Assembly (NCBI RefSeq): GCF_000368865.1
Contig: NZ_KB849726.1
Coordinates: 275,716 to 339,715 of the forward strand
Reading direction: 5' to 3'
Length of the DNA stretch: 64,000 nucleotides
Source: Acinetobacter bouvetii DSM 14964 = CIP 107468
Lineage (GTDB): Bacteria > Pseudomonadota > Gammaproteobacteria > Pseudomonadales > Moraxellaceae
In this document: positions 1 to 64,000 of the stretch, one piece after another
Position numbering within the stretch: position 1 is the stretch's first letter
How the letters are laid out: every line of letters starts with the position of its first letter
The notes under the pieces: model-generated
Told to the model about the DNA's origin: nothing
Seen by the model: the letters and a program-made list of their open reading frames with translations, nothing else
Databases searched by the model: none
Position numbers and translations under genes: made by a program

Positions 1-27
1 GAGGCAAAGATGAAAAGCATCCGCCAT

Positions 28-58
28 AAAAAAGCCCAAATTTCAGTTTGGGCTTTTT
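28..58. terminator. Bidirectional intrinsic terminator beside nadE
   Basis: A 10-bp perfect inverted repeat (AAAGCCCAAA / TTTGGGCTTT) with a short loop is flanked by an A-run on the left and a T-run on the right. It can therefore stop transcription from either strand. It lies just after the nadE stop codon on the minus strand. Confidence 0.85.
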
Positions 59-70
59 AATAAATGCGGC

Positions 71-1696
71 TTAAATACCGGGTTTCCAGCCATTGACGAT
101 TGGGTAGCGGCGTTCACGGCTAAAGGCGCGTGAACTGATGCGCGGGCCAATTGCGCCTTGACGGCGTTTGTATTCATTGAAATCGACTAAGCGGATGACT
201 TTGGCAACCACTTCTGCATCGAAGCCTTTGGCAATAATGTCATCTTGGCTCATGTCTTCTTCAATGTAGGCATATAAAATGGCGTCCAATACATCATAAG
301 CAGGCAAAGAGTCTTGATCAGTTTGATCTGGGCGAAGTTCCGCAGAAGGCGGGCGGGTAATCACACGCTCAGGAATCACCGGTGTTTCTGAAATGCTGTT
401 GCGGTATTTTGCCAGCTCAAACACGATGGTTTTATATACATCTTTCAGCACCGCATAGCCGCCAACCATGTCGCCGTACAGGGTGCAGTAGCCGACCGAC
501 AATTCAGATTTATTGCCGGTAGACAGCACCAAATTTCCGAATTTATTTGACAGCGCCATCAGCAAAGTGCCGCGTGAACGCGCCTGCAGGTTTTCTTCGG
601 TTGCATCAGCGGGCGCATTACCAAAGAACGGATAAAGTGTCTGCATGAAGCCGGACACAATCGGGTTGATTTCGGCAATGCCGAAAGTCACGCCCATGTT
701 CTTCGCCTGTTCAGCCGCATCTTCAACACTGATTTGCGCGGTGTAGGTATAGGGCATCATCACCGCCTGCACTTTATCAGCGCCAATTGCGTCGGCGGCA
801 ATCGCCAAGGTCAAAGCTGAATCAATGCCGCCGGATAAGCCTAAAATCACGCCTGAAAAGCCTGAACGCTGTACATAATCACGGGTTGCCAGTACCAGGC
901 TTTGGTAAATTTCAGCCATGGTGCCCATGACAGGGGTAATGGCGCCTTTGATAAATGCTTTTTGCCCCGCATCATATTCAGCGATATACAAATCTTCTTT
1001 GAAGCTCGGCGCTTGCAGTGCAATTTCACCGTCTTTGCTTATCACGAAGCTGGTGCCGTCAAAAATTAAATCATCTTGACCGCCGACTTGGTTGCAGTAA
1101 ACCAAGTTCAAATTCATTTGTTTGGCCAAAGCTGACATGGTTTCAATGCGGTGCTGCGGTTTGCCGACTTCATAAGGCGATGCATTCAGCACCAATGCCG
1201 TTTCAACATTCAGCTGCGCCAATTGCTGCACCGTTGGCAGCGCCCAGACATCTTCACAAATCAGCACGCCAAATTTGTGGCCGAGGTATTCAAAGACCAA
1301 ATGCTGATGGCCTTCAGTGAAATAGCGCTTTTCATCAAATACGCTGTAATTCGGCAAATTCTGCTTGTTGTAGATGCCCAGAACCTGACCGTCTTTCATG
1401 ACGGCAGCGGCGTTATAGCGCTGGCCGTCTGCTGTTTGATTGACAAAACCGAAGACTAAAACGATGTCTTTAATTTCTGCCAGTTTGTCAAAAGCCTGCT
1501 GAGTGCGTTTGCTGAGGCTTGGGCGCAGCAAAAGATCTTCTGCTGGGTAACCTAAAGTAGAAAGTTCAGGAAAAACAATAATATCGGCATTTTGTTTTTT
1601 CGCTTGATTTGCCTGCTCCAGCATTTTTTCGGCATTTGATATCAAGTTGCCAGTATGTGGAGAGAATTGGGCAAGCGCAATTTTAAAACTATTCAT
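71..1696 (-). CDS. nadE: Glutamine-dependent NAD+ synthetase
   Basis: Catalyses the last step of NAD biosynthesis: ATP-dependent amidation of deamido-NAD, with ammonia drawn from glutamine. Two domains are visible in 541 residues. The N-terminal nitrilase-type amidase domain (about 1-250) carries the glutamate in FPELSTLGYP and the nucleophile cysteine in LICEDVW. The C-terminal synthetase domain (about 270-541) carries the PP-loop SGGIDSALTLAIA. The length fits the two-domain glutamine-dependent form, not the short ammonia-dependent form. The start is the ATG giving MNSFKIALAQ, where the nitrilase fold begins. The gene appears monocistronic, with a terminator immediately downstream. Confidence 0.96.
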   Translation of the reverse strand: MNSFKIALAQFSPHTGNLISNAEKMLEQANQAKKQNADIIVFPELSTLGYPAEDLLLRPSLSKRTQQAFDKLAEIKDIVLVFGFVNQTADGQRYNAAAVMKDGQVLGIYNKQNLPNYSVFDEKRYFTEGHQHLVFEYLGHKFGVLICEDVWALPTVQQLAQLNVETALVLNASPYEVGKPQHRIETMSALAKQMNLNLVYCNQVGGQDDLIFDGTSFVISKDGEIALQAPSFKEDLYIAEYDAGQKAFIKGAITPVMGTMAEIYQSLVLATRDYVQRSGFSGVILGLSGGIDSALTLAIAADAIGADKVQAVMMPYTYTAQISVEDAAEQAKNMGVTFGIAEINPIVSGFMQTLYPFFGNAPADATEENLQARSRGTLLMALSNKFGNLVLSTGNKSELSVGYCTLYGDMVGGYAVLKDVYKTIVFELAKYRNSISETPVIPERVITRPPSAELRPDQTDQDSLPAYDVLDAILYAYIEEDMSQDDIIAKGFDAEVVAKVIRLVDFNEYKRRQGAIGPRISSRAFSRERRYPIVNGWKPGI

Positions 1697-2065
1697 TCCA
1701 ACTAAATCCTATTCCTATAGGGGGGTGAATGCACTAAAAAACTGATTTTTATTATGAGTATTATTCAGCAGAGTGCATTTTGATACTAAAAATACAGCCA
1801 TAAAGGCTTAAAAAACATCATTTAAGCGATGATATAAAAATCTTCTTGCGCTTTGTAAAGCATTTCAGACCTGAGGCTATTTTAGCTGAAATTGACTTAG
1901 ATGCTAGAGCCAATTCAAAGGTTTTAAATCGAATATGAGCAGGAACTATGCCAATCGCGGTGCTGCTGCAGCTACTGGGTTAAATTTATTAAAAAAATAG
2001 CGCTCAAGGATGAAAATTTCAGGTGGATAAAGGCTGAAAGATCGGAGTGGATAGAAGAAAAAATG
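1697..2065. other. Intergenic region between nadE and the HExxH gene
   Basis: No convincing gene or RNA is seen in this stretch of about 370 bases. It must hold the nadE promoter, which is read leftward. A G-run near 1719-1724 lies close upstream of nadE, but no named element was recognised. Confidence 0.5.
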
Positions 2066-2575
2066 CTATGGATGCGGCCGCCTGTCCTCGGGGGACAAGA
2101 TCATGTTGCGAATGCGCTTAAAAAAGATATCACGGGCGATATCTCCCTGCTGTTCAATATTGTAGTCAAAGTACTTTTTACCGGGCTGAAGCCGATATGC
2201 ATAGGGATTGTATTTGCCGAAACTTAAAAAGAAAGCGCTTTGCAGCAATGCGCCGCGCAGCAGGACATTGATGTTTTGCTGATACTGGTAAATATGCGCC
2301 ATTTCGTGAATAAAAAGCCCTTGATAGGAAAGGCTTTCCAATGAATAGTCATTGCTGAAGCAGGGCGAACGGGCGTGAATATTGCCGCTGGGCGCCATCA
2401 CAATATGCCTGGGCTGCCACGGCAAATACGGATGGTTCATCACTTTGACTTTGGAGTAGTCAATCAGGCCGCCAAAAACGCTTTGGCACAGCGCAATCTC
2501 GCCAGGCGTCAGCCCGCGGCATTTAAAGCGTTCCAGCTTTAAAAGTCGAATCAAGAGCGGCAGAAAATTGAACAT
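2066..2575 (-). CDS. Small HExxH-motif protein, possible zinc peptidase
   Basis: A protein of about 169 residues with the motif FIHEMAHIYQYQQN near its middle. HEMAH fits the HExxH zinc site of metallopeptidases, and the following text resembles proteins loosely annotated as Vgr-related or DUF4157-like. No signal peptide is obvious. The frame can be extended to a TTG at 2656 (196 residues), but the ATG at 2575 is the first good start; neither has a clear ribosome binding site. It is divergent from ravA, with about 130 bases between them. The function is unknown; the peptidase role is inferred from the motif alone. Confidence 0.65.
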   Translation of the reverse strand: MFNFLPLLIRLLKLERFKCRGLTPGEIALCQSVFGGLIDYSKVKVMNHPYLPWQPRHIVMAPSGNIHARSPCFSNDYSLESLSYQGLFIHEMAHIYQYQQNINVLLRGALLQSAFFLSFGKYNPYAYRLQPGKKYFDYNIEQQGDIARDIFFKRIRNMILSPEDRRPHP

Positions 2576-2707
2576 GGGGCAATGGCGGTGGCTGAGTACT
2601 GCCGATAAAGATAGCAAATTTTTAGGGCTGATTTTTAAAATCGTTAAATTTCGCAAACCGCTATTGCGCCGTTACAATAGGATTCTCTTTTTTCAGTGAT
2701 GTTTTTT

Positions 2708-4210
2708 ATGAAAGCGCGAATGCATGCACTCATTTCCCAAGTCAGTGAACAGATGTATGAGCGCGAGCAGATTATGGCGCTGAGTCTGCTGGCAGGCATT
2801 GCCGGCATGAATACCTTTTTGTACGGTTCACCGGGTACCGCCAAAAGCCTGATCTCCCGCCGTATAGCTTCTGCTTTTGAAGTAGGCGAATATTTTGAAT
2901 ACCTGATGAACCGCTTCAGCACGCCGGAAGAAATTTTTGGCCCAGTATCGATAAAAGCTTTAAAGGATGATCAGTATCTGCGTAAAACAGAACATTATCT
3001 GCCTAAGGCTGATTTTGCTTTTTTAGATGAAATTTGGAAGGCCAGCCCAGCCATTTTAAATACGCTGCTGACACTGATTAATGAAAAGACTTTTAAAAAT
3101 GGCGACATGATTCAGCATGTGCCGTTAAAAGTATTGATGAGCGCGTCCAATGAAATTCCTGAACCCAATCAAGGTTTAGATGCGCTGTATGACCGCTTTA
3201 TCCTGCGTTTAGTTGTGCCGCCTATTCAGCAGGCGCAAAATTTCCACGCTTTGCTGCAAGCCAAGCCCAGCGCAGCCAAAATAGAAGCGGCGGATGACCT
3301 GCGCATTAAAAAGCAGGAACTGCAGCAGTGGCGCGAACAAATCCATCAGGTGCAGCTGCCGGCGGAAGTTTTGAAAATCTTTGATGCGGTCAAGCAATCT
3401 TTAACTGACAGCTTTGAAGAGCATGCCGTTTATGTCTCTGACCGGCGCTGGCAGCGCGCAGCGTATTTGCTGAAAGCTTCCGCCTTTATTAATGACCGCA
3501 CTGAAGTGAATCTTTTGGATCTGTTTATTTTAAAGCACTGCTTATGGAGCCAGATAGATGACATTGATTTTGTTGCGCAGACCATAGAGCAGGCTATCTT
3601 AGAAATTGGCTTGGATTCAGATCTGGATTTGGCCGGCAGCATTGCGCAAAAAGAAGATGCCGAACAGCGGATTCTGAATCATTTTTATTATACCGATGAG
3701 GTTTATGCGAGCTATTTGATCTGCGGCCGTGAGTATTTAAAAGCTGTGACCAATTTGGATCATCATTATCAGGATAAAGTACTGTATTTAGAGCTGGATA
3801 AAATGGACAGCAAAAAAGATTTCTTTGCCGTGGATGAAAGCGGTGAGGAAATCCGCGGCATTGTTTGCAATTTCAATGGCGGGCGGCAGTGCACGTTAAA
3901 AGGCGGCTATTACGGTTTAGAAGAAGCGGTGACGCCTTATATTAAATATCCGAAGGGCAGTGCGCGTACCCAGCTGTCAGCGCAGGTTCAATATGACCTG
4001 CTGCATGAGGTGCAGGCGCTGCAAAGCAAGCTGAGCCACGATTATGCCGTGCTGCGGCAGAGGGTTGATGCGGCATCCGCGCATTTTGATTCAGACTTTG
4101 CCGCGCAGGACGATGCGGCCAAGCTGAAAGCGCAGCTGGCCCTGACGCTGCAGCGTTATGATCTGCAGCGTCAGGACTGCCAGCGTTTGGAACGCTTATG
4201 CCGAAATTAA
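2708..4210 (+). CDS. ravA: MoxR-family AAA+ ATPase RavA
   Basis: A hexameric-type AAA+ ATPase of the MoxR group, about 500 residues, close to the E. coli RavA length. Walker A is YGSPGTAKSLISRR and Walker B is in FAFLDEIWKASPAIL, followed by a sensor-like SASNEIPEP. The C-terminal half is lower complexity and matches the accessory part of RavA. The next gene overlaps it by 13 bases and encodes a VWA protein, the usual RavA partner, which strengthens the call. In E. coli, RavA-ViaA acts as a chaperone-like pair tied to respiratory complexes and the lysine decarboxylase; those partners are not shown here. GTG at 2696 and ATG at 2699 are alternative starts; the ATG giving MKARMHALIS is preferred. 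Confidence 0.9.
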   Translation: MKARMHALISQVSEQMYEREQIMALSLLAGIAGMNTFLYGSPGTAKSLISRRIASAFEVGEYFEYLMNRFSTPEEIFGPVSIKALKDDQYLRKTEHYLPKADFAFLDEIWKASPAILNTLLTLINEKTFKNGDMIQHVPLKVLMSASNEIPEPNQGLDALYDRFILRLVVPPIQQAQNFHALLQAKPSAAKIEAADDLRIKKQELQQWREQIHQVQLPAEVLKIFDAVKQSLTDSFEEHAVYVSDRRWQRAAYLLKASAFINDRTEVNLLDLFILKHCLWSQIDDIDFVAQTIEQAILEIGLDSDLDLAGSIAQKEDAEQRILNHFYYTDEVYASYLICGREYLKAVTNLDHHYQDKVLYLELDKMDSKKDFFAVDESGEEIRGIVCNFNGGRQCTLKGGYYGLEEAVTPYIKYPKGSARTQLSAQVQYDLLHEVQALQSKLSHDYAVLRQRVDAASAHFDSDFAAQDDAAKLKAQLALTLQRYDLQRQDCQRLERLCRN

Positions 4211-5640
4211 AGCTGCAGTCTGCCCAGCAGACAGCCAATGCGCTGACGGCAGTCACCGATCAGCTGTATGAGGAACTTCGCCAGTCCACATTAAAGCATT
4301 GGCTGGACGATGAAAAAGCGGCCAAGAAAATAGATGAAAAAGTGCATGCATGGGCTTATCAGGCTAAATCCAGCTTGGATCAGCAGCACCCTTATCAGGC
4401 GGTACAGCAGCAGCTGGAGGCATGGCTGGAAAAAAAGGCGGTTTCAGGCATTGAATTAGAGCTGATGCAGCAGCAGTTTCAGGATTTTCAGCAAGGGCTG
4501 GGCATTCCTGTTTTGGGGGGGGTATGGCAATTTCAGCAAAATGCAGTGCAGTCCAAAACCGCACTGCATCTGCAGTTTCAGCTGCTGCAGGAAAAATGGC
4601 AGCGCAAACTCACTGAAGCTGTTGCACAATGGGAATTTGAACAGCTGGCGCTGCAGCGTGATGCCTTTTTAGATGAAATTAAGGACTTTTTAGCCGCTTT
4701 GCAGAAAATGGCGAAACATAAGGATGCCTTTGGCGCAGATACCGGCATCTTTATTGATTACTCTAAAGGGCAGCTGACGGAACAGGATGTACAGCAGTTT
4801 GAAATGTGGAGCAATTATTTAGCGCAGGACAAAGCGCTGCAGAAGCTGTGCCAAATAATGGGCAGCGCCGAGCCTTCCAAATATAAACGCAAACCTTTAG
4901 CGGTGAATCCTGTGCAGGCGCAGCAAGCCCTGCCGGATCAGCGCGCCTTTGAAGAAATTACCGGCATCCATTTGTCTCAGCATTTGAATTTGGCGTTGCC
5001 CAGTGAGCTGGCGCTGCTGTCAGATCCGGATTTGCAGATTTTATTTGATCTGAAATATTTAGAATCGAACCTTTTGGGATTTCATTTGCAAGGCGAACAA
5101 AGCGGGCGCGTGATTGATGATCCGCGCCGGACCCGTAAAATGCGGGGTGAAAAAGGCCCGATGATTCTGTGTCTGGATACCAGCGGATCTATGCATGGAC
5201 AGCCTGAATTGATTGCCAAAGCCATCAGCTTGTATTTGGCCATGCAGGCCATGAAATCTAAACGGCCCATGCATATCATCAACTTTTCGACCAATCTAAC
5301 GGCCTTGGAGTTGCAGCAGGGCGATGCGCTGGATGACGTGATTCATTTTTTAAGCCAGTCCTTTCATGGCGGCACGGATATTGTTCCCGCCATGCAGCAT
5401 GCGGCAGACATGCTGCGCCAGCCGAATTTCAGCCATGCCGATGTGTTGGTGATCTCGGACTTTATCATGGGCGGTTTGCCGCCTGAATTAATGGAAGGCA
5501 TTGAGCAGCTGCAGCAGCAGGGGGTCGGCTTTTATGCGGCGGCTATTGGCAACTTCCGTATTGACCATCTGAATGACGCCTTGTTTGACCATCAATGGGT
5601 GTATCAGGCGAATACCGGAAAAGTAGAACAGCTGAATTAA
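4198..5640 (+). CDS. viaA: VWA-domain protein ViaA, RavA partner
   Basis: A 480-residue protein whose C-terminal third is a von Willebrand factor A domain with an intact MIDAS motif: DTSGSMHG near residue 327, followed by a GGTDIVPAM segment and VLVISDFIMGG. The N-terminal two-thirds is helical and glutamine-rich. The length is near that of E. coli ViaA. Its start codon lies inside the ravA end, so the two are almost certainly translationally coupled. The MIDAS metal site is expected to bind a divalent ion and mediate contact with RavA or substrates. The function in this organism is inferred from the pair. Confidence 0.9.
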   Translation: MPKLKLQSAQQTANALTAVTDQLYEELRQSTLKHWLDDEKAAKKIDEKVHAWAYQAKSSLDQQHPYQAVQQQLEAWLEKKAVSGIELELMQQQFQDFQQGLGIPVLGGVWQFQQNAVQSKTALHLQFQLLQEKWQRKLTEAVAQWEFEQLALQRDAFLDEIKDFLAALQKMAKHKDAFGADTGIFIDYSKGQLTEQDVQQFEMWSNYLAQDKALQKLCQIMGSAEPSKYKRKPLAVNPVQAQQALPDQRAFEEITGIHLSQHLNLALPSELALLSDPDLQILFDLKYLESNLLGFHLQGEQSGRVIDDPRRTRKMRGEKGPMILCLDTSGSMHGQPELIAKAISLYLAMQAMKSKRPMHIINFSTNLTALELQQGDALDDVIHFLSQSFHGGTDIVPAMQHAADMLRQPNFSHADVLVISDFIMGGLPPELMEGIEQLQQQGVGFYAAAIGNFRIDHLNDALFDHQWVYQANTGKVEQLN

Positions 5641-5885
5641 CTGGATCAGCAGGAGTGCAAAAAAGGCCCTGACCCTAATTGATATAAAGATGGCATTGAA
5701 TGAAAATTTCAAGGCCTTATTGTCTGACAATATTTTCAATCGGCAATATTTGCCAATTCAAAGATCATTTCTGCAAATGGCTTCATGGCGCGCATGTCTT
5801 AATTTTTGATCATATCCCTCAGTATTGATTGCTGAGACTTGATGCTTTCGTAATTGAATGCGAATACAAAAAAAGAGTAAGCGCT

Positions 5886-6842
5886 ATGCAAATAATCAGC
5901 CCAATCAAAAAAGCATTCAGCAGCGTATTGGCTGGCCCGGTTTTTAATGCCGCCAAGCAATCCGCCATTATTCCGATCCGGCACATGAAGTTCGAATTTG
6001 AGCCCGAGAAAATTGATCCTAAATTTTATATGAATGCAGAACTGGCCAGCGCCTATTTTGCATCGCTGTCGATTTTTCTGACTTTTGGCGAAGATTTGGT
6101 GATTGATACGGCGCGCTATCACCGCGATTTTGTGAAAGATCCTTTGCTGAAGCAGCGGGTAACCTCATTGATCGGCCAGGAAGCGCTGCATTCTAAGCTG
6201 CATGAAGAAATGAATGATGCCTATATGGCGATTGATCTGCCGGTGAAGCTTTTCCGAACCTTGGCGGGCTATGTCTTTGATTATGGCTTCAACCGCCTGC
6301 CGCAGCCGATGAAACTGTCGCTGATGGCGGGTATTGAGCATTTTACCGCCGTGCTGGCGGAATACATGATGAACCATGAGCAGATCTTCTTCGATTCTCA
6401 GGATGAAAAGCAGCGCGCTATTTGGCTGTGGCACATGCTGGAAGAGTCAGAGCATAAGGATATCGCCTACGATGTCTTTCAAAACCTGTCCAATAACTAT
6501 GCGCTGCGGGCGGCGGGATTCTTTGCAGCCCTGACCACCATTTTAGTGCTGATTTCCGCGGCTTCACTTGTGGTGCCGTTTTACCGCAAGCCTTCCAATC
6601 TGATCAGCGGCGCATATTGGAAAGATGTGCCGCGCAGTTTTCAGCTGATTTTTGGCTTAAAAGACGGCGTTTACGGCAGCAGCTGGAAGCATATTTTTGA
6701 CTATCTGCGTCCGGGTTTTCACCCGAATGATTACGATACTTCGGCATTTTTGGAGTATTACAAAGAGCGCCTGCTGCACCCGGAAACTGGCGTGCTGACG
6801 CCGTATTTTATCAAAGAATTCACACCCGCTTTAAAAGCGTGA
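5886..6842 (+). CDS. PF10118-type metal-dependent hydrolase
   Basis: A 318-residue protein with histidine/glutamate motifs expected of a diiron-like or metal-dependent fold: EALHSKLHEEMND, then EYMMNHEQ, then EESEHKDIAYDVF. These match the pattern of the PF10118 family, whose members are named metal-dependent hydrolases though their chemistry is poorly known. A hydrophobic stretch near residue 205-225 (FFAALTTILVLISAASLVV) may sit in the membrane. The ATG at 5886 was chosen; the frame opens earlier at 5829 with no family-like sequence. It is the first gene of a tight operon with a short-chain dehydrogenase and a flavin monooxygenase, which suggests a role in lipid or ketone oxidation. Confidence 0.8.
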   Translation: MQIISPIKKAFSSVLAGPVFNAAKQSAIIPIRHMKFEFEPEKIDPKFYMNAELASAYFASLSIFLTFGEDLVIDTARYHRDFVKDPLLKQRVTSLIGQEALHSKLHEEMNDAYMAIDLPVKLFRTLAGYVFDYGFNRLPQPMKLSLMAGIEHFTAVLAEYMMNHEQIFFDSQDEKQRAIWLWHMLEESEHKDIAYDVFQNLSNNYALRAAGFFAALTTILVLISAASLVVPFYRKPSNLISGAYWKDVPRSFQLIFGLKDGVYGSSWKHIFDYLRPGFHPNDYDTSAFLEYYKERLLHPETGVLTPYFIKEFTPALKA

Positions 6843-6877
6843 ATTGCGCAGAAGACAAAAAGAAAAAGGAAAAAATC

Positions 6878-7741
6878 ATGGGATTCTTCAGTAAAAAGGC
6901 CATGCCCAGCTGCAATGCTTATGCGGTGATTACCGGCGCAGGCAGCGGCATTGGCCGCAGTTTTGCATTGGAAGTGGCGCGGCGCGGCGGACATATTGTC
7001 TGCGCGGATATTAATTTGGAGGCGGCGCAGGAAACGGCCGATTTGATTCAGTCCCTGACCGCATCCAATGCTTATGCCGTGCAGTGTGATGTGGGTGTGA
7101 AAGAGCAGGTGCAGGCGTTGTCTGAGCAGTCTGAACAGCTGCTGGGCCACCCTGTCACTTTGGTGATTAATAATGCAGGCGTGGGGCTGGGCGGCAAGTT
7201 TGATGAAGTCACTTTGGACGACTGGCAGTGGTGCATGCATGTCAATTTGTGGGGCGTGATACATGGCTGCCACTATTTTGTGCCGAAACTGAAGCAAAAT
7301 GGCGGCGGAGCCATTATTAATGTCGCTTCAGCTGCGGGTTTTACGGCAGCCCCTGAAATGACGGCTTATAACGTGACCAAGTCCAGTGTGCTGGCTTTAT
7401 CAGAAACCCTGTCTGCAGAGCTTCGCAGCGCCAACATCCGCGTCAATGTGCTGTGTCCGACTTTGGTGCCGACCAATATCATGAAAAATGGCCGTTTGCC
7501 GGAAAGTTATTCGGGGCTGGCGGACAAGCTGCTGATGAATCATGCTTTTACCACCAGCGATGCTGTGGCGCAGAAAACCTTGAATCAGCTGGATGCCAAT
7601 AAGCTGTATACCATTCCACAGCCGGACGCCAAGCTGTTTTGGTGGATGAAGCGCCTGTCACCGCAGCTGTATGCCAAACTTTTAGGGGTCGGCTATCCCT
7701 TATTCAACCGATATATGAAAAAAGCGGGAGCTGCGTCATGA
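6878..7741 (+). CDS. Short-chain dehydrogenase/reductase (SDR)
   Basis: A classical SDR of 287 residues. The cofactor motif is TGAGSGIG near the N-terminus, NNAG appears near residue 97, and the catalytic Ser-Tyr-Lys set is in NVASAAGFTAAPEMTAYNVTK. An aspartate after the second strand (CADIN) favours NAD(H) over NADP(H), by family rule. The start ATG follows an AAGGA ribosome binding site; an upstream in-frame GTG at 6839 overlaps the previous stop and is less likely. Its stop overlaps the start of the next gene (ATGA), so the three genes are co-translated. The substrate is unknown; a secondary alcohol or ketone linked to the neighbouring Baeyer-Villiger enzyme is likely. Confidence 0.88.
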   Translation: MGFFSKKAMPSCNAYAVITGAGSGIGRSFALEVARRGGHIVCADINLEAAQETADLIQSLTASNAYAVQCDVGVKEQVQALSEQSEQLLGHPVTLVINNAGVGLGGKFDEVTLDDWQWCMHVNLWGVIHGCHYFVPKLKQNGGGAIINVASAAGFTAAPEMTAYNVTKSSVLALSETLSAELRSANIRVNVLCPTLVPTNIMKNGRLPESYSGLADKLLMNHAFTTSDAVAQKTLNQLDANKLYTIPQPDAKLFWWMKRLSPQLYAKLLGVGYPLFNRYMKKAGAAS

Positions 7742-9351
7742 ATATGCCAACCGCATTGGATGCGGAAAACCGAATAGAAGAATCCGAAGGCGGCACTGCG
7801 CAGAAAAAAGCGCCAAGAAAGACCGTAGCCAAGAGCAATCTAAAAACCAAAACCTCAGCGCAGGCGGAAAATAGCAAAATTCAGCAGCCGTCTGCCCATA
7901 TTCATCTATATGACACCATCGTTGTCGGCGCTGGCATTTCCGGCATTGCCACTGCGCATAAGCTGACGCAAGTCGGTTATGAGGATTTTATCGTACTGGA
8001 AAAAGCCGGCCGTATCGGCGGAACGTGGCGTGAAAATACCTATCCGGGCTGCGGCTGTGATGTGCCATCCGCGCTGTATTCCTTTTCTTTTGCGCCTAGC
8101 CATCAATGGAGCAATCTGTTTGCCAAGCAGCCTGAAATTTTAAGTTACTTGGAACATGTGGTAGAACAGTTTGATTTGCAGGATAAAATTCTGCTGAATC
8201 ATGAACTGCAGGATGCGGTTTGGCAGGAAGATCAAAAGCGCTGGACACTGCAGACCTCACAGGGCGAGTTTTGGGCAAAGACGGTAATTTTTGGCACAGG
8301 CCCAATTACCGAACCGTCATTGCCAGCACTCAAAGGGATTGAAAGCTTTCAAGGTGAAATGTTTCATTCCGCGCGCTGGAATCATGATTATGATTTAACT
8401 GGCAAGCGGGTGGCGGTGATTGGCACAGGCGCTTCGGCGATCCAGTTTATACCGCAAATCCAGCCATTGGCCAAACAGCTGCACGTCTTTCAGCGTACAG
8501 CGCCTTGGGTGCTGCCCAAAGCGGATATGCAGCTGGGGGATGGCATGAAAAAATGGATCGCTCGGTTTCCGGCTGTTCAGCAGGCATGGCGCAAGAGTGT
8601 CGCGCAGATTCTGAATGGCATCAACTTCGGATTGCGCCATCCTAAAGCGCTGGAGCCGGTTAACTTTATCAGCCGGCAACTGCTGAAACTGCAAGTGCAA
8701 GATCCGCAGCTGTGCCAAAATGTCACCCCAAATTTTTCTATTGGCTGCAAGCGGCTGCTGTTTGCCAATAATTACTATCCTGCTTTGCAGCAGCAGAACG
8801 TCAGCCTGATTCCATGCGGTTTGGTGGAAATAGACGGCAATACCGTTGTGGCCGCCAATGGTGAACGGCATGAGGTTGATGTGATTATTTGGGGCACAGG
8901 CTTCGAGGTGTCGCATCCGCCGATTGGCAAGCGGGTGCGCAATGAACAGGGGGAATATTTATCTGAACTTTGGAAAAACAGTTCACCGGAAGCCTTTCTG
9001 GGCGCCAGCCTTGAGCAAGTGCCGAATGCCTTTTTAATTTTAGGCCCGAATATTTTGGTGTATGACTCCTTTATCGGCATTGCTGAAGCGCAGGTCGAAT
9101 ATATCGTCAGCGGCTTGCTGCAGATGAAAGAGTATCAGTTCACTAAATTCAGCATCAATCCAAAGGTTATCGAGCAGCACAATCATCAGGTGCAACAGCA
9201 TTTGAAGACCACTGTTTTTAATGCAGGCGGCTGCAGGAGCTACTATTTGGATCAAAACGGTAAAAATTTTGCGGCGTGGCCATGGTCGCTGGCGCAATTA
9301 AAACAGCGCTTAAATTCACTGAATTTGAAAGATTATGACTTAGAATTTTAA
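7738..9351 (+). CDS. Baeyer-Villiger-type FAD monooxygenase
   Basis: A 537-residue flavoprotein with an FAD-binding Rossmann motif (VVGAGISGIATAHKL), the Baeyer-Villiger fingerprint FQGEMFHSARW (FxGxxxHxxxW), and a second NADPH-binding Rossmann motif (VIGTGASAIQF). These enzymes insert oxygen next to a ketone to form an ester or lactone. Unusually, the first 55 or so residues form a polar extension rich in Lys, Ala, Glu and Gln before the FAD domain starts at LYDTIVVGAG. The start ATG overlaps the SDR stop. SDR, monooxygenase and hydrolase in sequence would fit alcohol to ketone to ester to acid. A terminator follows. Confidence 0.88.
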   Translation: MNMPTALDAENRIEESEGGTAQKKAPRKTVAKSNLKTKTSAQAENSKIQQPSAHIHLYDTIVVGAGISGIATAHKLTQVGYEDFIVLEKAGRIGGTWRENTYPGCGCDVPSALYSFSFAPSHQWSNLFAKQPEILSYLEHVVEQFDLQDKILLNHELQDAVWQEDQKRWTLQTSQGEFWAKTVIFGTGPITEPSLPALKGIESFQGEMFHSARWNHDYDLTGKRVAVIGTGASAIQFIPQIQPLAKQLHVFQRTAPWVLPKADMQLGDGMKKWIARFPAVQQAWRKSVAQILNGINFGLRHPKALEPVNFISRQLLKLQVQDPQLCQNVTPNFSIGCKRLLFANNYYPALQQQNVSLIPCGLVEIDGNTVVAANGERHEVDVIIWGTGFEVSHPPIGKRVRNEQGEYLSELWKNSSPEAFLGASLEQVPNAFLILGPNILVYDSFIGIAEAQVEYIVSGLLQMKEYQFTKFSINPKVIEQHNHQVQQHLKTTVFNAGGCRSYYLDQNGKNFAAWPWSLAQLKQRLNSLNLKDYDLEF

Positions 9352-9380
9352 GCGCTGGCGTTTTTAAAATCACAGCCGTA

Positions 9381-9411
9381 AAAACCCAAGAATTTGTCTT
9401 GGGTTTTTTAA
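9381..9411. terminator. Intrinsic terminator after the monooxygenase operon
   Basis: AAAACCCAAG and CTTGGGTTTT form a perfect stem with a short loop, followed by a T-run. It ends the plus-strand three-gene operon and could also act on the other strand. Confidence 0.85.
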
Positions 9412-9434
9412 TTTTAGACCTTTTAAATCCGCAT

Positions 9435-9465
9435 AAAAAAACCGCCACAAAGGGCGGTTTTTTAA
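9435..9465. terminator. Intrinsic terminator for gltA
   Basis: AAAAACCGCC / GGCGGTTTTT stem with a CACAAAG-type loop. On the minus strand the stem is followed by a T-run, just past the gltA stop, so it is the likely gltA terminator; it also works as a second stop for the converging operon. Confidence 0.85.
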
Positions 9466-9487
9466 ATCCACGGTTAATTCTAAAGAA

Positions 9488-10765
9488 TTAACGGCCTTGG
9501 ATATCGCGCTGAGTTTCGCCAGTGTAAAGCTGACGAGGACGGCCGATTTTGTAAGGACCGCTGTGCATTTCTAACCAGTGGCTGATCCAGCCAACAGTAC
9601 GTGCAAGCGCGAAGATTACAGTAAACATTTCTGTTGGGATACCAATCGCTTTAAGGATGATACCTGAGTAGAAGTCTACGTTCGGGTAAAGGTTGCGTTT
9701 GATGAAGTATTCGTCAGAAAGCGCGATACGTTCAAGTTCCATCGCAAGCGCAAGCTGTGGATCATTGATGCCAAGCGCAGCAAGAACTTCGTCGCAAGTT
9801 TCTTTCATAACTTTAGCGCGCGGGTCGAAGTTTTTGTAAACACGGTGACCGAAGCCCATCAGTTTAACTTCTTTAGTCTTCACTTTTTCCATGAAGCCAG
9901 CAACGTTTTCTACAGTGCCGATTTCATCAAGCATCTTAAGAACAGCTTCGTTCGCGCCGCCGTGAGCAGGGCCCCAAAGTGCAGAGATGCCAGCAGCAAT
10001 ACATGCATATGGGTTAGCGCCAGTAGAGCCAGCTAAACGTACTGTAGAAGTAGACGCGTTTTGCTCGTGGTCAGCATGAAGTGTGAAGATGCGGTCCATT
10101 GCTTTAGCAAGGATAGGATCAACTTTGTAATCGCGGTCTGCAGGAGTCGCGAACATCATGTGAAGGAAGTTTTCAGCGTAGTTCAAGTCGTTACGTGGGT
10201 AAACAAACGGTTGACCGATTGTGTACTTGTAGCTCCATGCAGCCAAAGTAGGAACTTTAGCAATTAAGCGGATCGCTGTAATTTCACGGTGGTCAACGTT
10301 TTCGATGTCCAAGTTGTTGTGATAGAACGCAGAAAGCGCGCCAACAACACCAACCATGATCGCCATAGGGTGAGCATCACGGCGGAAACCGTTGAAGAAA
10401 CGGCTAACTTGGTCGTGAACCATAGTGTGGTTACGAACTTTAGCGTCGAACTCTTCTTTTTGTTCAGCGTTTGGAAGTTCGCCGTTCAATAGGAGGTAAC
10501 AAGTTTCTAAGTAGTCTGCTTTAGTCGCAAGCTGGTCGATTGGGTAACCGCGGTGTAAAAGAACACCCTTGCCGCCATCGATGAAAGTGATTTTAGACTC
10601 GCACGCAGCAGTAGCCATAAAACCAGGATCAAAAGTGAAGTGACCTGCGGCCAATACATCTTTAACGTCGATTACATCTGGGCCCAATGTGCCGCTGTAA
10701 ATTGGTAATTCAATTTCTTTGCCATCAAGCTGTAAAACGGCTTTCTTGCCAGTTGCTTCAGACAT
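9488..10765 (-). CDS. gltA: Citrate synthase (type II)
   Basis: Condenses oxaloacetate with acetyl-CoA to give citrate, the entry step of the TCA cycle. The 425 residues match the long bacterial hexameric type. Catalytic landmarks are the histidine in GPAHGGANE, the histidine in [15 protein letters not shown], and the C-terminal aspartate region at [11 protein letters not shown]. An N-terminal beta-rich segment ([16 protein letters not shown]) is typical of the NADH-sensitive type II group. The ATG has a strong AGGAG ribosome binding site. It is divergent from sdhC across about 1 kb. Codon use is regular, as in a highly expressed gene. Confidence 0.98.
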
Positions 10766-11787
10766 TCAATAGATCTCCTGTCCTGGTGAATGTTTATCTG
10801 ACTCGCAGTGCTAATCTTTTAATGCACGAATCAGACGGATCAAAAATTTGCTCTAAGATTAGAGAGAACTGAAATTTTGTCAATTATACTTATGGATAAA
10901 AGTGACGTTCATACAGATGATTAGTCAAAAATTATTCCGATAGAACATGAATAAAATCACAGCATCGGGACGGTATAATAAGTCATATTGGAGGGAAGGT
11001 GCAGAGGAAAATACCGATGCTGCTTTAATTGTAAGCAATTTTTAATTCCTAAAAACTCTGAGAATTTTCAAAAATTCAAGCAACTTTGATGCTTAAAATA
11101 TTATAAATCTCGTAACTTACAGCGTTTTAAATTTTAGGATTGCTGTTTTCTTATTCATATTAAAAAGCGCTAACTGTAAATGTTTTGCTGGTTTGTTTGG
11201 TTAAAAAATGACTGATTAATTGTGGTGAAGTGCGTGTTAAATCGTCAAATGTGCGCCTGTTTAGGCTGAAATTGGTGTTTATCTATGCAAAGATTGCGAG
11301 TTAAGGAAGAGTTATGCACAGACTAAGTGTTTCTTTCAGTTCATGATATTTTAACTTTATTATCTTAAATAAATAATAATTATTTATTTAATAAATGATT
11401 TATTGGTTATAGCTATTATAAAAAGAAGAAATAAATGCAGGGCAAAGGCTTATCTGTGTTCATCTTTAGTCTAAATTTTGAAAAAACATTCTAAAGCCAA
11501 AAACGATTAATATTTTTAAGATTTAACTTTTTAAAACCAATAACATAGTTGTTTTCTTTAAGCGCTTTTACTTCTTATATTGGGTAAAGTAGTTGTTAAT
11601 GATTCTTATTTAAAGGTTTTTTTGTTCATTCAGCAAATGTCATTGTTTGTATTTTAATAGTTCACGTTTTATAATTCAGTGTCGTTAAATGTTTGGGTCA
11701 TGACTTTACTATATGTTTTGGCTCAACAATGCCAGCTTTCCTTCGAATTAATTCCAACAAACTCCGGATGGAGTTTTTACTTACAGG
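10766..11787. promoter_or_regulatory. Long gltA-sdhC divergent control region
   Basis: About 1 kb with no credible protein gene. It must carry the gltA promoter (leftward) and the sdhC promoter (rightward). The right half is very AT-rich. A perfect 11-bp inverted repeat with a 3-base spacer lies at 11366-11390. A short open frame at 11679 runs into sdhC in another frame and is not believed. The length is more than two simple promoters need, so an untranslated leader or small RNA is possible, but none was recognised. Confidence 0.6.
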
Positions 11788-12186
11788 ATGCCCGCTGTGA
11801 AAAGCAACAGACCTGTCAATTTGTCCATGGGTCAAGTTTTAGAAGTAAACTTAAAATCCCCTGTGGCTATTGCATCAATTCTACACCGTCTTTCTGGTGT
11901 CATCGTATTTTTACTCGTACCGGTACTTTTGTGGCTTTTAGACAAATCTTTGTCTTCACCAGAAGGTTTTGCTCAAGTTCAAGCAATCTTCGGCGGCTTC
12001 ATTGTGCGTTTTGTCGTATGGGTATTTGTAGCTGGCTTAATTTTCCACTTTATTGCAGGTGTTAAGCATTTACTTGCTGACCAAGGCATTGCTGAAGAGC
12101 TGCAAAGTGGCCGAGTAGCATCTACTATCGCATTAATTTTGTCTGCAATCGGTATTGTTGCAGCATTTGTATGGATCGTACTCTAA
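11788..12186 (+). CDS. sdhC: Succinate dehydrogenase cytochrome b556 subunit
   Basis: A membrane anchor subunit of complex II that binds heme b and ubiquinone with SdhD. The 132 residues hold three hydrophobic helices (about 30-50, 68-92, 108-131). Family motifs are SPVAIASILHRLSGV, with the quinone-site serine and arginine, and the heme-ligand histidine in FHFIAGVKHLLAD. The start gives MPAVKSNRPVNLS, standard for Acinetobacter SdhC. The stop overlaps the sdhD start (TAATG), so the two are translationally coupled in the sdhCDAB operon. Confidence 0.95.
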   Translation: MPAVKSNRPVNLSMGQVLEVNLKSPVAIASILHRLSGVIVFLLVPVLLWLLDKSLSSPEGFAQVQAIFGGFIVRFVVWVFVAGLIFHFIAGVKHLLADQGIAEELQSGRVASTIALILSAIGIVAAFVWIVL

Positions 12187-12551
12187 TGAAAAGTGCTACT
12201 GGTTTTTCGGGTTCAGGTTCTCGCGATTGGTTTATCCAGCGTTTGAGTGCTGTTGTGCTGGCTGTTTATACCGTTGTGGTATTTGGCTGGATCCTGTGTA
12301 ACGGCGGATTCAACTTTGAACAGTGGTACGGCTTTATGATGACATTACCAATGAAGATTTTATCTTTATTGGCAGTCTTATCTCTTGTTGCACACGCATG
12401 GATTGGCATGTGGCAGGTGTTCACAGATTATGTGACGACTCGCCAAATGGGTCCTTCAGCTTCAGGTTTACGCCTTGTGCTGACATCGGCAGTGATTATT
12501 GCTGTATTTGCATATGCAATCTGGGCAATCCAGATTTTTTGGGCGAATTGA
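12186..12551 (+). CDS. sdhD: Succinate dehydrogenase membrane anchor subunit
   Basis: The second membrane anchor of complex II, 121 residues with three transmembrane helices (about 19-40, 53-76, 94-117). The motif DWFIQRLSAVVLAVYT near the N-terminus and HAWIGMWQVFTDY, with the heme-ligand histidine and the quinone-site aspartate/tyrosine, are typical. The ATG at 12186 shares its first base with the sdhC stop; an upstream ATG at 12171 inside sdhC is in frame but unlikely. A 12-base gap separates it from sdhA. Confidence 0.93.
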   Translation: MKSATGFSGSGSRDWFIQRLSAVVLAVYTVVVFGWILCNGGFNFEQWYGFMMTLPMKILSLLAVLSLVAHAWIGMWQVFTDYVTTRQMGPSASGLRLVLTSAVIIAVFAYAIWAIQIFWAN

Positions 12552-12563
12552 TAGGAAACAATC

Positions 12564-14462
12564 ATGGGCGCTATTACCCCTAAAGAAGATTACACAAATA
12601 TTCCACACCAAACTTTCGATGCAGTCATCGTCGGCGGTGGCGGTTCAGGTATGCGTGCTTCATATCAGCTTGCTCAAGCAGGCTTGAAAGTTGCGGTACT
12701 GACTAAAGTATTCCCAACACGTTCTCATACGGTTGCGGCGCAGGGCGGCATCGGTGCATCTCTTGGCAACATGCAAGAAGATAACTGGCACTACCATTTC
12801 TACGATACCGTTAAAGGTTCTGACTGGTTAGGCGACCAAGACGCAATCGAGTATATGACTCGTGAAGCGCCTCAAGTGGTTTATGAATTAGAACATTTGG
12901 GTATGCCATTTGACCGTAACGCAGACGGCACCATTTACCAGCGCCCATTCGGCGGCCACGCAGCGAACTATGGTGAGAAGCCAGTTCCGCGTGCCTGTGC
13001 TGCTGCTGACCGTACAGGTCATGCGCTGCTGCATACGCTTTATCAAAGCAACGTGAAAATGGGTACACAATTCTTCGTAGAATGGATCGCGCTTGATTTA
13101 ATTCGCAACGAAGCAGGCGACGTGCTGGGTGTTACAGCTATTGACCAGGAAACAGGCAATGTTGCTGTATTCCAAGGTAAAGCTACCTTGTTTGCTACAG
13201 GCGGTGCTGGCCGTGTTTACCGTGCGTCTACCAATGCTTATATCAATACCGGTGACGGTCTTGGCATGGCTGCGCGTGCGGGCATTCCATTGCAGGATAT
13301 GGAATTCTGGCAGTTCCACCCAACAGGTGTGGCGGGCGCAGGCGTATTGCTGACTGAAGGCTGCCGCGGTGAGGGTGCAATCCTTCGCAACGATTCGGGC
13401 GAGCCGTTCATGGAACGCTATGCACCAACTTTAAAAGACTTGGCGCCGCGTGATTTCGTATCGCGTTCAATGGATCAAGAGATTAAAGAAGGCCGCGGCT
13501 GCGGTCCGAAGAAAGACTACATCTTGCTTGATATGACGCACTTGGGTGCTGAAACCATCATGAAGCGTCTGCCGTCTGTATTTGAGATTGGCAAGAAATT
13601 CGCGAACGTGGATATCACTAAAGAGCCAATTCCTGTTGTCCCGACAATCCATTACCAAATGGGCGGTATTCCGACGAATATTCATGGTCAGGTTGTTCTG
13701 CCTGAAAGCCGTGAAACTGTAGCGCTTGAAGCGAATTACAACAAAGAAACGGGTGTTTATTCTCACAATGCCGGTGAGCGCAACTTCACAAAACCTGTGA
13801 AAGGCTTCTATGCAATCGGTGAATGTTCTTGCGTGTCTGTACATGGCGCAAACCGTCTAGGTACAAACTCGCTGCTTGACTTGGTTGTATTTGGTAAAGC
13901 TGCTGGCGAACACATCATCGACTATGTGACTAAGCATCACGGTGATGAATATGCGCCGCTTCCAACGACTGTGTTTGAAGATACCTTTAAGCGTATGGCT
14001 CTTTTAGATGAGTCAACTTCAGGTGAAAATGCGCAAGACGTTGCTGATGCAATCCGTGACATCGTTCAAGACCATGCTGGTGTATTCCGTACATCTGCAT
14101 TGCTTGAAGAAGGCGTAAAACAGATTCTTGCCATTGAACCGCGTGTTCGCAACATTCATTTGAAAGACAAATCTAAAGTATTCAACACTGCGCGTATTGA
14201 AGCTTTAGAAGTCGCTAACTTGTATGAAGTTGCTAAAGCAACGTTAATTTCTGCAGCTGCTCGTAAAGAGTGCCGCGGTGCGCATACAGTGGTGGATTTT
14301 GAATTGTCGCCTGATCATGCAGACTATCCGTATGGCCGCCGTGATGACGAGTGGATGAAGCACACATTATGGTTCTCTGCGGATAACCATCTTGAGTACA
14401 AGCCAGTGCGCTACAAGCCGCTGTCTGTCGATGCAATTCCACCTAAACCGCGTACATTCTAA
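12564..14462 (+). CDS. sdhA: Succinate dehydrogenase flavoprotein subunit
   Basis: The catalytic subunit that oxidises succinate to fumarate with covalently bound FAD. The Rossmann motif [16 protein letters not shown] lies near the N-terminus. The FAD-linking histidine is in [17 protein letters not shown]. Active-site segments include [21 protein letters not shown] and the YQMGGIPTN loop. Its 632 residues are about the length expected of a bacterial SdhA. A GGAAA ribosome binding site precedes the ATG. It is third in sdhCDAB, with sdhB 14 bases downstream. It acts at the inner face of the cytoplasmic membrane. Confidence 0.97.
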
Positions 14463-14476
14463 TTAGGAGAAGTAAG

Positions 14477-15187
14477 ATGAGTAGAGGTACTCGTACATTT
14501 AATATCTACCGCTACGATCCTGATAAGGATAAAGCACCGTACATGCAGACTTTTAAACTTGAGTTGACTGACAAGCACCGCATGCTGCTTGACGCTCTTC
14601 TTGCGTTGAAAGTGCAGGACGAATCTTTAACTTTCCGCCGTTCTTGCCGTGAAGGCATTTGCGGTTCGGATGGCGTAAACATCAATGGCAAAAACGGTTT
14701 GGCGTGCCTTTGGAACCTGAACGATTTGCCAAACGAAATTACAATCCGTCCTTTGCCTGGCCTGCCAGTGGTAAAAGATTTGGTTGTGGATATGAATCAG
14801 TTCTACGATCAGTATGACAAAATTCATCCATTCCTGATCAACAACCAGCCTGCGCCTGCAAAAGAGCGTTTACAGTCTCCAGAAGAGCGTGAACACTTGG
14901 ATGGCTTGTATGAATGTATTCTTTGCGCATGCTGTTCAACTTCATGCCCATCATTCTGGTGGAACCCGGACAAATTCTTGGGCCCGTCTGCATTGCTGAA
15001 TGCATACCGCTTTATTATCGATTCTCGTGATACAGCAACTCAAGAGCGTTTGGCTCGTCTTGACGACCCGTTCTCTTTGTTCCGCTGCAAAGGCATCATG
15101 AACTGTGTATCTGTTTGTCCTAAAGGCTTGAACCCGACTAAGGCAATCGGTCACATCCGTAATATGATGTTTGATCACGCTGGCTAA
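14477..15187 (+). CDS. sdhB: Succinate dehydrogenase iron-sulfur subunit
   Basis: Carries electrons from SdhA to the quinone. The 236 residues hold the [2Fe-2S] ligands in [11 protein letters not shown] and GLAC, the [4Fe-4S] ligands in [16 protein letters not shown], and the [3Fe-4S] ligands in [17 protein letters not shown]. All cysteine positions are present. An AGGAGAAG ribosome binding site sits just before the ATG. It is the last gene of sdhCDAB and is followed by a terminator. Confidence 0.97.
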
Positions 15188-15202
15188 TCCGGCTGATTCA
15201 AT

Positions 15203-15233
15203 AAAGCGCATCTTCGGGTGCGCTTTTTTTTTG
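15203..15233 (+). terminator. Intrinsic terminator of sdhCDAB
   Basis: AAAGCGCA TCTTCGGG TGCGCTTT stem-loop followed by a run of nine or so T residues, 16 bases after the sdhB stop. Confidence 0.9.
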
Positions 15234-16031
15234 CATGCTGTGGCGGGGCATTCAGCAGTTTAAGCGGCAGTGTATGGGCTGCTTGTGGAATTGATTGTTT
15301 TAAGCTATGGCTGGAGCAGGTTTTTTTAAAAACAGCGCCGGAACGGTATGGTTTTAGTGAATTGCCGTGGTTCGGGTGAAATAGGCTGGTTAAAATATGA
15401 TGGAATAACTGTTTTGCGCTGTTAAAGGGTGATGAAAATGTTATCATATAACGTGTAAGGGGCGTAAATGGCTGTAGAAAGCATATTCACGCTCTTTTTT
15501 ATTAAGCGGTTTGCGTTAAAAAATTGCAAAATAGACTTTTGTCTAAATTGAAAGATCAATTTATATAACGCACCATATCTTAGTAGAAAATAGCGCTATT
15601 GTATTTCGCCAATTTATAGGAGGTATGTGTCAAAAAAATCAATTGAAATAGCATAACGTGTTAGCATTTATCGCACTGTTATATGTGAAAATTGGGCAGA
15701 AAAACGTACATTTTTTCAACATTTAGCGGCCGCGAGACGGTATATAAAGGTAAGGAAGTCGATTTAGAAAAAGTAAAGCGCAGAGATTATTTTTTCTAAG
15801 ACGATTTGCAAAAAATTGCCCGGTTTTGGCCGGGTATAACAATGAGTAATGATGCCGCTGAGGGGCGTTATTGTTCATTAATCACATTGGGAACTCCTGA
15901 TGTAGTGATAACGCGCCTCATGGCTTAAGCCGAATGGGGACTAATGTCATGTTACCAATTTGACATTAATGATCATGGGTTCGCTTAAAAAGCATCCTGA
16001 AATGTTTTTGCAATAGGAAATGGGTCCACAA
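15234..16031 (+). promoter_or_regulatory. Long non-coding leader of the sucAB-lpd operon
   Basis: About 800 bases without a credible gene between the sdh terminator and sucA. Several paired elements are visible: a small hairpin TAGAC/GTCTA at 15532-15545; a CCCGG/CCGGG hairpin near 15818-15833; a long stem pairing 15860-15871 with 15908-15919 (11 of 12 bases), with further pairing inside; and an 8-bp perfect inverted repeat TAATGTCA/TGACATTA at 15942-15949 and 15961-15968. Promoter positions cannot be fixed by eye. A weak open frame on the minus strand near 15184-15447 is not believed. Confidence 0.55.
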
Positions 16032-18854
16032 ATGCAAGAAGTTGCTGACGCACTGCGTCTTGACACTGAACTTTCCGCTGACAGTGCAGCGTATATTGAA
16101 GAACTTTACGAGCAGTATTTAACCGCTCCAGACTCAGTAGAAGCTGACTGGCGCGCATACTTCGATAAATTCCCTAAAGGCGATCAGCCGCACAGCAATG
16201 TACGTGAGCAATTCCTATTATTAGGACGTAATTCAAGCCGTGTTCAGCCTGTGGTTCAAAGCGCAGTAAGTTCTGAGCATGAGCGCCGTCAAATTGGCGT
16301 ATTACAACTCATTGCTGCTTACCGCAACCGCGGTCACCAAAAAGCAAAACTTGATCCGCTTGGTTTAGCTAAACGTGAAATCGTGCCGGATTTAGACCTT
16401 GCAGCGCATGGCTTGACTCAGTCTGATTTAGATACGCCTTTCAATACAGGCAACTTGGCGATTGGCAAAACTGAAGCCACGCTGGGTGAAATGGTTCAAG
16501 CCATGGAAGCGACTTATTGCGCTTCTATTGGTGCAGAATACATGCACATCGTAGATACTAAAGAAAAACGCTGGATTCAACAGCGCCTTGAGGGCGCCCG
16601 CGGTCAGTTCGGCTATAACGCAGAACAGAAAAAGCATGTTTTAGAACGCTTGACAGCTGCTGAAGGCCTGGAAAAATACCTCGGCAATAAATTCGTTGGC
16701 GCAAAACGCTTTGGCGTGGAAGGCGGCGAATCGTTCATTCCTATGGTGAATGAGCTGATTCAGCGTGCAGGTTCTGTAGGCTGTAAAGAAGTTGTGATCG
16801 GCATGCCTCACCGCGGCCGCTTGAACCTTCTTGTCAATATTATGGGTAAAAACCCGGCGGATCTTTTCGGTGAATTTGAAGGCAAATCACTGCATAAAAA
16901 AGGTTCAGGCGACGTTAAGTACCATCAAGGCTTCTCTTCAAACGTAATGACTCCAGGCGGCGAAGTTCACTTGGCATTGGCGTTTAACCCATCACACTTG
17001 GAAATCGTAGGGCCGGTTGTTGAAGGTTCTGTACGCGCACGCCAAGTACGCCGCAAAGACATTGGCGGCGATGACGTATTGCCGGTGATTGTACATGGCG
17101 ATGCAGCATTTGCGGGCCAGGGCGTAAACCAAGAAACTTTCCAAATGTCGCAAACTCGCGGTTATACAGTTGGCGGTACAGTTCACATCGTTGTCAACAA
17201 CCAAGTGGGCTTCACGACTTCTGATCCGCGTGACGCGCGTTCTACAGAATACTGTACTGACATTGCTAAAATGATTCAGGCGCCAATCTTCCATGTCAAT
17301 GGCGATGATCCAGAATCTGTATTGTTTGTATCGCAATTGGCGCATGACTTCCGTCACACCTTCCGTAAAGATGTTGTGATTGACATGTTCTGCTACCGCC
17401 GCCGCGGTCATAACGAAGCGGACGAGCCGGCTGCAACTCAGCCAATGATGTATCAAGTGATCAACAAAAAAGCGACTACACGTACGCTTTATGCAGATCA
17501 ATTGGTTCAACAAGGTGTATTAGACCGTGCTTCTGCTGATGCGATGGTTGAACAGTACCGTTCTGACCTTGAAGCAGGCAAACACGTTGCAAATGCATTG
17601 GTGCTAGAGCCAAACACAAAAATGTTTGTGGACTGGACGCCTTACTTGGGTCACGAATACACAGACAACTGGGATACAACGTTCCCAATCGAGCGCTTAA
17701 AAGAGCTTGGCACTAAAATGCGCGAGCTTCCAGAAGGCTTCGTGATGCAGCGTCAAGTCTCTAAAGTAATTGATGACCGTCTGAAAATGCAGACTGGTGA
17801 AATGCCATTGAACTGGGGCGCTGCTGAAACTTTAGCATACGCGACTATTTTGGATGAAGGCTTCCTTGTTCGCTTAACTGGTGAAGACGTTGGCCGCGGT
17901 ACATTCTCACACCGCCATGCAAAACTGCATAACCAAGTAGACGGTTCAACTTACATTCCATTATGTAATTTGAAAGAAAACCAGCCGCGCACTGCAATTT
18001 ATGACTCTTTATTGTCAGAAATGGCGGTTCTTGCATTCGAATACGGCTATGCAACAACGCTTCCGAAGAGCCTTGTCATTTGGGAAGCGCAATTCGGTGA
18101 CTTCGCAAACTGTGCACAGGTTGTGATCGATCAGTTCATCGCGTCTGGCGAGACCAAGTGGGAACGCGTATGCGGTCTGACGATGCTTCTTCCTCACGGT
18201 TTTGAAGGTCAAGGTCCAGAGCATTCATCTGCACGTTTAGAACGTTTCTTACAGCTTTGCGCTGAAGACAACATGCAAGTGATGACTCCGACGACTCCGG
18301 CACAGATTTTCCATGCGATGCGCCGTCAAGCGCTGCGTCCAATCCGCAAGCCAATGATCATCACATCGCCGAAGTCTCTTCTTCGTCACAAACTTGCAAC
18401 ATCTACTTTAGATGAGCTTGCAACTGGCACATTCCAGACGGTGATTGACGAAATCGACAGCATCAGCAAATCAGACGTAACCCGTCTTGTGCTGTGCGGC
18501 GGTAAAGTTTATTACGATCTGCTTGAAAAACGCCGTGAAAAAGAACTGAACAACACAGCAATCGTTCGTATTGAACAATTGTATCCATACCCAGAAAAGC
18601 GTATTGCTGAAGTGCTTGCTTCTTATCCAAACGTTACTGAAGTGGTTTGGGCTCAAGAAGAGCCGAAAAACCAAGGTGCTTGGCTGTTCATTGCGCCGCG
18701 TCTGTATGACGACGTGATGAAAGCGGGTAAACAAGTACGCATCAGTTATGCAGGCCGTGAAGCTTCAGCTGCGCCGGCTTGCGGTTCACCATATTTGCAT
18801 GCAAAACAACAAGCTCAGCTCGTAAATGACGCTTTAGCGATCGTAGCTGAATAA
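16032..18854 (+). CDS. sucA: 2-oxoglutarate dehydrogenase E1 component
   Basis: The thiamine-diphosphate-dependent decarboxylase of the 2-oxoglutarate dehydrogenase complex; it passes a succinyl group to the lipoyl arm of SucB. It has about 940 residues, the normal length. The N-terminal segment [20 protein letters not shown] is the SucB-binding part. The TPP site is in [18 protein letters not shown], and [16 protein letters not shown] and [14 protein letters not shown] are family hallmarks. Two ATGs compete: 16020 directly abuts an AGGAA sequence, whereas 16032 has that same sequence at a workable distance and gives the usual MQEVADAL start. It is first in sucAB-lpd. Confidence 0.96.
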
Positions 18855-18870
18855 CAGGAGATTCTTAGTA

Positions 18871-20088
18871 ATGGCAACCGAAATTAAAGCACCGGTATTC
18901 CCAGAGTCAGTTGCTGACGGCACAATCGCAACTTGGCACAAACAGCCTGGTGAAGCGGTATCACGTGATGAAGTGATCTGCGATATTGAAACAGATAAAG
19001 TTGTTTTAGAAGTTGTTGCTCCTGCTGACGGTACAATTGCATCTATCATTAAAAATGAAGGCGACACAGTGCTTTCTGCTGAAGTGATTGCACAGTTTGA
19101 AGAAGGCGCTGTTTCCGGCGCTGCTCAAACTCAAGCAGTTCAATCTGAAGCAAAAGTAGAACAAGCTGCTGCGCAGACTCAAGCAGGCAACGCGCCTGTT
19201 GTTGAGCGTGCTCAGCCTGTTTCTGACCAAGCGCCTGCAGTGCGTAAAGCATTGACAGAAACTGGCATTGCTGCTTCTGACGTATCTGGTACTGGCCGCG
19301 GCGGCCGCATCACGAAAGAAGATGTTGCGAATCATCAAGCTAAACCTGCTGCTCCAGCAGCTGCGCCTCTAAGCGTTGCAGTTGGTGAACGTGTTGAAAA
19401 ACGCGTTCCAATGACTCGCCTTCGTAAGCGTGTTGCTGAACGTCTTCTTGCTGCAACTCAAGAAACAGCAATGTTGACTACGTTCAACGAAGTGAACATG
19501 AAACCAATCATGGAAATGCGCAACCAATACAAAGATGCTTTTGAAAAGCGTCATGGCGCGCGCCTTGGCTTCATGTCATTCTTTGTTAAAGCTGCAACTG
19601 AAGCGCTTAAACGCTACCCAGCTGTAAACGCTTCTATTGATGGCGAAGACATCGTTTACCACGGTTTCTATGACATCGGTGTTGCTGTATCTTCTGACCG
19701 CGGTCTAGTGGTGCCTGTTCTGCGTGATACAGACCGCATGAACTATGCAGAAGTAGAAAACGGCATCCGTGCATACGCTGGCAAAGCGCGTGACGGCAAG
19801 TTGGGCATTGAAGACATGACTGGCGGTACCTTCACCATTACCAATGGCGGTACTTTCGGTTCATTGCTTTCTACACCTATCTTGAATACGCCGCAAACTG
19901 CGATTCTTGGCATGCACAAAATCCAAGAGCGCCCTATGGCGGTGAATGGTCAAGTAGAGATCTTGCCGATGATGTATCTAGCGCTTTCTTATGACCACCG
20001 TTTAATCGATGGTAAAGAAGCTGTAGGCTTCCTTGTAACAATTAAAGAATTGTTAGAAGAGCCAGCTCGACTCATCCTTGATCTTTAA
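18871..20088 (+). CDS. sucB: 2-oxoglutarate dehydrogenase E2, dihydrolipoyl succinyltransferase
   Basis: The core of the complex: it accepts the succinyl group on a lipoyl lysine and transfers it to CoA. Domains in order are a single lipoyl domain (about 1-75, lipoylated lysine in [11 protein letters not shown]), an Ala/Gln-rich linker, a peripheral subunit-binding domain (about 122-155, around [19 protein letters not shown]), a second linker, and the catalytic domain with the active-site histidine in [15 protein letters not shown]. Its 405 residues agree with bacterial SucB. The ATG has an AGGAG site 12 or so bases upstream. It is followed by a hairpin and then lpd. Confidence 0.97.
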
Positions 20089-20105
20089 TACTTCAGAATA
20101 AATCC

Positions 20106-21585
<1,480 letters not shown>

Positions 21586-21593
21586 GATGAAGA

Positions 21594-21619
21594 AAAGAGC
21601 GGCTTAGGCCGCTCTTTTT
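21594..21619 (+). terminator. Intrinsic terminator after lpd
   Basis: AAGAGCGGC TTAG GCCGCTCTT stem-loop followed by a T-run, nine bases past the lpd stop. It separates sucAB-lpd from sucCD. Confidence 0.9.
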
Positions 21620-21759
21620 GCATTTGGTGGTTGTTTTTATTTGAACAATCATCTAAAAATAAGATAAGAAAGTTTAAAAAAATCCAATATGTTTGCTGAG
21701 ACAGAGAACATCCTTGGCGCAACAAAAAAGTAAATAAGCAGCAATAAAAAGGTTAATCG

Positions 21760-22926
21760 ATGAATCTACATGAGTATCAAGCGAAAGCGCTATTAAAAAA
21801 ATATGGAATGCCGGTACAGGAAGGCATTTTGGCCACCAATGCAGAAGAAGCCGTAAAAGCATTTGAACAGCTGGGTGGAAAATTTGCAGTATTAAAAGCG
21901 CAGGTGCATGCAGGTGGCCGCGGTAAAGCAGGCGGTGTAAAAGTCGTTAAAACGGCTCAGGAAGCGGCAGATTACGCCAACAGCATTATTGGTACGCGTT
22001 TGGTGACCTATCAAACAGATTCAAATGGCCAGCCTGTGAACAGCATTTTAGTGGCTGAAGATGTGTACCCTGTAGAGCGGGAGCTTTACTTGGGCGCAGT
22101 GGTCGACCGTTCCAGCCGCCGCGTGACCTTTATGGCGTCAACTGAAGGCGGTGTGGAAATTGAAAAAGTTGCAGAAGAAACCCCTGAAAAAATCATTAAA
22201 GTTGAAGTTGATCCACTCGTTGGACTATTGCCATTCCAAGCGCGCGAAGTCGGCTTTGCTTTAAATCTGAAAAATGAACAGATCAATCAATTTGTTAAAA
22301 TCATGACGGCCGCATATCAGGCGTTCATTGAAAATGATTTTGCGCTGTTTGAAATTAATCCGCTGTCTGTGCGTGAAAATGGCGAAATTCTTTGCGTAGA
22401 CGCCAAAGTAGGCATTGATTCGAATGCGCTGTACCGTCTGCCTGAAATTGCCGCCATGCGTGATAAATCGCAAGAAAACGAGCGTGAATTGAAAGCGTCT
22501 GAGTTTGATCTGAACTATGTGGCATTAGAAGGCAACATTGGCTGCATGGTGAATGGCGCAGGCCTTGCCATGGCAACCATGGATATCATTAAGCTGTATG
22601 GCGGGCAGCCTGCCAACTTCCTTGATGTGGGCGGCGGCGCGACCAAAGAACGTGTGATTGAAGCGTTTAAAATTATTTTATCGGATAGCTCTGTAAAAGG
22701 GGTTTTGATTAATATTTTTGGCGGTATTGTACGCTGTGACATGATTGCTGAAGCAATTATTGCTGCGGTTCAGGAAGTGAATGTAACTGTGCCTGTCGTG
22801 GTTCGATTGGAGGGGAATAACTCCGAACTGGGTGCAAAATTGCTCGATGAATCAGGTTTGACTTTAATTTCTGCGAATGGCCTTGCTGATGCTGCAGAAA
22901 AAATTGTTGCTGCAGTAAAAGCTTAA
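21760..22926 (+). CDS. sucC: Succinyl-CoA synthetase beta subunit
   Basis: With SucD it converts succinyl-CoA to succinate with nucleotide phosphorylation. The 388 residues begin [19 protein letters not shown], the ATP-grasp start typical of SucC. Family segments [32 protein letters not shown] and [13 protein letters not shown] are all present. The C-terminal part is the CoA-ligase domain contacting SucD. It sits 140 bases after the lpd terminator, so it probably has its own promoter, and is 12 bases from sucD with an AAGGAG site between. Confidence 0.97.
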
Positions 22927-22938
22927 GGAGTAGCCATT

Positions 22939-23829
22939 ATGAGCGTATTAGTAAATAAAGACACAAAAGTATTGGTACAGGGCTTCACCGGTAAAAACGG
23001 CACATTCCACTCGGAACAGTCGATTGCCTACGGCACAAAAGTGGTTGGCGGCGTCACGCCGGGCAAGGGCGGTCAAACCCACCTGAATTTGCCTGTGTTT
23101 AACACCATGAAAGAAGCTGTGAAAGAAACCGGTGCAAATGCTACCTCAATTTATGTGCCTGCGCCATTTGTCTTGGACTCCATTATTGAATCCATTGATT
23201 CAGGCATTGAATTGATTGTCGTGATTACTGAAGGCGTGCCGACACTGGATATGCTGAAAGCCAAGCGCTATTTAGAAACCTATGGCAATAATGCGTGTTT
23301 AATTGGGCCAAACTGTCCGGGCATCATTACGCCAGGGCAGTGTAAAATTGGCATTATGCCGGGCCATATTCACCAGCCGGGTAAAATCGGCATTATTTCA
23401 CGTTCAGGCACATTGACCTATGAAGCGGTGGCGCAAACCACGAAGCTCGGTTTAGGCCAATCAACCTGTATCGGCATTGGCGGCGACCCGATTCCGGGGA
23501 TGAATCAAATTGACTGCTTAAAGCTATTCCAGGAAGATCCGCAAACTGAAGCCATTATCATGATTGGCGAAATTGGCGGTACGGCAGAAGAAGAGGCTGC
23601 GGAATATATTCAGGCGCATGTGACGAAACCCGTTGTGGGCTATATTGCAGGCGTGACTGCGCCGAAAGGCAAACGCATGGGGCATGCGGGCGCCATTATT
23701 TCTGGCGGAAAAGGGACGGCTGAAGAAAAATTTGCGGCTTTTGAAAAAGCGGGAATGGCATATACGCGCAGCCCTGCAGAATTGGGTTCTACCATGCTGC
23801 AAGTGCTGAAAGATAAAAATATCGCTTAA
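22939..23829 (+). CDS. sucD: Succinyl-CoA synthetase alpha subunit
   Basis: Binds CoA and carries the phosphohistidine intermediate. The 296 residues include the CoA-binding Rossmann part ([15 protein letters not shown]), the phosphorylated histidine in [18 protein letters not shown], and the segment [20 protein letters not shown]. The start follows an AAGGAG site and lies 12 bases after sucC. A terminator follows at 23864. Confidence 0.97.
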
Positions 23830-23863
23830 GCAAGAGACTTCGGCTGTGTTCATCAGCTGCAAG

Positions 23864-23891
23864 AAAAAGCCCCTTTAAAGGGGCTTTTTTG
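23864..23891 (+). terminator. Intrinsic terminator of sucCD
   Basis: AAAAAGCCCC TTTA AAGGGGCTTTTT stem-loop with a T-run, about 35 bases after the sucD stop. Confidence 0.92.
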
Positions 23892-24078
23892 TACCTGTAA
23901 TAAAAATAAGAAACTTCAAATACATAGCGATGCTCTTTTTTGTTGATCACTTTTTAAACACTTTCTTACATAAAAATGATGATTCAGGCGAAAATTTAGC
24001 CAAATTTATTCTATATACTGTGAAACAGGTCACATTATGTGGCTGCTAATAAATATAACTTTCTTAATGTGAATAATC
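23892..24078 (+). promoter_or_regulatory. Promoter region of pgaABCD
   Basis: AT-rich 187 bases between the sucCD terminator and pgaA. A TATACT hexamer at about 24014-24019 is a good minus-10 candidate; no strong minus-35 was fixed. The rest shows nothing recognisable. Confidence 0.4.
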
Positions 24079-26535
24079 ATGATCAATAAGACATATTTAG
24101 GCCAATTTTGCTTTTTATCGATTTTGACGAGTCTTCCAGTATTAGGGCAGGCTGATGATCTTGTTGATCAGCAGCGGGAAATAAGTGTTGCTGAAATCCG
24201 TGCCGGTAATACCGATCAAGGCTTTAATCAGTTAAAAGCATTATTGAAGCAGTATCCAGACAATCAGAAGCTAATCGCAGACTATATGGCGCTGCGCTAC
24301 GCAAATGCAAAATTTTCAGCCAATGATGCCGCATATCTGACGCAGATTGTGCCGGCTGAATTCCCAGACTACGGCAAAGTCAGTGTGATTAAAGGGCTGC
24401 GTGATCTGAAGCAGTATGATCAGGCGCTGCAGTGGACAGAAAAGTTTTATCAGACGGATTTATCTGAGCAATGGCCCATTTGGCAAGGCGTATTGCTGGC
24501 TGAGTCAGGGCAAAAGCAACGGGCGCGAGAGAAGTTTGCCCAGATGGATTTGCAGTTTTTTGAAGCCGATTATTTATCGCAGTTGGCCTATGCTTACCGT
24601 TTATTGGACATGCCCGCCGATTCATTGCATGCCGCTCAGCTGGCGCTGGATAAAAAAACGGATACCGATACTCAAGAACAGTATGTGCTGGCATTAATGC
24701 AAAACAGTGATTTTGTGAAAGCCGAACAATATATCCAGTCCAACGGCATGATTGCTTCACGTCCAGCATTGCAGCATCTTTTGAAGATGAATGAATTTTC
24801 ACAGCGCATTCAGCAAGGCATTCAAGCATCCAAAAATGCATTTGATATGAAGCGAGGGGTAGAGGCTTACGCATCTTTGGACAGTGTGATTGCGGATATG
24901 CAGGCTTATGAGCCCTCTTTGCCCGCGGATGAAGCCAGTAAGCGCAAATTTTATTATGAATACATTTTTGCCTTAAATGCCAGAAATGCCTCAAAGCAAG
25001 CGATTGCGCAAGTACGCAAAACTGGGCTGGATGCGATGGAAATGCCCGCTTATGTCCGTCATGCGCTGGCAGACAGCTATTTAAAAATCCGTCAGCCAAA
25101 ACGGGCGGAGCAGTTGTACAAGAGTTTGTTTGCAGAAAAAAATTATGCGGACTATAACGTGTATTCAGGGCTGTATTACAGTTTGATTGAGCAGGAAAAA
25201 TTTAAAGAAGCCAATCAGCTGATTGATGAAATGGATAAACAGCTGCCAACCTTTGTGTACAGTAATGCTAAAGGGGTGGATAAAGCGCCGCATGATGACC
25301 GGACAGAATTTATTGCCCTGAAAGGCCTGAACTATGCCTACAGAAATGAACTTGGCAAGGCTGAGCGGTATTTTAATGAATTGACCGCTAAAGCGGCGGG
25401 CAATATCGGCTATCAAAACAACTTGGCGCAGATTCAGCGCTGGCGCCAAAAGCCTGAGCAGTCGCAGCGCACTTTAGATCAGTTGAACAGTCTTGAACCA
25501 GTCAGTCAGGCCACGCAAATTAACCGCATGCAGAACTTTCAGGCGCTGAATCAGGTTCAGGCATGGCGGGCGATGAATCAATATCTGTTCAAGAATTTAA
25601 GCGAAGATACCGGTGTTCAGCAAAGCAAGAAGGAATTGGATGACCGCAATCGGGCGACGATCCAGCATCAAAGCGCTTTTTCAAAAAGTGATTCAGACAA
25701 TGACGCGCTGCTGGGGCGCTTAAAAGGTTCTCGCGAACAGGAGAACTGGACGCGCATCAATAGTCCTTGGTTCTATGAAAATTTCCGCCTTTTTGCAGAT
25801 CACAGCAACCGCTGGGCAAAGTATGAAACGGGAAAACTGAAAGATCAGCGCATTGGTGCGGGGCTGGAATGGTCTTCAGACCGTAAAGCCGCATCTGCTT
25901 TGCTGTCACAGAGTACGGATGGCGACCGTTTTGGCGTGCAGCTGAACTGGGCGCAGCGGCTGAGTGATCATTGGGATTATGCGCTGGGCTATGACAGCCA
26001 GGCGGATATTCCGCTGCAGTCTTTGGCGCAAGGCCATGAAGGCCAGTCGTATCTGTTCGGGATGAATTGGCAGCAGAACGAATCGCGCAAAGCCGGCGCG
26101 GCTTACCAATTGACAGATATCGATGATGGCAATACCCGTCAGGAGCTTTCAGCCTACTTTAAGCAGCAGCTGCAGCAGTCGCCGCATCATATTACAGCGG
26201 CAACCGTCCGCGGCTTTTACGGCCAAAATGATCAGGTTGATGTGCCGTATTTCAACCCTGAGCACAGTTACAGCGCAGAAATTACTTTAGAACACGACTG
26301 GATGACTTGGCGCAATTATGAACGCCATTTTAATCAGCATTTCGCAGCAACAGTAGGCACATTTGGGCAAAACGGCTACTCCGGCAAAGCGCTTTACAAT
26401 ATTTATTATCAGCATGACTGGCAGCTGTCCCGGACCTGGAAACTGAATTATGGCATAGGCTGGGGTTCACATCCGTATGATGGCGATGATGAAAATCGAA
26501 CCTATGCCACGCTTGGATTTGAGGGGCGCTTCTAA
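24079..26535 (+). CDS. pgaA: Outer-membrane PNAG export porin PgaA
   Basis: The outer-membrane protein through which partly deacetylated poly-beta-1,6-N-acetylglucosamine leaves the cell. The 818 residues show an N-terminal signal peptide (cleavage near VLGQA-DD), a long helical region of TPR-like repeats (about 30-520) that lies in the periplasm and binds polymer and PgaB, and a C-terminal beta-barrel (about 560-818) with alternating aromatic strands ending in ATLGFEGRF. The terminal phenylalanine is the usual outer-membrane sorting signal. The call rests on this architecture and on the operon with PgaB, PgaC and PgaD. Its stop overlaps the pgaB start. Confidence 0.93.
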   Translation: MINKTYLGQFCFLSILTSLPVLGQADDLVDQQREISVAEIRAGNTDQGFNQLKALLKQYPDNQKLIADYMALRYANAKFSANDAAYLTQIVPAEFPDYGKVSVIKGLRDLKQYDQALQWTEKFYQTDLSEQWPIWQGVLLAESGQKQRAREKFAQMDLQFFEADYLSQLAYAYRLLDMPADSLHAAQLALDKKTDTDTQEQYVLALMQNSDFVKAEQYIQSNGMIASRPALQHLLKMNEFSQRIQQGIQASKNAFDMKRGVEAYASLDSVIADMQAYEPSLPADEASKRKFYYEYIFALNARNASKQAIAQVRKTGLDAMEMPAYVRHALADSYLKIRQPKRAEQLYKSLFAEKNYADYNVYSGLYYSLIEQEKFKEANQLIDEMDKQLPTFVYSNAKGVDKAPHDDRTEFIALKGLNYAYRNELGKAERYFNELTAKAAGNIGYQNNLAQIQRWRQKPEQSQRTLDQLNSLEPVSQATQINRMQNFQALNQVQAWRAMNQYLFKNLSEDTGVQQSKKELDDRNRATIQHQSAFSKSDSDNDALLGRLKGSREQENWTRINSPWFYENFRLFADHSNRWAKYETGKLKDQRIGAGLEWSSDRKAASALLSQSTDGDRFGVQLNWAQRLSDHWDYALGYDSQADIPLQSLAQGHEGQSYLFGMNWQQNESRKAGAAYQLTDIDDGNTRQELSAYFKQQLQQSPHHITAATVRGFYGQNDQVDVPYFNPEHSYSAEITLEHDWMTWRNYERHFNQHFAATVGTFGQNGYSGKALYNIYYQHDWQLSRTWKLNYGIGWGSHPYDGDDENRTYATLGFEGRF

Positions 26536-28403
26536 TGAAAAGACAGTTTAGACAGCTATTTTTGAAGCAAGGCTTGGTCTTGGGGTTGCTGCTGCCATTC
26601 AGCGCAACTGCGCTGCAGGCAGCGAAGACCGCCGCGGTACGGATCAATGCGCCTTTATCTTTAAGTGAGGAACAGCAGCGCCAAAATCAATTTGTCACGC
26701 TGACTTTTCATGATGTGCGTGACGATGTGGCTAAAAGCGGCGACCGTGATGTGTATGCCATCAGCACGCAGAACTTAGGACAGTTTTTTGCTTGGATCAA
26801 GCGTGAGGGCTGGCAGCCAATCCGCCTGCAGGACGTAATGCAGGCGCGGCTGAAGCAGCAAAAACTGCCTGAAAAAGCCATTATGCTGACCTTTGATGAT
26901 GGCGCGCTCAGCAGCTACAGCAAAGTCTTTCCTTTGCTGAAAGCCTATAACTATCCAGCCGTATTCGCCATTCCAACCAGCTGGATTAACGGCAATACCA
27001 AAGATGCTTATGAGGCGTATGGTGAAGGCAGTTTAATGAACTGGGGCCAAATGCGCGAAATGCAGCAGTCCGGCTTGGCAGAGTTTGTCTCGCATTCAGA
27101 TAATTTGCATCGCGGCATCTTGGCAAATCCTCAGAAAAATATGGAGCCGGCGGCAATCACCCGGGAATACCTGCCTGCTGCAAACCGCTATGAAAATACG
27201 GCAGAGTTTGAAAAGCGCATTGTGAATGATTTGCAAAAATCAAAACAAGAGCTTGATCTTCAATTAGGGATTAACAGTTTGGCAATTTTTTGGCCTTATG
27301 GCGCTGTTACTCCTGAAATTGAAGGATTGGCGCGTCAAGCAGGCTTGCCGATGTCTTTCAGCTTAGGCAATGTGGTCAGTTTGGCGGATTCCATTCAGAC
27401 TTATCAGCGCATACTGATTATGGACAACCCGAGTCCTGAACAAATTCATCAGAACATGGATGATTTTATCAATGAAGCCCGCGCGCCGTATAAGCAGCGC
27501 AAAAGCTTTTTAAGCTTTAATTTGGCGGAACTGCAGTCCAAAACTCCTGAGGAATTTGACCAAAAGCTTGGTCAGCTGCTGGATCAAGTCAATGCATTGA
27601 AAAGCAATACACTGCTGCTGCAGGCTGCAATTGATCAAGACGGCGACGGGAAAATTGATGCGCTGTTTTTTCCAAATTCGAAGCTGCCGATGCAGCAGGA
27701 CTTGCTGAACCGTACCGTATGGCAAGCGAGAACCCGCATTTCAAACCGGGTCTATGCTGAACTGCCGGTCAGTCTGGAATTGCAGCAGGGCATTAATTTA
27801 GCTGATCTGACGGCAGACTTAATGAAAAACAACAGTTCATTGGAAGGACTGATTTTAGATCCAGGCAATGCGCTGGACTGCGCCATTAGCCAAGCGCAGT
27901 GGACCGAAGCTTGTACACAGCAAGTGAAACAGGTCATTGCCATCAAAGAGCAAAGCAAAGCGAGCGCGCATTACTATTCCAATATCAGCAATGATAATCA
28001 GACTGCCCTAAAGCTGAGTTTAAAAGGCAACCGCTTTGCAGGCTTAGAGCCTTTAGTTATGCAGGCCTTAACAGCATCGGATTTTTTGTATATCAGCTTG
28101 AATCCGGTGCAGCAGCCGGAAACGTTTAAAGCCTTTGTCAAAGCGCTGAATAGCTTAGGCGCAGAGCAAAAACAGCGTTTGATTGTCAGTTTAGACATTA
28201 ACCCGAAAATGAGCAGCAAAGACTGGGAGCGCTATCAGCAGAATTATCAGATGCTGCGTGCCGCCTCCATTCAAAAGATCGGCGTCAATAATTACCTGCT
28301 TCAGGATGGAGCTAGAGTACAGCAAAATCTGTATAAAAATTTAAGCATGAATGGCAGTCCGCTGACCTACCGCGATCCTTATCAGCAAGGAGGAACCAGG
28401 TAA
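26535..28403 (+). CDS. pgaB: PNAG de-N-acetylase PgaB
   Basis: A periplasmic polysaccharide deacetylase that removes some acetyl groups from PNAG so that it can be exported. The N-terminal CE4-type domain (about 50-310) has VTLTFHDVRDD, MLTFDDGALSSYSKVFP and the metal-histidine segment EFVSHSDNLHRGI. The C-terminal half (about 320-622) follows the outline of the PgaB hydrolase domain at its start (NTLLLQAAIDQDGDGKIDALFFPNSKLP), but the position where HDD-type acidic residues are expected reads GLILDPGNALDCAIS, so it looks catalytically dead. A signal peptide is present but no lipobox cysteine, unlike E. coli PgaB. It is 1 base overlapped with both pgaA and pgaC. Confidence 0.92.
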   Translation: MKRQFRQLFLKQGLVLGLLLPFSATALQAAKTAAVRINAPLSLSEEQQRQNQFVTLTFHDVRDDVAKSGDRDVYAISTQNLGQFFAWIKREGWQPIRLQDVMQARLKQQKLPEKAIMLTFDDGALSSYSKVFPLLKAYNYPAVFAIPTSWINGNTKDAYEAYGEGSLMNWGQMREMQQSGLAEFVSHSDNLHRGILANPQKNMEPAAITREYLPAANRYENTAEFEKRIVNDLQKSKQELDLQLGINSLAIFWPYGAVTPEIEGLARQAGLPMSFSLGNVVSLADSIQTYQRILIMDNPSPEQIHQNMDDFINEARAPYKQRKSFLSFNLAELQSKTPEEFDQKLGQLLDQVNALKSNTLLLQAAIDQDGDGKIDALFFPNSKLPMQQDLLNRTVWQARTRISNRVYAELPVSLELQQGINLADLTADLMKNNSSLEGLILDPGNALDCAISQAQWTEACTQQVKQVIAIKEQSKASAHYYSNISNDNQTALKLSLKGNRFAGLEPLVMQALTASDFLYISLNPVQQPETFKAFVKALNSLGAEQKQRLIVSLDINPKMSSKDWERYQQNYQMLRAASIQKIGVNNYLLQDGARVQQNLYKNLSMNGSPLTYRDPYQQGGTR

Positions 28404-29680
28404 TGGAACAATGGATAACAGATTTGAGTTTTAATGACTTGTTCTTTGGCTTTGCCTTTTTATACCCGCTGTTTATGGCATGGGTTTGGATTGCCGGCGG
28501 CATCTGGTTTTATTTAAAGCGTGAATGGAAACAGCCGGAATTGCCCGTGCCAAGTAATGCCGGCTGCAGCATTATTGTGCCGTGCTTTAATGAAGAAGCA
28601 CAGGTGCATGAAACCATCCGTTTTGCCATGCAGACACAGTATCCGAACTTTGAAGTGATTGCGGTAAACGACGGCAGCCGAGACCGGACGGGTGAAATTT
28701 TAGACCGGCTGGCGGAACAGTATCCTAAACTGCGCGTGGTGCATCTGGCGGAAAATCAGGGCAAAGCTTATGCGCTGCGGGCTGGCGCAATGGTCAGCCA
28801 ATTTGAGTATTTGGTTTGCATCGATGGTGATGCGCTGCTGCATCCGCATTCTGTGCTGTGGATGATGCACCATTTAACCAGATTCCCGCGGGTGGGCGCG
28901 ATCACTGGAAATCCGCGCATTGTGAACCGTTCCAGCGTTTTAGGCAAAATTCAAGTCGGAGAATTTTCTTCAATCATTGGCTTAATAAAGCGCGCGCAGC
29001 GGACGTATGGCCGTATTTTTACGGTATCAGGCGCTATAGCGGGTTTCCGCAAAACAGCCTTGGACCGGATCGGCTACTGGCGTGATGACATGATTACAGA
29101 AGATATCGATGTGTCGTGGCGCTTGCAGTTTGATCATTGGGACTTGCACTATGTGCCGCAAGCGCTGTGCTATATCTACATGCCTGAAACGTTTAACGGC
29201 TTGTGGAAGCAGCGCCTGCGCTGGGCGCAAGGCGGTATTGAAGTGCTGTTTGCGTATTTGCCGAAAATCTGTAAATGGCATTTAAGGCGCATGTGGCCAA
29301 TTGCTTTTGAATCCATCATCAGTGTGCTGTGGGCGTACACCATGTTTGGGATTTTTCTGCTGTATTTCTATGGGCTGTTTTTCTCGCTGCCAGGCGAATG
29401 GGCAATTCAATCGCTGATTCCGCAATGGTATGGCGTGATCTTGGGTTTGACCTGTTTAATCCAATTTTTGGTGAGCCTTTGGATTGACCGGCCCTATGAT
29501 AGGCACCGCATGCTGCGCAATTATTTTTGGGTGATTTGGTATCCGCTGTTCTTCTGGATCTTGGCCATGCTGACAACGGTATTTGCCTTGCCGAAAACCA
29601 TTTTTAAAACGCAGAAACGCGCCCGCTGGGTCAGCCCAGACCGCGGTTTTAGAGGGGAGGAAAACAATGAGCCAAGTTAA
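28403..29680 (+). CDS. pgaC: PNAG synthase glycosyltransferase PgaC
   Basis: A family 2 glycosyltransferase in the inner membrane that polymerises UDP-GlcNAc into beta-1,6-linked PNAG. The 425 residues begin with a membrane segment (LFFGFAFLYPLFMAWVWIAG), then the catalytic domain with VNDGSRDRTG, CIDGDALL, the acceptor-site TEDIDVSWRL and the QRLRWAQGG motif. At least three further membrane helices follow (about 305-400). All core GT2 motifs are intact. It overlaps pgaB by one base and pgaD by 14 bases, so the whole operon is tightly coupled. Confidence 0.96.
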   Translation: MEQWITDLSFNDLFFGFAFLYPLFMAWVWIAGGIWFYLKREWKQPELPVPSNAGCSIIVPCFNEEAQVHETIRFAMQTQYPNFEVIAVNDGSRDRTGEILDRLAEQYPKLRVVHLAENQGKAYALRAGAMVSQFEYLVCIDGDALLHPHSVLWMMHHLTRFPRVGAITGNPRIVNRSSVLGKIQVGEFSSIIGLIKRAQRTYGRIFTVSGAIAGFRKTALDRIGYWRDDMITEDIDVSWRLQFDHWDLHYVPQALCYIYMPETFNGLWKQRLRWAQGGIEVLFAYLPKICKWHLRRMWPIAFESIISVLWAYTMFGIFLLYFYGLFFSLPGEWAIQSLIPQWYGVILGLTCLIQFLVSLWIDRPYDRHRMLRNYFWVIWYPLFFWILAMLTTVFALPKTIFKTQKRARWVSPDRGFRGEENNEPS

Positions 29681-30269
29681 TGATCTAGCGCAGAAGCCAG
29701 CCAATGCTGCTAAATTCCGCATTATCGAAAATGAGTCATTGCTGGAACTGCCGGAATATATCGATGTTCATGGTCCAGTACAGAAGCCAGCCAATACAGC
29801 TGAATTCCACATCATCAAAGATGAGGCTTTGCTGGAACTGCCGGAATATATCGACCAGCCTGAATATGTACGCCGCAAAACTGCAGGCTATAGCTTAATG
29901 GCTGTTGGCTGGATGTTTTGGATGGGGCTGTTTATGCCTATATTAACCCTCATGTTCTGGTGGTTTGAAGGCGCGGTGGCGTATACGCAGGTCATTGAGC
30001 AGATACAGCCTTTGACTGGCATTTCTATCTTGAAGCTGATGGCCTGCATTGGCATTTTGATCGGCTGCCTATTTGTCTGGGCCGGTTATAACTGGGTGCG
30101 TTTTCATGGCAAAGACCGGCGCAAGGCGCCAGACAATGTGAATGATGATGCTCTGGCGCAAAGCTTTAATGTCCAAGCGAGCGATATTGCGAAAATGCGC
30201 CAGTCCAAGAACATGACCCTGCATTACTCAGAAGAAGGGCGGCTGGAAAATTATCGAATCAATCGCTAG
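29667..30269 (+). CDS. pgaD: PNAG synthesis accessory protein PgaD with duplicated N-terminus
   Basis: A small inner-membrane partner that activates PgaC, by analogy with E. coli, where the pair responds to cyclic di-GMP. The 200 residues hold two transmembrane helices (about 77-101 and 118-145) with a charged cytoplasmic tail. The N-terminus contains a tandem repeat: residues 9-33 (QKPANAAKFRIIENESLL...) and 39-63 (QKPANTAEFHIIKDEALL...), encoded by two copies with a 90-base period. This makes the protein longer than the E. coli form (137 residues, from memory). The ATG at 29667 follows a GGGAGG site inside the pgaC end; the frame is open from 29583. Confidence 0.9.
   Translation: MSQVNDLAQKPANAAKFRIIENESLLELPEYIDVHGPVQKPANTAEFHIIKDEALLELPEYIDQPEYVRRKTAGYSLMAVGWMFWMGLFMPILTLMFWWFEGAVAYTQVIEQIQPLTGISILKLMACIGILIGCLFVWAGYNWVRFHGKDRRKAPDNVNDDALAQSFNVQASDIAKMRQSKNMTLHYSEEGRLENYRINR
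29691..29855 (+). repeat. Tandem 90-base duplication within pgaD
   Basis: Unit 1 starts at 29691 and unit 2 at 29781. The first 75 bases of each unit agree at about 65 positions by eye, with most differences scattered, so the copies have diverged since duplication while the reading frame has been kept. Confidence 0.85.
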
Positions 30270-30326
30270 AGAATTGATGATCCGGCAGCGCTGTTGGAAG
30301 CATGCCGCATTCGTCAGGCTGCTGTG

Positions 30327-31628
30327 TTATTCAGCTTTTGCAAATGCATCTTTCAGCTGCTTGGCATCCGGATGCCCTTGCACAAAATCATCAGGATAAT
30401 AGCCTATATGCTGAACGCCATTCTGCTCCAGCAATTGTATGGTGTCGATTAACTCTTCATCAGCTATTTGATTTTGATGATTCCAGTCAGTGGCCTGCAA
30501 TTCAAAAATGGTACGGCTCAAATTTGGGTCGTATTTTTTTGCCCGCTGAATCAAGTCTAAATAAAATTGACGGTGATCGTCAGCTTTTTCCATATAGGGC
30601 ATCGCCATAATGGCATTATAGTCATAGTGTTGATAGGTGCCGGCATTGGATTGGCTGAACCATTTTTCACTGTCTGGATTCAGTACGGCTTCTGCATACA
30701 TGTTGCGGGCAAAGCGTAGATTCGGCTCGCGCTGTTTCAATATTTCGCTGATGCCTGCGGCGAATTGATCTAAATAGGCGGTTTTATAGCGGGAAAATTT
30801 TAACTGATGCGGATGTTCCGGCTGCTCAATCAAGGATGCGCTGTTAAAGCCCCATTTTTGATAGGCGGCATGGGCCGGCGCGCTGTCATCTTCAAAATCG
30901 CTGAGGGTAATATCATCATGATACAGAATGCCGTCAACAGGGTTCTGCTGAATGAAGTCTAAAAATATTTCAGCGGTATACTGCAGATTTTTTGCATCAA
31001 AAGGCGAAACGCGGATGTAGCCTTTCTTTCCGCCGCTATTCTGCACGTACTGCAATTGATACTTTTTAGGGAATTCCCACGCGATTAATGGCAGCCAGCC
31101 ATATACCGCCTGGACTTGCGTATGCTGGCGGATCTCCAGCAGCACGCGGTGAAATAAATCTTCGCGCAGCGGGATGTGCCTGTTTTGAAAATAAACGGCA
31201 TTGGCTGAACCATTGGCATCAGGATCGGCAAAGGCCTGCAAAAAAACAGTATTGGGCTGAATGGTTTGAATGCGGCGGATAAGTTCCCGAAGATTGCGCT
31301 TTTGCTGTATTGGGTCGGCATCATAAACGTAGTCTAAATCAATATGCATGATGCGCATGTTCTGCTGCTGAGCAGTCCGCAGTTCAGCTGTTTTTTGCCG
31401 CGCAGGCGCAGACGCTGCATAGCGCTTCACTAAGTCTTGAATGGGATGCTGCGCAATTTGCACAGTTTCGGCATTGCAGGTTCCTGCAATTGCTAAACCC
31501 ATGCAGGCCAATATGCTCAGCAGCTTCGACTGCATAAGCAGAACGGGCTTAAATCTTAGTTTTTTTTGCGCCAGTCTATGCGGCCTTAACTCACGCATTG
31601 GCGATTTTTTTGAACGCTTGAATTGCAT
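30327..31628 (-). CDS. Stand-alone PgaB C-terminal-type PNAG hydrolase (GH153-like)
   Basis: This 433-residue protein corresponds to the C-terminal hydrolase domain of E. coli PgaB, without any deacetylase domain. Visible matches to that domain are MHIDLDYVYDADPIQQKRN, TVFLQAFADPDANG, RVSPFDAKN, GILYHDDITLSDFEDDSAP (the acidic catalytic region), FARNMYAEAV, AIMAMPYMEKAD and GYYPDDF. A signal peptide or anchor ends near AGTCNAETV. The start is uncertain: ATG 31628 (used), 31598, 31535 or the far end 31730. It converges on pgaABCD with a 57-base gap. It probably cuts PNAG in the periplasm, aiding export or trimming. Confidence 0.85.
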   Translation of the reverse strand: MQFKRSKKSPMRELRPHRLAQKKLRFKPVLLMQSKLLSILACMGLAIAGTCNAETVQIAQHPIQDLVKRYAASAPARQKTAELRTAQQQNMRIMHIDLDYVYDADPIQQKRNLRELIRRIQTIQPNTVFLQAFADPDANGSANAVYFQNRHIPLREDLFHRVLLEIRQHTQVQAVYGWLPLIAWEFPKKYQLQYVQNSGGKKGYIRVSPFDAKNLQYTAEIFLDFIQQNPVDGILYHDDITLSDFEDDSAPAHAAYQKWGFNSASLIEQPEHPHQLKFSRYKTAYLDQFAAGISEILKQREPNLRFARNMYAEAVLNPDSEKWFSQSNAGTYQHYDYNAIMAMPYMEKADDHRQFYLDLIQRAKKYDPNLSRTIFELQATDWNHQNQIADEELIDTIQLLEQNGVQHIGYYPDDFVQGHPDAKQLKDAFAKAE

Positions 31629-31793
31629 TTCTTGATCTTTTTTTGATGTATTTGATGTTGTTAATATAGAGGAATGCAATGAAAGAATGAAAGTGTGATT
31701 TGGTTGACGCTTTGTTGCTGATGCGGTCATGCCGGTTTTACAAGAGCCGGTGCTGTTTTCGGGTTTGTGAATAGGGGCGCATCACAACCCGCT

Positions 31794-31832
31794 ATAAAAA
31801 ACCGCGGCCATTCAGCCGCAGTTTTAAAAGGG
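31794..31832 (-). terminator. Intrinsic terminator of yqiJK
   Basis: On the minus strand AAACTGCGGC TGAATG GCCGCGGTTT forms a stem with one G-U-type mismatch, followed by a T-run. It lies about 20 bases past the yqiK stop. Confidence 0.8.
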
Positions 31833-31851
31833 AACATTGCGCTGGCCTGAA

Positions 31852-33561
31852 TCAGCCCGTTTTTTGCTTTAAGCTCTGGGTGAGCCCATTAATGTCGCCG
31901 CCCTGAATGCCCAGTTCGCTCATTAAGCTGTCAATCAGCGGTGCTTGAGAACGGTAGCGCAGGGCGCTGTTGACGACTTGATCGGACAAAGCCACATTGC
32001 TTCCGTCATGCTGCGCATCGCCTTGGCAAGAAGAGCCGTGGCTGCCATGCAGGCCATTTACCTGCAGAATCTTAATGTCATCAATATTTTCCATCGGCTT
32101 GACGCTTTCACGGATAATTTCCGGCAAGTATTTCAGCATCGCTAAACGGATCTGCATTTCAATTTGCTCAGATGACAGCACATTATTTGCTTCATTCACA
32201 GCGCGTGTACCTTCTGCATCAACTTGGTACTGTTTTTCCATGGCTTGCGCTAAAAGCATTTTAGCATCGGCTTCGCCTTTGGCTTTCAAGCGGGCCTGTT
32301 CCGCAGACGCTTCCGCGGCAATCCGGATGGCCTCAGCATCATCAGCTGCTGCTTGCTTGCCTGCTTCAGCCGCTACTGTAATGGCAATGGCGTCCTTTTC
32401 TGCCGCCTGTTTTGCTGCGACTAATTCAACGGCTTTTTGACGTTCCGCGCGCTGTGTTTCACGGACCGTGATGACTTCCTCTTCAGCTTTTACCGCTTCT
32501 GCGCGGGCGCGGTCAGCCTGCGCTTTGGCTTCCGACTCTTCGCGGGATTTTTCAGCAATGGCAATGGCTCTAATCTGTTCGGCCAGCTCAATGGTTTTTT
32601 TCTGCTCGACCTGCGCCTGTTCAATAATTTGCGATTTTTGAATGTTTTGATTTTCTACATCACGCGCTGCGGTAATGCGCTTTAAATCCACTTCACGCTC
32701 TGCCGCAATGCGGGCTTCTTCAGCTTCACGCTTTTTACCGGCTTCCTGTGTTGCAATCTCTGCCAGCTGTTCTGCCCGGCGCACTGCAATTTCACGCTCC
32801 TGCTGCAATTTGGCATATTCTTCTTCACGTAAGATTTGCAGGCGCGCCTGTTCAGCTTCTAAGTTTTTCGTTTTGATAGCAAGGTCTGCATCCTGCTCAA
32901 TCGCATTGCGCTTGCGGCGTCGGTCTTCAATGGTTTCAGTCAGCTTGGTCAAGCCTTCTGCATCGAAGGCATTTTGCGGATTAAAGTACTTAAATCCTGT
33001 CTGATCCAGCCCCGTCAAAGACACAGTTTCCAGTTCCAAACCGTTTTTATGCAGGTCTTCAGAGACCACCTGCTGCACTTTTTGCACAAAGTCGACCCGT
33101 TTCTCATGCAGTTCTTCCATCGCCATTTCGGCAGCCACCGCACGCAGCGAATCCACAAATTTGCCTTCCACTAAATTTTTCAATTCATTGGGCGACATGG
33201 TCTTTTGACCCAGAGTTTGCGCTGCTGTTGCAATAGATTCGGCTAATGGCTTTACACGCACATAGAATTCAGCCATCACATCTACACGCATGCGGTCGCG
33301 GGTAATTAATGCTTGATCATCCGCGCGGCGCACTTCCAGACGCAAGGTATTCATGTTGACAGGAATAATTTCGTGAAGGACAGGCAAGACAATAGCGCCG
33401 CCGCCTAAAATCACCTTTTCTCCGCCAAAACCCGTGCGCACAAAGGAAATTTCCTTGCTGGAACGGCGGTAAAGCCGGGCAAGAATAAAACCGATAAAGA
33501 TGAAGGCGGCAAAGATTATGCCTGCTGTAAGCAGTATGCCGCTTGGAATAAAATCGAGCAT
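31852..33561 (-). CDS. yqiK: Flotillin-like inner-membrane protein YqiK
   Basis: A 569-residue SPFH/Band-7 protein of the bacterial flotillin group. It has an N-terminal membrane helix (about 9-30), the SPFH domain (about 35-220, with VILGGGAIVLPVLHEIIPVN), a long Ala/Glu/Lys-rich coiled coil (about 220-450), and a flotillin C-terminal region (about 455-520, with QIEMQIRLAMLKYLPEII). A His/Ser/Cys-containing stretch (HGSHGSSCQGDAQHDG) near the end is unusual low-complexity sequence. Such proteins assemble ordered membrane domains. The preceding gene yqiJ is the standard operon partner. Confidence 0.9.
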   Translation of the reverse strand: MLDFIPSGILLTAGIIFAAFIFIGFILARLYRRSSKEISFVRTGFGGEKVILGGGAIVLPVLHEIIPVNMNTLRLEVRRADDQALITRDRMRVDVMAEFYVRVKPLAESIATAAQTLGQKTMSPNELKNLVEGKFVDSLRAVAAEMAMEELHEKRVDFVQKVQQVVSEDLHKNGLELETVSLTGLDQTGFKYFNPQNAFDAEGLTKLTETIEDRRRKRNAIEQDADLAIKTKNLEAEQARLQILREEEYAKLQQEREIAVRRAEQLAEIATQEAGKKREAEEARIAAEREVDLKRITAARDVENQNIQKSQIIEQAQVEQKKTIELAEQIRAIAIAEKSREESEAKAQADRARAEAVKAEEEVITVRETQRAERQKAVELVAAKQAAEKDAIAITVAAEAGKQAAADDAEAIRIAAEASAEQARLKAKGEADAKMLLAQAMEKQYQVDAEGTRAVNEANNVLSSEQIEMQIRLAMLKYLPEIIRESVKPMENIDDIKILQVNGLHGSHGSSCQGDAQHDGSNVALSDQVVNSALRYRSQAPLIDSLMSELGIQGGDINGLTQSLKQKTG

Positions 33562-33657
33562 GTTGTTGTTTCTCTATAGTTGTCTTTAAAGTAAAAATTG
33601 TATTTAAATCATGTTTTAATTCATTGGGCCGCCGCGATGGCATGTGCTATCAAAAAT

Positions 33658-34299
33658 TTAGGCCGTTGGGTTTGCCTGAAAACCAATTTGAGTTTTTTGC
33701 GTTAACACAACAGACTGGCCCTGTTTGAACGTTTCATCCTGTTCCGGTTCAACCATGACATAGTGCAATTGGCCGAACTGATCATAAACTTTGGCTTGAG
33801 CGGGGGAATTCAATTTCGCATGGCCTAATACAATCACAGCAGTGCGGCCAATAAGTTCATCACTGTAAATGGCGGTGGTTTCATCTTGCGGCAATATTCT
33901 GGCAATCAGCTGCGTGCTGATACGCACCAGCGGCATGCATAAAAATAAGCAGGCCGGGGCAATCAGCCAGGCGCTAAAAGTCATGGAGATGTAATGCAGC
34001 ATGAGGCCCTGAATAATGAATCCCGTCAGACTGTAAACGGTCAGGAAAATAATCAGCCAAACAAATAGCGGAACACGACCCCAATACATCCAGTCCAGAA
34101 CTTTCATAAATACAGACTGATCAGCATCAATCGCTAAATCGGTTTGATGGCCAGTGTCGCCAGGAAGAAATTGATCCAGCACGCTATGCGAGCTGCCGCC
34201 GATCAGCACCAGCACCATTTCAAACAGGCCAAAGAAAAACATTAGGCAGAGGCTAATGCTGAAGACAATATTAGACGGGTGTGTAATCAATTCCCACAT
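33658..34299 (-). CDS. yqiJ: YqiJ-type OB-fold membrane protein
   Basis: A 213-residue protein with about three membrane helices (about 10-35, 75-97, 103-125) and a C-terminal soluble OB/NfeD-like domain (about 145-205, with ELIGRTAVIVLGHAKLNSPA). It starts MWELITHPSNIVFSISL, the pattern of E. coli YqiJ. NfeD-like partners accompany flotillins in many bacteria and help membrane organisation. It lies 96 bases upstream of yqiK on the same strand. Confidence 0.88.
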   Translation of the reverse strand: MWELITHPSNIVFSISLCLMFFFGLFEMVLVLIGGSSHSVLDQFLPGDTGHQTDLAIDADQSVFMKVLDWMYWGRVPLFVWLIIFLTVYSLTGFIIQGLMLHYISMTFSAWLIAPACLFLCMPLVRISTQLIARILPQDETTAIYSDELIGRTAVIVLGHAKLNSPAQAKVYDQFGQLHYVMVEPEQDETFKQGQSVVLTQKTQIGFQANPTA

Positions 34300-34773
34300 T
34301 CTATTTATCTCTATATTTTGCTTATAAATTATATGAAAATTCTGGTAACTGGCTAAGTGTTTTCATTTGCTAAACATATCATTTAATTTTACTAAAGTAT
34401 AATAAAAAGAATAAGAAGAGCCACATTTCAGTCCTAAAATATACCGAACTGTCTATTTACACAATCACGTATTTATTTATGGGTTTTAAGCAGTGTTAAA
34501 GCCTATTGCCTTCGGTTATTAATTTATTATTCTGTATCCAAGCCGGATGCGGTGAAACACTGGCTTAATGGCAGTCTGAATCATAAAAATCACGGCTCTA
34601 TTTTTAGATGAGCATATTCAGTAAAAACGCTGTTTGCCGTATTTTTTAGACTCAAGCTTCTGCGGCAAAGAAGCTTTATAAAATGGCTTTCTATGAGCAC
34701 TGCTGCAGCGAAGCACTCATATTCTGGGGCTGACGGATGTTGCCATTGAAGGCCAATTTTTTTCATACGCATC
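34300..34773. other. Intergenic region upstream of yqiJ
   Basis: About 470 AT-rich bases. It should hold the yqiJ promoter at its left end (leftward reading). A 60-residue open frame at 34590-34772 has no family features and is not called. No repeat or RNA was recognised. Confidence 0.45.
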
Positions 34774-35316
34774 TTAAAGCAGCGCGGTTTGAATGCGGAC
34801 CTTCATATTCAGCGCTTCCTGAATGAGATAAGATTTCATCCACTGCACTTGCTGGCCCATCGGATTGGTTTTTACGGCGCTGTTTAGAAAGCTGAGCGCA
34901 GGCAGGCTGAGCAGCTGCTGTTCAATGGCGTCTTCCAGCTGCTGCGCGTTGGCGGCTAAAGGCATGCTGACAGTATAAAAGCCTTTAGGGTAATTATAAA
35001 AGGCATACAGCAGATTGAAGGCCCGCTGATCGCCTTTTAAATTGCCAGCGCCAATTTCATAGCTGCGGTCTTGGTTGCTGTGGGTCAGCCCGATCATAAA
35101 CTGCCATTGACCATCCGAAAGTCTAAGTCCAAATTGCAGGCCGATCTGATCGGCAGTCAATTCATGCTGTGCAAAATTATTCAATGCAGCGCCGTGTTCA
35201 TTCAATGCGTCCTGCAGAGTCAGCATATTGCGGTTATGCAGATAGATAAAGCCTGCAAGCCTGGCTTGTTCTAAACGCGCTTTTAAAGTATCAATGTCAA
35301 AATGGCTATCAGGCAT
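34774..35316 (-). CDS. Conserved hypothetical protein
   Basis: A 180-residue soluble-looking protein that I do not recognise. It starts MPDSHFDIDTLKARLEQARLAGFIYLHNRN, has no signal peptide and no membrane helix, and is rich in Leu, Gln and Ala. A central region (FGLRLSDGQWQFMIGLTHSNQDRSYEIGAG, about 60-90) appears to be a compact beta-rich fold. It is a single gene on the minus strand, divergent from cysD. Confidence 0.7.
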   Translation of the reverse strand: MPDSHFDIDTLKARLEQARLAGFIYLHNRNMLTLQDALNEHGAALNNFAQHELTADQIGLQFGLRLSDGQWQFMIGLTHSNQDRSYEIGAGNLKGDQRAFNLLYAFYNYPKGFYTVSMPLAANAQQLEDAIEQQLLSLPALSFLNSAVKTNPMGQQVQWMKSYLIQEALNMKVRIQTALL

Positions 35317-35639
35317 CGTGGGTCATTTGCTGGGGGAACTGCCTGTACTCTAGGCGGGAAAAGGCGGAATGAAAAGATTTGGCTTAGAGGATTTATCTAT
35401 GACATTATTGCTCATGCTTTTGAACTTTTTCCTGTAAATCAGGGCATAATAGCTGGCGCTGATTTTTAAGCTGCTGTTGATTAATCAAATTCAATAAGCT
35501 TTATCAGAAAACTTCTATATGATGAATTTGCATATCAATATAATAAAACAAGCAATAGTTGAGATAACTAAATCACTATAATGAATATAAATTTTCAAAA
35601 GTGTCATAAGGACACGTTTTTTCTAAGCTGGTGTTGTCC
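35317..35639 (+). promoter_or_regulatory. Upstream region of cysD
   Basis: About 320 AT-rich bases between the hypothetical gene and cysD, holding divergent promoters. In other gammaproteobacteria cysDN is driven by CysB; no CysB site could be proven by eye. A GTGTC ATAAG GACAC hairpin (35601-35615) lies shortly before cysD. Confidence 0.45.
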
Positions 35640-36554
35640 ATGTCGTTAAATGAGGAAAGACTTACTCATCTTAAACAGCTAGAAGCTGAGAGTATTCATA
35701 TTATCCGTGAAGTTGCTGCTGAGTTTGAAAACCCAGTCATGCTTTATTCTATTGGTAAAGATTCTGCAGTGATGCTTCATCTTGCATTGAAAGCGTTTTA
35801 TCCTGCCAAACTTCCATTCCCGCTGCTGCATGTCGATACAGGCTGGAAGTTTAAAGACATGATCACTTTCCGTGACAACATGGCTAAAGAACATGGCTTT
35901 GATTTGATTGTGCATCAAAACAAAGAAGGGAAAGACGCTGGCGTCAATCCATTTGATTACGGCAGTTCAAAATATACTGACATCATGAAAACTCAAGGCT
36001 TAAAACAAGCGCTTGATAAATATCAGTTTGATGCTGCTTTTGGCGGCGCGCGCCGTGACGAAGAGAAATCACGCGCCAAAGAGCGTGTGTATTCTTTCCG
36101 TGACTCTAAACACCGCTGGGACCCGAAAAACCAGCGCCCTGAGCTTTGGAATCTGTACAACGGCAAAGTGAACAAAGGCGAAAGCATCCGTGTTTTCCCA
36201 TTGTCGAACTGGACTGAGCTGGATATCTGGCAATACATCTACCTTGAAAATATTAAATTGGTTCCTTTGTACTTGGCTGCAGAACGTCCAGTGGTTGAGC
36301 GTAACGGTACACTCATCATGGTGGATGATGAACGCATGCGTTTGAACGAAGGTGAAGTGCCGCAAATGAAATCGGTGCGTTTCCGTACTTTGGGCTGTTA
36401 TCCATTGACGGGTGCAGTTGAATCAACTGCAACAACGCTGCCGGAAATTATCCAAGAGATGCTTTTAGCAACCACATCTGAACGCCAAGGCCGCATGATC
36501 GACCATGACGAAGCAGGTTCGATGGAAAAGAAAAAGCAGGAAGGTTACTTCTAG
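35640..36554 (+). CDS. cysD: Sulfate adenylyltransferase subunit 2
   Basis: The ATP-binding small subunit of ATP sulfurylase; it forms adenosine 5'-phosphosulfate from sulfate and ATP in assimilatory sulfate reduction, powered by GTP hydrolysis in CysN. The 304 residues hold the PP-loop type motif [40 protein letters not shown] and the C-terminal [15 protein letters not shown]. The ATG at 35640 gives [15 protein letters not shown]; the earlier GTG at 35631 is in frame and less likely. cysN follows after a repeat-bearing gap of 113 bases. Confidence 0.96.
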
Positions 36555-36555
36555 A

Positions 36556-36642
36556 AATCTCTCCCGGCCTCTTTTTATAAAAGAGAGGAGAATTTCCCCC
36601 TTTGTAAAAGGGGGATACAGGGGGATTTAAGAAACCGGTTTC
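36556..36642. repeat. Palindromic extragenic element between cysD and cysN
   Basis: Two adjoining hairpins: CTCTTTTTATAAAAGAG, and TCCCCCTTT GT AAAAGGGGGA followed by another AGGGGGAT half. A perfect 12-base palindrome GAAACCGGTTTC closes the segment. It resembles the CCCTCTCC/CCCCCTTT class of dispersed intergenic repeats and has a relative at 47723-47808. Confidence 0.7.
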
Positions 36643-36667
36643 TAAAGAATATGTGGAGCTTTGAGCA

Positions 36668-38281
36668 ATGTCTCATCAATCAGAACTTATTAGCCAAGAC
36701 ATTTTGGCTTATTTAAAACAGCACGAAAATAAAGACTTATTGCGTTTCCTCACTTGCGGTAACGTGGATGACGGCAAATCGACTTTAATCGGCCGCTTGC
36801 TTTACGATTCAAAATTGATTTATGAAGATCAATTGCAAGCGGTAACCCGCGACTCTAAAAAAGTCGGCACGACGGGCGATGCGCCTGATTTGGCTTTACT
36901 GGTGGATGGCCTGCAAGCTGAACGTGAGCAGGGGATTACCATTGATGTAGCTTACCGTTATTTCTCAACGGAAAAGCGCAAGTTCATCATTGCCGACACC
37001 CCGGGGCATGAGCAATACACCCGCAACATGGCGACAGGCGCATCGACTGCGGATCTTGCCATTATCCTGATTGATGCGCGTTACGGTGTGCAGACGCAAA
37101 CCCGCCGCCACTCATTTATTGCCAGCCTGCTGGGCATCCGCAACATTGTGGTTGCGATTAATAAAATGGACTTGGTGGAATTTTCTGAAGCGCGCTTCAA
37201 TGAAATTCAGGCCGAGTACAACGAGTTCGTCAACCAATTGGGCGACCGTAAGCCTGCCAACATTATCTTCACGCCAATTTCTGCGCTGAACGGTGATAAC
37301 GTGGTGAACAAGTCGCCAAATACACCGTGGTACCAAGGTCAAACTTTAATGGAGACTTTGGAAACTGTTGAAATTTCGCATGATACCAGCAAGCATGGTT
37401 TTCGTTTCCCAGTTCAGTATGTCAATCGTCCTAACCTCGACTTCCGCGGCTTCTGCGGTACGGTTGCGCTGGGTGAAGTGAAAGTCGGCGATACCATTAC
37501 TGCATTGCCATCGGGCAAGTCTTCAACAGTGAAAGAAATTGTCACTTTTGACGGCAACTTAGACCATGCTGTTGCAGGGCAAGCGGTGACTTTGACGCTG
37601 AATGATGAAATTGATATTTCACGCGGCAACGTATTGGTAAAAGCAGGCGAACAGCCGTTAATTTCACGTTCTGCTCGCGCATCTGTGGTATGGATGACCG
37701 ATCAGCCATTGGTGGTGGGCAAACTGTACAATGTGAAGTTTGGCACGCAAACGATTCCAGCCAAAGTGGCTAAAATCAACTACCGCACCAATGTCAATAC
37801 ATTGGAAAAAATGCAAGTTGAAGAACTTGAGCTTAATGCGATTGCTGACGTCACCATCGAATTTGATGCGCCAGTGGTATTCGACCGTTATCAAGACAGC
37901 CGTTACACAGGTTCATTTATTTTTATTGACCGTTTGAACAACGTGACTGTTGGTGCGGGTATGGTTGAGTCTGCAGTAGAATGGACTGCACACAATGAGC
38001 CTGTGACTGCTGAAGCGCGTGCTGCGCGTTTAGGTCAAAAACCTGCTGCGGTAACAGTTTCTGCAAAAGCGATTGAAAATGCGCAAGCGATTGAAAGCCT
38101 GCTGATTCAGCAAGGTGTGGTTGCCATTGCGAAAGCTGGTCTTTCTGCAGAGCAAGTTGCGCTGGTTCGTGAAACGGGTGTGGTTGTGATTACGGATGCT
38201 GCTGAAGGCACAGATGTAACTTACACAGTAGACACTGCTGAAGAAGTCGCTGAGAAAATTGTTGAGTTAGTTCGTCTGTAA
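36668..38281 (+). CDS. cysN: Sulfate adenylyltransferase subunit 1, GTPase
   Basis: The GTPase subunit that drives the ATP sulfurylase reaction with CysD. The 537 residues contain an EF-Tu-like G domain with G1 [21 protein letters not shown]3 [12 protein letters not shown], and G4 NKMD; beta-barrel domains follow to about residue 440. No APS kinase domain (CysC) with a second P-loop is seen at the C-terminus; the last 90 residues instead look like a nucleotide-binding remnant ([21 protein letters not shown]). No cysC follows, so the kinase must be elsewhere or absent. Confidence 0.94.
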
Positions 38282-38302
38282 TAGATTGAGCTTATTTGAA
38301 GG

Positions 38303-38330
38303 AACCCACCGTAAGGTGGGTTTTTCTTTT
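38303..38330 (+). terminator. Intrinsic terminator of cysDN
   Basis: AACCCACC GTAA GGTGGGTT stem-loop followed by a T-run, 20 bases past the cysN stop. Confidence 0.9.
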
Positions 38331-38404
38331 GAGTAATAAGTTGTAATACAAATATATATGATTCATTATCAATGATAAGCAGACTTAAAATTGGAAATTT
38401 AACG

Positions 38405-39559
38405 ATGTACATTAAGCGGGTGGCACTAAAAAACTGGCGAAACTTTCGCAGTGCAGAAAGTGAACTTTCACAAGTTTCATATATTTTAGGTGCAAATGCT
38501 GCAGGGAAATCGAACTTTCTAGATATTTTTAGATTTTTAAGGGATATAGCAAAATCTGAGGGAGGTGGTTTACAAAAAGCTGTAAATGACAGAGGTGGGG
38601 TTTCAAAATTACGTTGTTTGCATGCGAGGAATGATACCGAAATTAGGTTGGAAGTTAGTTTTGTTGATAAATTAGAAGATGAAGAAGTTATATGGAAATA
38701 TATTTTAGGGTTTAAACCTGAGGGAAAGGGGAAACATCGGAATATTATTTCATGCGAAGAAGTTTGGTACAAAGGAGTAAATAAATTATCTAGACCAGAT
38801 AAAAAGGATAAAGCGGATTTATTACTGTTGACTGAAACAGCGTTGGAGCAAACGAGAGCTAATAAAGACTTTCGTGAGATTTCTGATTTTTTTCAAAATA
38901 TTACTTACCTACATTTGGTTCCCCAGCTTTTAAAATATGGTGAAAAAATAGGAGGAAATCGAATAGAGGATGATCCCTTCGGGCAGGGGTTTTTAGAAAG
39001 ATTGGCTAAAACTCCTGAAAGAACTAGAAACTCTAGATTAACTAAAATTGGTAAAGCTTTATCGCAAGCAGTTCCTCAATTTAAAGAGTTAAGATTTATT
39101 AAAGATGAAATGGGACATCCTCATCTGGAAGCTAAATATGAGCATCATAGGCCGAATGCAGGTTGGCAAAGAGAAGATAGTTTTTCTGATGGTACTTTAA
39201 GATTATTAGGTATTCTCTGGTCTTTGCAAGACAGTAATGGCTTATTGTTATTGGAAGAACCTGAATTATCACTAAATCAAGCAGTTGTTGAGCAAATTCC
39301 ATTATTAATAGATAGAGTTTTAAAAGGTAATAGAAAAAATAAAAGACAAATTTTTATAACAACTCATAGTAAAGATTTATTAAGTAATAGGGGGATTGAT
39401 TCTAATAGTATTTTAATTCTCAAATCTGAGAAAGAAGGAACATCTATAAACTCAGTAAGTGATAATGATAAAATTGCTTTAGAAGCTGGATTGTCAGTTG
39501 CTGATGTTATTTTACCTCAGACTAGACCTGTACTTATTGAACAATTAGGTTTGTGGTGA
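38405..39559 (+). CDS. SMC/RecF-like AAA ATPase of a two-gene candidate defence module
   Basis: A 384-residue ABC-type ATPase. Walker A is GANAAGKSNFLDIFRFLRD, the signature region is FSDGTLRLLGILWSL, Walker B is LLLLEEPELSLNQ, and the H-loop is TTHSKDLL. The insert between Walker A and the signature is short, so there is no long coiled coil as in SMC. This layout matches the AAA_15/AAA_21 (COG4637-like) ATPases that pair with a TOPRIM or DUF4276-type protein, as in PARIS, AbiL and RloA-like systems. The ATG at 38405 follows a GGAAAT site; ATG 38372 is an alternative. The DNA is clearly more AT-rich than cysN and its other neighbours. Confidence 0.85.
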   Translation: MYIKRVALKNWRNFRSAESELSQVSYILGANAAGKSNFLDIFRFLRDIAKSEGGGLQKAVNDRGGVSKLRCLHARNDTEIRLEVSFVDKLEDEEVIWKYILGFKPEGKGKHRNIISCEEVWYKGVNKLSRPDKKDKADLLLLTETALEQTRANKDFREISDFFQNITYLHLVPQLLKYGEKIGGNRIEDDPFGQGFLERLAKTPERTRNSRLTKIGKALSQAVPQFKELRFIKDEMGHPHLEAKYEHHRPNAGWQREDSFSDGTLRLLGILWSLQDSNGLLLLEEPELSLNQAVVEQIPLLIDRVLKGNRKNKRQIFITTHSKDLLSNRGIDSNSILILKSEKEGTSINSVSDNDKIALEAGLSVADVILPQTRPVLIEQLGLW

Positions 39560-39568
39560 GGGGTTTTA

Positions 39569-40180
39569 ATGTTACATTTTTTTTTGGCTTGTGAAGACCC
39601 TTTATCAGAAGCATTTTGTATTCAATTTATGAAATATTATTTCCCGACATCTACGTATAATCCAGTGATAGTTACTGGTGGAGTGGGGGAGCTGAAAAAG
39701 AAAGTTGAAGCATTTAAAAATATAGCTCAGATACCAGATAAAGCAACTTTAATCGTTACTGATTTAGATGAAAATAAGAGTGTTGAATCTCTTAGGCAAG
39801 AATGGAGTGGAAAAATAAACTCTCCTCAAAACTTTTTGCTTTTAGTTGCTGTTAAAGAAATTGAAAGTTGGGTTTTAGCTGATATTGAAGCCTTTTCTAA
39901 GTGGTCAGGAATTCCTGCAAATAAATTTCCTGTAAATCCTGATCATGAGAAGGATGCTAAACAGATATTATTAAACTTAGTTAGAAAATATGCTAATAAT
40001 GAAACTAAGAGAAATTTACTACCCGATAAGGGAGTGCGGAGTAGTAGGGTTGGAATTGCTTACAACATTAGTCTAAGAAATTTTGTAAATGATTATTGGT
40101 GCTTAAATAGAGCTTTGGTTATTTCCGAAAGTTTAAGAGAGGTTGATAATCTATTATCAATGTTTTCTAAGAAAATATAA
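39569..40180 (+). CDS. TOPRIM/DUF4276-like partner protein
   Basis: A 203-residue protein with the elements of a TOPRIM-type fold: an early glutamate in ACEDPLSEAF, the acidic DLDENKS segment near residue 70, and VAVKEIESWVLADIEAF, typical of the DUF4276/RloB-like group. These residues would bind a divalent metal and could cut nucleic acid. It lies nine bases after the ATPase gene with a GAGG ribosome binding site. I infer that the ATPase senses a trigger and controls this effector, by analogy with OLD-like class 4 systems. The family assignment is by motif memory only; it could also be a different phosphodiesterase-like protein. Confidence 0.7.
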   Translation: MLHFFLACEDPLSEAFCIQFMKYYFPTSTYNPVIVTGGVGELKKKVEAFKNIAQIPDKATLIVTDLDENKSVESLRQEWSGKINSPQNFLLLVAVKEIESWVLADIEAFSKWSGIPANKFPVNPDHEKDAKQILLNLVRKYANNETKRNLLPDKGVRSSRVGIAYNISLRNFVNDYWCLNRALVISESLREVDNLLSMFSKKI

Positions 40181-40232
40181 TCTTGGATATTTTTAACTTA
40201 AAATATTTTTATGGATAAATCACCTATTGCAC

Positions 40233-40266
40233 ATTAAGATATATTTTAATTAATATTAAGATATAT
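40233..40266. repeat. Direct repeat of the 12-mer ATTAAGATATAT
   Basis: The 12-mer occurs at 40233-40244 and 40255-40266, and once more at 41739-41750 just before the padR start. In both the second and third copies an ATGTCT follows downstream (at 40274 and 41779). It may be a PadR operator or a remnant of a duplicated padR promoter. Confidence 0.55.
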
Positions 40267-40324
40267 CCTTATTATGTCTGGTTTTGAGATTTTTGCAGAT
40301 ATTAAAGGCGCTACAAAACTCCAC

Positions 40325-41482
40325 TCAAACAGAATCTTTTCCAAAGCGCTTTTTCAGCTTATTTACATAACGCTTAAACGGCCAAGTAAACTGCTTCACA
40401 AAACTATTGGGAATTTTATAGCCGACTGTGCCGTAAATACTCGCCAAATGATTCGGCATATATACGGACTTAAACACCACATCGTAAAGCGGTATAAAGG
40501 CAGCATAATTTTTATCAATCGCAGGCTTTTCTGAAGAATGATGCCAATGGTGAAATTCAGGTGTCGCAATAAGCCAGCGCAAATACGGAAAGCGAAAGCG
40601 CACATTCGAATGAATAAAAATGGCGTGAAAGGAAATAAACACCAAATAAGCAAACACCGCAGAGGTATGAAAGCCTAAAAGGAAAATAGGCAGAGTGGCT
40701 ATAAAGCGCGTCATAATCACTTCTACAATATGCAAACGCGAAGATGCCAGCCAGTCCATATGTTCACTAGAATGGTGAATGGCATGAAAACGCCACAGAA
40801 AATTCACCTCATGCATGGCGCGGTGCAGCCAATAAGTGGTGAAATCCACCACAATCAGCAGTTCTATAAACTGCAGCCAAATCGGCTGGGCCTGCACATA
40901 AGGCACAATCGGATTATGCGGTAAATGTGTGATCCAGTATTGAATAGGCATCACGGTTAAAAACGAAAACAGCTGAATTCCCACATGGCTGAACATAAAA
41001 TATTTCATGTCGGTCACCCAGCCCACACGCAACAGCTTTTGATCTTTATTCTTAGCGAAAAAGCCTTCTAGCGGTATAAACACCGTACCCAGAATAATGA
41101 GCGTAATTACAAAATAGTCAAAGCCTGCATAAAAGGGCAATGCAGGCAGAGCTGGCGCTTGAATTAAGCCGCAGCCTAAAACCACGGCAATTAAAGAAAA
41201 ACACAGCCCATAAAAACCATATCTGTTTTGCTTAATAATGGCGCTGTAGGCGCCAAAACCCGCACCAATGAAAATACCGGCCAACAGGCAGTAATAAAAT
41301 ACCTCATAGTGCCTGCTGTATAAAGGCCGAAGTTCTGGGGTAGTTAAAACACTGGGAAATAAAAAGCAGAGCGCTGCACAGATGCTGAGGAGTCCTAGGG
41401 ACATCGACATAAACGCGCTGACTTTCCCATGACCTGCGTTGAGCTCAAGATTTTCAAATTTGCTTCTAAGATGGTCGGTCAT
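40325..41482 (-). CDS. Sterol desaturase / fatty acid hydroxylase family protein
   Basis: A 385-residue membrane protein of the PF04116 group, with a diiron site formed by histidine clusters: HRAMHE (HxxxH), FHAIHHSSEHMDW (HxxHH) and FHHWHHSSEK. Several membrane helices are seen (about 23-45, 60-80, 88-110, 120-142, 170-190, 265-290). These enzymes hydroxylate or desaturate lipid chains using oxygen; the substrate here is unknown. The start was set at 41482 (MTDHLRSKFENLE); the frame extends back to 41677, with an alternative ATG near 41540. It is divergent from padR, which probably regulates it. Confidence 0.87.
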   Translation of the reverse strand: MTDHLRSKFENLELNAGHGKVSAFMSMSLGLLSICAALCFLFPSVLTTPELRPLYSRHYEVFYYCLLAGIFIGAGFGAYSAIIKQNRYGFYGLCFSLIAVVLGCGLIQAPALPALPFYAGFDYFVITLIILGTVFIPLEGFFAKNKDQKLLRVGWVTDMKYFMFSHVGIQLFSFLTVMPIQYWITHLPHNPIVPYVQAQPIWLQFIELLIVVDFTTYWLHRAMHEVNFLWRFHAIHHSSEHMDWLASSRLHIVEVIMTRFIATLPIFLLGFHTSAVFAYLVFISFHAIFIHSNVRFRFPYLRWLIATPEFHHWHHSSEKPAIDKNYAAFIPLYDVVFKSVYMPNHLASIYGTVGYKIPNSFVKQFTWPFKRYVNKLKKRFGKDSV

Positions 41483-41730
41483 TGTTTTTATTCTTTCTAT
41501 TGAGTTATTGGCTTTGTTATCAATACACTTTAAATGCATGCCTGAATTATATACAAAACTGACAGTTTTCGCAGCTTTGAAGCGATTTTTTCTTATGCCC
41601 ATCCATCTGCGCCTGATCATAAAGGATGCCAGTTTGCCGCTACGCATGCTTATTGCTGAGCGGTTTTCAGCATTCAATATTTTTAAAAGGAGGATGATTT
41701 TGTAATCAGTATTGCATCTTTAATCAGATA

Positions 41731-41778
41731 AAGATATTATTAAGATATATCTTAGTTGCAGTATGTTGTATCTTAACT
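41731..41778. promoter_or_regulatory. Likely PadR operator region
   Basis: Directly before padR there are related half-sites: AAGATATT at 41731, the palindrome AAGATATATCTT at 41743-41754, and GTATCTTA near 41767. PadR proteins usually repress their own gene, so this cluster is a good operator candidate. It lies between padR and the divergent sterol desaturase-family gene. Confidence 0.6.
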
Positions 41779-42309
41779 ATGTCTAAAGCCATTGATTCAG
41801 AACTTCTTGCTGGTTTAGAGCAAGCTTCAGCTCCGCGCAAACGCCTGTTTGAAGCCGGGCATATGAAACTGCTGGTGCTGCATCTGATCTCACAAGCGCC
41901 TAAGTTCAGTTACGACATTATCAAAGATGTCGGCGCAGTGGTCGGCGGCGGTTACAGCCCCAGTACTGGCACGATTTACCCAACCTTAAACTATTTAGAA
42001 GAACAGCAGTATATACACGCAGAACTCAACACAGATGAGCGCAAACAGTACAGCATTACTCAAATTGGCATGCAGCACCTCGAAGCAGAACATGCAACGG
42101 TAAAGAAAATTCTGTGCCGTTTTGATACCCGCAAGCAAATTCATAACAACGAACAATACGTCGACATCAAACGCGCGATGGAAAACCTGAAAGCCGCATT
42201 GCGCATCAAAATTCAGCACTGCGAACTGACACCAGAACAAGTGTTTGCCATTGCAGAAAAAATAGATCAGGCGGCAGTCGAAATCAGCCGTATGGAGGTG
42301 ACTCAATGA
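41779..42309 (+). CDS. PadR-family transcriptional regulator
   Basis: A 176-residue regulator with a winged helix-turn-helix domain at about 25-105 (LLVLHLISQAPKFSYDIIKDV, then SPSTGTIYPTLNYLEEQQYI), which is the PadR signature, and a helical C-terminal dimerisation region (about 110-176). It is first in an operon with a DUF3861 and a DUF2798 gene; its stop overlaps the next start by 4 bases. It probably binds the repeated half-sites just upstream and controls both directions of transcription. The inducer is unknown. Confidence 0.9.
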   Translation: MSKAIDSELLAGLEQASAPRKRLFEAGHMKLLVLHLISQAPKFSYDIIKDVGAVVGGGYSPSTGTIYPTLNYLEEQQYIHAELNTDERKQYSITQIGMQHLEAEHATVKKILCRFDTRKQIHNNEQYVDIKRAMENLKAALRIKIQHCELTPEQVFAIAEKIDQAAVEISRMEVTQ

Positions 42310-42647
42310 AACAGCATCAATATGAAGTGACGGTAAAACACATGGCTGATGCGCAAGGCAATCCATCTGCTTATACAGAAGCCTTGCAGTTCAATGCTTA
42401 TAACCATGATGACATTTTTAAAGTCTTAGAGCATCTCAGCAAGGCCAACATATTGGATGAAGAAAAGACCAAAGCTTTTGCTGTTGGACTGAAACTGTTT
42501 GGTGAAACTTTGCTGGAAAATAAAGACATTCCTTTGTTTAAAGAATTCATGCCGCATTTTTCGCAGTTTATGAAGGCATTGAAACAAACCGTTAAAACAC
42601 AAAATGCTCAACAGGCAGCATTAGAACAGGGTGAAAATCATGCATAA
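42306..42647 (+). CDS. DUF3861-family protein
   Basis: A 113-residue soluble protein beginning MKQHQYEVTVKHMADAQGNP, which fits the DUF3861 group: a short beta-rich start, then helices, including GLKLFGETLLENKDIPLFKEF. The function is unknown. It overlaps padR by four bases and the next gene by eight, so the three genes form one operon. Confidence 0.82.
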   Translation: MKQHQYEVTVKHMADAQGNPSAYTEALQFNAYNHDDIFKVLEHLSKANILDEEKTKAFAVGLKLFGETLLENKDIPLFKEFMPHFSQFMKALKQTVKTQNAQQAALEQGENHA

Positions 42648-42900
42648 TCTCCCAAAATTTCATCCCAAGCATATGACTTGGCTGATGCCCCTGATTCTGT
42701 CAGGCATCATGAGCGGCTCAATCTCATGCTTCAACATGCTCTTGAATAAGGGGTTGATTGATGGCTTTTTAGGTCTTTGGCTGCATGCGTGGAGCATGTC
42801 GTGGATGATGGCCTTTCCATTGATTCTGATTGTCTTGCCATTGGTGCGTAAATTGCTGATGCAGTTTGTGCAAATGCCGCCAGAGTCCTCTGCAAAATAG
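42640..42900 (+). CDS. DUF2798-family membrane protein
   Basis: An 86-residue protein with two transmembrane helices (about 14-35 and 47-70), beginning MHNLPKFHPKHMTWLMPLIL and containing the family run HAWSMSWMMAFPLILIVLP. DUF2798 proteins are small inner-membrane proteins of unknown role. The ATG at 42640 has an AGGGTGA site; GTG 42631 is a possible longer start. It is the last gene of the padR operon. Confidence 0.85.
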   Translation: MHNLPKFHPKHMTWLMPLILSGIMSGSISCFNMLLNKGLIDGFLGLWLHAWSMSWMMAFPLILIVLPLVRKLLMQFVQMPPESSAK

Positions 42901-42906
42901 TTTGAA

Positions 42907-43254
42907 CTAGCGAACAGCGTGTTCTTGGATCACATGCTCAACCATGGCCTGAAGTTCAGTCAGTGTTTTCACGCCAGCAATACGTTTTATAACTTGCCCG
43001 CGGTAAAAAATTAATGTTGAAGGCAATCCGTAGACGTTATAGCGCAAAGTCAAAATGGGTGATTGATCGACATTTACTTTGCCAAATTTAACATTGTTAC
43101 GCTGTGCTGATATTTGCGTCGCGCATTGCTCGAATACAGGAAAATTCTGTATGCAAGGCGCGCACCAGTCCGCATAGAAACGAATGACGGCAACACCATC
43201 AAACCATTCAAATTCACTGTAATTGTCTTCGCTGTATGCGATAACTGCAGACAT
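42907..43254 (-). CDS. Thioredoxin-family protein
   Basis: A 115-residue thioredoxin fold with the active site ADWCAPCIQNFPVFEQ, and the cis-proline loop YGLPSTLIFY. No signal peptide, so it is cytoplasmic and probably reduces disulfides. The start ATG at 43254 has a strong AAGGAG site. It converges with the DUF2798 gene with a six-base gap. It differs from canonical TrxA in the first 20 residues (MSAVIAYSEDNYSEFEWFDG), so it is a paralogue. Confidence 0.9.
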   Translation of the reverse strand: MSAVIAYSEDNYSEFEWFDGVAVIRFYADWCAPCIQNFPVFEQCATQISAQRNNVKFGKVNVDQSPILTLRYNVYGLPSTLIFYRGQVIKRIAGVKTLTELQAMVEHVIQEHAVR

Positions 43255-43331
43255 TGCTATCTCCTTATGCCGTAAAGTTGAGACGGCATAAATCGCTATT
43301 CTGCATCCAGAAGAACGATTATAAGCTAAGT

Positions 43332-43787
43332 TTAATTTTTTGGCGTAGAGTGTTTTGACCATGCCATACGGTATTCGAGATGTCCCGTATGTTCATCCGT
43401 GCTTTCACCGGTTATGCAAAACCCATGAGATTGATAGAAGTGCACAGCAGATTGATTTTCCGAATAAACGTCTAAGTAAAGGGCATCGCATTGCTGCTGC
43501 AGCGCGTGCAGCAACCGAGTGCCTAAGCCGCGGCCTTGCGCATGCGGCGCAATGAACAACGCGGCGAGGTAAGAGACATCCCGCAGCAAAGAGGCAAAAC
43601 CGAGAACTGCAGCATGGTCTTCAATAATAAAATTTTCAGCCAAGGGCAGGTAGGTCTGCTGCATGGAAACGAGCTGACTTTGCCAATAGTCTGCTGGAAT
43701 AAAATCATGCGCCAGCAGGGAGGAATCCAGCCAAATTTGCAGCATAGCGGGGATATCTTGAGCTTGCGCAGGTCGTATGACTGTCAT
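43332..43787 (-). CDS. GNAT N-acetyltransferase, YiaC-like
   Basis: A 151-residue GNAT protein with the acetyl-CoA motif APHAQGRGLGTRLLHAL and the C-terminal YQSHGFCITGE. The beginning MTVIRPAQAQDIPAMLQIWLDSSLLAHDFI and the ending resemble E. coli YiaC, a protein lysine acetyltransferase, from memory. The frame is open up to 43850 with an earlier ATG; the start at 43787 matches the family N-terminus. The substrate is unproven. Confidence 0.85.
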   Translation of the reverse strand: MTVIRPAQAQDIPAMLQIWLDSSLLAHDFIPADYWQSQLVSMQQTYLPLAENFIIEDHAAVLGFASLLRDVSYLAALFIAPHAQGRGLGTRLLHALQQQCDALYLDVYSENQSAVHFYQSHGFCITGESTDEHTGHLEYRMAWSKHSTPKN

Positions 43788-43918
43788 TTTTAGCGCTGTA
43801 TCATCTGAATGAATAGTATGGGGATTATACATAAGTTCAGAGTGATTCATTCTGCTCGGTTTATATGTTCAAATAGGCCCTGGATAGATGAATAGTCAAG
43901 AATTGAAAAGGAAATAAG

Positions 43919-44911
43919 ATGTCACAGGAAACCATGCAGCAAGTCATTATTACAGAGCCGGGCGGTGTCGATAAACTCGCTTATGAAACGGTAGCCGTAC
44001 CTGCCGCAAAAGCAGATGAAGTCTTGGTCAAAGTGCATGCCTTTGGCATTAACCGTCCAGACATTTTGCAGCGTCAGGGTTTGTATCCAATGCCTAAAGG
44101 GGTAACGCCGGTGCCGGGCTTGGAAGTGGCGGGTGAAGTGGTTGCTGTCGGTGAAGATGTTACTTTATTTAAAGCCGGCGATAAAGTCTGCGGTTTAACC
44201 AATGGCGGCGGTTATGCAGAATATTGTGTGGTGCCTGAAAGCCAAACCATCAGCATTCCTGAAAATGTCAGTTTTGCACAAGCAGCCGCTATTCCGGAAA
44301 CCTTCTTTACGGTCTGGGCGAATGTGTTCCAAATGGCGCATGCCAAAGCAGGTGAGACTGTATTGGTGCACGGCGGCGCCAGCGGCATTGGCACGACAGC
44401 GCTGATGCTGTGCAAATCATTGGGTCTTAAAACTTTTGCAACGGTCGGTTCGGATGAAAAAGCCGCAGCGATTTCAGACCTAACCACAGCTATTAATTAT
44501 AAGACACAAGATTTTGAACACGTGATTAATGAGGCGACCAGTGATGGCGGTGTAGACGTGGTGCTGGATATGGTGGGCGCGCCGTATTTAGAAAAGAATC
44601 TGAATTTACTGCGCCGTGATGGCCGCTTGGTGTATATCGCGTTCTTAGGCGGCGCAAAAGCCAAAGAGGTGAAGCTCGGTCAAATTATGATGAAGCGCCT
44701 CACGATCACAGGTTCAACCATGCGCGCGCGCAGTACTGCAGAAAAAGCCGAAATTGCGCAAGGCTTGCAATCGCATGTTGTACCGTTATGGGCAAAAGGT
44801 GAATGTTTGCCAATGATCTATAAAACCTTCAACTTTGACCAAATTCAAGATGCGCATGCAAGCCTGGATACAGGAGAGCATGTGGGGAAAGTTGTGGTAA
44901 CAATCTTGTAA
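43919..44911 (+). CDS. NAD(P)H quinone oxidoreductase, MDR superfamily
   Basis: A 330-residue medium-chain dehydrogenase/reductase of the zinc-free quinone oxidoreductase branch (PIG3/QorA-like). It has the N-terminal GroES-like fold (VHAFGINRPDILQRQGLYP) and the NADPH motif VHGGASGIGTTALMLCKSLG. Zinc ligands are absent, which fits the quinone reductase type. The reaction is probably NADPH-dependent reduction of quinones or enones. A GGAAATAAG site precedes the ATG. A terminator follows. Confidence 0.9.
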   Translation: MSQETMQQVIITEPGGVDKLAYETVAVPAAKADEVLVKVHAFGINRPDILQRQGLYPMPKGVTPVPGLEVAGEVVAVGEDVTLFKAGDKVCGLTNGGGYAEYCVVPESQTISIPENVSFAQAAAIPETFFTVWANVFQMAHAKAGETVLVHGGASGIGTTALMLCKSLGLKTFATVGSDEKAAAISDLTTAINYKTQDFEHVINEATSDGGVDVVLDMVGAPYLEKNLNLLRRDGRLVYIAFLGGAKAKEVKLGQIMMKRLTITGSTMRARSTAEKAEIAQGLQSHVVPLWAKGECLPMIYKTFNFDQIQDAHASLDTGEHVGKVVVTIL

Positions 44912-44930
44912 TATTTCTATTATATAGAAA

Positions 44931-44960
44931 GCAGAGCCGACATCATGTCGGCTTTTCTTT
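44931..44960 (+). terminator. Intrinsic terminator after the quinone oxidoreductase
   Basis: AGCCGACAT C ATGTCGGCT inverted repeat followed by TTTTCTTTT. Confidence 0.8.
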
Positions 44961-45145
44961 TGTCTAAATTTGTCCAAAAAATAAAAATAATGTACTGAAA
45001 AAATGAAAATAATTTAACAAAGATTAAAAAAGTGACAACTGTTCGACACAACCTGTCAAAAACGAGGTGTACATTTGGAGCTGAATTTAAACCTGACAAA
45101 TTTACGTGGTTTTAAATGAAAAATAAAACAGAAAAGAGGGTTGTC

Positions 45146-45343
45146 ATGAAAATTTTATCGACATCATATACACCTGCGCATGGTTTCCGTGCGCTCAAAC
45201 GCTTGCATAAGGCAGTTATTTATAATTACATTTTGCGTGATGATTTACATAAAATGTATAAAGCTTTAATTCATTTGGAGCGCTATATTGAACGTTTAGC
45301 GCATCAGAAAACTGCCCTAAAGAAGAAATCAAAAAAACAGTGA
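45146..45343 (+). CDS. Small basic hypothetical protein
   Basis: A 65-residue, strongly basic protein (MKILSTSYTPAHGFRALKRL...), ending in a lysine-rich tail (KKKSKKQ). No membrane helix or known motif. AGAGGG precedes the chosen ATG; an upstream ATG at 45116 would add ten residues. I do not recognise it; the helical HKMYKALIHLERYIERLAHQ segment could form a coiled coil or bind nucleic acid. Confidence 0.55.
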   Translation: MKILSTSYTPAHGFRALKRLHKAVIYNYILRDDLHKMYKALIHLERYIERLAHQKTALKKKSKKQ

Positions 45344-45489
45344 CTGCTTTTTTAATAAAACATGACATCGCTTGAAAGCTGAACAGTTATTTTTTTACTT
45401 AATATTTTTCAGTTGCTTATATTGAATGTAATGCTTAGGTATTCAACTATAAATAAAAGGCACAGCATTGATTGTGCAGCGAGGGCAAT

Positions 45490-46392
45490 ATGAAGCGTAA
45501 AGCTTCAACACATGAACGCCTTGCGGAGCGTTTAGCGAATATTTTGACTAAATTAAATACTGGATATCAATTGGGAGTGGCAGAACTGGCACATGAATTT
45601 CAGGTCAGCACGCGGACGGTAGAGCGGGACTTTGATCGCCTCAATACCTATTTGCCGCTGCTTCAAGATGAAAGCAGCAAAAAGTACTTTTTGGATCCCG
45701 TGTATCTGGGGCGTTTTAAGCTGCAGGATATTCAAAACTTTGCCCAGCTCTCTGGAATCAGTGAGCTTTATCCATCTTTGGATATGTCCTTTTTGCGTGG
45801 ACTGCTGGACGAGCGCGCCAGCCAGGTTTTTTCTGCCAAAGGCTATTATTTTGAAAATGCAGGGCAATTTGCTGCCCATTTTCAGGTGCTTGCAGAGGCC
45901 ATCCATCAACGTAAGCATATCAGTTTTATTTACAATTCCATCTTAAGGCTTGTGCAGCCATACCGCTTAATTCACTATCAGGGAAATTGGTATTTGGCTG
46001 CCTCATGTGATGGGGAGCTCCGCGCTTATCGTTTAAGTAAAATTGATCAGGTTACACAGCATTAGGCCATGCAGTTTGCACATGATCCTGAAATTTTAAT
46101 GCAGCTTGAGGAAGATGAAGGGATCTGGTTTGGAAAGCATAAACAAGAAGTGCTGGTGTCTGTCCGGCCTGAAGTAGCCTTGTATTTTAAGCAGCGGCAT
46201 TTATTTCCAGAACAGAGTATTGAACAAGAAGATGCCGCAGGCACTTTACTGATTCGTTGCCAAATCCGGCATGAGATGCAGCTTTTACCGCTGGTTCGGT
46301 TTTGGATTCCTTATATTAAAATCATTCAGCCGGCGCATTTTCAACAAAAAATGGAACAGGATTTACAGCAGTATTTGTTGCCAGTGGTTTGA
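45490..46392 (+). pseudogene. WYL-domain transcriptional regulator interrupted by an in-frame TAG
   Basis: The first part (191 residues, 45490-46065) has an HTH domain (MKRKASTHERLAERLANILT, then ELAHEFQVSTRTVERDFDRL) and the start of a WYL domain (ISFIYNSILRLVQPYRLIHYQGNWYLAASCDGELRAYRLSKI, in pieces). It ends at an amber TAG at 46063-46065. The frame continues without shift at 46066, with 108 more residues (MQFAHDPEILMQ ... WIPYIKIIQPAHFQ) that complete the usual C-terminal WCX part. So one point change appears to split a normal regulator of about 300 residues. It may be a recent pseudogene, a readthrough site or a sequence error. The ATG at 45490 follows GAGGGC. Confidence 0.8.
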
Positions 46393-46412
46393 TTTAAATC
46401 AATTTTATTTTT

Positions 46413-46441
46413 ATAAAGAGGGCCATGCGCTCTCTTTTTAT
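46413..46441 (+). terminator. Probable terminator after the WYL regulator
   Basis: AAAGAG GGCCATGCG CTCTTT-type stem followed by a T-run, 20 or so bases after the end of the reading frame. Confidence 0.65.
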
Positions 46442-46477
46442 TTTAGGTTTAATTGTAGAGCATGGAATTCTAGGCAT

Positions 46478-46503
46478 AAAAAAACCAGCCTAAGCTGGAA
46501 ATT
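46478..46503 (-). terminator. Terminator downstream of the tRNA pair
   Basis: On the minus strand CCAGC TTAG GCTGG is followed by a run of T residues; it lies just past the tRNA-Leu 3' end. Confidence 0.8.
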
Positions 46504-46532
46504 TTATTGCACCATTTTAAGAAGTATTAAAA

Positions 46533-46619
46533 TGGTGCCCGAGGCCAGACTCGAACTGGCACGCTTTGTGGGCGGGGGATTTTAAATCCCCTGTGTCTAC
46601 CGATTTCACCACTCGGGCA
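46533..46619 (-). tRNA. tRNA-Leu (anticodon UAA)
   Basis: On the minus strand it starts TGCCCGAGTGG and ends CTCGGGCACCA, so the acceptor stem pairs and CCA is encoded. The anticodon loop is in GGATTTAAAATCC, giving anticodon TAA. A long variable arm is present, as expected for tRNA-Leu. The T arm has GTTCGAGTC. Confidence 0.95.
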
Positions 46620-46632
46620 TTTTTAACAAGAT

Positions 46633-46706
46633 TGGAGGCGGAGGTCGGAATCGAACCGGCGTACACGGAGTTGCAGTCCGCTGCATGACCACTCTGCCAC
46701 CCCGCC
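46633..46706 (-). tRNA. tRNA-Cys (anticodon GCA)
   Basis: On the minus strand it starts GGCGGGGTGGCAGAGTGG and ends CCTCCGCCTCCA with encoded CCA. The anticodon loop CTGCAAC in GGACTGCAACTCC gives GCA. It lies upstream of tRNA-Leu with 13 bases between, so the two are probably co-transcribed. Confidence 0.95.
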
Positions 46707-46858
46707 ACGTCTTGTTGATGCGTATATTATCAAGCTCTGAAAAAAAAACAATAGTGGATTCATTCGTATGCGCATAAAAACAGCATATAGCGGAAAATAT
46801 TTAAAATAATCATGTATTATGTGCAAAATTGATTCATATCAACACTTGGAGATGTGCC

Positions 46859-47707
46859 GTGGCATTAGTTTTAGATGGTCGTGCATTGGCAAAACAAATT
46901 GAAGCTGATTTGTTGACTCGCGTAGAAGCGTTAAAAGCAAAATCAGGACGTACCCCAATTCTTGCGACTATTTTGGTCGGAGATGATGGTGCATCTGCAA
47001 CTTATGTTCGTATGAAAGGCAACGCTTGCCGCCGTGTTGGTATGGATTCTTTAAAAGTTGAATTGGGTAAAGACACCACCACTGAACAATTGCTGGCTGA
47101 AATTGAAAAATTGAATGCCAATCCAGACGTGCACGGTATTTTGCTGCAGCATCCGGTCCCTGCTCAAATTGATGAGCGCGCTTGTTTTGATGCGATTTCT
47201 TTAGCAAAAGACGTAGACGGCGTTACTTGCCTTGGCTTTGGCCGTATGGCGATGGGTGAAGCTGCCTATGGTTCTGCGACACCTGCAGGCATCATGACCA
47301 TTCTGAAAGAAAACAATATCGAAATTGCAGGCAAGCATGCGGTAGTTGTTGGCCGTTCAGCTATTTTGGGCAAGCCAATGGCGGCTATGCTGCTTGAAGC
47401 AAATGCGACCGTGACCATTTGCCACTCGCGTACGCAAGATTTAGCAAGCTTTGTGAAGCAAGCAGACATTATTGTGGGTGCGGTCGGTAAAGCGGAATTG
47501 ATTCAAAAAGATTGGATCAAGCAAGGCGCAGTAGTGGTTGATGCCGGTTTCCATCCGCGTGATGGCGGCGGTGTGGGCGATATTCAATTGGCAGGCATTG
47601 AAGAAGTTGCTTCAGCCTATACGCCAGTTCCAGGCGGCGTAGGTCCAATGACCATTACCACGCTGATTCGTCAAACGGTTGAAGCTGCTGAGAAAGCTTT
47701 GGGTTAA
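46859..47707 (+). CDS. folD: Methylenetetrahydrofolate dehydrogenase/cyclohydrolase
   Basis: A bifunctional enzyme of one-carbon metabolism: it oxidises 5,10-methylene-THF to methenyl-THF and hydrolyses it to 10-formyl-THF, using NADP+. The 282 residues include the catalytic lysine region [36 protein letters not shown]-type [11 protein letters not shown], the cofactor motif [18 protein letters not shown], and the ending [14 protein letters not shown]. The start is a GTG at 46859 with a TTGGAGA site, giving [15 protein letters not shown]; earlier in-frame codons are not family-like. Confidence 0.96.
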
Positions 47708-47722
47708 TTTCATTGGGATGTT

Positions 47723-47808
47723 CCTTCTCCCTCAGGGAGAAGGCTAGGATGAGGGTGCTTTTTTATAAATAATCCTCTCCCTAACCCTCTCCTTTAAAAA
47801 GGAGAGGG
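47723..47808. repeat. Palindromic extragenic repeat after folD
   Basis: Two perfect hairpins: CCTTCTCCCT/AGGGAGAAGG (47723-47743) and CCCTCTCCTTT/AAAGGAGAGGG (47785-47808), with a TCCTCTCCCTAA linker. It is a member of the CCCTCTCC class of dispersed intergenic repeats; the element inside cysDN is a relative. It may also serve as the folD transcript end. Confidence 0.7.
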
Positions 47809-47874
47809 AACTTCCAATCTTAATTTAGGCTTTTATGACACTAAAATTCTGCATATTCGAAAAATAAAATTCCA

Positions 47875-48543
47875 ATGAGCTGTACTTTTCAATTCCCTAA
47901 AGCGCCTGAACATCTTCTCAAAGCCTTGCATGATGTGATTCCACACTGTGAATTGCATGCACAGCAATTGCCTGAAACCCCGATTTCTTTGTGGCTAATT
48001 CCGCCGGTATTCCCAACCGATAAACTGGATGATGAGGTCATTCGCCGCATCTGGAATGATACGCCGTATTGGATCTTCTGCTGGGCGTCAGGCCTTGCGA
48101 TGGCGCAGTGGCTGCTGGCAGAGCCGCATCATGTCAAAGATAAAGTCGTGCTGGATTTTGGCGCTGGTTCAGGCGTGGTGGCTATTGCGGCGAAAATGGC
48201 AGGGGCAAAACGGGTGATCTGCTGCGACATTGATCAAGTCAGTTTGGATGCCTGCCGCGCCAATGCGGATCTGAATGATGTAAAGCTGGAATATCTGGAT
48301 GATCTGTATAAAGCTGAGCAAGTCGATATTTTACTGGCGGCAGATGTGCTGTATGACCAATGCAACCGATTTTTCTTGGATGAGTTTTTAAAGTTTGCGC
48401 CAGAAGTTTGGGTGGCAGACAGCCGGGTGAAAAATTTCAGCCATCCCAAGTATGAAAAGCTGGATGAGCGCAGCGCAACAACCTGGCCCGATTTAGATGA
48501 GTCGCCAGAATTCCGTAATGTGAGTTTTTATAAAACATTATAA
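47875..48543 (+). CDS. Class I SAM-dependent methyltransferase, possible protein lysine methyltransferase
   Basis: A 222-residue Rossmann methyltransferase with the SAM motif VVLDFGAGSGVVAIAAKMAG, the acidic loop VICCDIDQVSLDACRAN, and motif IV-type ILLAADVLYDQCNRF. The latter, with a DVLYD pattern, is seen in ETFB-lysine/PrmA-like and METTL-type methyltransferases. The target is unknown. It ends just before a shared terminator and lies 167 bases after folD. Confidence 0.82.
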   Translation: MSCTFQFPKAPEHLLKALHDVIPHCELHAQQLPETPISLWLIPPVFPTDKLDDEVIRRIWNDTPYWIFCWASGLAMAQWLLAEPHHVKDKVVLDFGAGSGVVAIAAKMAGAKRVICCDIDQVSLDACRANADLNDVKLEYLDDLYKAEQVDILLAADVLYDQCNRFFLDEFLKFAPEVWVADSRVKNFSHPKYEKLDERSATTWPDLDESPEFRNVSFYKTL

Positions 48544-48555
48544 AAATTGAATAAA

Positions 48556-48585
48556 ATAAGACGCTTCGAGCGTCTTATTTTTTGC
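48556..48585. terminator. Bidirectional terminator
   Basis: AATAAGACGCT TCG AGCGTCTTATT perfect stem followed by TTTTT, with an A-rich left flank. It lies 13 bases after the methyltransferase stop and 63 bases past the end of the minus-strand lipoprotein. Confidence 0.88.
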
Positions 48586-48647
48586 ATAAAAATTTGCCTA
48601 TTTAGAACATTGCTCTATGTTAAGCATGTTGATGCGCAGCAGGCTGA

Positions 48648-49079
48648 TTAAGAGCAGGTGTAGCGAACCACACGCAACGTCGCAGGGCGGGCATCCAAAG
48701 CTTGCTGAGCGCCTAAATTATCGGAGTTGCGCAGGTCGGGCGTGTTGGATAAGCCAAAACTGGCGCGGCTATTGCCAATTTGACGGCCAAATTGTTCTGT
48801 TTGGGCGGCGGCTGGGTTCGCAATTTCATTAATGCTCAAGATGTTAAGCTTAAAGGTTTTATTGATTCCCAGTACTTTTTGGCAGGCGCGCTGTAATTTG
48901 TTGGCATCCAGCTGCTGGTTTTGACGGCCAGCCAAAGTGTAGGCCAAAGTGGCGGAATCTGCAGTTTGGCTTTCAATTTGATAGCCTGACTGCCCGTTAT
49001 ACGCGCGTGGAGCGCTCTGGCATGCAGTTAAAGTGATTGCCGTCAAACCTAAAGCTAAAGTCTTATATATGATTTTCAT
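48648..49079 (-). CDS. Hypothetical lipoprotein
   Basis: A 143-residue protein with a lipoprotein signal: MKIIYKTLALGLTAITLTACQS, lipobox LTAC. The mature part has no known motif; it has two later cysteines (QRACQKVL and the C-terminal YTCS), which may pair. The ATG at 49079 has an AGGCAG-type site; 49085 is an alternative. It converges with the methyltransferase gene. I do not recognise the family. Confidence 0.75.
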   Translation of the reverse strand: MKIIYKTLALGLTAITLTACQSAPRAYNGQSGYQIESQTADSATLAYTLAGRQNQQLDANKLQRACQKVLGINKTFKLNILSINEIANPAAAQTEQFGRQIGNSRASFGLSNTPDLRNSDNLGAQQALDARPATLRVVRYTCS

Positions 49080-49190
49080 GTGCATCTGCCTATGTTGTTA
49101 TCTTTTTAGTATGCCATAAGCCCGCTGTTTTCTCGATGTGGAATTTGCTGGATTTTTCAACCGCTGGGCAGTTGCTGACAGCATAAAAAA

Positions 49191-49228
49191 AAGACCCTCG
49201 CATCATCAGAATTCGAGGGTCTTTTTTT
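49191..49228. terminator. Terminator of the first MHS permease gene
   Basis: AAGACCCTCG / CGAGGGTCTT stem with a T-run on both sides as read from each strand; just past the stop of the minus-strand permease. Confidence 0.88.
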
Positions 49229-49239
49229 TATGGATCAAC

Positions 49240-50571
49240 TTAATTATCCGTAATCATGCTGTGCTTTTTGGTGTCTTTCATAAAGATATAAGTGATTAAT
49301 GACAAGCCAATCATGAAGGTAATGTAGTAGAAGAAGTAATTTTCATGACCTGCATTTTTGAAGCTCAATGCAACAAGTTCCGCGGTGCCGCCAAAAACGG
49401 TATTGGCGATTGCATAAGGCAGGGCAACACCCAAAGCGCGGATATGCGGAGGGAACAGTTCGGCTTTCACTACGGCATTAATCGCTGTATAGCCAGTCAC
49501 AATCACCATTGCGCTCATGCACAGGAAGAATGCAGTCATTGCATCGGTTGTGCCGCCCAATGCATTAAAGATTGGCACAGTGAACAGCACGCCCAGTACG
49601 CCAAAGGCAATCATAATCGGTTTGCGGCCAACTTTATCGGACAGTGCGCCAACAGCAGGCTGGATTAACATGAAGATGAAAATGGCTGCCGTCGTAATTT
49701 CTGTTGCAGTGGTTTTTTCAAAGCCAGACGTATTCACTAAGTATTTTTGCAGATAGGTTGTGAATGTGTTGAAGGCTAAAGTACCGCCGGCAGTCAGCAT
49801 AATCACTGTAAATGCCTGTTTAGGATATTTAGTGAATAAAGCCAAAGCGCTAGATTTTGGACCGCCGTTTTTGGCCTGTTCCTGCGCTTCTTTTGATGAC
49901 TGCGTTTCGACTAAGCCGCGGCGGATCCAGAACACGACAATGGCCAGCAAGGCGCCAATGAAGAAAGGAATACGCCAGCCCCAGTCGCCAAGCGCCTGCT
50001 CAGATAAGGTGCGCTGCAGAATAATCAAGACGCAAAGCGCGAGCAATTGGCCTGAAATTAAAGTGACATACTGGAAGCTGGAGAAGAAGCCGCGATGATT
50101 TTTTCCTGCCATCTCAGTAAGATAGGTTGCACTGGAGCCATATTCTCCGCCGACGCTCAAGCCTTGAATCAGGCGGGCGAACAGCAGGATTGCGGGAGCA
50201 AGCATGCCCACTGAATCGTAGGTGGGCGCGCAGGCAATCATCAGAGATCCGATGCACATTAATGACACTGAAACGGTTAAGCCTGCTTTACGGCCTTTCC
50301 GGTCTGCGTAAATTCCCATAATCCATGCGCCAATTGGACGCATCAGAAAGCCGAGCGCAAATACAGCAGCGGCTTGTAGCAATTTTACAGTGCTGTCGCC
50401 TTCTGGAAAAAATTTCGGTGCAAAGTATAAGGTAAATGCCGCATAGACATACCAGTCATACCATTCGACTAGATTGCCGGCAGAGCCGCCAAGGATAGAT
50501 TTGACACGAGTTTTTCGGTCAAACTGCTCTGGTACAGTTTGAGTGGGCGTGTTTGACACAACATTCTCCAT
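49240..50571 (-). CDS. MFS transporter, metabolite:H+ symporter family
   Basis: A 443-residue major facilitator with 12 membrane helices. The start VKSILGGSAGNLVEWYDWYVYAAF and the loop ADRKGRKAGL (between helices 2 and 3) match the MHS branch (KgtP, ProP, ShiA type). GARLIQGLSVGGEYG-type text (LFARLIQGLSVGGEYGSSATYL) is also characteristic. The substrate is probably an organic acid or a small amine; it cannot be set by reading. The ATG at 50571 (MENVVSNTP) was preferred to 50595. A close paralogue follows 237 bases upstream on the same strand. Confidence 0.9.
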   Translation of the reverse strand: MENVVSNTPTQTVPEQFDRKTRVKSILGGSAGNLVEWYDWYVYAAFTLYFAPKFFPEGDSTVKLLQAAAVFALGFLMRPIGAWIMGIYADRKGRKAGLTVSVSLMCIGSLMIACAPTYDSVGMLAPAILLFARLIQGLSVGGEYGSSATYLTEMAGKNHRGFFSSFQYVTLISGQLLALCVLIILQRTLSEQALGDWGWRIPFFIGALLAIVVFWIRRGLVETQSSKEAQEQAKNGGPKSSALALFTKYPKQAFTVIMLTAGGTLAFNTFTTYLQKYLVNTSGFEKTTATEITTAAIFIFMLIQPAVGALSDKVGRKPIMIAFGVLGVLFTVPIFNALGGTTDAMTAFFLCMSAMVIVTGYTAINAVVKAELFPPHIRALGVALPYAIANTVFGGTAELVALSFKNAGHENYFFYYITFMIGLSLITYIFMKDTKKHSMITDN

Positions 50572-50767
50572 AGAATGAAGGCAAAACATATCCATTTAAG
50601 TTCTGTGTAAAACTTAAATACATATATTTTATGAAAATGGGAGATGGAATTATATTTTGCAATTTATACGCTTTTTCACGTATAAAATCATGAGACTTTA
50701 GTCTAATAATAGGGTTGTAACTGAACAGTTGTACTGTTTTTATTGTGTGAACTGTTAAGCAAAACTG

Positions 50768-50793
50768 AAAAACCTCTCAACTGAGAGGTTTTT
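50768..50793. terminator. Intrinsic terminator of the second MHS permease gene
   Basis: AAAAACCTCTCA / TGAGAGGTTTTT inverted repeat with T-runs; lies between the two permease genes, so each is a separate transcript. Confidence 0.88.
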
Positions 50794-50807
50794 GGATTGG
50801 GTTGAAA

Positions 50808-52115
50808 TTAATGCTCTTTAATTTGCGAATGATGCTTGGTGTCTTTCATGAAGATGTATACCAGCAGTGAAATGAAAATCATAATGGTGACGTAAATAAA
50901 GAACCATGATTCATGTCCGGCTTCTTTAAAGCTCAGCGCGAAGAATTCTGCAGTCCCGCCAAATAGGGTATTCGCCAGTGCGTAGGGCAATGCAACGCCA
51001 AGTGCGCGGATATGCGCAGGAAACATTTCCGCTTTTACTACGGCATTAATCGATGTATAGCCAGTGACTATGATTAAGCCGGCTAAGCATAGCCAGAAGG
51101 CTGTCCAGTAGTCTTGCGTATTGGCCAGGGCATCAAATAAGACATAGGTAAAGAGGACGCCTAAGACGCCAAAAGCGATCATGATCGGCTTGCGGCCAAT
51201 TTTGTCGGACAGTGCGCCGGCGGCAGGCTGCAGGCACATAAAGATAAATAAGGCCAGTGTGGTAATTTGCGTGGCGGCGGGTTTGCTGAACCCGGATGTA
51301 TTTACCAGATATTTTTGCAGATAGGTGGTGTAGGTGTAGAAAGCCAATGTACCGCCGGCGGTTAAAAACAGAACGGTAAAGGCTTCTTTCGGATAGTGCT
51401 TAAACAAGGTGAAGAGGCCGGATTCGGGCAGGTTCTTTTCATTTTGGGCATTTTTAAAGGATTGCGTTTCCATGAGTCCGCGCCGGATGCGGAAGACCAC
51501 AATGGCTAAGCAGGCGCCAATAAAGAAGGGGATGCGCCAGCCCCAGTCGTGCAGCTGTTCCTCGGTCAGCAGCCATTGCAGAATCAGCAGGACACACAGT
51601 GCGGTAAGCTGGCCTGCAATTAAGGTGACATACTGGAAGCTGGAAAAAAATCCGCGCCGGTTCCGGTCAGCCATTTCACTTAAATAGGTGGCGCTGGCGC
51701 CGTATTCGCCGCCGACGCTGAGGCCTTGAATGAGCCGTGCAACCACAAGGATAATCGGGGCAAAGACCCCGATTTGGTCATGCGTGGGCGATACCGCAAT
51801 TAAAAGTGAGCCTATGCACATGAGGGTAACAGACAATGTTAAGCCTGATTTTCGTCCTTTTTTGTCTGAATAAATCCCCATAATCCATGCGCCAATCGGC
51901 CGCATGAGGAAGCCGACAGCAAAAATGGCTGCGGCTTGCAGCAATTGTGCAGTTTGACTGCCTTTGGGGAAAAAAGCGTGGGCAAAATACAGGGTGAATG
52001 CTGCGTAGATATACCAGTCATACCATTCCACCAAGTTGCCTGCAGAACCGCCAAGAATGGATTTAACCCGTGTTTTGGTGTCTAAATTAGGCTGTACTGC
52101 CATTTCTTCAGTCAT
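50808..52115 (-). CDS. MFS transporter, MHS family, paralogue of the neighbour
   Basis: A 435-residue transporter very like the one at 49240: both share TRVKSILGGSAGNLVEWYDWY, AAGALSDKIGRKPIMIAFG-type text, and AELFPPHIRALGVALPYA versus AEMFPAHIRALGVALPYA. It has 12 helices. The start MTEEMAVQP (52115) is used; 52127 is in frame. The pair looks like an old tandem duplication. It lies divergent to glpD across 268 bases; a link to glycerol use is not shown. Confidence 0.88.
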   Translation of the reverse strand: MTEEMAVQPNLDTKTRVKSILGGSAGNLVEWYDWYIYAAFTLYFAHAFFPKGSQTAQLLQAAAIFAVGFLMRPIGAWIMGIYSDKKGRKSGLTLSVTLMCIGSLLIAVSPTHDQIGVFAPIILVVARLIQGLSVGGEYGASATYLSEMADRNRRGFFSSFQYVTLIAGQLTALCVLLILQWLLTEEQLHDWGWRIPFFIGACLAIVVFRIRRGLMETQSFKNAQNEKNLPESGLFTLFKHYPKEAFTVLFLTAGGTLAFYTYTTYLQKYLVNTSGFSKPAATQITTLALFIFMCLQPAAGALSDKIGRKPIMIAFGVLGVLFTYVLFDALANTQDYWTAFWLCLAGLIIVTGYTSINAVVKAEMFPAHIRALGVALPYALANTLFGGTAEFFALSFKEAGHESWFFIYVTIMIFISLLVYIFMKDTKHHSQIKEH

Positions 52116-52383
52116 GATGAAATCCATTTTTTATTCTGTTTCTTTATCTTATGCTTCAAAATTGAATGAAATGTAAACAAAATAAACAATTTGTATATAA
52201 AGTGTACTTTGCGTTTTGGCTACGGCAGTTATGATTTGAAATAATTTTCACCTAAATAAACAGGCTGGCAGGCAAAGATTTCGTACCGTTTACGGTGAGT
52301 TTTTGTTATGTTGGGAGCTTGATCACAAGAATGGCCGCGTGAGCGCCAAAGAATAAAAAATACTGCTGCTGAAGGAGGCGCAT

Positions 52384-53916
52384 ATGAATGATAATCACAT
52401 CCTCTATGATATTGCAGTAATTGGCGGAGGCATCAATGGCGCGGGAATTGCCGCGGATGCCGCTGGACGGGGGCTGTCAGTGTTTTTATGCGAAAAAGAT
52501 GATTGGGCCTCACACACATCTTCAGCCAGTTCCAAACTGATTCACGGCGGTTTGCGCTATTTAGAGCATAAAGAATTTCGGCTGGTGCGTGAAGCGCTGG
52601 CGGAGCGGGAGGTGTTGCTGAAGAAAGCGCCGCATATTATTCATCCCATGCGTTTTATCATGCCGCATCAGCCGCATTTACGGCCTGCTTGGCTTATTCG
52701 AACAGGATTGTTTTTCTACGACCACTTGGGGAAGCGGGAAACTTTGGCCGGGTCGAATTTAGTTGATTTTCAGGCTGTCAACAGCCCTTTGAACGCTGAA
52801 ATAACCCGCGGTTTTGAGTATTCGGATTGTGCTGTGGATGATGCGCGGCTGGTGGTGCTGAATGTGATGCAGGCGCGGGAACTGGGCGCAAAGGCTGTCA
52901 CCCGCACGCGGTGCCTTGGGGCGAAAAGAGTGCAGTTGAATGCGGTGCAGAATGTTTGGCAAATTGAATTGGAAAAAGAACAGGGCGCTTATCAAATACA
53001 GGCCAAAGTGCTGGTAAATGCTGCTGGGCCGTGGGTGGCTGAGTTTATTCAGCAGGATTTGCATCTGAACGCGCCTTATGGCATCCGCCTGATACAAGGC
53101 AGCCATTTAATTGTCCCGAAGCTGTATGACGGGCAAAAAGCGTATATCCTGCAAAATGATGATCAGCGCATTGTGTTTGCGATTCCGTATTTAAATAAAT
53201 ACACATTAATCGGCACCACAGACAAAGAATATCTGGGCGATCCAGACAGTGTTGAAATTACCGATGAAGAAATAGCGTATTTGCTGGACGCATCCAACGA
53301 TCACTTTAAGACGCAGCTGAGCCGTAAAGATATCATTAGCACGTTTTCTGGCGTTCGCCCATTGTGTGATGATGAATCAGATAATCCCTCGGCAGTGACG
53401 CGCGACTATACACTTGCTTTGAGTCCAAAAAGTGACGGAGCGCCGCTGCTTTCTGTGTTTGGCGGTAAATTGACAACCTACCGAAAGCTTGCGGAATCAG
53501 CCATGGGGCATGTGCAGGCATTTTTTCCTGAAATGAAAAAAATGTGGACAGCATCGTCGGCTTTGCCCGGTGCGGAAAATTTCAGTTCAGCTGAAGATTT
53601 GGCTGCCCAAATTCAAGATAAAGTCAGCGGCGTGTCGGCTGAGCTTGCTATGCGCTGGGTGCATGCATATGGGACGCGGATCTGGAAATTTATTCAGCAG
53701 GCGGCATCTGTGCATGAACTGGGGCAGGATTTTGGTCATGGGCTGTATGCACAGGAAGTGGATTATTTGGTTGAATGTGAGTGGGCTGTCAGCGCGGAAG
53801 ATATTTTAAAACGCCGAACCAAACTGTATTTGGAATTCTCTGCGGATGAGTTTCTGCAGCTTGATCAATATTTGCAGGCATTGCATCAGCGCCGTGCGCA
53901 GGAAGACGCCGCTTAA
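52384..53916 (+). CDS. glpD: Aerobic glycerol-3-phosphate dehydrogenase
   Basis: A membrane-associated flavoenzyme that oxidises glycerol-3-phosphate to dihydroxyacetone phosphate and feeds electrons to the quinone pool. The 510 residues start with the FAD motif DIAVIGGGINGAGIAADAAG and continue with SSASSKLIHGGLRYLEH, the family signature, and GVRPLCDDE and FGGKLTTYRKLAE in the second half. The ATG has a strong GAAGGAGG site. The neighbours do not include glpK or glpF, so the regulon is split. Confidence 0.96.
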   Translation: MNDNHILYDIAVIGGGINGAGIAADAAGRGLSVFLCEKDDWASHTSSASSKLIHGGLRYLEHKEFRLVREALAEREVLLKKAPHIIHPMRFIMPHQPHLRPAWLIRTGLFFYDHLGKRETLAGSNLVDFQAVNSPLNAEITRGFEYSDCAVDDARLVVLNVMQARELGAKAVTRTRCLGAKRVQLNAVQNVWQIELEKEQGAYQIQAKVLVNAAGPWVAEFIQQDLHLNAPYGIRLIQGSHLIVPKLYDGQKAYILQNDDQRIVFAIPYLNKYTLIGTTDKEYLGDPDSVEITDEEIAYLLDASNDHFKTQLSRKDIISTFSGVRPLCDDESDNPSAVTRDYTLALSPKSDGAPLLSVFGGKLTTYRKLAESAMGHVQAFFPEMKKMWTASSALPGAENFSSAEDLAAQIQDKVSGVSAELAMRWVHAYGTRIWKFIQQAASVHELGQDFGHGLYAQEVDYLVECEWAVSAEDILKRRTKLYLEFSADEFLQLDQYLQALHQRRAQEDAA

Positions 53917-53977
53917 CCCCAGCAATTACACATAACCATGCTTTGATTTTGATAAGCTGGAATCAATTTCCTTTCAA

Positions 53978-54006
53978 AAAAGCCGCAATCAAATGTGCGG
54001 CTTTTA
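53978..54006. terminator. Intrinsic terminator of glpD
   Basis: AAAAGCCGCA / TGTGCGGCTTTT stem with an A-run before and a T-run after; it separates glpD from the converging secreted-protein gene. Confidence 0.85.
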
Positions 54007-54022
54007 TTTGGCATGGCGGAGA

Positions 54023-54391
54023 TTAAATCTCTACACCGCCCAGTGCTTTGCAGTCGACAGGCGTTTTCCATTTTACAGCTGTTCCCCAAACCACTGGGCG
54101 GACAAAGCGCCAAGGCCAAAAACCAAAACGTTGGCTGGCATTGTAGTTGATGACCACATTGCCGCCGACTTGATGTGCGCGTTCTGCAAAACGCGGATAA
54201 AGTTCAACCACGCTGCCGTAAGTGCCTTTAGCGACTTTGATGCGCTTTTTGATTTCAAATTGAGTTGAATCGGGTGTGCCTTTGATTGCGCAAACGTGAA
54301 GTGCTGGCTGAGTTGCTGCGGCTTCTGTTTGAGCCATGGCAAGGCTTGATAAGCCCAGTAGACCAATTGTGAGTGTGAGTTTTTTTAGCAT
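54023..54391 (-). CDS. Conserved secreted hypothetical protein
   Basis: A 122-residue protein with an ordinary signal peptide (MLKKLTLTIGLLGLSSLAMA, cut before QTEA). The mature part has two cysteines (HVCAIKG and VDCKALGG), which may form a disulfide in the periplasm, and a beta-rich centre (GGNVVINYNASQRFGFWPWRF). The family is not recognised with certainty; the pattern loosely recalls small periplasmic proteins with a G-x-N-VVINY core. Single gene. Confidence 0.75.
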   Translation of the reverse strand: MLKKLTLTIGLLGLSSLAMAQTEAAATQPALHVCAIKGTPDSTQFEIKKRIKVAKGTYGSVVELYPRFAERAHQVGGNVVINYNASQRFGFWPWRFVRPVVWGTAVKWKTPVDCKALGGVEI

Positions 54392-54448
54392 GAATTACCC
54401 CTTGATAAATTTTTGTTGAGTTATAAAGTTTTAAAATTATAAGTAGAT

Positions 54449-54481
54449 TAAAAAAAGACCGCTTGCGCGGTCTTTTTTTAA
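54449..54481. terminator. Intrinsic terminator of pckG
   Basis: AAAAAGACCGC / GCGGTCTTTTT stem with a TTGC-type loop. On the minus strand the T-run lies at its end, 17 bases after the pckG stop. Confidence 0.9.
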
Positions 54482-54497
54482 CTTAATCTAAAAAGAA

Positions 54498-56330
54498 TTA
54501 AGCAGATTTTTTAACAGCTTCTAAAAGCTCATCTTGACGGGCTTTAAGCGCTTTTGGCAAACGGTCGCCAAGTTTGTTGAACAGCTCAGTGTGGCTTTCA
54601 AGCTCTTTGATCCACTGGTCTTTGTCTTGTGCAGTGACAAGATCAAATTGTTCTTTTGTGAAGTCAGAACCAGTCCAGTTCAATTGTTCATACGTTGGAA
54701 CGCGGCCAATTGGAGTATCAATTGCAGTCGCACGGCCTTCACAGCGGTCAATGATCCATTCAAGAACACGCATGTTTTGACCGAAACCAGGCCATACGAA
54801 GTTGCCTTCAGCATCACGGCGGAACCAGTTCACGTTGTAGATGCCTGGAAGTTTGTTGCCTGCAGCTTCTGCTTTAGCAGCAACCTCTTCACCAAGCTCT
54901 AGCCAGTGAGAGAAGTAATCCGCCATGTTGTAGCCCGCAAATGGAAGCATTGCGAATGGGTCACGGCGAACGATACCTTGTTGGCCAACAGCTGCTGCAG
55001 TAGTTTCAGAGCCCATAGTTGCAGCTTTGTAAACACCGTCTACCCAGTCAAATGCTTCTGAAATTAGAGGCACTGTGTCTGCACGGCGGCCGCCGAAGAT
55101 GAATGCTGAAATTGGCACGCCTGCTGGATTTTCCCAGTCAGCATCGATAGAAGGGCATTGGCCGGCAGCAACTGTGAAGCGGGCATTTGGATGCGCGGCT
55201 TTTTCACCAGCAACATGCGGCTGGCCTTTCCAGTTGGTCAGGTTGGCAGGCGCTTCTTTAGTCAGGCCTTCCCACCAAACTTCACCGTTGTCTGTTACAG
55301 CAACGTTGGTATAGATGACATCTTTCGTCAATGTAGCCATACAGTTCGGGTTAGTTTTAGTGTTTGTACCAGGTGCAACACCAAAGAAACCAGCTTCTGG
55401 GTTAATCGCATATAGACGGCCGTCTTCACCTGGTTTGATCCAAGCAATGTCATCACCAACAGTTTCGATTTTCCAGCCTTCATAGCCTGCTGGCGGAATC
55501 AGCATGGCGAAGTTGGTTTTACCGCAAGCAGAAGGGAAGGCCGCTGCGATGTAGTGTTTTTCGCCTTGAGGGTTTGTCACGCCAAGGATCAGCATATGTT
55601 CCGCTAACCAGCCTTGTTGACGGCCCATAGAAGAGGCAATACGTAAAGCAAGGCATTTTTTACCCAATAATGCGTTGCCGCCGTAACCAGAACCGTAAGA
55701 CCAGATTTCGCGGGTTTCTGGGTAGTGCACGATGTATTTTTCAGGGTTGCAAGGCCATGCCACGTCTTTTTGACCTTCTTCCAGCGGTGCGCCCACTGTG
55801 TGCACGCAAGGAATGAAGTCGCCGTCGGTGCCTAATACATCATAAACTGCTTTGCCCATGCGCGCCATTTTGCGCATGCTGACAGCAACGTAAGGAGAGT
55901 CAGTGAGTTCGATGCCGATGTGCGCAATATGAGAGCCTAAAGGACCCATAGAAAAAGGAACAACGTACAAAGTGCGGCCTTTCATTGCGCCGTCAAATAA
56001 GCCGTTCAGGCGGGTGCGCATTTCAGCTGGAGCTTCCCAGTTGTTTGTTGCGCCTGCATCTTCCTGCTTTTCTGAACAAATGTATGTACGGCCTTCCACA
56101 CGAGCAACGTCAGAAGGATCAGAATTAGCAAGATAAGAACCAGGATGTTTTTCTTGGTTAAGCGCTTGCATAGTGCCGTTAGCGATCATCAAGTCGATAT
56201 AACGTTGATTTTCTTCTTCGCTGCCGTCACACCATTCAATTTTCGCTGGTTTCGTTAATTTTGCAATTTCTTCCACCCAAGCAATAAGCTTAGGGTGACG
56301 AACGAATTCTGGTGCGTTCACTTGGGTCAT
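54498..56330 (-). CDS. pckG: Phosphoenolpyruvate carboxykinase (GTP)
   Basis: Converts oxaloacetate to phosphoenolpyruvate with GTP, the first step of gluconeogenesis. The 610 residues are the length of the GTP class. The P-loop and reactive cysteine are in [18 protein letters not shown], the metal/nucleotide loop in [16 protein letters not shown], and [17 protein letters not shown] and the adenine-side VEWRRDAEG-like [17 protein letters not shown] also fit. The start is MTQVNAPEF (56330); the frame opens 12 codons earlier. In this organism the TCA block and pckG would allow growth on acids. Confidence 0.96.
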
Positions 56331-56742
56331 GGTGAGGCCTATCTCAAATATGTACAAACTGTACAAAGTCTAATCTGGGCAACGGGGTACATTGCGCAGA
56401 TGAAATATGAAAAAAAGTGGCGCTATTAAAGCATAATTTCATAAAAAAAATAAGACTAAAGATGGGGTGGATTTATTTTGGAATATTATGGTATTTAGAT
56501 TTAATTTCTTTTATAAACAATAATTTGCTTATTTTTTGGTGTGATTTTTAATACATTTATATAATTTATGAGGATTATTCATTATATTAATTTTGTTAAA
56601 AAACAATGATTTGATATTTGGTTTTATTTGAGAATTATTATTGATTAAATAAATGGCGGTAATTCGAATTTTACATAAAGGAACAGTTAACCGCTGATAA
56701 ATTCGACAAAATTAGAATAACAGCTTTAAAAATGCATAAAAA
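56331..56742. promoter_or_regulatory. AT-rich divergent region between pckG and the lipid kinase gene
   Basis: About 410 bases of very AT-rich DNA with no gene. It must hold the pckG promoter (leftward) and the promoter of the kinase-phosphoesterase pair (rightward). No clear repeat or known motif was seen. Confidence 0.5.
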
Positions 56743-57681
56743 ATGTCAAATCAAACGCAGCCGCTGTCGATTATTTATAATCGGAACTCCGGTTTTCATG
56801 CAGTCAATAAAGATGAAATTTATGAAGAGCTTATTCGGCTACTGACCGCTTATGGCTATGAAATTCAATCCTTTGAAATGAGCCGGTTTTCCAGTTTTGC
56901 AGCTTTGATGCAGCAAGTGCTGCAGCGGCATCAGGAGCGCGGACGTTTAGGAATTGTGGTGGCGGCTGGCGGTGATGGAACGCTGAATTCGGTCGCGGGT
57001 TACTTAATGAAAACAGCAGTGCCTATGGGAATCTTGCCTTTAGGCACTTTTAATTATGTAGCGCGGGTTTTAGGCATTCCTCTGGACCTTTTAGAAGCGG
57101 CAAGAGTGATTGGGGAGGGCGAAGAGCGCTTGGTGCATACGGCATTAATGAATGATCAAATTTATCTGAATAATGCCAGTCTTGGCTTGTATCCGCTCTT
57201 TATTCAAAAACGTGAATTGTATAACCGCTATCTTGGCCGTTTTCCTCTTAATGCATATACATCCGGCTTGGATGTGCTGATTCGTGACCGTGAAGAGTTA
57301 AAGCTGCAAATTGAGGTGGATGGCGTGAAATATCCAGTCAAAACACCGCTGATCTTTTTTGGCAATAATCAGCTGCAGCTGGCGGATTTAAATCTCAAAA
57401 TCGCAGAAAGCGCGGCGCAAGGGCGGGTAGCGGGTGTGGTTGTCGCGAAAAGTGATAAATGGACGCTGTTTAAAATGCTCTGGCAGTTAATGAAAGGCAG
57501 TTTAGAGCAAGCACCTGATGTCTACAGTTTTGATGCCGATCATGTGGTGATTCATGCTGCGCGAAAAAAACTGACGGTTGCCTTGGATGGTGAAATTGTC
57601 GAAATGAAGCCGCCGCTTCACATCAGTGTCAAAAAAAATGCATTAAAGATCAGGGTGCCGCATGCTGCTGCATCTGTCTGA
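56743..57681 (+). CDS. Diacylglycerol kinase catalytic-domain protein
   Basis: A 312-residue lipid kinase-like protein of the DAGK_cat/YegS group. The nucleotide site is VVAAGGDGTLNSVAGYLM, and the segment MGILPLGTFNYVARVLGIP (LPxGTxNxxAR) is the family hallmark. The C-terminal beta-sandwich ends near VALDGEIVEMKPPL. It would phosphorylate a lipid such as diacylglycerol or sphingosine-like lipid; the substrate is not set. It overlaps the next gene by 20 bases. Confidence 0.88.
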   Translation: MSNQTQPLSIIYNRNSGFHAVNKDEIYEELIRLLTAYGYEIQSFEMSRFSSFAALMQQVLQRHQERGRLGIVVAAGGDGTLNSVAGYLMKTAVPMGILPLGTFNYVARVLGIPLDLLEAARVIGEGEERLVHTALMNDQIYLNNASLGLYPLFIQKRELYNRYLGRFPLNAYTSGLDVLIRDREELKLQIEVDGVKYPVKTPLIFFGNNQLQLADLNLKIAESAAQGRVAGVVVAKSDKWTLFKMLWQLMKGSLEQAPDVYSFDADHVVIHAARKKLTVALDGEIVEMKPPLHISVKKNALKIRVPHAAASV

Positions 57682-58432
57682 TTTACATTTCGGCACAGAA
57701 CGGCAAGGCTGTATTGATGCCCTTCAGCAGTTTTGCCGCGAGCACAAGCCGGAAGCCGTGGTCATCAGCGGTGACTTAACTCAGCGTGCGCGCTATCGGC
57801 AGTTTTTCGCCTGTAAGCAATTTTTGGACAGCTTGAATTTGCCTTATCTGGCGGTGCCGGGCAATCATGATATTCCGCTGTATCATGTATGGAACCGCAT
57901 ATTCAGTCCTTTTGCCCGTTATCAGCTGTTTTTTGGCAATCTGGAAGAGACTTTGGAAACGGAACATTTTTATATTGTGGGGGTAAACAGTATCCGGCGC
58001 CGCTACCATACCCGCGGGCATATCTCGTTAGAACAAATTCAATTGATTGACGCTAAGCTGCGTCAGGCGCCTGAACATAAACTGAAAATTATCGTAGCCC
58101 ATCAGCCATTTTATACTGCGCCAGATGATCTGCATGGCATTCATGATTGTCCGCTGCTGGGGCGCATGGCTTTGGAAACATGGAGTAAAAGCGGTTTATA
58201 TGGTTTGCTGCACGGCCATCTGCATCAGTTTGCAGTCTATGATTTAAATCAAATTTATCATTTAGGCGCGCAGCACCCAGTATTGGATATTCATGCAGGA
58301 ACAGCAACGTCTTACCGGCTGCATGGTGGTTTGCCGAATAGCTTTAATGCGATTGACCTGCAGGGTGATGTCGCGCCCTACTATTTTGATCAGACATCTC
58401 AGCTGTTTTTAACCAGCCAGATCAGGCGTTGA
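57662..58432 (+). CDS. Calcineurin-like metallophosphoesterase
   Basis: A 256-residue enzyme with all five metal-site motifs: DLHFG, SGDLTQRAR, PGNHDIP, AHQPF and HGHLHQF. It belongs to the Icc/CpdA-like superfamily and hydrolyses a phosphodiester or phosphomonoester. It starts inside the preceding lipid kinase gene, so the two are translationally coupled; opposed phospho-chemistry on a lipid is a reasonable inference. No membrane segment is seen. Confidence 0.9.
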   Translation: MLLHLSDLHFGTERQGCIDALQQFCREHKPEAVVISGDLTQRARYRQFFACKQFLDSLNLPYLAVPGNHDIPLYHVWNRIFSPFARYQLFFGNLEETLETEHFYIVGVNSIRRRYHTRGHISLEQIQLIDAKLRQAPEHKLKIIVAHQPFYTAPDDLHGIHDCPLLGRMALETWSKSGLYGLLHGHLHQFAVYDLNQIYHLGAQHPVLDIHAGTATSYRLHGGLPNSFNAIDLQGDVAPYYFDQTSQLFLTSQIRR

Positions 58433-58505
58433 TTGGCCTGAGAAGCTTGAAGCGGATGGAATCTGAATAAAAAGAAAGCGAATTTAAAAATATTTTTTAA
58501 TTTTG

Positions 58506-58533
58506 CCCTTGAAGCGTTTTTTTCCATCCCCAC
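58506..58533 (+). promoter_or_regulatory. Sigma-32 heat-shock promoter of groESL
   Basis: CCCTTGAA (58506-58513) and CCCCAC (58528-58533) with 14 bases between match the sigma-32 consensus CTTGAA-(11-15)-CCCCAT. It lies about 100 bases upstream of groES. No CIRCE-type inverted repeat (HrcA site) was found nearby. Confidence 0.82.
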
Positions 58534-58631
58534 AAAAGTGTCATATCAAAATTTTGTCGATGACCCAGGAATAAGAAGTCATCTTCACATTGTAATCAAT
58601 GACATTAATGCAAATGTCTATGGAGTTAGAA

Positions 58632-58922
58632 ATGAGCAAGATTCGTCCTTTACATGACAACGTTGTTATCCGCCGTGTTGAAAAAGAAACTAAAACCGCG
58701 GGTGGTTTAATCTTGAGTACTTCTGCGGCTGAACAGCCAGCTCAAGGTGAAATCATTGCAGTTGGCAACGGCAAAGTAACAGACAATGGCGTTCGCGCTT
58801 TAGACGTGAAAGTAGGCGACAATGTACTGTTTGGTGCATATGCAGGCACTAAAGTGAAAGTTGAAGGTGAAGAACTTCTTGTAATGAAAGAATCTGATAT
58901 TTTAGCGGTTCTTGAAGGTTAA
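58632..58922 (+). CDS. groES: Co-chaperonin GroES
   Basis: The heptameric lid of the GroEL chamber, 96 residues. [20 protein letters not shown], the mobile loop [19 protein letters not shown], and the ending [11 protein letters not shown] all match the family. The ATG at 58632 has a GGAGTTAG site; in-frame ATGs at 58599-58617 are upstream and not used. It is co-transcribed with groEL 67 bases downstream and is driven by the heat-shock promoter. Confidence 0.98.
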
Positions 58923-58971
58923 TTCAGAACATTCTTTTGCTGTTTAAGCAATACAATTGATTAAAATTTAA

Positions 58972-60624
<1,653 letters not shown>

Positions 60625-60648
60625 TTCATACTGATCATCCGATCTGAA

Positions 60649-60678
60649 AAAATCCCCGCAATTTGCGGGGATTTTTTT
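60649..60678 (+). terminator. Intrinsic terminator of groESL
   Basis: AATCCCCGCAA / TTGCGGGGATT perfect stem with almost no loop followed by a long T-run, 25 bases past the groEL stop. Confidence 0.92.
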
Positions 60679-60768
60679 ATCTTTATTATTTGATAAAGAC
60701 TGCAATTTTGACTTTGGTTCAGATCACTATATTATTTAGAAAGGCTTAAGTATTTTAAGGGATATTTA

Positions 60769-61926
60769 ATGAATTCAGACGTTGAAAATGCAATCATTGG
60801 ATCAGTCTATGATGCAGGATTGGATGCCTCGCTTTGGCCTGGAGTCATCGGTCAAATTGTTGAATATACCCACAGCAAGACAGCTATATTGACAGCGCTT
60901 GACCAGCTGAATCCCAATTCTAATTTTGTGCATACTTGGAACATTCCCCATGCGGGAATAGATGATTATCAAAATGAGCACGGAAAGCTGATTGATATGC
61001 GGCAGTACATGCCGCTTTGGAAACAGATGGGTATTGGAGACGTCATCCATCAGAATTTCCCCCGTTATGCTGAACTGCCGGATCAGGATGAAGGCAGTTT
61101 TTATGAAAAGTGCCTGAAAGCCACCGGCATCTGCTACATCGCAGGAGTGCTTTTGGATCAAGGGGAATACCGCAGTGCTGTTCTTGGCGTACACCGTTCA
61201 GCGAATGAGCCGGTTTTTCAGCAAGAGGAATTGGATTTTTTAAAGCGTATCGGCGTACATATCCGCAGAGCGCTTCAGATTCACAAGCAGCTCAGTTTTG
61301 CCAGAATTGAAAACCGCAATTTATACAAGATGCTGGATACGATTAAAGTCGGCATTATTTTAATTGATGAATACAGCCGGTTTTATTATTCAAATAACCG
61401 CGCACAGCAGCTGATGGAACAGAATAAGATTTTTGAGTTTGATCAGCACAATAAAATTTGCGTGGCTAAGCCTTATCAAAAGAAGTTTGAGCAGCTGGTT
61501 CAGGCGGCTCAGGCTGATCATAAATACAAAAACAGGGACATTGGCGGCGTGCTTGCACTGGAAAATGCTGAAGGGCAGCAGTTTATGGTCACTGCAACAC
61601 CGTTCAGCAGCATGAACAGTTTGGCAAATTTAGCCGATCAGGAGTTGAATTATGTCGTGCTGTCTATTTCTGATATGGAACAGCGCTATGCCTTGGCAGT
61701 GCCTTTTTTAAAGGAGGTTTATGCGCTCTCTGCAAGGGAATGCGAAATATGCGAGCTGTTTGTAAATGGCTTAAATTTAGAAAAAATTGCAGAGAACTGC
61801 AGTTTAACCATGAATTCAGTCAGAACCTATGTCAAGAATATTTATGCCAAAATGCATTGCTGTTCTCAGACTGAATTGCTGCATAAATTAATGGGCATGA
61901 CCATTCATTTTGAGCATGTTTACTAA
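60769..61926 (+). CDS. PAS-like/LuxR-type transcriptional regulator
   Basis: A 385-residue regulator. The C-terminal helix-turn-helix is of LuxR type (ALSARECEICELFVNGLNLE, then KIAENCSLTMNSVRTYVKNI). A PAS-like region is seen at about 185-290 (MLDTIKVGIILIDEYSRFYYSNNRAQQLM). The first 170 residues form a separate domain that could sense a ligand; they do not match the acyl-homoserine lactone domain by eye. No synthase gene is nearby. It is a single gene with its own promoter after the groESL terminator. The targets are unknown. Confidence 0.82.
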   Translation: MNSDVENAIIGSVYDAGLDASLWPGVIGQIVEYTHSKTAILTALDQLNPNSNFVHTWNIPHAGIDDYQNEHGKLIDMRQYMPLWKQMGIGDVIHQNFPRYAELPDQDEGSFYEKCLKATGICYIAGVLLDQGEYRSAVLGVHRSANEPVFQQEELDFLKRIGVHIRRALQIHKQLSFARIENRNLYKMLDTIKVGIILIDEYSRFYYSNNRAQQLMEQNKIFEFDQHNKICVAKPYQKKFEQLVQAAQADHKYKNRDIGGVLALENAEGQQFMVTATPFSSMNSLANLADQELNYVVLSISDMEQRYALAVPFLKEVYALSARECEICELFVNGLNLEKIAENCSLTMNSVRTYVKNIYAKMHCCSQTELLHKLMGMTIHFEHVY

Positions 61927-61953
61927 AAAAGGCCTTGGCAAGCCAAGGCTCAA
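61926..61953 (-). terminator. Intrinsic terminator of the 62-kb lipoprotein gene
   Basis: On the minus strand AGCCTTGGC TT GCCAAGGCC is followed by a run of T. It lies 36 bases past the stop of the minus-strand gene. Confidence 0.8.
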
Positions 61954-61988
61954 ATGCAAGCTGGAATCAAACAAAAAATAGATTAAGC

Positions 61989-63185
61989 TTAAAACCGTGT
62001 GAAAATCTGCGGATCTTCATTTTCATACTGAATTGCGGCAGTCGATCCATTAATCACATAGCTGAATGTATCTAAGCTTGGCGGATTATAGGAAGAATCG
62101 ACCAGTCCAGCACAGCCATTCGTGTCATATGCAAAACCTGCAGCCTTCAGACTGCCATTGGCTGCTGTATAAGTGCCAGATTCAATGCCGGGTGAGCTGC
62201 AGTCGTTTCCTGCAGTTTCTATATGAATATAAGAGCCGTCGCTAAAGAATGTGGCAAGCTGACTGTCAGACTGCCAAGAACCGGCTAGGCTGCCTGATGT
62301 ATTGTTCACTCGTTTAAAACTAAAGCTTTGATCGCCTTCTTTAAAGACTAAAGTATCTGCTGTTGGACCGTACTGTAAGCTGGCGGCTGCTGAAGGATTG
62401 GAGAATCCCCATTCGCCATTGGTATCAACTTCAAAGTCCTGTGTTCGGCTTAAATTGCCGTTAACGGCGTTCCAGCTTAATTGGCCTTTTTCAATGCCTG
62501 ATTGGCCGGAGTCGTCAGCAGCGCCAATTTGCCCGAATGTGAAATTAAAGACGTTCAAATCGCTGGAATTCGGCACTTTGCCTTCGATATACAGCACCAC
62601 TTTAATATTATTGGCTTTATCTTCATACAGCCATGCGCCAGTGCTGTCTTGAATAAAGCTGTTAAAAAAATTGCTTTTAGCGGTGTCTTCAGAAACTAAG
62701 GTTAAGCCCGAATTCTGCAGCACTTGCAGCAGGGTTGCATCCTGTACAAACGATGCTGTCGGCAAGCTTAAGTTAATGGTTTTGTCTTTCAGCGCAGCAA
62801 TCACAGCATCGCTGATCGTGATGCCGTTGCTGTGGTCATGATCTGAATCTAAAGACTGTAGCAGGATTAGCAGATTGGTGCGAACGCCTTCATCTGCGGA
62901 CAGTTCAATGGGTGTGATATGCGCTTGCGCAGCAACGCTGCCGAGTTTTATATCCCCCAGATAAAATGTGACAGAATCTCCAGAGTTGTATTGAAATTCA
63001 CCTTTCGCATTGGTGCTGCCTTTAACACCGCTGCTGGTTTCATAGCGGACATTGCTGACAGGGCCATCGGTCAATACACCTGTTTTTAGGCTGGAAGAAG
63101 GCGGATTGCTGCTGTCATCTGAAGAATCGCTGCCGCAGGCTGCTAATAAACAGGACAAGCTGATTGCCAATAGAGTCTTTTTCAT
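61989..63185 (-). CDS. Large hypothetical lipoprotein
   Basis: A 398-residue protein with the lipoprotein signal MKKTLLAISLSCLLAACGS (lipobox LAAC) followed by a Ser/Asp/Pro-rich linker. The first domain reads VLTDGPVSNVRYETSSGVKG and TNAKGEFQYNSGDSVTFYLG, a carboxypeptidase-regulatory-like or adhesin-associated beta fold often found at the start of surface lipoproteins. The rest appears to be lipocalin-like or beta-rich (AGSWQSDSQLATFFSDGSYIH, then GTYTAANGSLKAAGF). The function is unknown. The ATG at 63185 is used; the frame opens at 63197. Confidence 0.78.
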   Translation of the reverse strand: MKKTLLAISLSCLLAACGSDSSDDSSNPPSSSLKTGVLTDGPVSNVRYETSSGVKGSTNAKGEFQYNSGDSVTFYLGDIKLGSVAAQAHITPIELSADEGVRTNLLILLQSLDSDHDHSNGITISDAVIAALKDKTINLSLPTASFVQDATLLQVLQNSGLTLVSEDTAKSNFFNSFIQDSTGAWLYEDKANNIKVVLYIEGKVPNSSDLNVFNFTFGQIGAADDSGQSGIEKGQLSWNAVNGNLSRTQDFEVDTNGEWGFSNPSAAASLQYGPTADTLVFKEGDQSFSFKRVNNTSGSLAGSWQSDSQLATFFSDGSYIHIETAGNDCSSPGIESGTYTAANGSLKAAGFAYDTNGCAGLVDSSYNPPSLDTFSYVINGSTAAIQYENEDPQIFTRF

Positions 63186-63414
63186 GATGTTCCCCAAGTT
63201 GTTTTGAGCTATAAAGCGATTTTATGTTTTATTGTGCAAGCTAATCTTATGGGGCGTTTTGCGGCTTTGAATATCCACAAATGAGGAGAAAAAGATATTT
63301 ATTTTTTAGCTGGGGTGCAGGGCCAGATATTTGCGTCTGCCTTGGTTTTTTTATGCAGACGGCGATGAATGAACCCGCCGTGCAGCATGTCTTTAATGGC
63401 CTGATATTGAGCGC

Positions 63415-63906
63415 TTAGTTTGCCTCTTTGGTGAGTTTATAGTTGAGCTGGCTGTCAATTGCTTCGCCTGTTTCCATATCTCTGGCTTCTGCAAAGTTTT
63501 CACCAATGAAGAATTTACGGTTTTCAGCGGCCTTGTCTAAAGTGATGATGGATGGATTTTTTGTATCAAAACTGAAAGTCCCTTTGCTTTTGAACTCTTT
63601 TCCAGCCCCTTTGCCCAGGTATTCCTCTGTTAATTCATAGGTTTTATCTGACTTTAATTCCAGCTCCATTTTGATGCCTTCACAGTCCGCGCAAGGGAAG
63701 ACTCCTTTGTATTCTCCCGCCCAATCAAGGGAGGTCTCTGCCGTGTCGCCAGCCGCCAGCGGTTGGGATGCGGCAGTGCTTTCAGCTGTTTGAGCCGATT
63801 CTTGCGGCGCTGTTTGAGCAGATTCCTGAACCGGCTTATTTTCGGGTTTAGAGCATGCGGTCAATGCGAAACTGCTTAAGGCGAAGATAAAGACGAGTTT
63901 TTTCAC
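63415..63906 (-). CDS. NlpE-like lipoprotein
   Basis: A 163-residue lipoprotein: signal MKKLVFIFALSSFALTACSK (lipobox LTAC), then a Gln/Ala/Ser-rich linker, then an NlpE N-terminal-type domain with YKGVFPCADCEGIKMELELK (CxxC in PCADC), TYELTEEYLGKGAGKEF and the rest of the beta-barrel. E. coli NlpE has a second C-terminal domain, which is missing here. NlpE senses surface contact and copper and signals to Cpx in E. coli; that role is not shown here. The copper or redox role of CxxC is by analogy. Confidence 0.85.
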   Translation of the reverse strand: MKKLVFIFALSSFALTACSKPENKPVQESAQTAPQESAQTAESTAASQPLAAGDTAETSLDWAGEYKGVFPCADCEGIKMELELKSDKTYELTEEYLGKGAGKEFKSKGTFSFDTKNPSIITLDKAAENRKFFIGENFAEARDMETGEAIDSQLNYKLTKEAN

Positions 63907-64000
63907 AAGTTTTCCTTTCTTTTGTTATGCATGGGCCTAAATTTAAACAATAGGCCGAATAAAAAAATGAGCTTATTGTAAACCGCTACTTAAATTAAAC

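Follow-up and report, generated by a model that had tools for sequence, protein, structure and literature searches.

The PgaB encoded in the pga operon of Acinetobacter bouvetii retains its deacetylase site and lacks the active site of its C-terminal GH153-type domain, and a complete GH153 domain is encoded by a separate, convergent gene (SGH). A lost PgaB site combined with a GH153 domain elsewhere is genus-wide among the Acinetobacter genomes surveyed that contain the PgaA porin. We consider it likely that the two jobs of canonical PgaB are divided between proteins in Acinetobacter PNAG export. The operon protein (PgaB2) would deacetylate the polymer, and its GH153-derived barrel would not cut but would probably bind and escort the chain and/or dock on PgaA. 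The partly deacetylated PNAG would be cut in the periplasm by SGH, by a second PgaB (PgaB1) encoded in a separate pgaBCD cluster, or by both, as we expect for A. bouvetii; presumably the cell needs a cutter.

Table 1. Features of the pga region. The window is the whole 64,000-nucleotide stretch of A. bouvetii DNA analyzed, and positions are counted from its first nucleotide.
Feature	Position	Strand	Basis
pgaA, outer-membrane PNAG porin with TPR region	24079..26535	+	TIGR03939, 423.8 bits, above cut-off; PF21197, E 7e-41
pgaB (PgaB2), 622 aa; CE4 deacetylase, ~residues 50-305; degenerate GH153-type barrel, ~residues 321-608	26535..28403	+	TIGR03938, 420.3 bits; PF01522; PF14883, partial; AlphaFold2
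Lost active site of PgaB2, D442-P443-G444 in place of E. coli H465-D466-D467	27858..27866	+	two alignments
pgaC, PNAG synthase	28403..29680	+	TIGR03937, 565.8 bits
pgaD, start codon inferred, ORF opening at 29583	29667..30269	+	PF13994, E 5e-25; TIGR03940, 81.5 bits
SGH, stand-alone GH153 protein, signal-peptide-like N-terminus	30327..31535	-	PF14883, full length; AlphaFold2; structure match
SGH His-Asp-Asp motif, intact, at residues 206-208 (402-aa form)	30912..30920	-	invariant in SGH alignment
Terminator-like hairpin followed by T run, between flotillin gene and SGH	31798..31825	-	folding and direct reading

The degenerate barrel of PgaB2

The PgaB2 gene sits within pgaA-pgaB-pgaC-pgaD (Table 1), and this pgaA is the single PgaA_barrel match in the genome. 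PgaB2 scores above the curated cut-off of the PgaB equivalog TIGR03938 (321.9 bits), with only positions 1–369 of 621 matched, and the Pfam GHL13 profile is matched at positions 10–93 of 324 alone (84 bits). The CE4 deacetylase residues H55, D114, D115, H184 and H189 (E. coli numbering) are kept in all 50 readable sequences and in 23 of 23 further ones. The GH153 site has a different fate. In a 111-sequence alignment including E. coli PgaB, from which duplicate loci (L003, L035) and identical proteins were dropped, GLILDPGNALD of PgaB2 pairs with GILYHDDITLS of SGH, and an independent profile-profile alignment agrees. The sequence-only reading had held that the PgaB C-terminus lacks the HDD-type acidic site, and this is borne out, with D/P/G found at E. 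coli H465/D466/D467. D466 is equivalent to Bordetella D474, given as the probable catalytic acid in excerpts of PMC13366581 and PMC5933820. Asp is absent at this place in all 74 PgaB2 sequences (51 plus 23 further), neither residue of the catalytic His-Asp is kept in any of these C-terminal domains (0/51 and 0/23), and the H465 and D467 places do not share one conserved acid either. An alignment shift hiding an acid is ruled out, since the profile-based alignment agrees and none of the three motif places has one acid in common across the sequences. Also lost are E576 (Bordetella E585, by counting along the alignment), R537, three groove aromatics (W400, W552 and Y645) and, usually, D322. Asp is retained at the D320 place in 34 of 51 sequences and at the D358 place in 43 of 51, and two Cys occupy the acid-loop place in 46 of 51.

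The AlphaFold2 model of PgaB2 (mean pLDDT 81.7) contains eight strands in its C-terminal part. It matches E. coli PgaB (4f9j) with a Z of 28.7, and the E. coli C-terminal domain (4p7o) with a Z of 27.2 and an rmsd of 2.8 for 273 residues at 18% identity. As modeled, the C-terminal domain is an inactive-looking GH153-type barrel with its fold retained, and we infer from its residues that PgaB2 does not cut PNAG. A barrel active through another residue arrangement, so that nothing is divided, is highly improbable. The retained fold and the frequent Asp at the D320 and D358 places make catalysis by unforeseen residues conceivable, and the E. coli domain was once wrongly judged inactive by earlier workers, as noted in excerpts of PMC5933820. 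Against this, the probable acid, the neighboring His, E576, R537 and the three groove aromatics have all gone, most sequences have the Cys pair in the acid loop, and selection on the barrel is relaxed (see below).

SGH, a stand-alone GH153 protein

The convergent gene was originally proposed to encode the hydrolase domain alone, with its acidic motif intact, and this proved correct: GHL13 (PF14883) covers SGH over its full profile (positions 1–324 of 324, ~366–367 bits, cut-off 27). The end first assigned to the gene, 30327, stands; the ORF extends to 31730, with alternative starts at 31598, 31628 and 31730, and the start is uncertain, with 31535 (402 aa, where by eye a signal-peptide-like stretch comes after the Met) suiting homologues better than the 31628 first chosen. 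The AlphaFold2 model of SGH (mean pLDDT 81.9) matches the Bordetella PgaB GH domain (6au1) with a Z of 42.8 and an rmsd of 2.4 for 342 residues at 40% identity, and 4p7n with a Z of 42.2, compared to a Z of 27.5 for the best non-PgaB structure. The profile and structure matches rule out similarity by chance. The alignment with E. coli PgaB that had been suggested places no catalytic acid in PgaB2, and the suggested modeling matches SGH to the Bordetella PgaB GH domain.

The His-Asp-Asp is present in 31 of 31 SGH sequences (22 plus 9), as are D320, D322, D358, H465, D466 and D472 (E. coli numbering). E576 is kept in 30, the exception being a broken copy (L087). SGH therefore has the residues that mark GH153, namely the His-Asp with the probable acid (D474 in Bordetella, D466 in E. 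coli) and the equivalents of Bordetella D326, D328, D364 and E585, and every mapped catalytic and groove residue is retained in the window's protein. Median dN/dS is 0.075 for SGH, 0.078 for the PgaB2 deacetylase and 0.131 for the PgaB2 barrel, based on the 27 of 120 pairs that were usable (93 were set aside for saturation). SGH is under purifying selection about as strong as that on the PgaB2 deacetylase, and the PgaB2 barrel is relaxed. The open frame, conservation and dN/dS rule out an annotation artefact or pseudogene in the window. By its conserved residues, SGH is predicted to cleave dPNAG.

An own promoter had also been proposed for SGH. The hairpin in 31780–31835 (−21.3 kcal/mol, z −3.87) is strong and terminator-like and ends the flotillin gene upstream, which favors a separate SGH transcript; a consensus scan found no sigma-70-like site upstream of SGH, and it also does not list the 31798..31825 hairpin, which can be read directly.

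Distribution and descent

The genome of A. bouvetii encodes, in addition to SGH, a third GHL13 protein on another contig, PgaB1, a canonical two-domain PgaB with an intact HDD. The idea that cleavage simply moved from PgaB to its neighbor thus lacks support in that form, the more so as 47 of the 74 genomes with PgaA contain PgaB1 and no SGH. Our survey covered 175 Acinetobacter genomes, 74 of them with the PgaA porin; 73 of the 74 PgaB2 sequences read come from these, and PgaB1 matches occur in 114 genomes (motif residues read in 37 distinct sequences). All 74 PgaA genomes contain a GH153 domain beyond PgaB2: SGH only in 13, PgaB1 only in 47 and both in 14. The pattern emerged in the first 50, and the 24 inspected afterwards also have SGH or PgaB1 without exception, compared to 57 of 101 genomes lacking PgaA. 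One PgaB1 gene among the PgaA genomes has an early stop (G054); it is the sole GH153 there, interrupted after 73 residues, with its GH frame open over 599 aa. Related species do not count as independent cases in these totals: sign tests that take the tree into account fall short of significance (p 0.5 and 0.25), and branch-length estimates are 0.002 and 0.02. A truncated case (G030) was left out of these tests, and one at a contig end (G1081) also from the set giving 0.25 and 0.02. Outside the genus, a PgaB whose GH site is lost occurs in one genome (G669) that contains no further GHL13 match, so such a PgaB is not always accompanied by a cutter in trans.

The split arrangement, for which a survey had been recommended, recurs across the genus and is not a chance pairing: in all 28 genomes that contain both PgaB2 and SGH (20 in the first draw, including the window's, and 8 more), SGH and pgaD converge. 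This fixed position, the damage to SGH in both genomes lacking the whole pga cluster (G029, G1123) and a purifying selection equal to that on the deacetylase all argue against SGH being an outward-acting dispersal or scavenging enzyme, similar in purpose to dispersin B, instead of a part of export. There is also no evidence of SGH secretion across the outer membrane. The signal-peptide-like N-terminus, the likely own transcription unit and one genome (G038) with SGH intact despite deletion of pgaA and pgaB fit such a role, which we regard as rather unlikely, though deserving some weight.

As PgaB2 retains a full, degenerate barrel of its own, fission is ruled out, and SGH is an added copy, not the displaced domain of PgaB2. 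The GH-domain tree, which left out all PgaB2, 22 of 37 PgaB1 and L146–L149, groups SGH with the Moraxellaceae PgaB1 line (support 100/100), with SGH adjoining the PgaB1 group and not clearly within it (89/41). In the best deacetylase trees, which left out 31 of 51 PgaB2 and 25 of 37 PgaB1, PgaB2 falls with other gammaproteobacterial PgaBs (97/92 and 100/95; 98/94 and 100/93). Grouping SGH with these relatives of PgaB2 is rejected (AU p 0.00025). A PgaB1+PgaB2 deacetylase clade has an AU p of 0.008 with an aberrant row (L145) included and 0.079, not rejected, without it; the probability given above to the divided arrangement does not depend on this result. These sequence comparisons favor PgaB1 and PgaB2 as separate lines, and SGH most likely came from the PgaB1 line, having lost the deacetylase half before settling beside pgaABCD. 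A true relocation, in which SGH was copied from the GH domain of an ancestral PgaB2, the PgaB2 domain then decayed and PgaB1 is unrelated, is unlikely. It would account for the location beside pgaD, and the position of SGH next to the PgaB1 group and the clade not rejected without L145 leave it some room. However, the placement of PgaB2 and the rejected grouping oppose it, the site is lacking in every PgaB2 read, including those from genomes without SGH, and SGH would have to have been lost in that half of the genus that has PgaB1 alone.

Relation to known systems

PgaB2 shares with the E. coli and Bordetella PgaB (CE4 plus GH153; PMC5933820) the two-domain order, the deacetylase site and the barrel fold, but lacks the GH153 active site, whereas SGH resembles the GH153 domain of these proteins, lacks the deacetylase and has a gene of its own. 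The lipobox-like Cys of E. coli PgaB is also missing from PgaB2 N-termini, by eye. BcsZ, AlgL and PslG (excerpts of PMC5933820) are, as predicted for SGH, separate periplasmic enzymes that cut the polymer of their own system; they belong to different families, while SGH is a GH153 protein encoded off the operon strand.

A. baumannii likewise has two pgaB genes, AbPgaB2 in pgaABCD and AbPgaB1 in a cluster without pgaA, and deletions suggested that both deacetylate (excerpts of PMC9935895). The excerpted text mentions neither the GH site loss of AbPgaB2 nor a stand-alone GH153, and we found no stand-alone gene beside pgaD in the named A. baumannii-complex relatives. The partial pga duplication described in A. 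baumannii (excerpts of PMC7112194) is likely the same PgaB1 cluster; our trees favor, not decisively, separate PgaB1 and PgaB2 lines over a duplication. Full-text literature searches found no description of this arrangement, a variation on the known pga system in which PNAG binding and cleavage would be naturally divided.

In its strongest form, the division proposed here would mean that all Acinetobacter that export PNAG rely on a GH153 cutter in trans, with SGH and PgaB1 interchangeable, and that the PgaB2 barrel was rebuilt, with two conserved Cys (probably a disulfide) in place of the acid loop, into a module that escorts the polymer or docks on PgaA without cutting; we hold this quite possible, though somewhat short of probable. 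If true, polymer binding would be naturally separated from cutting in a synthase-dependent export machine. The purpose of GH153 cleavage in PNAG production has been described as open, and removal of the domain in E. coli blocks export, yet the truncated proteins are also degraded, so binding and cutting are not separable there (excerpts of PMC5933820). With the two functions on separate genes, loss of SGH from a species that lacks PgaB1 would isolate cutting; A. schindleri, A. harbinensis, A. terrestris and A. amyesii are candidates. In Acinetobacter, A. baumannii relatives among them, a protein annotated "PgaB" need not be a hydrolase, and SGH, a compact natural GH153 enzyme, is a candidate for biofilm work.

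The GH153 site in PgaB2 and the stand-alone protein

The active site was compared in an alignment of 37 PgaB1 (canonical second PgaBs, encoded away from pgaABCD), 22 SGH (the stand-alone GH153 protein), 51 PgaB2 (the PgaB of the pgaABCD operon) and E. coli PgaB, whose numbering is used here. The His-Asp-Asp motif (HDD, 465–467) is present in all PgaB1 and all SGH sequences; none of the 51 PgaB2 keeps H465 or D466, and the window's copy reads D-P-G. Profile-profile comparison pairs the same PgaB2 and SGH motif residues as the alignment. In the accessible portions of the literature, D466 is equated with Bordetella PgaB D474 (PMC13366581), the probable catalytic acid (PMC5933820). By alignment counting, Bordetella D326, D328, D364, D480 and E585 correspond to D320, D322, D358, D472 and E576. 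SGH keeps the four aspartates in all 22 sequences and E576 in 21, the exception being a truncated protein (L087). In PgaB2, Asp is mostly kept at 320 (34/51) and 358 (43/51) and is found at 322 in just 4/51; E576 is lost, as are R537 and the groove aromatics W400, W552 and Y645, while the aromatic W613 is retained in 45/51. All five deacetylase residues are intact in the 50 readable PgaB2. Position 472 is Cys in 46/51 PgaB2, and a further Cys lies 11 residues downstream in 46/51, which suggests a disulfide replacing the acid loop.

The AlphaFold2 model of SGH (mean pLDDT 81.9) has the GH153 fold, with a Z of 42.8 to Bordetella 6au1 and 27.5 to the best non-PgaB family. In the PgaB2 model (mean pLDDT 81.7), the C-terminal region has eight barrel strands. 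The model gives a Z of 28.7 to E. coli PgaB over both domains, and of 27.2 to the isolated GH domain (18% identity). PgaB2 thus retains the barrel but has lost the site. In the 27 of 120 pairs that were unsaturated, median dN/dS comes to 0.075 in SGH, 0.078 in the PgaB2 deacetylase domain and 0.131 in the PgaB2 barrel. Thus, SGH is maintained by selection; the PgaB2 barrel is relaxed but still constrained, as expected of a domain that is non-catalytic and used.

Organization and decay of the locus

The window's pga region is nearest to that of A. pragensis (PgaB identity 82–84%), with the gene order sucCD, pgaA, pgaB, pgaC, pgaD. The SGH gene follows on the opposite strand, and its product consists of a GH153-type domain only, with a signal-peptide-like start. 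The consensus scan reported no promoter-like site upstream of SGH and did not report the strong terminator-like hairpin that a fold calculation places at the 3′ end of the upstream flotillin gene. Since this hairpin closes the flotillin gene, SGH is probably its own transcription unit.

SGH is convergent with pgaD in all 28 genomes with PgaB2 and SGH (20 including the window, plus 8 added later). It was found in 20 of 35 named Acinetobacter loci, a set that overlaps largely with the surveyed genomes; the 20 include loci of A. pragensis, A. amyesii, A. kyonggiensis, A. harbinensis, A. bouvetii, A. terrae, A. terrestris, A. kookii, A. kanungonis and A. schindleri. Within this set, SGH was not found beside pgaD in A. 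junii, A. indicus or five A. baumannii-complex species (A. pittii, A. nosocomialis, A. seifertii, A. calcoaceticus and A. lactucae); A. baumannii itself is not among the named loci. In two genomes (G029 and G1123), pga is missing, sucD directly adjoins SGH, and SGH is damaged, with a shortened match in both and a stop in G029. A third (G038) has lost pgaA, pgaB and the greater part of pgaC but keeps an intact SGH. One locus (L050) carries a second copy of the sucD end, 86% similar, beyond SGH, so that direct repeats flank pgaABCD and SGH. The cluster may have moved as a single unit.

Coordinates of features discussed in the text
Feature	Locus	Position	Strand	Remark
PgaB2 Cys pair, residues 449 and 460	window	27879-27914		conserved in 46/51 PgaB2; former acid loop
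Deletion between sucD and pgaD	L086 (G038)	1964-4149		pgaD and SGH frames open
sucD-end repeats	L050 (G034)	2192-2494 and 10486-10764		
Canonical PgaB1 of the window's genome, pgaB-pgaC-pgaD cluster without pgaA	L088 (G000:C3:488373-498347)	2207-5905	minus	
PgaB-like protein	L145 (G153:C43)	6194-8062	plus	another Moraxellaceae genus
GH153-only protein in pga operon	L143 (G1054:C2)	6854-8068	plus	more distant genome
PgaB of 599 aa	L146 (G669:C1)	about 6980-8029	minus	

Distribution and origin

A first draw of 119 Acinetobacter genomes contained PgaA in 50 and PgaB2 in 51 (interrupted by a contig end in G030). SGH and PgaB1 accompany PgaB2 in 11 genomes, SGH only in 9, PgaB1 only in 31, and neither in none. 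Among the others, 34 have PgaB1 without PgaA or PgaB2, two have SGH without PgaB2, and 32 have none of these. The survey was enlarged to 175 genomes after this pattern was known. The 24 added PgaA genomes have PgaB1 only (16), SGH only (5) or both (3), never neither; the deacetylase site is present in all 23 readable PgaB2 of these 24, the GH153 Asp in none of them, and HDD in all 9 added SGH. In total, 74 genomes have PgaA (SGH and PgaB1 14, SGH only 13, PgaB1 only 47, neither 0), with the caveat that the sole GH153 protein of G054 is a PgaB1 interrupted by a stop 73 residues in. A GH153 match occurs in 57 of the 101 PgaA-less genomes, and 53 of the 175 have PgaB1 and no PgaA_barrel match. 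The sequence-only observation holds, and the split between a PgaB with a lost GH site and a separate GH153 protein, neighboring or not, is genus-wide.

Fisher's test of SGH against PgaB1 among PgaA genomes, which ignores relatedness, yields 1.9e-7, or 5.3e-7 when G114, a genome 80% complete, is left out. PgaB1 changes 6 or, in a second analysis, 8 times on the PgaB2 deacetylase tree. On this tree, sign tests on independent pairs do not reach significance (0.5, 0.25), and the estimate based on branch lengths is 0.002 or 0.02.

In the GH-domain tree (72 rows), SGH forms a single clade (100/100) that is united with the PgaB1 group of Moraxellaceae (100/100); support for its placement next to or inside that group is weak (89/41). 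Grouping SGH with the gammaproteobacterial relatives of PgaB2 was rejected (AU p 0.00025). In the deacetylase tree, PgaB2 groups with other gammaproteobacterial PgaBs (98/94 and 100/93; 97/92 and 100/95 without the aberrant row L145). A joint PgaB1 and PgaB2 clade has an AU p of 0.008 with L145 and 0.079 without it; because of the latter value, a separate origin of PgaB2 is favored, not proven. Whatever its source, SGH is a copy, since PgaB2 retains its own barrel.

Proposed role and related arrangements

Based on homology, PgaCD would synthesize PNAG, and PgaB2 would partially remove acetyl groups and pass the chain to PgaA, its barrel holding the chain and not cutting it. Periplasmic SGH or PgaB1 would then cleave deacetylated stretches, giving shorter chains or removing stuck ones. 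A chain-limiting or clearing role of this type has been proposed for such polymer-cutting enzymes in the accessible part of PMC5933820. The earlier proposal that cleavage had moved is better worded as its loss from one PgaB, with another GH153 protein probably providing it.

The literature compared, available in part, includes PMC5933820, PMC7112194, PMC9935895, PMC13366581, PMC13055320 and PMC11774029. Two PgaBs are noted in A. baumannii, AbPgaB1 being the one worked on (PMC9935895, in part). Full-text searches, in a collection with few subscription papers, turned up no account of GH-site loss in Acinetobacter PgaB2 or of a stand-alone GH153 protein. The PNAG export system is known; the variant, with site loss in PgaB2 and cutting probably supplied by another GH153 protein, appears to be new.

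Loss of the GH153 site in PgaB is also seen in another genome, there with no candidate cutter encoded in trans: the PgaB of L146 (deacetylase residues intact, GH153 site lost) is the sole match to the GH153 profile GHL13 in its genome, G669. At L143, a GH153-only protein with no deacetylase domain is placed between pgaA and pgaC, with a GH5 gene downstream. The L145 protein has no CE4 Pfam match; A, D, E, E and N replace the deacetylase residues H, D, D, H and H, and HDD is intact. It is thus the mirror image of PgaB2, with the deacetylase site lost and the GH153 motif kept.
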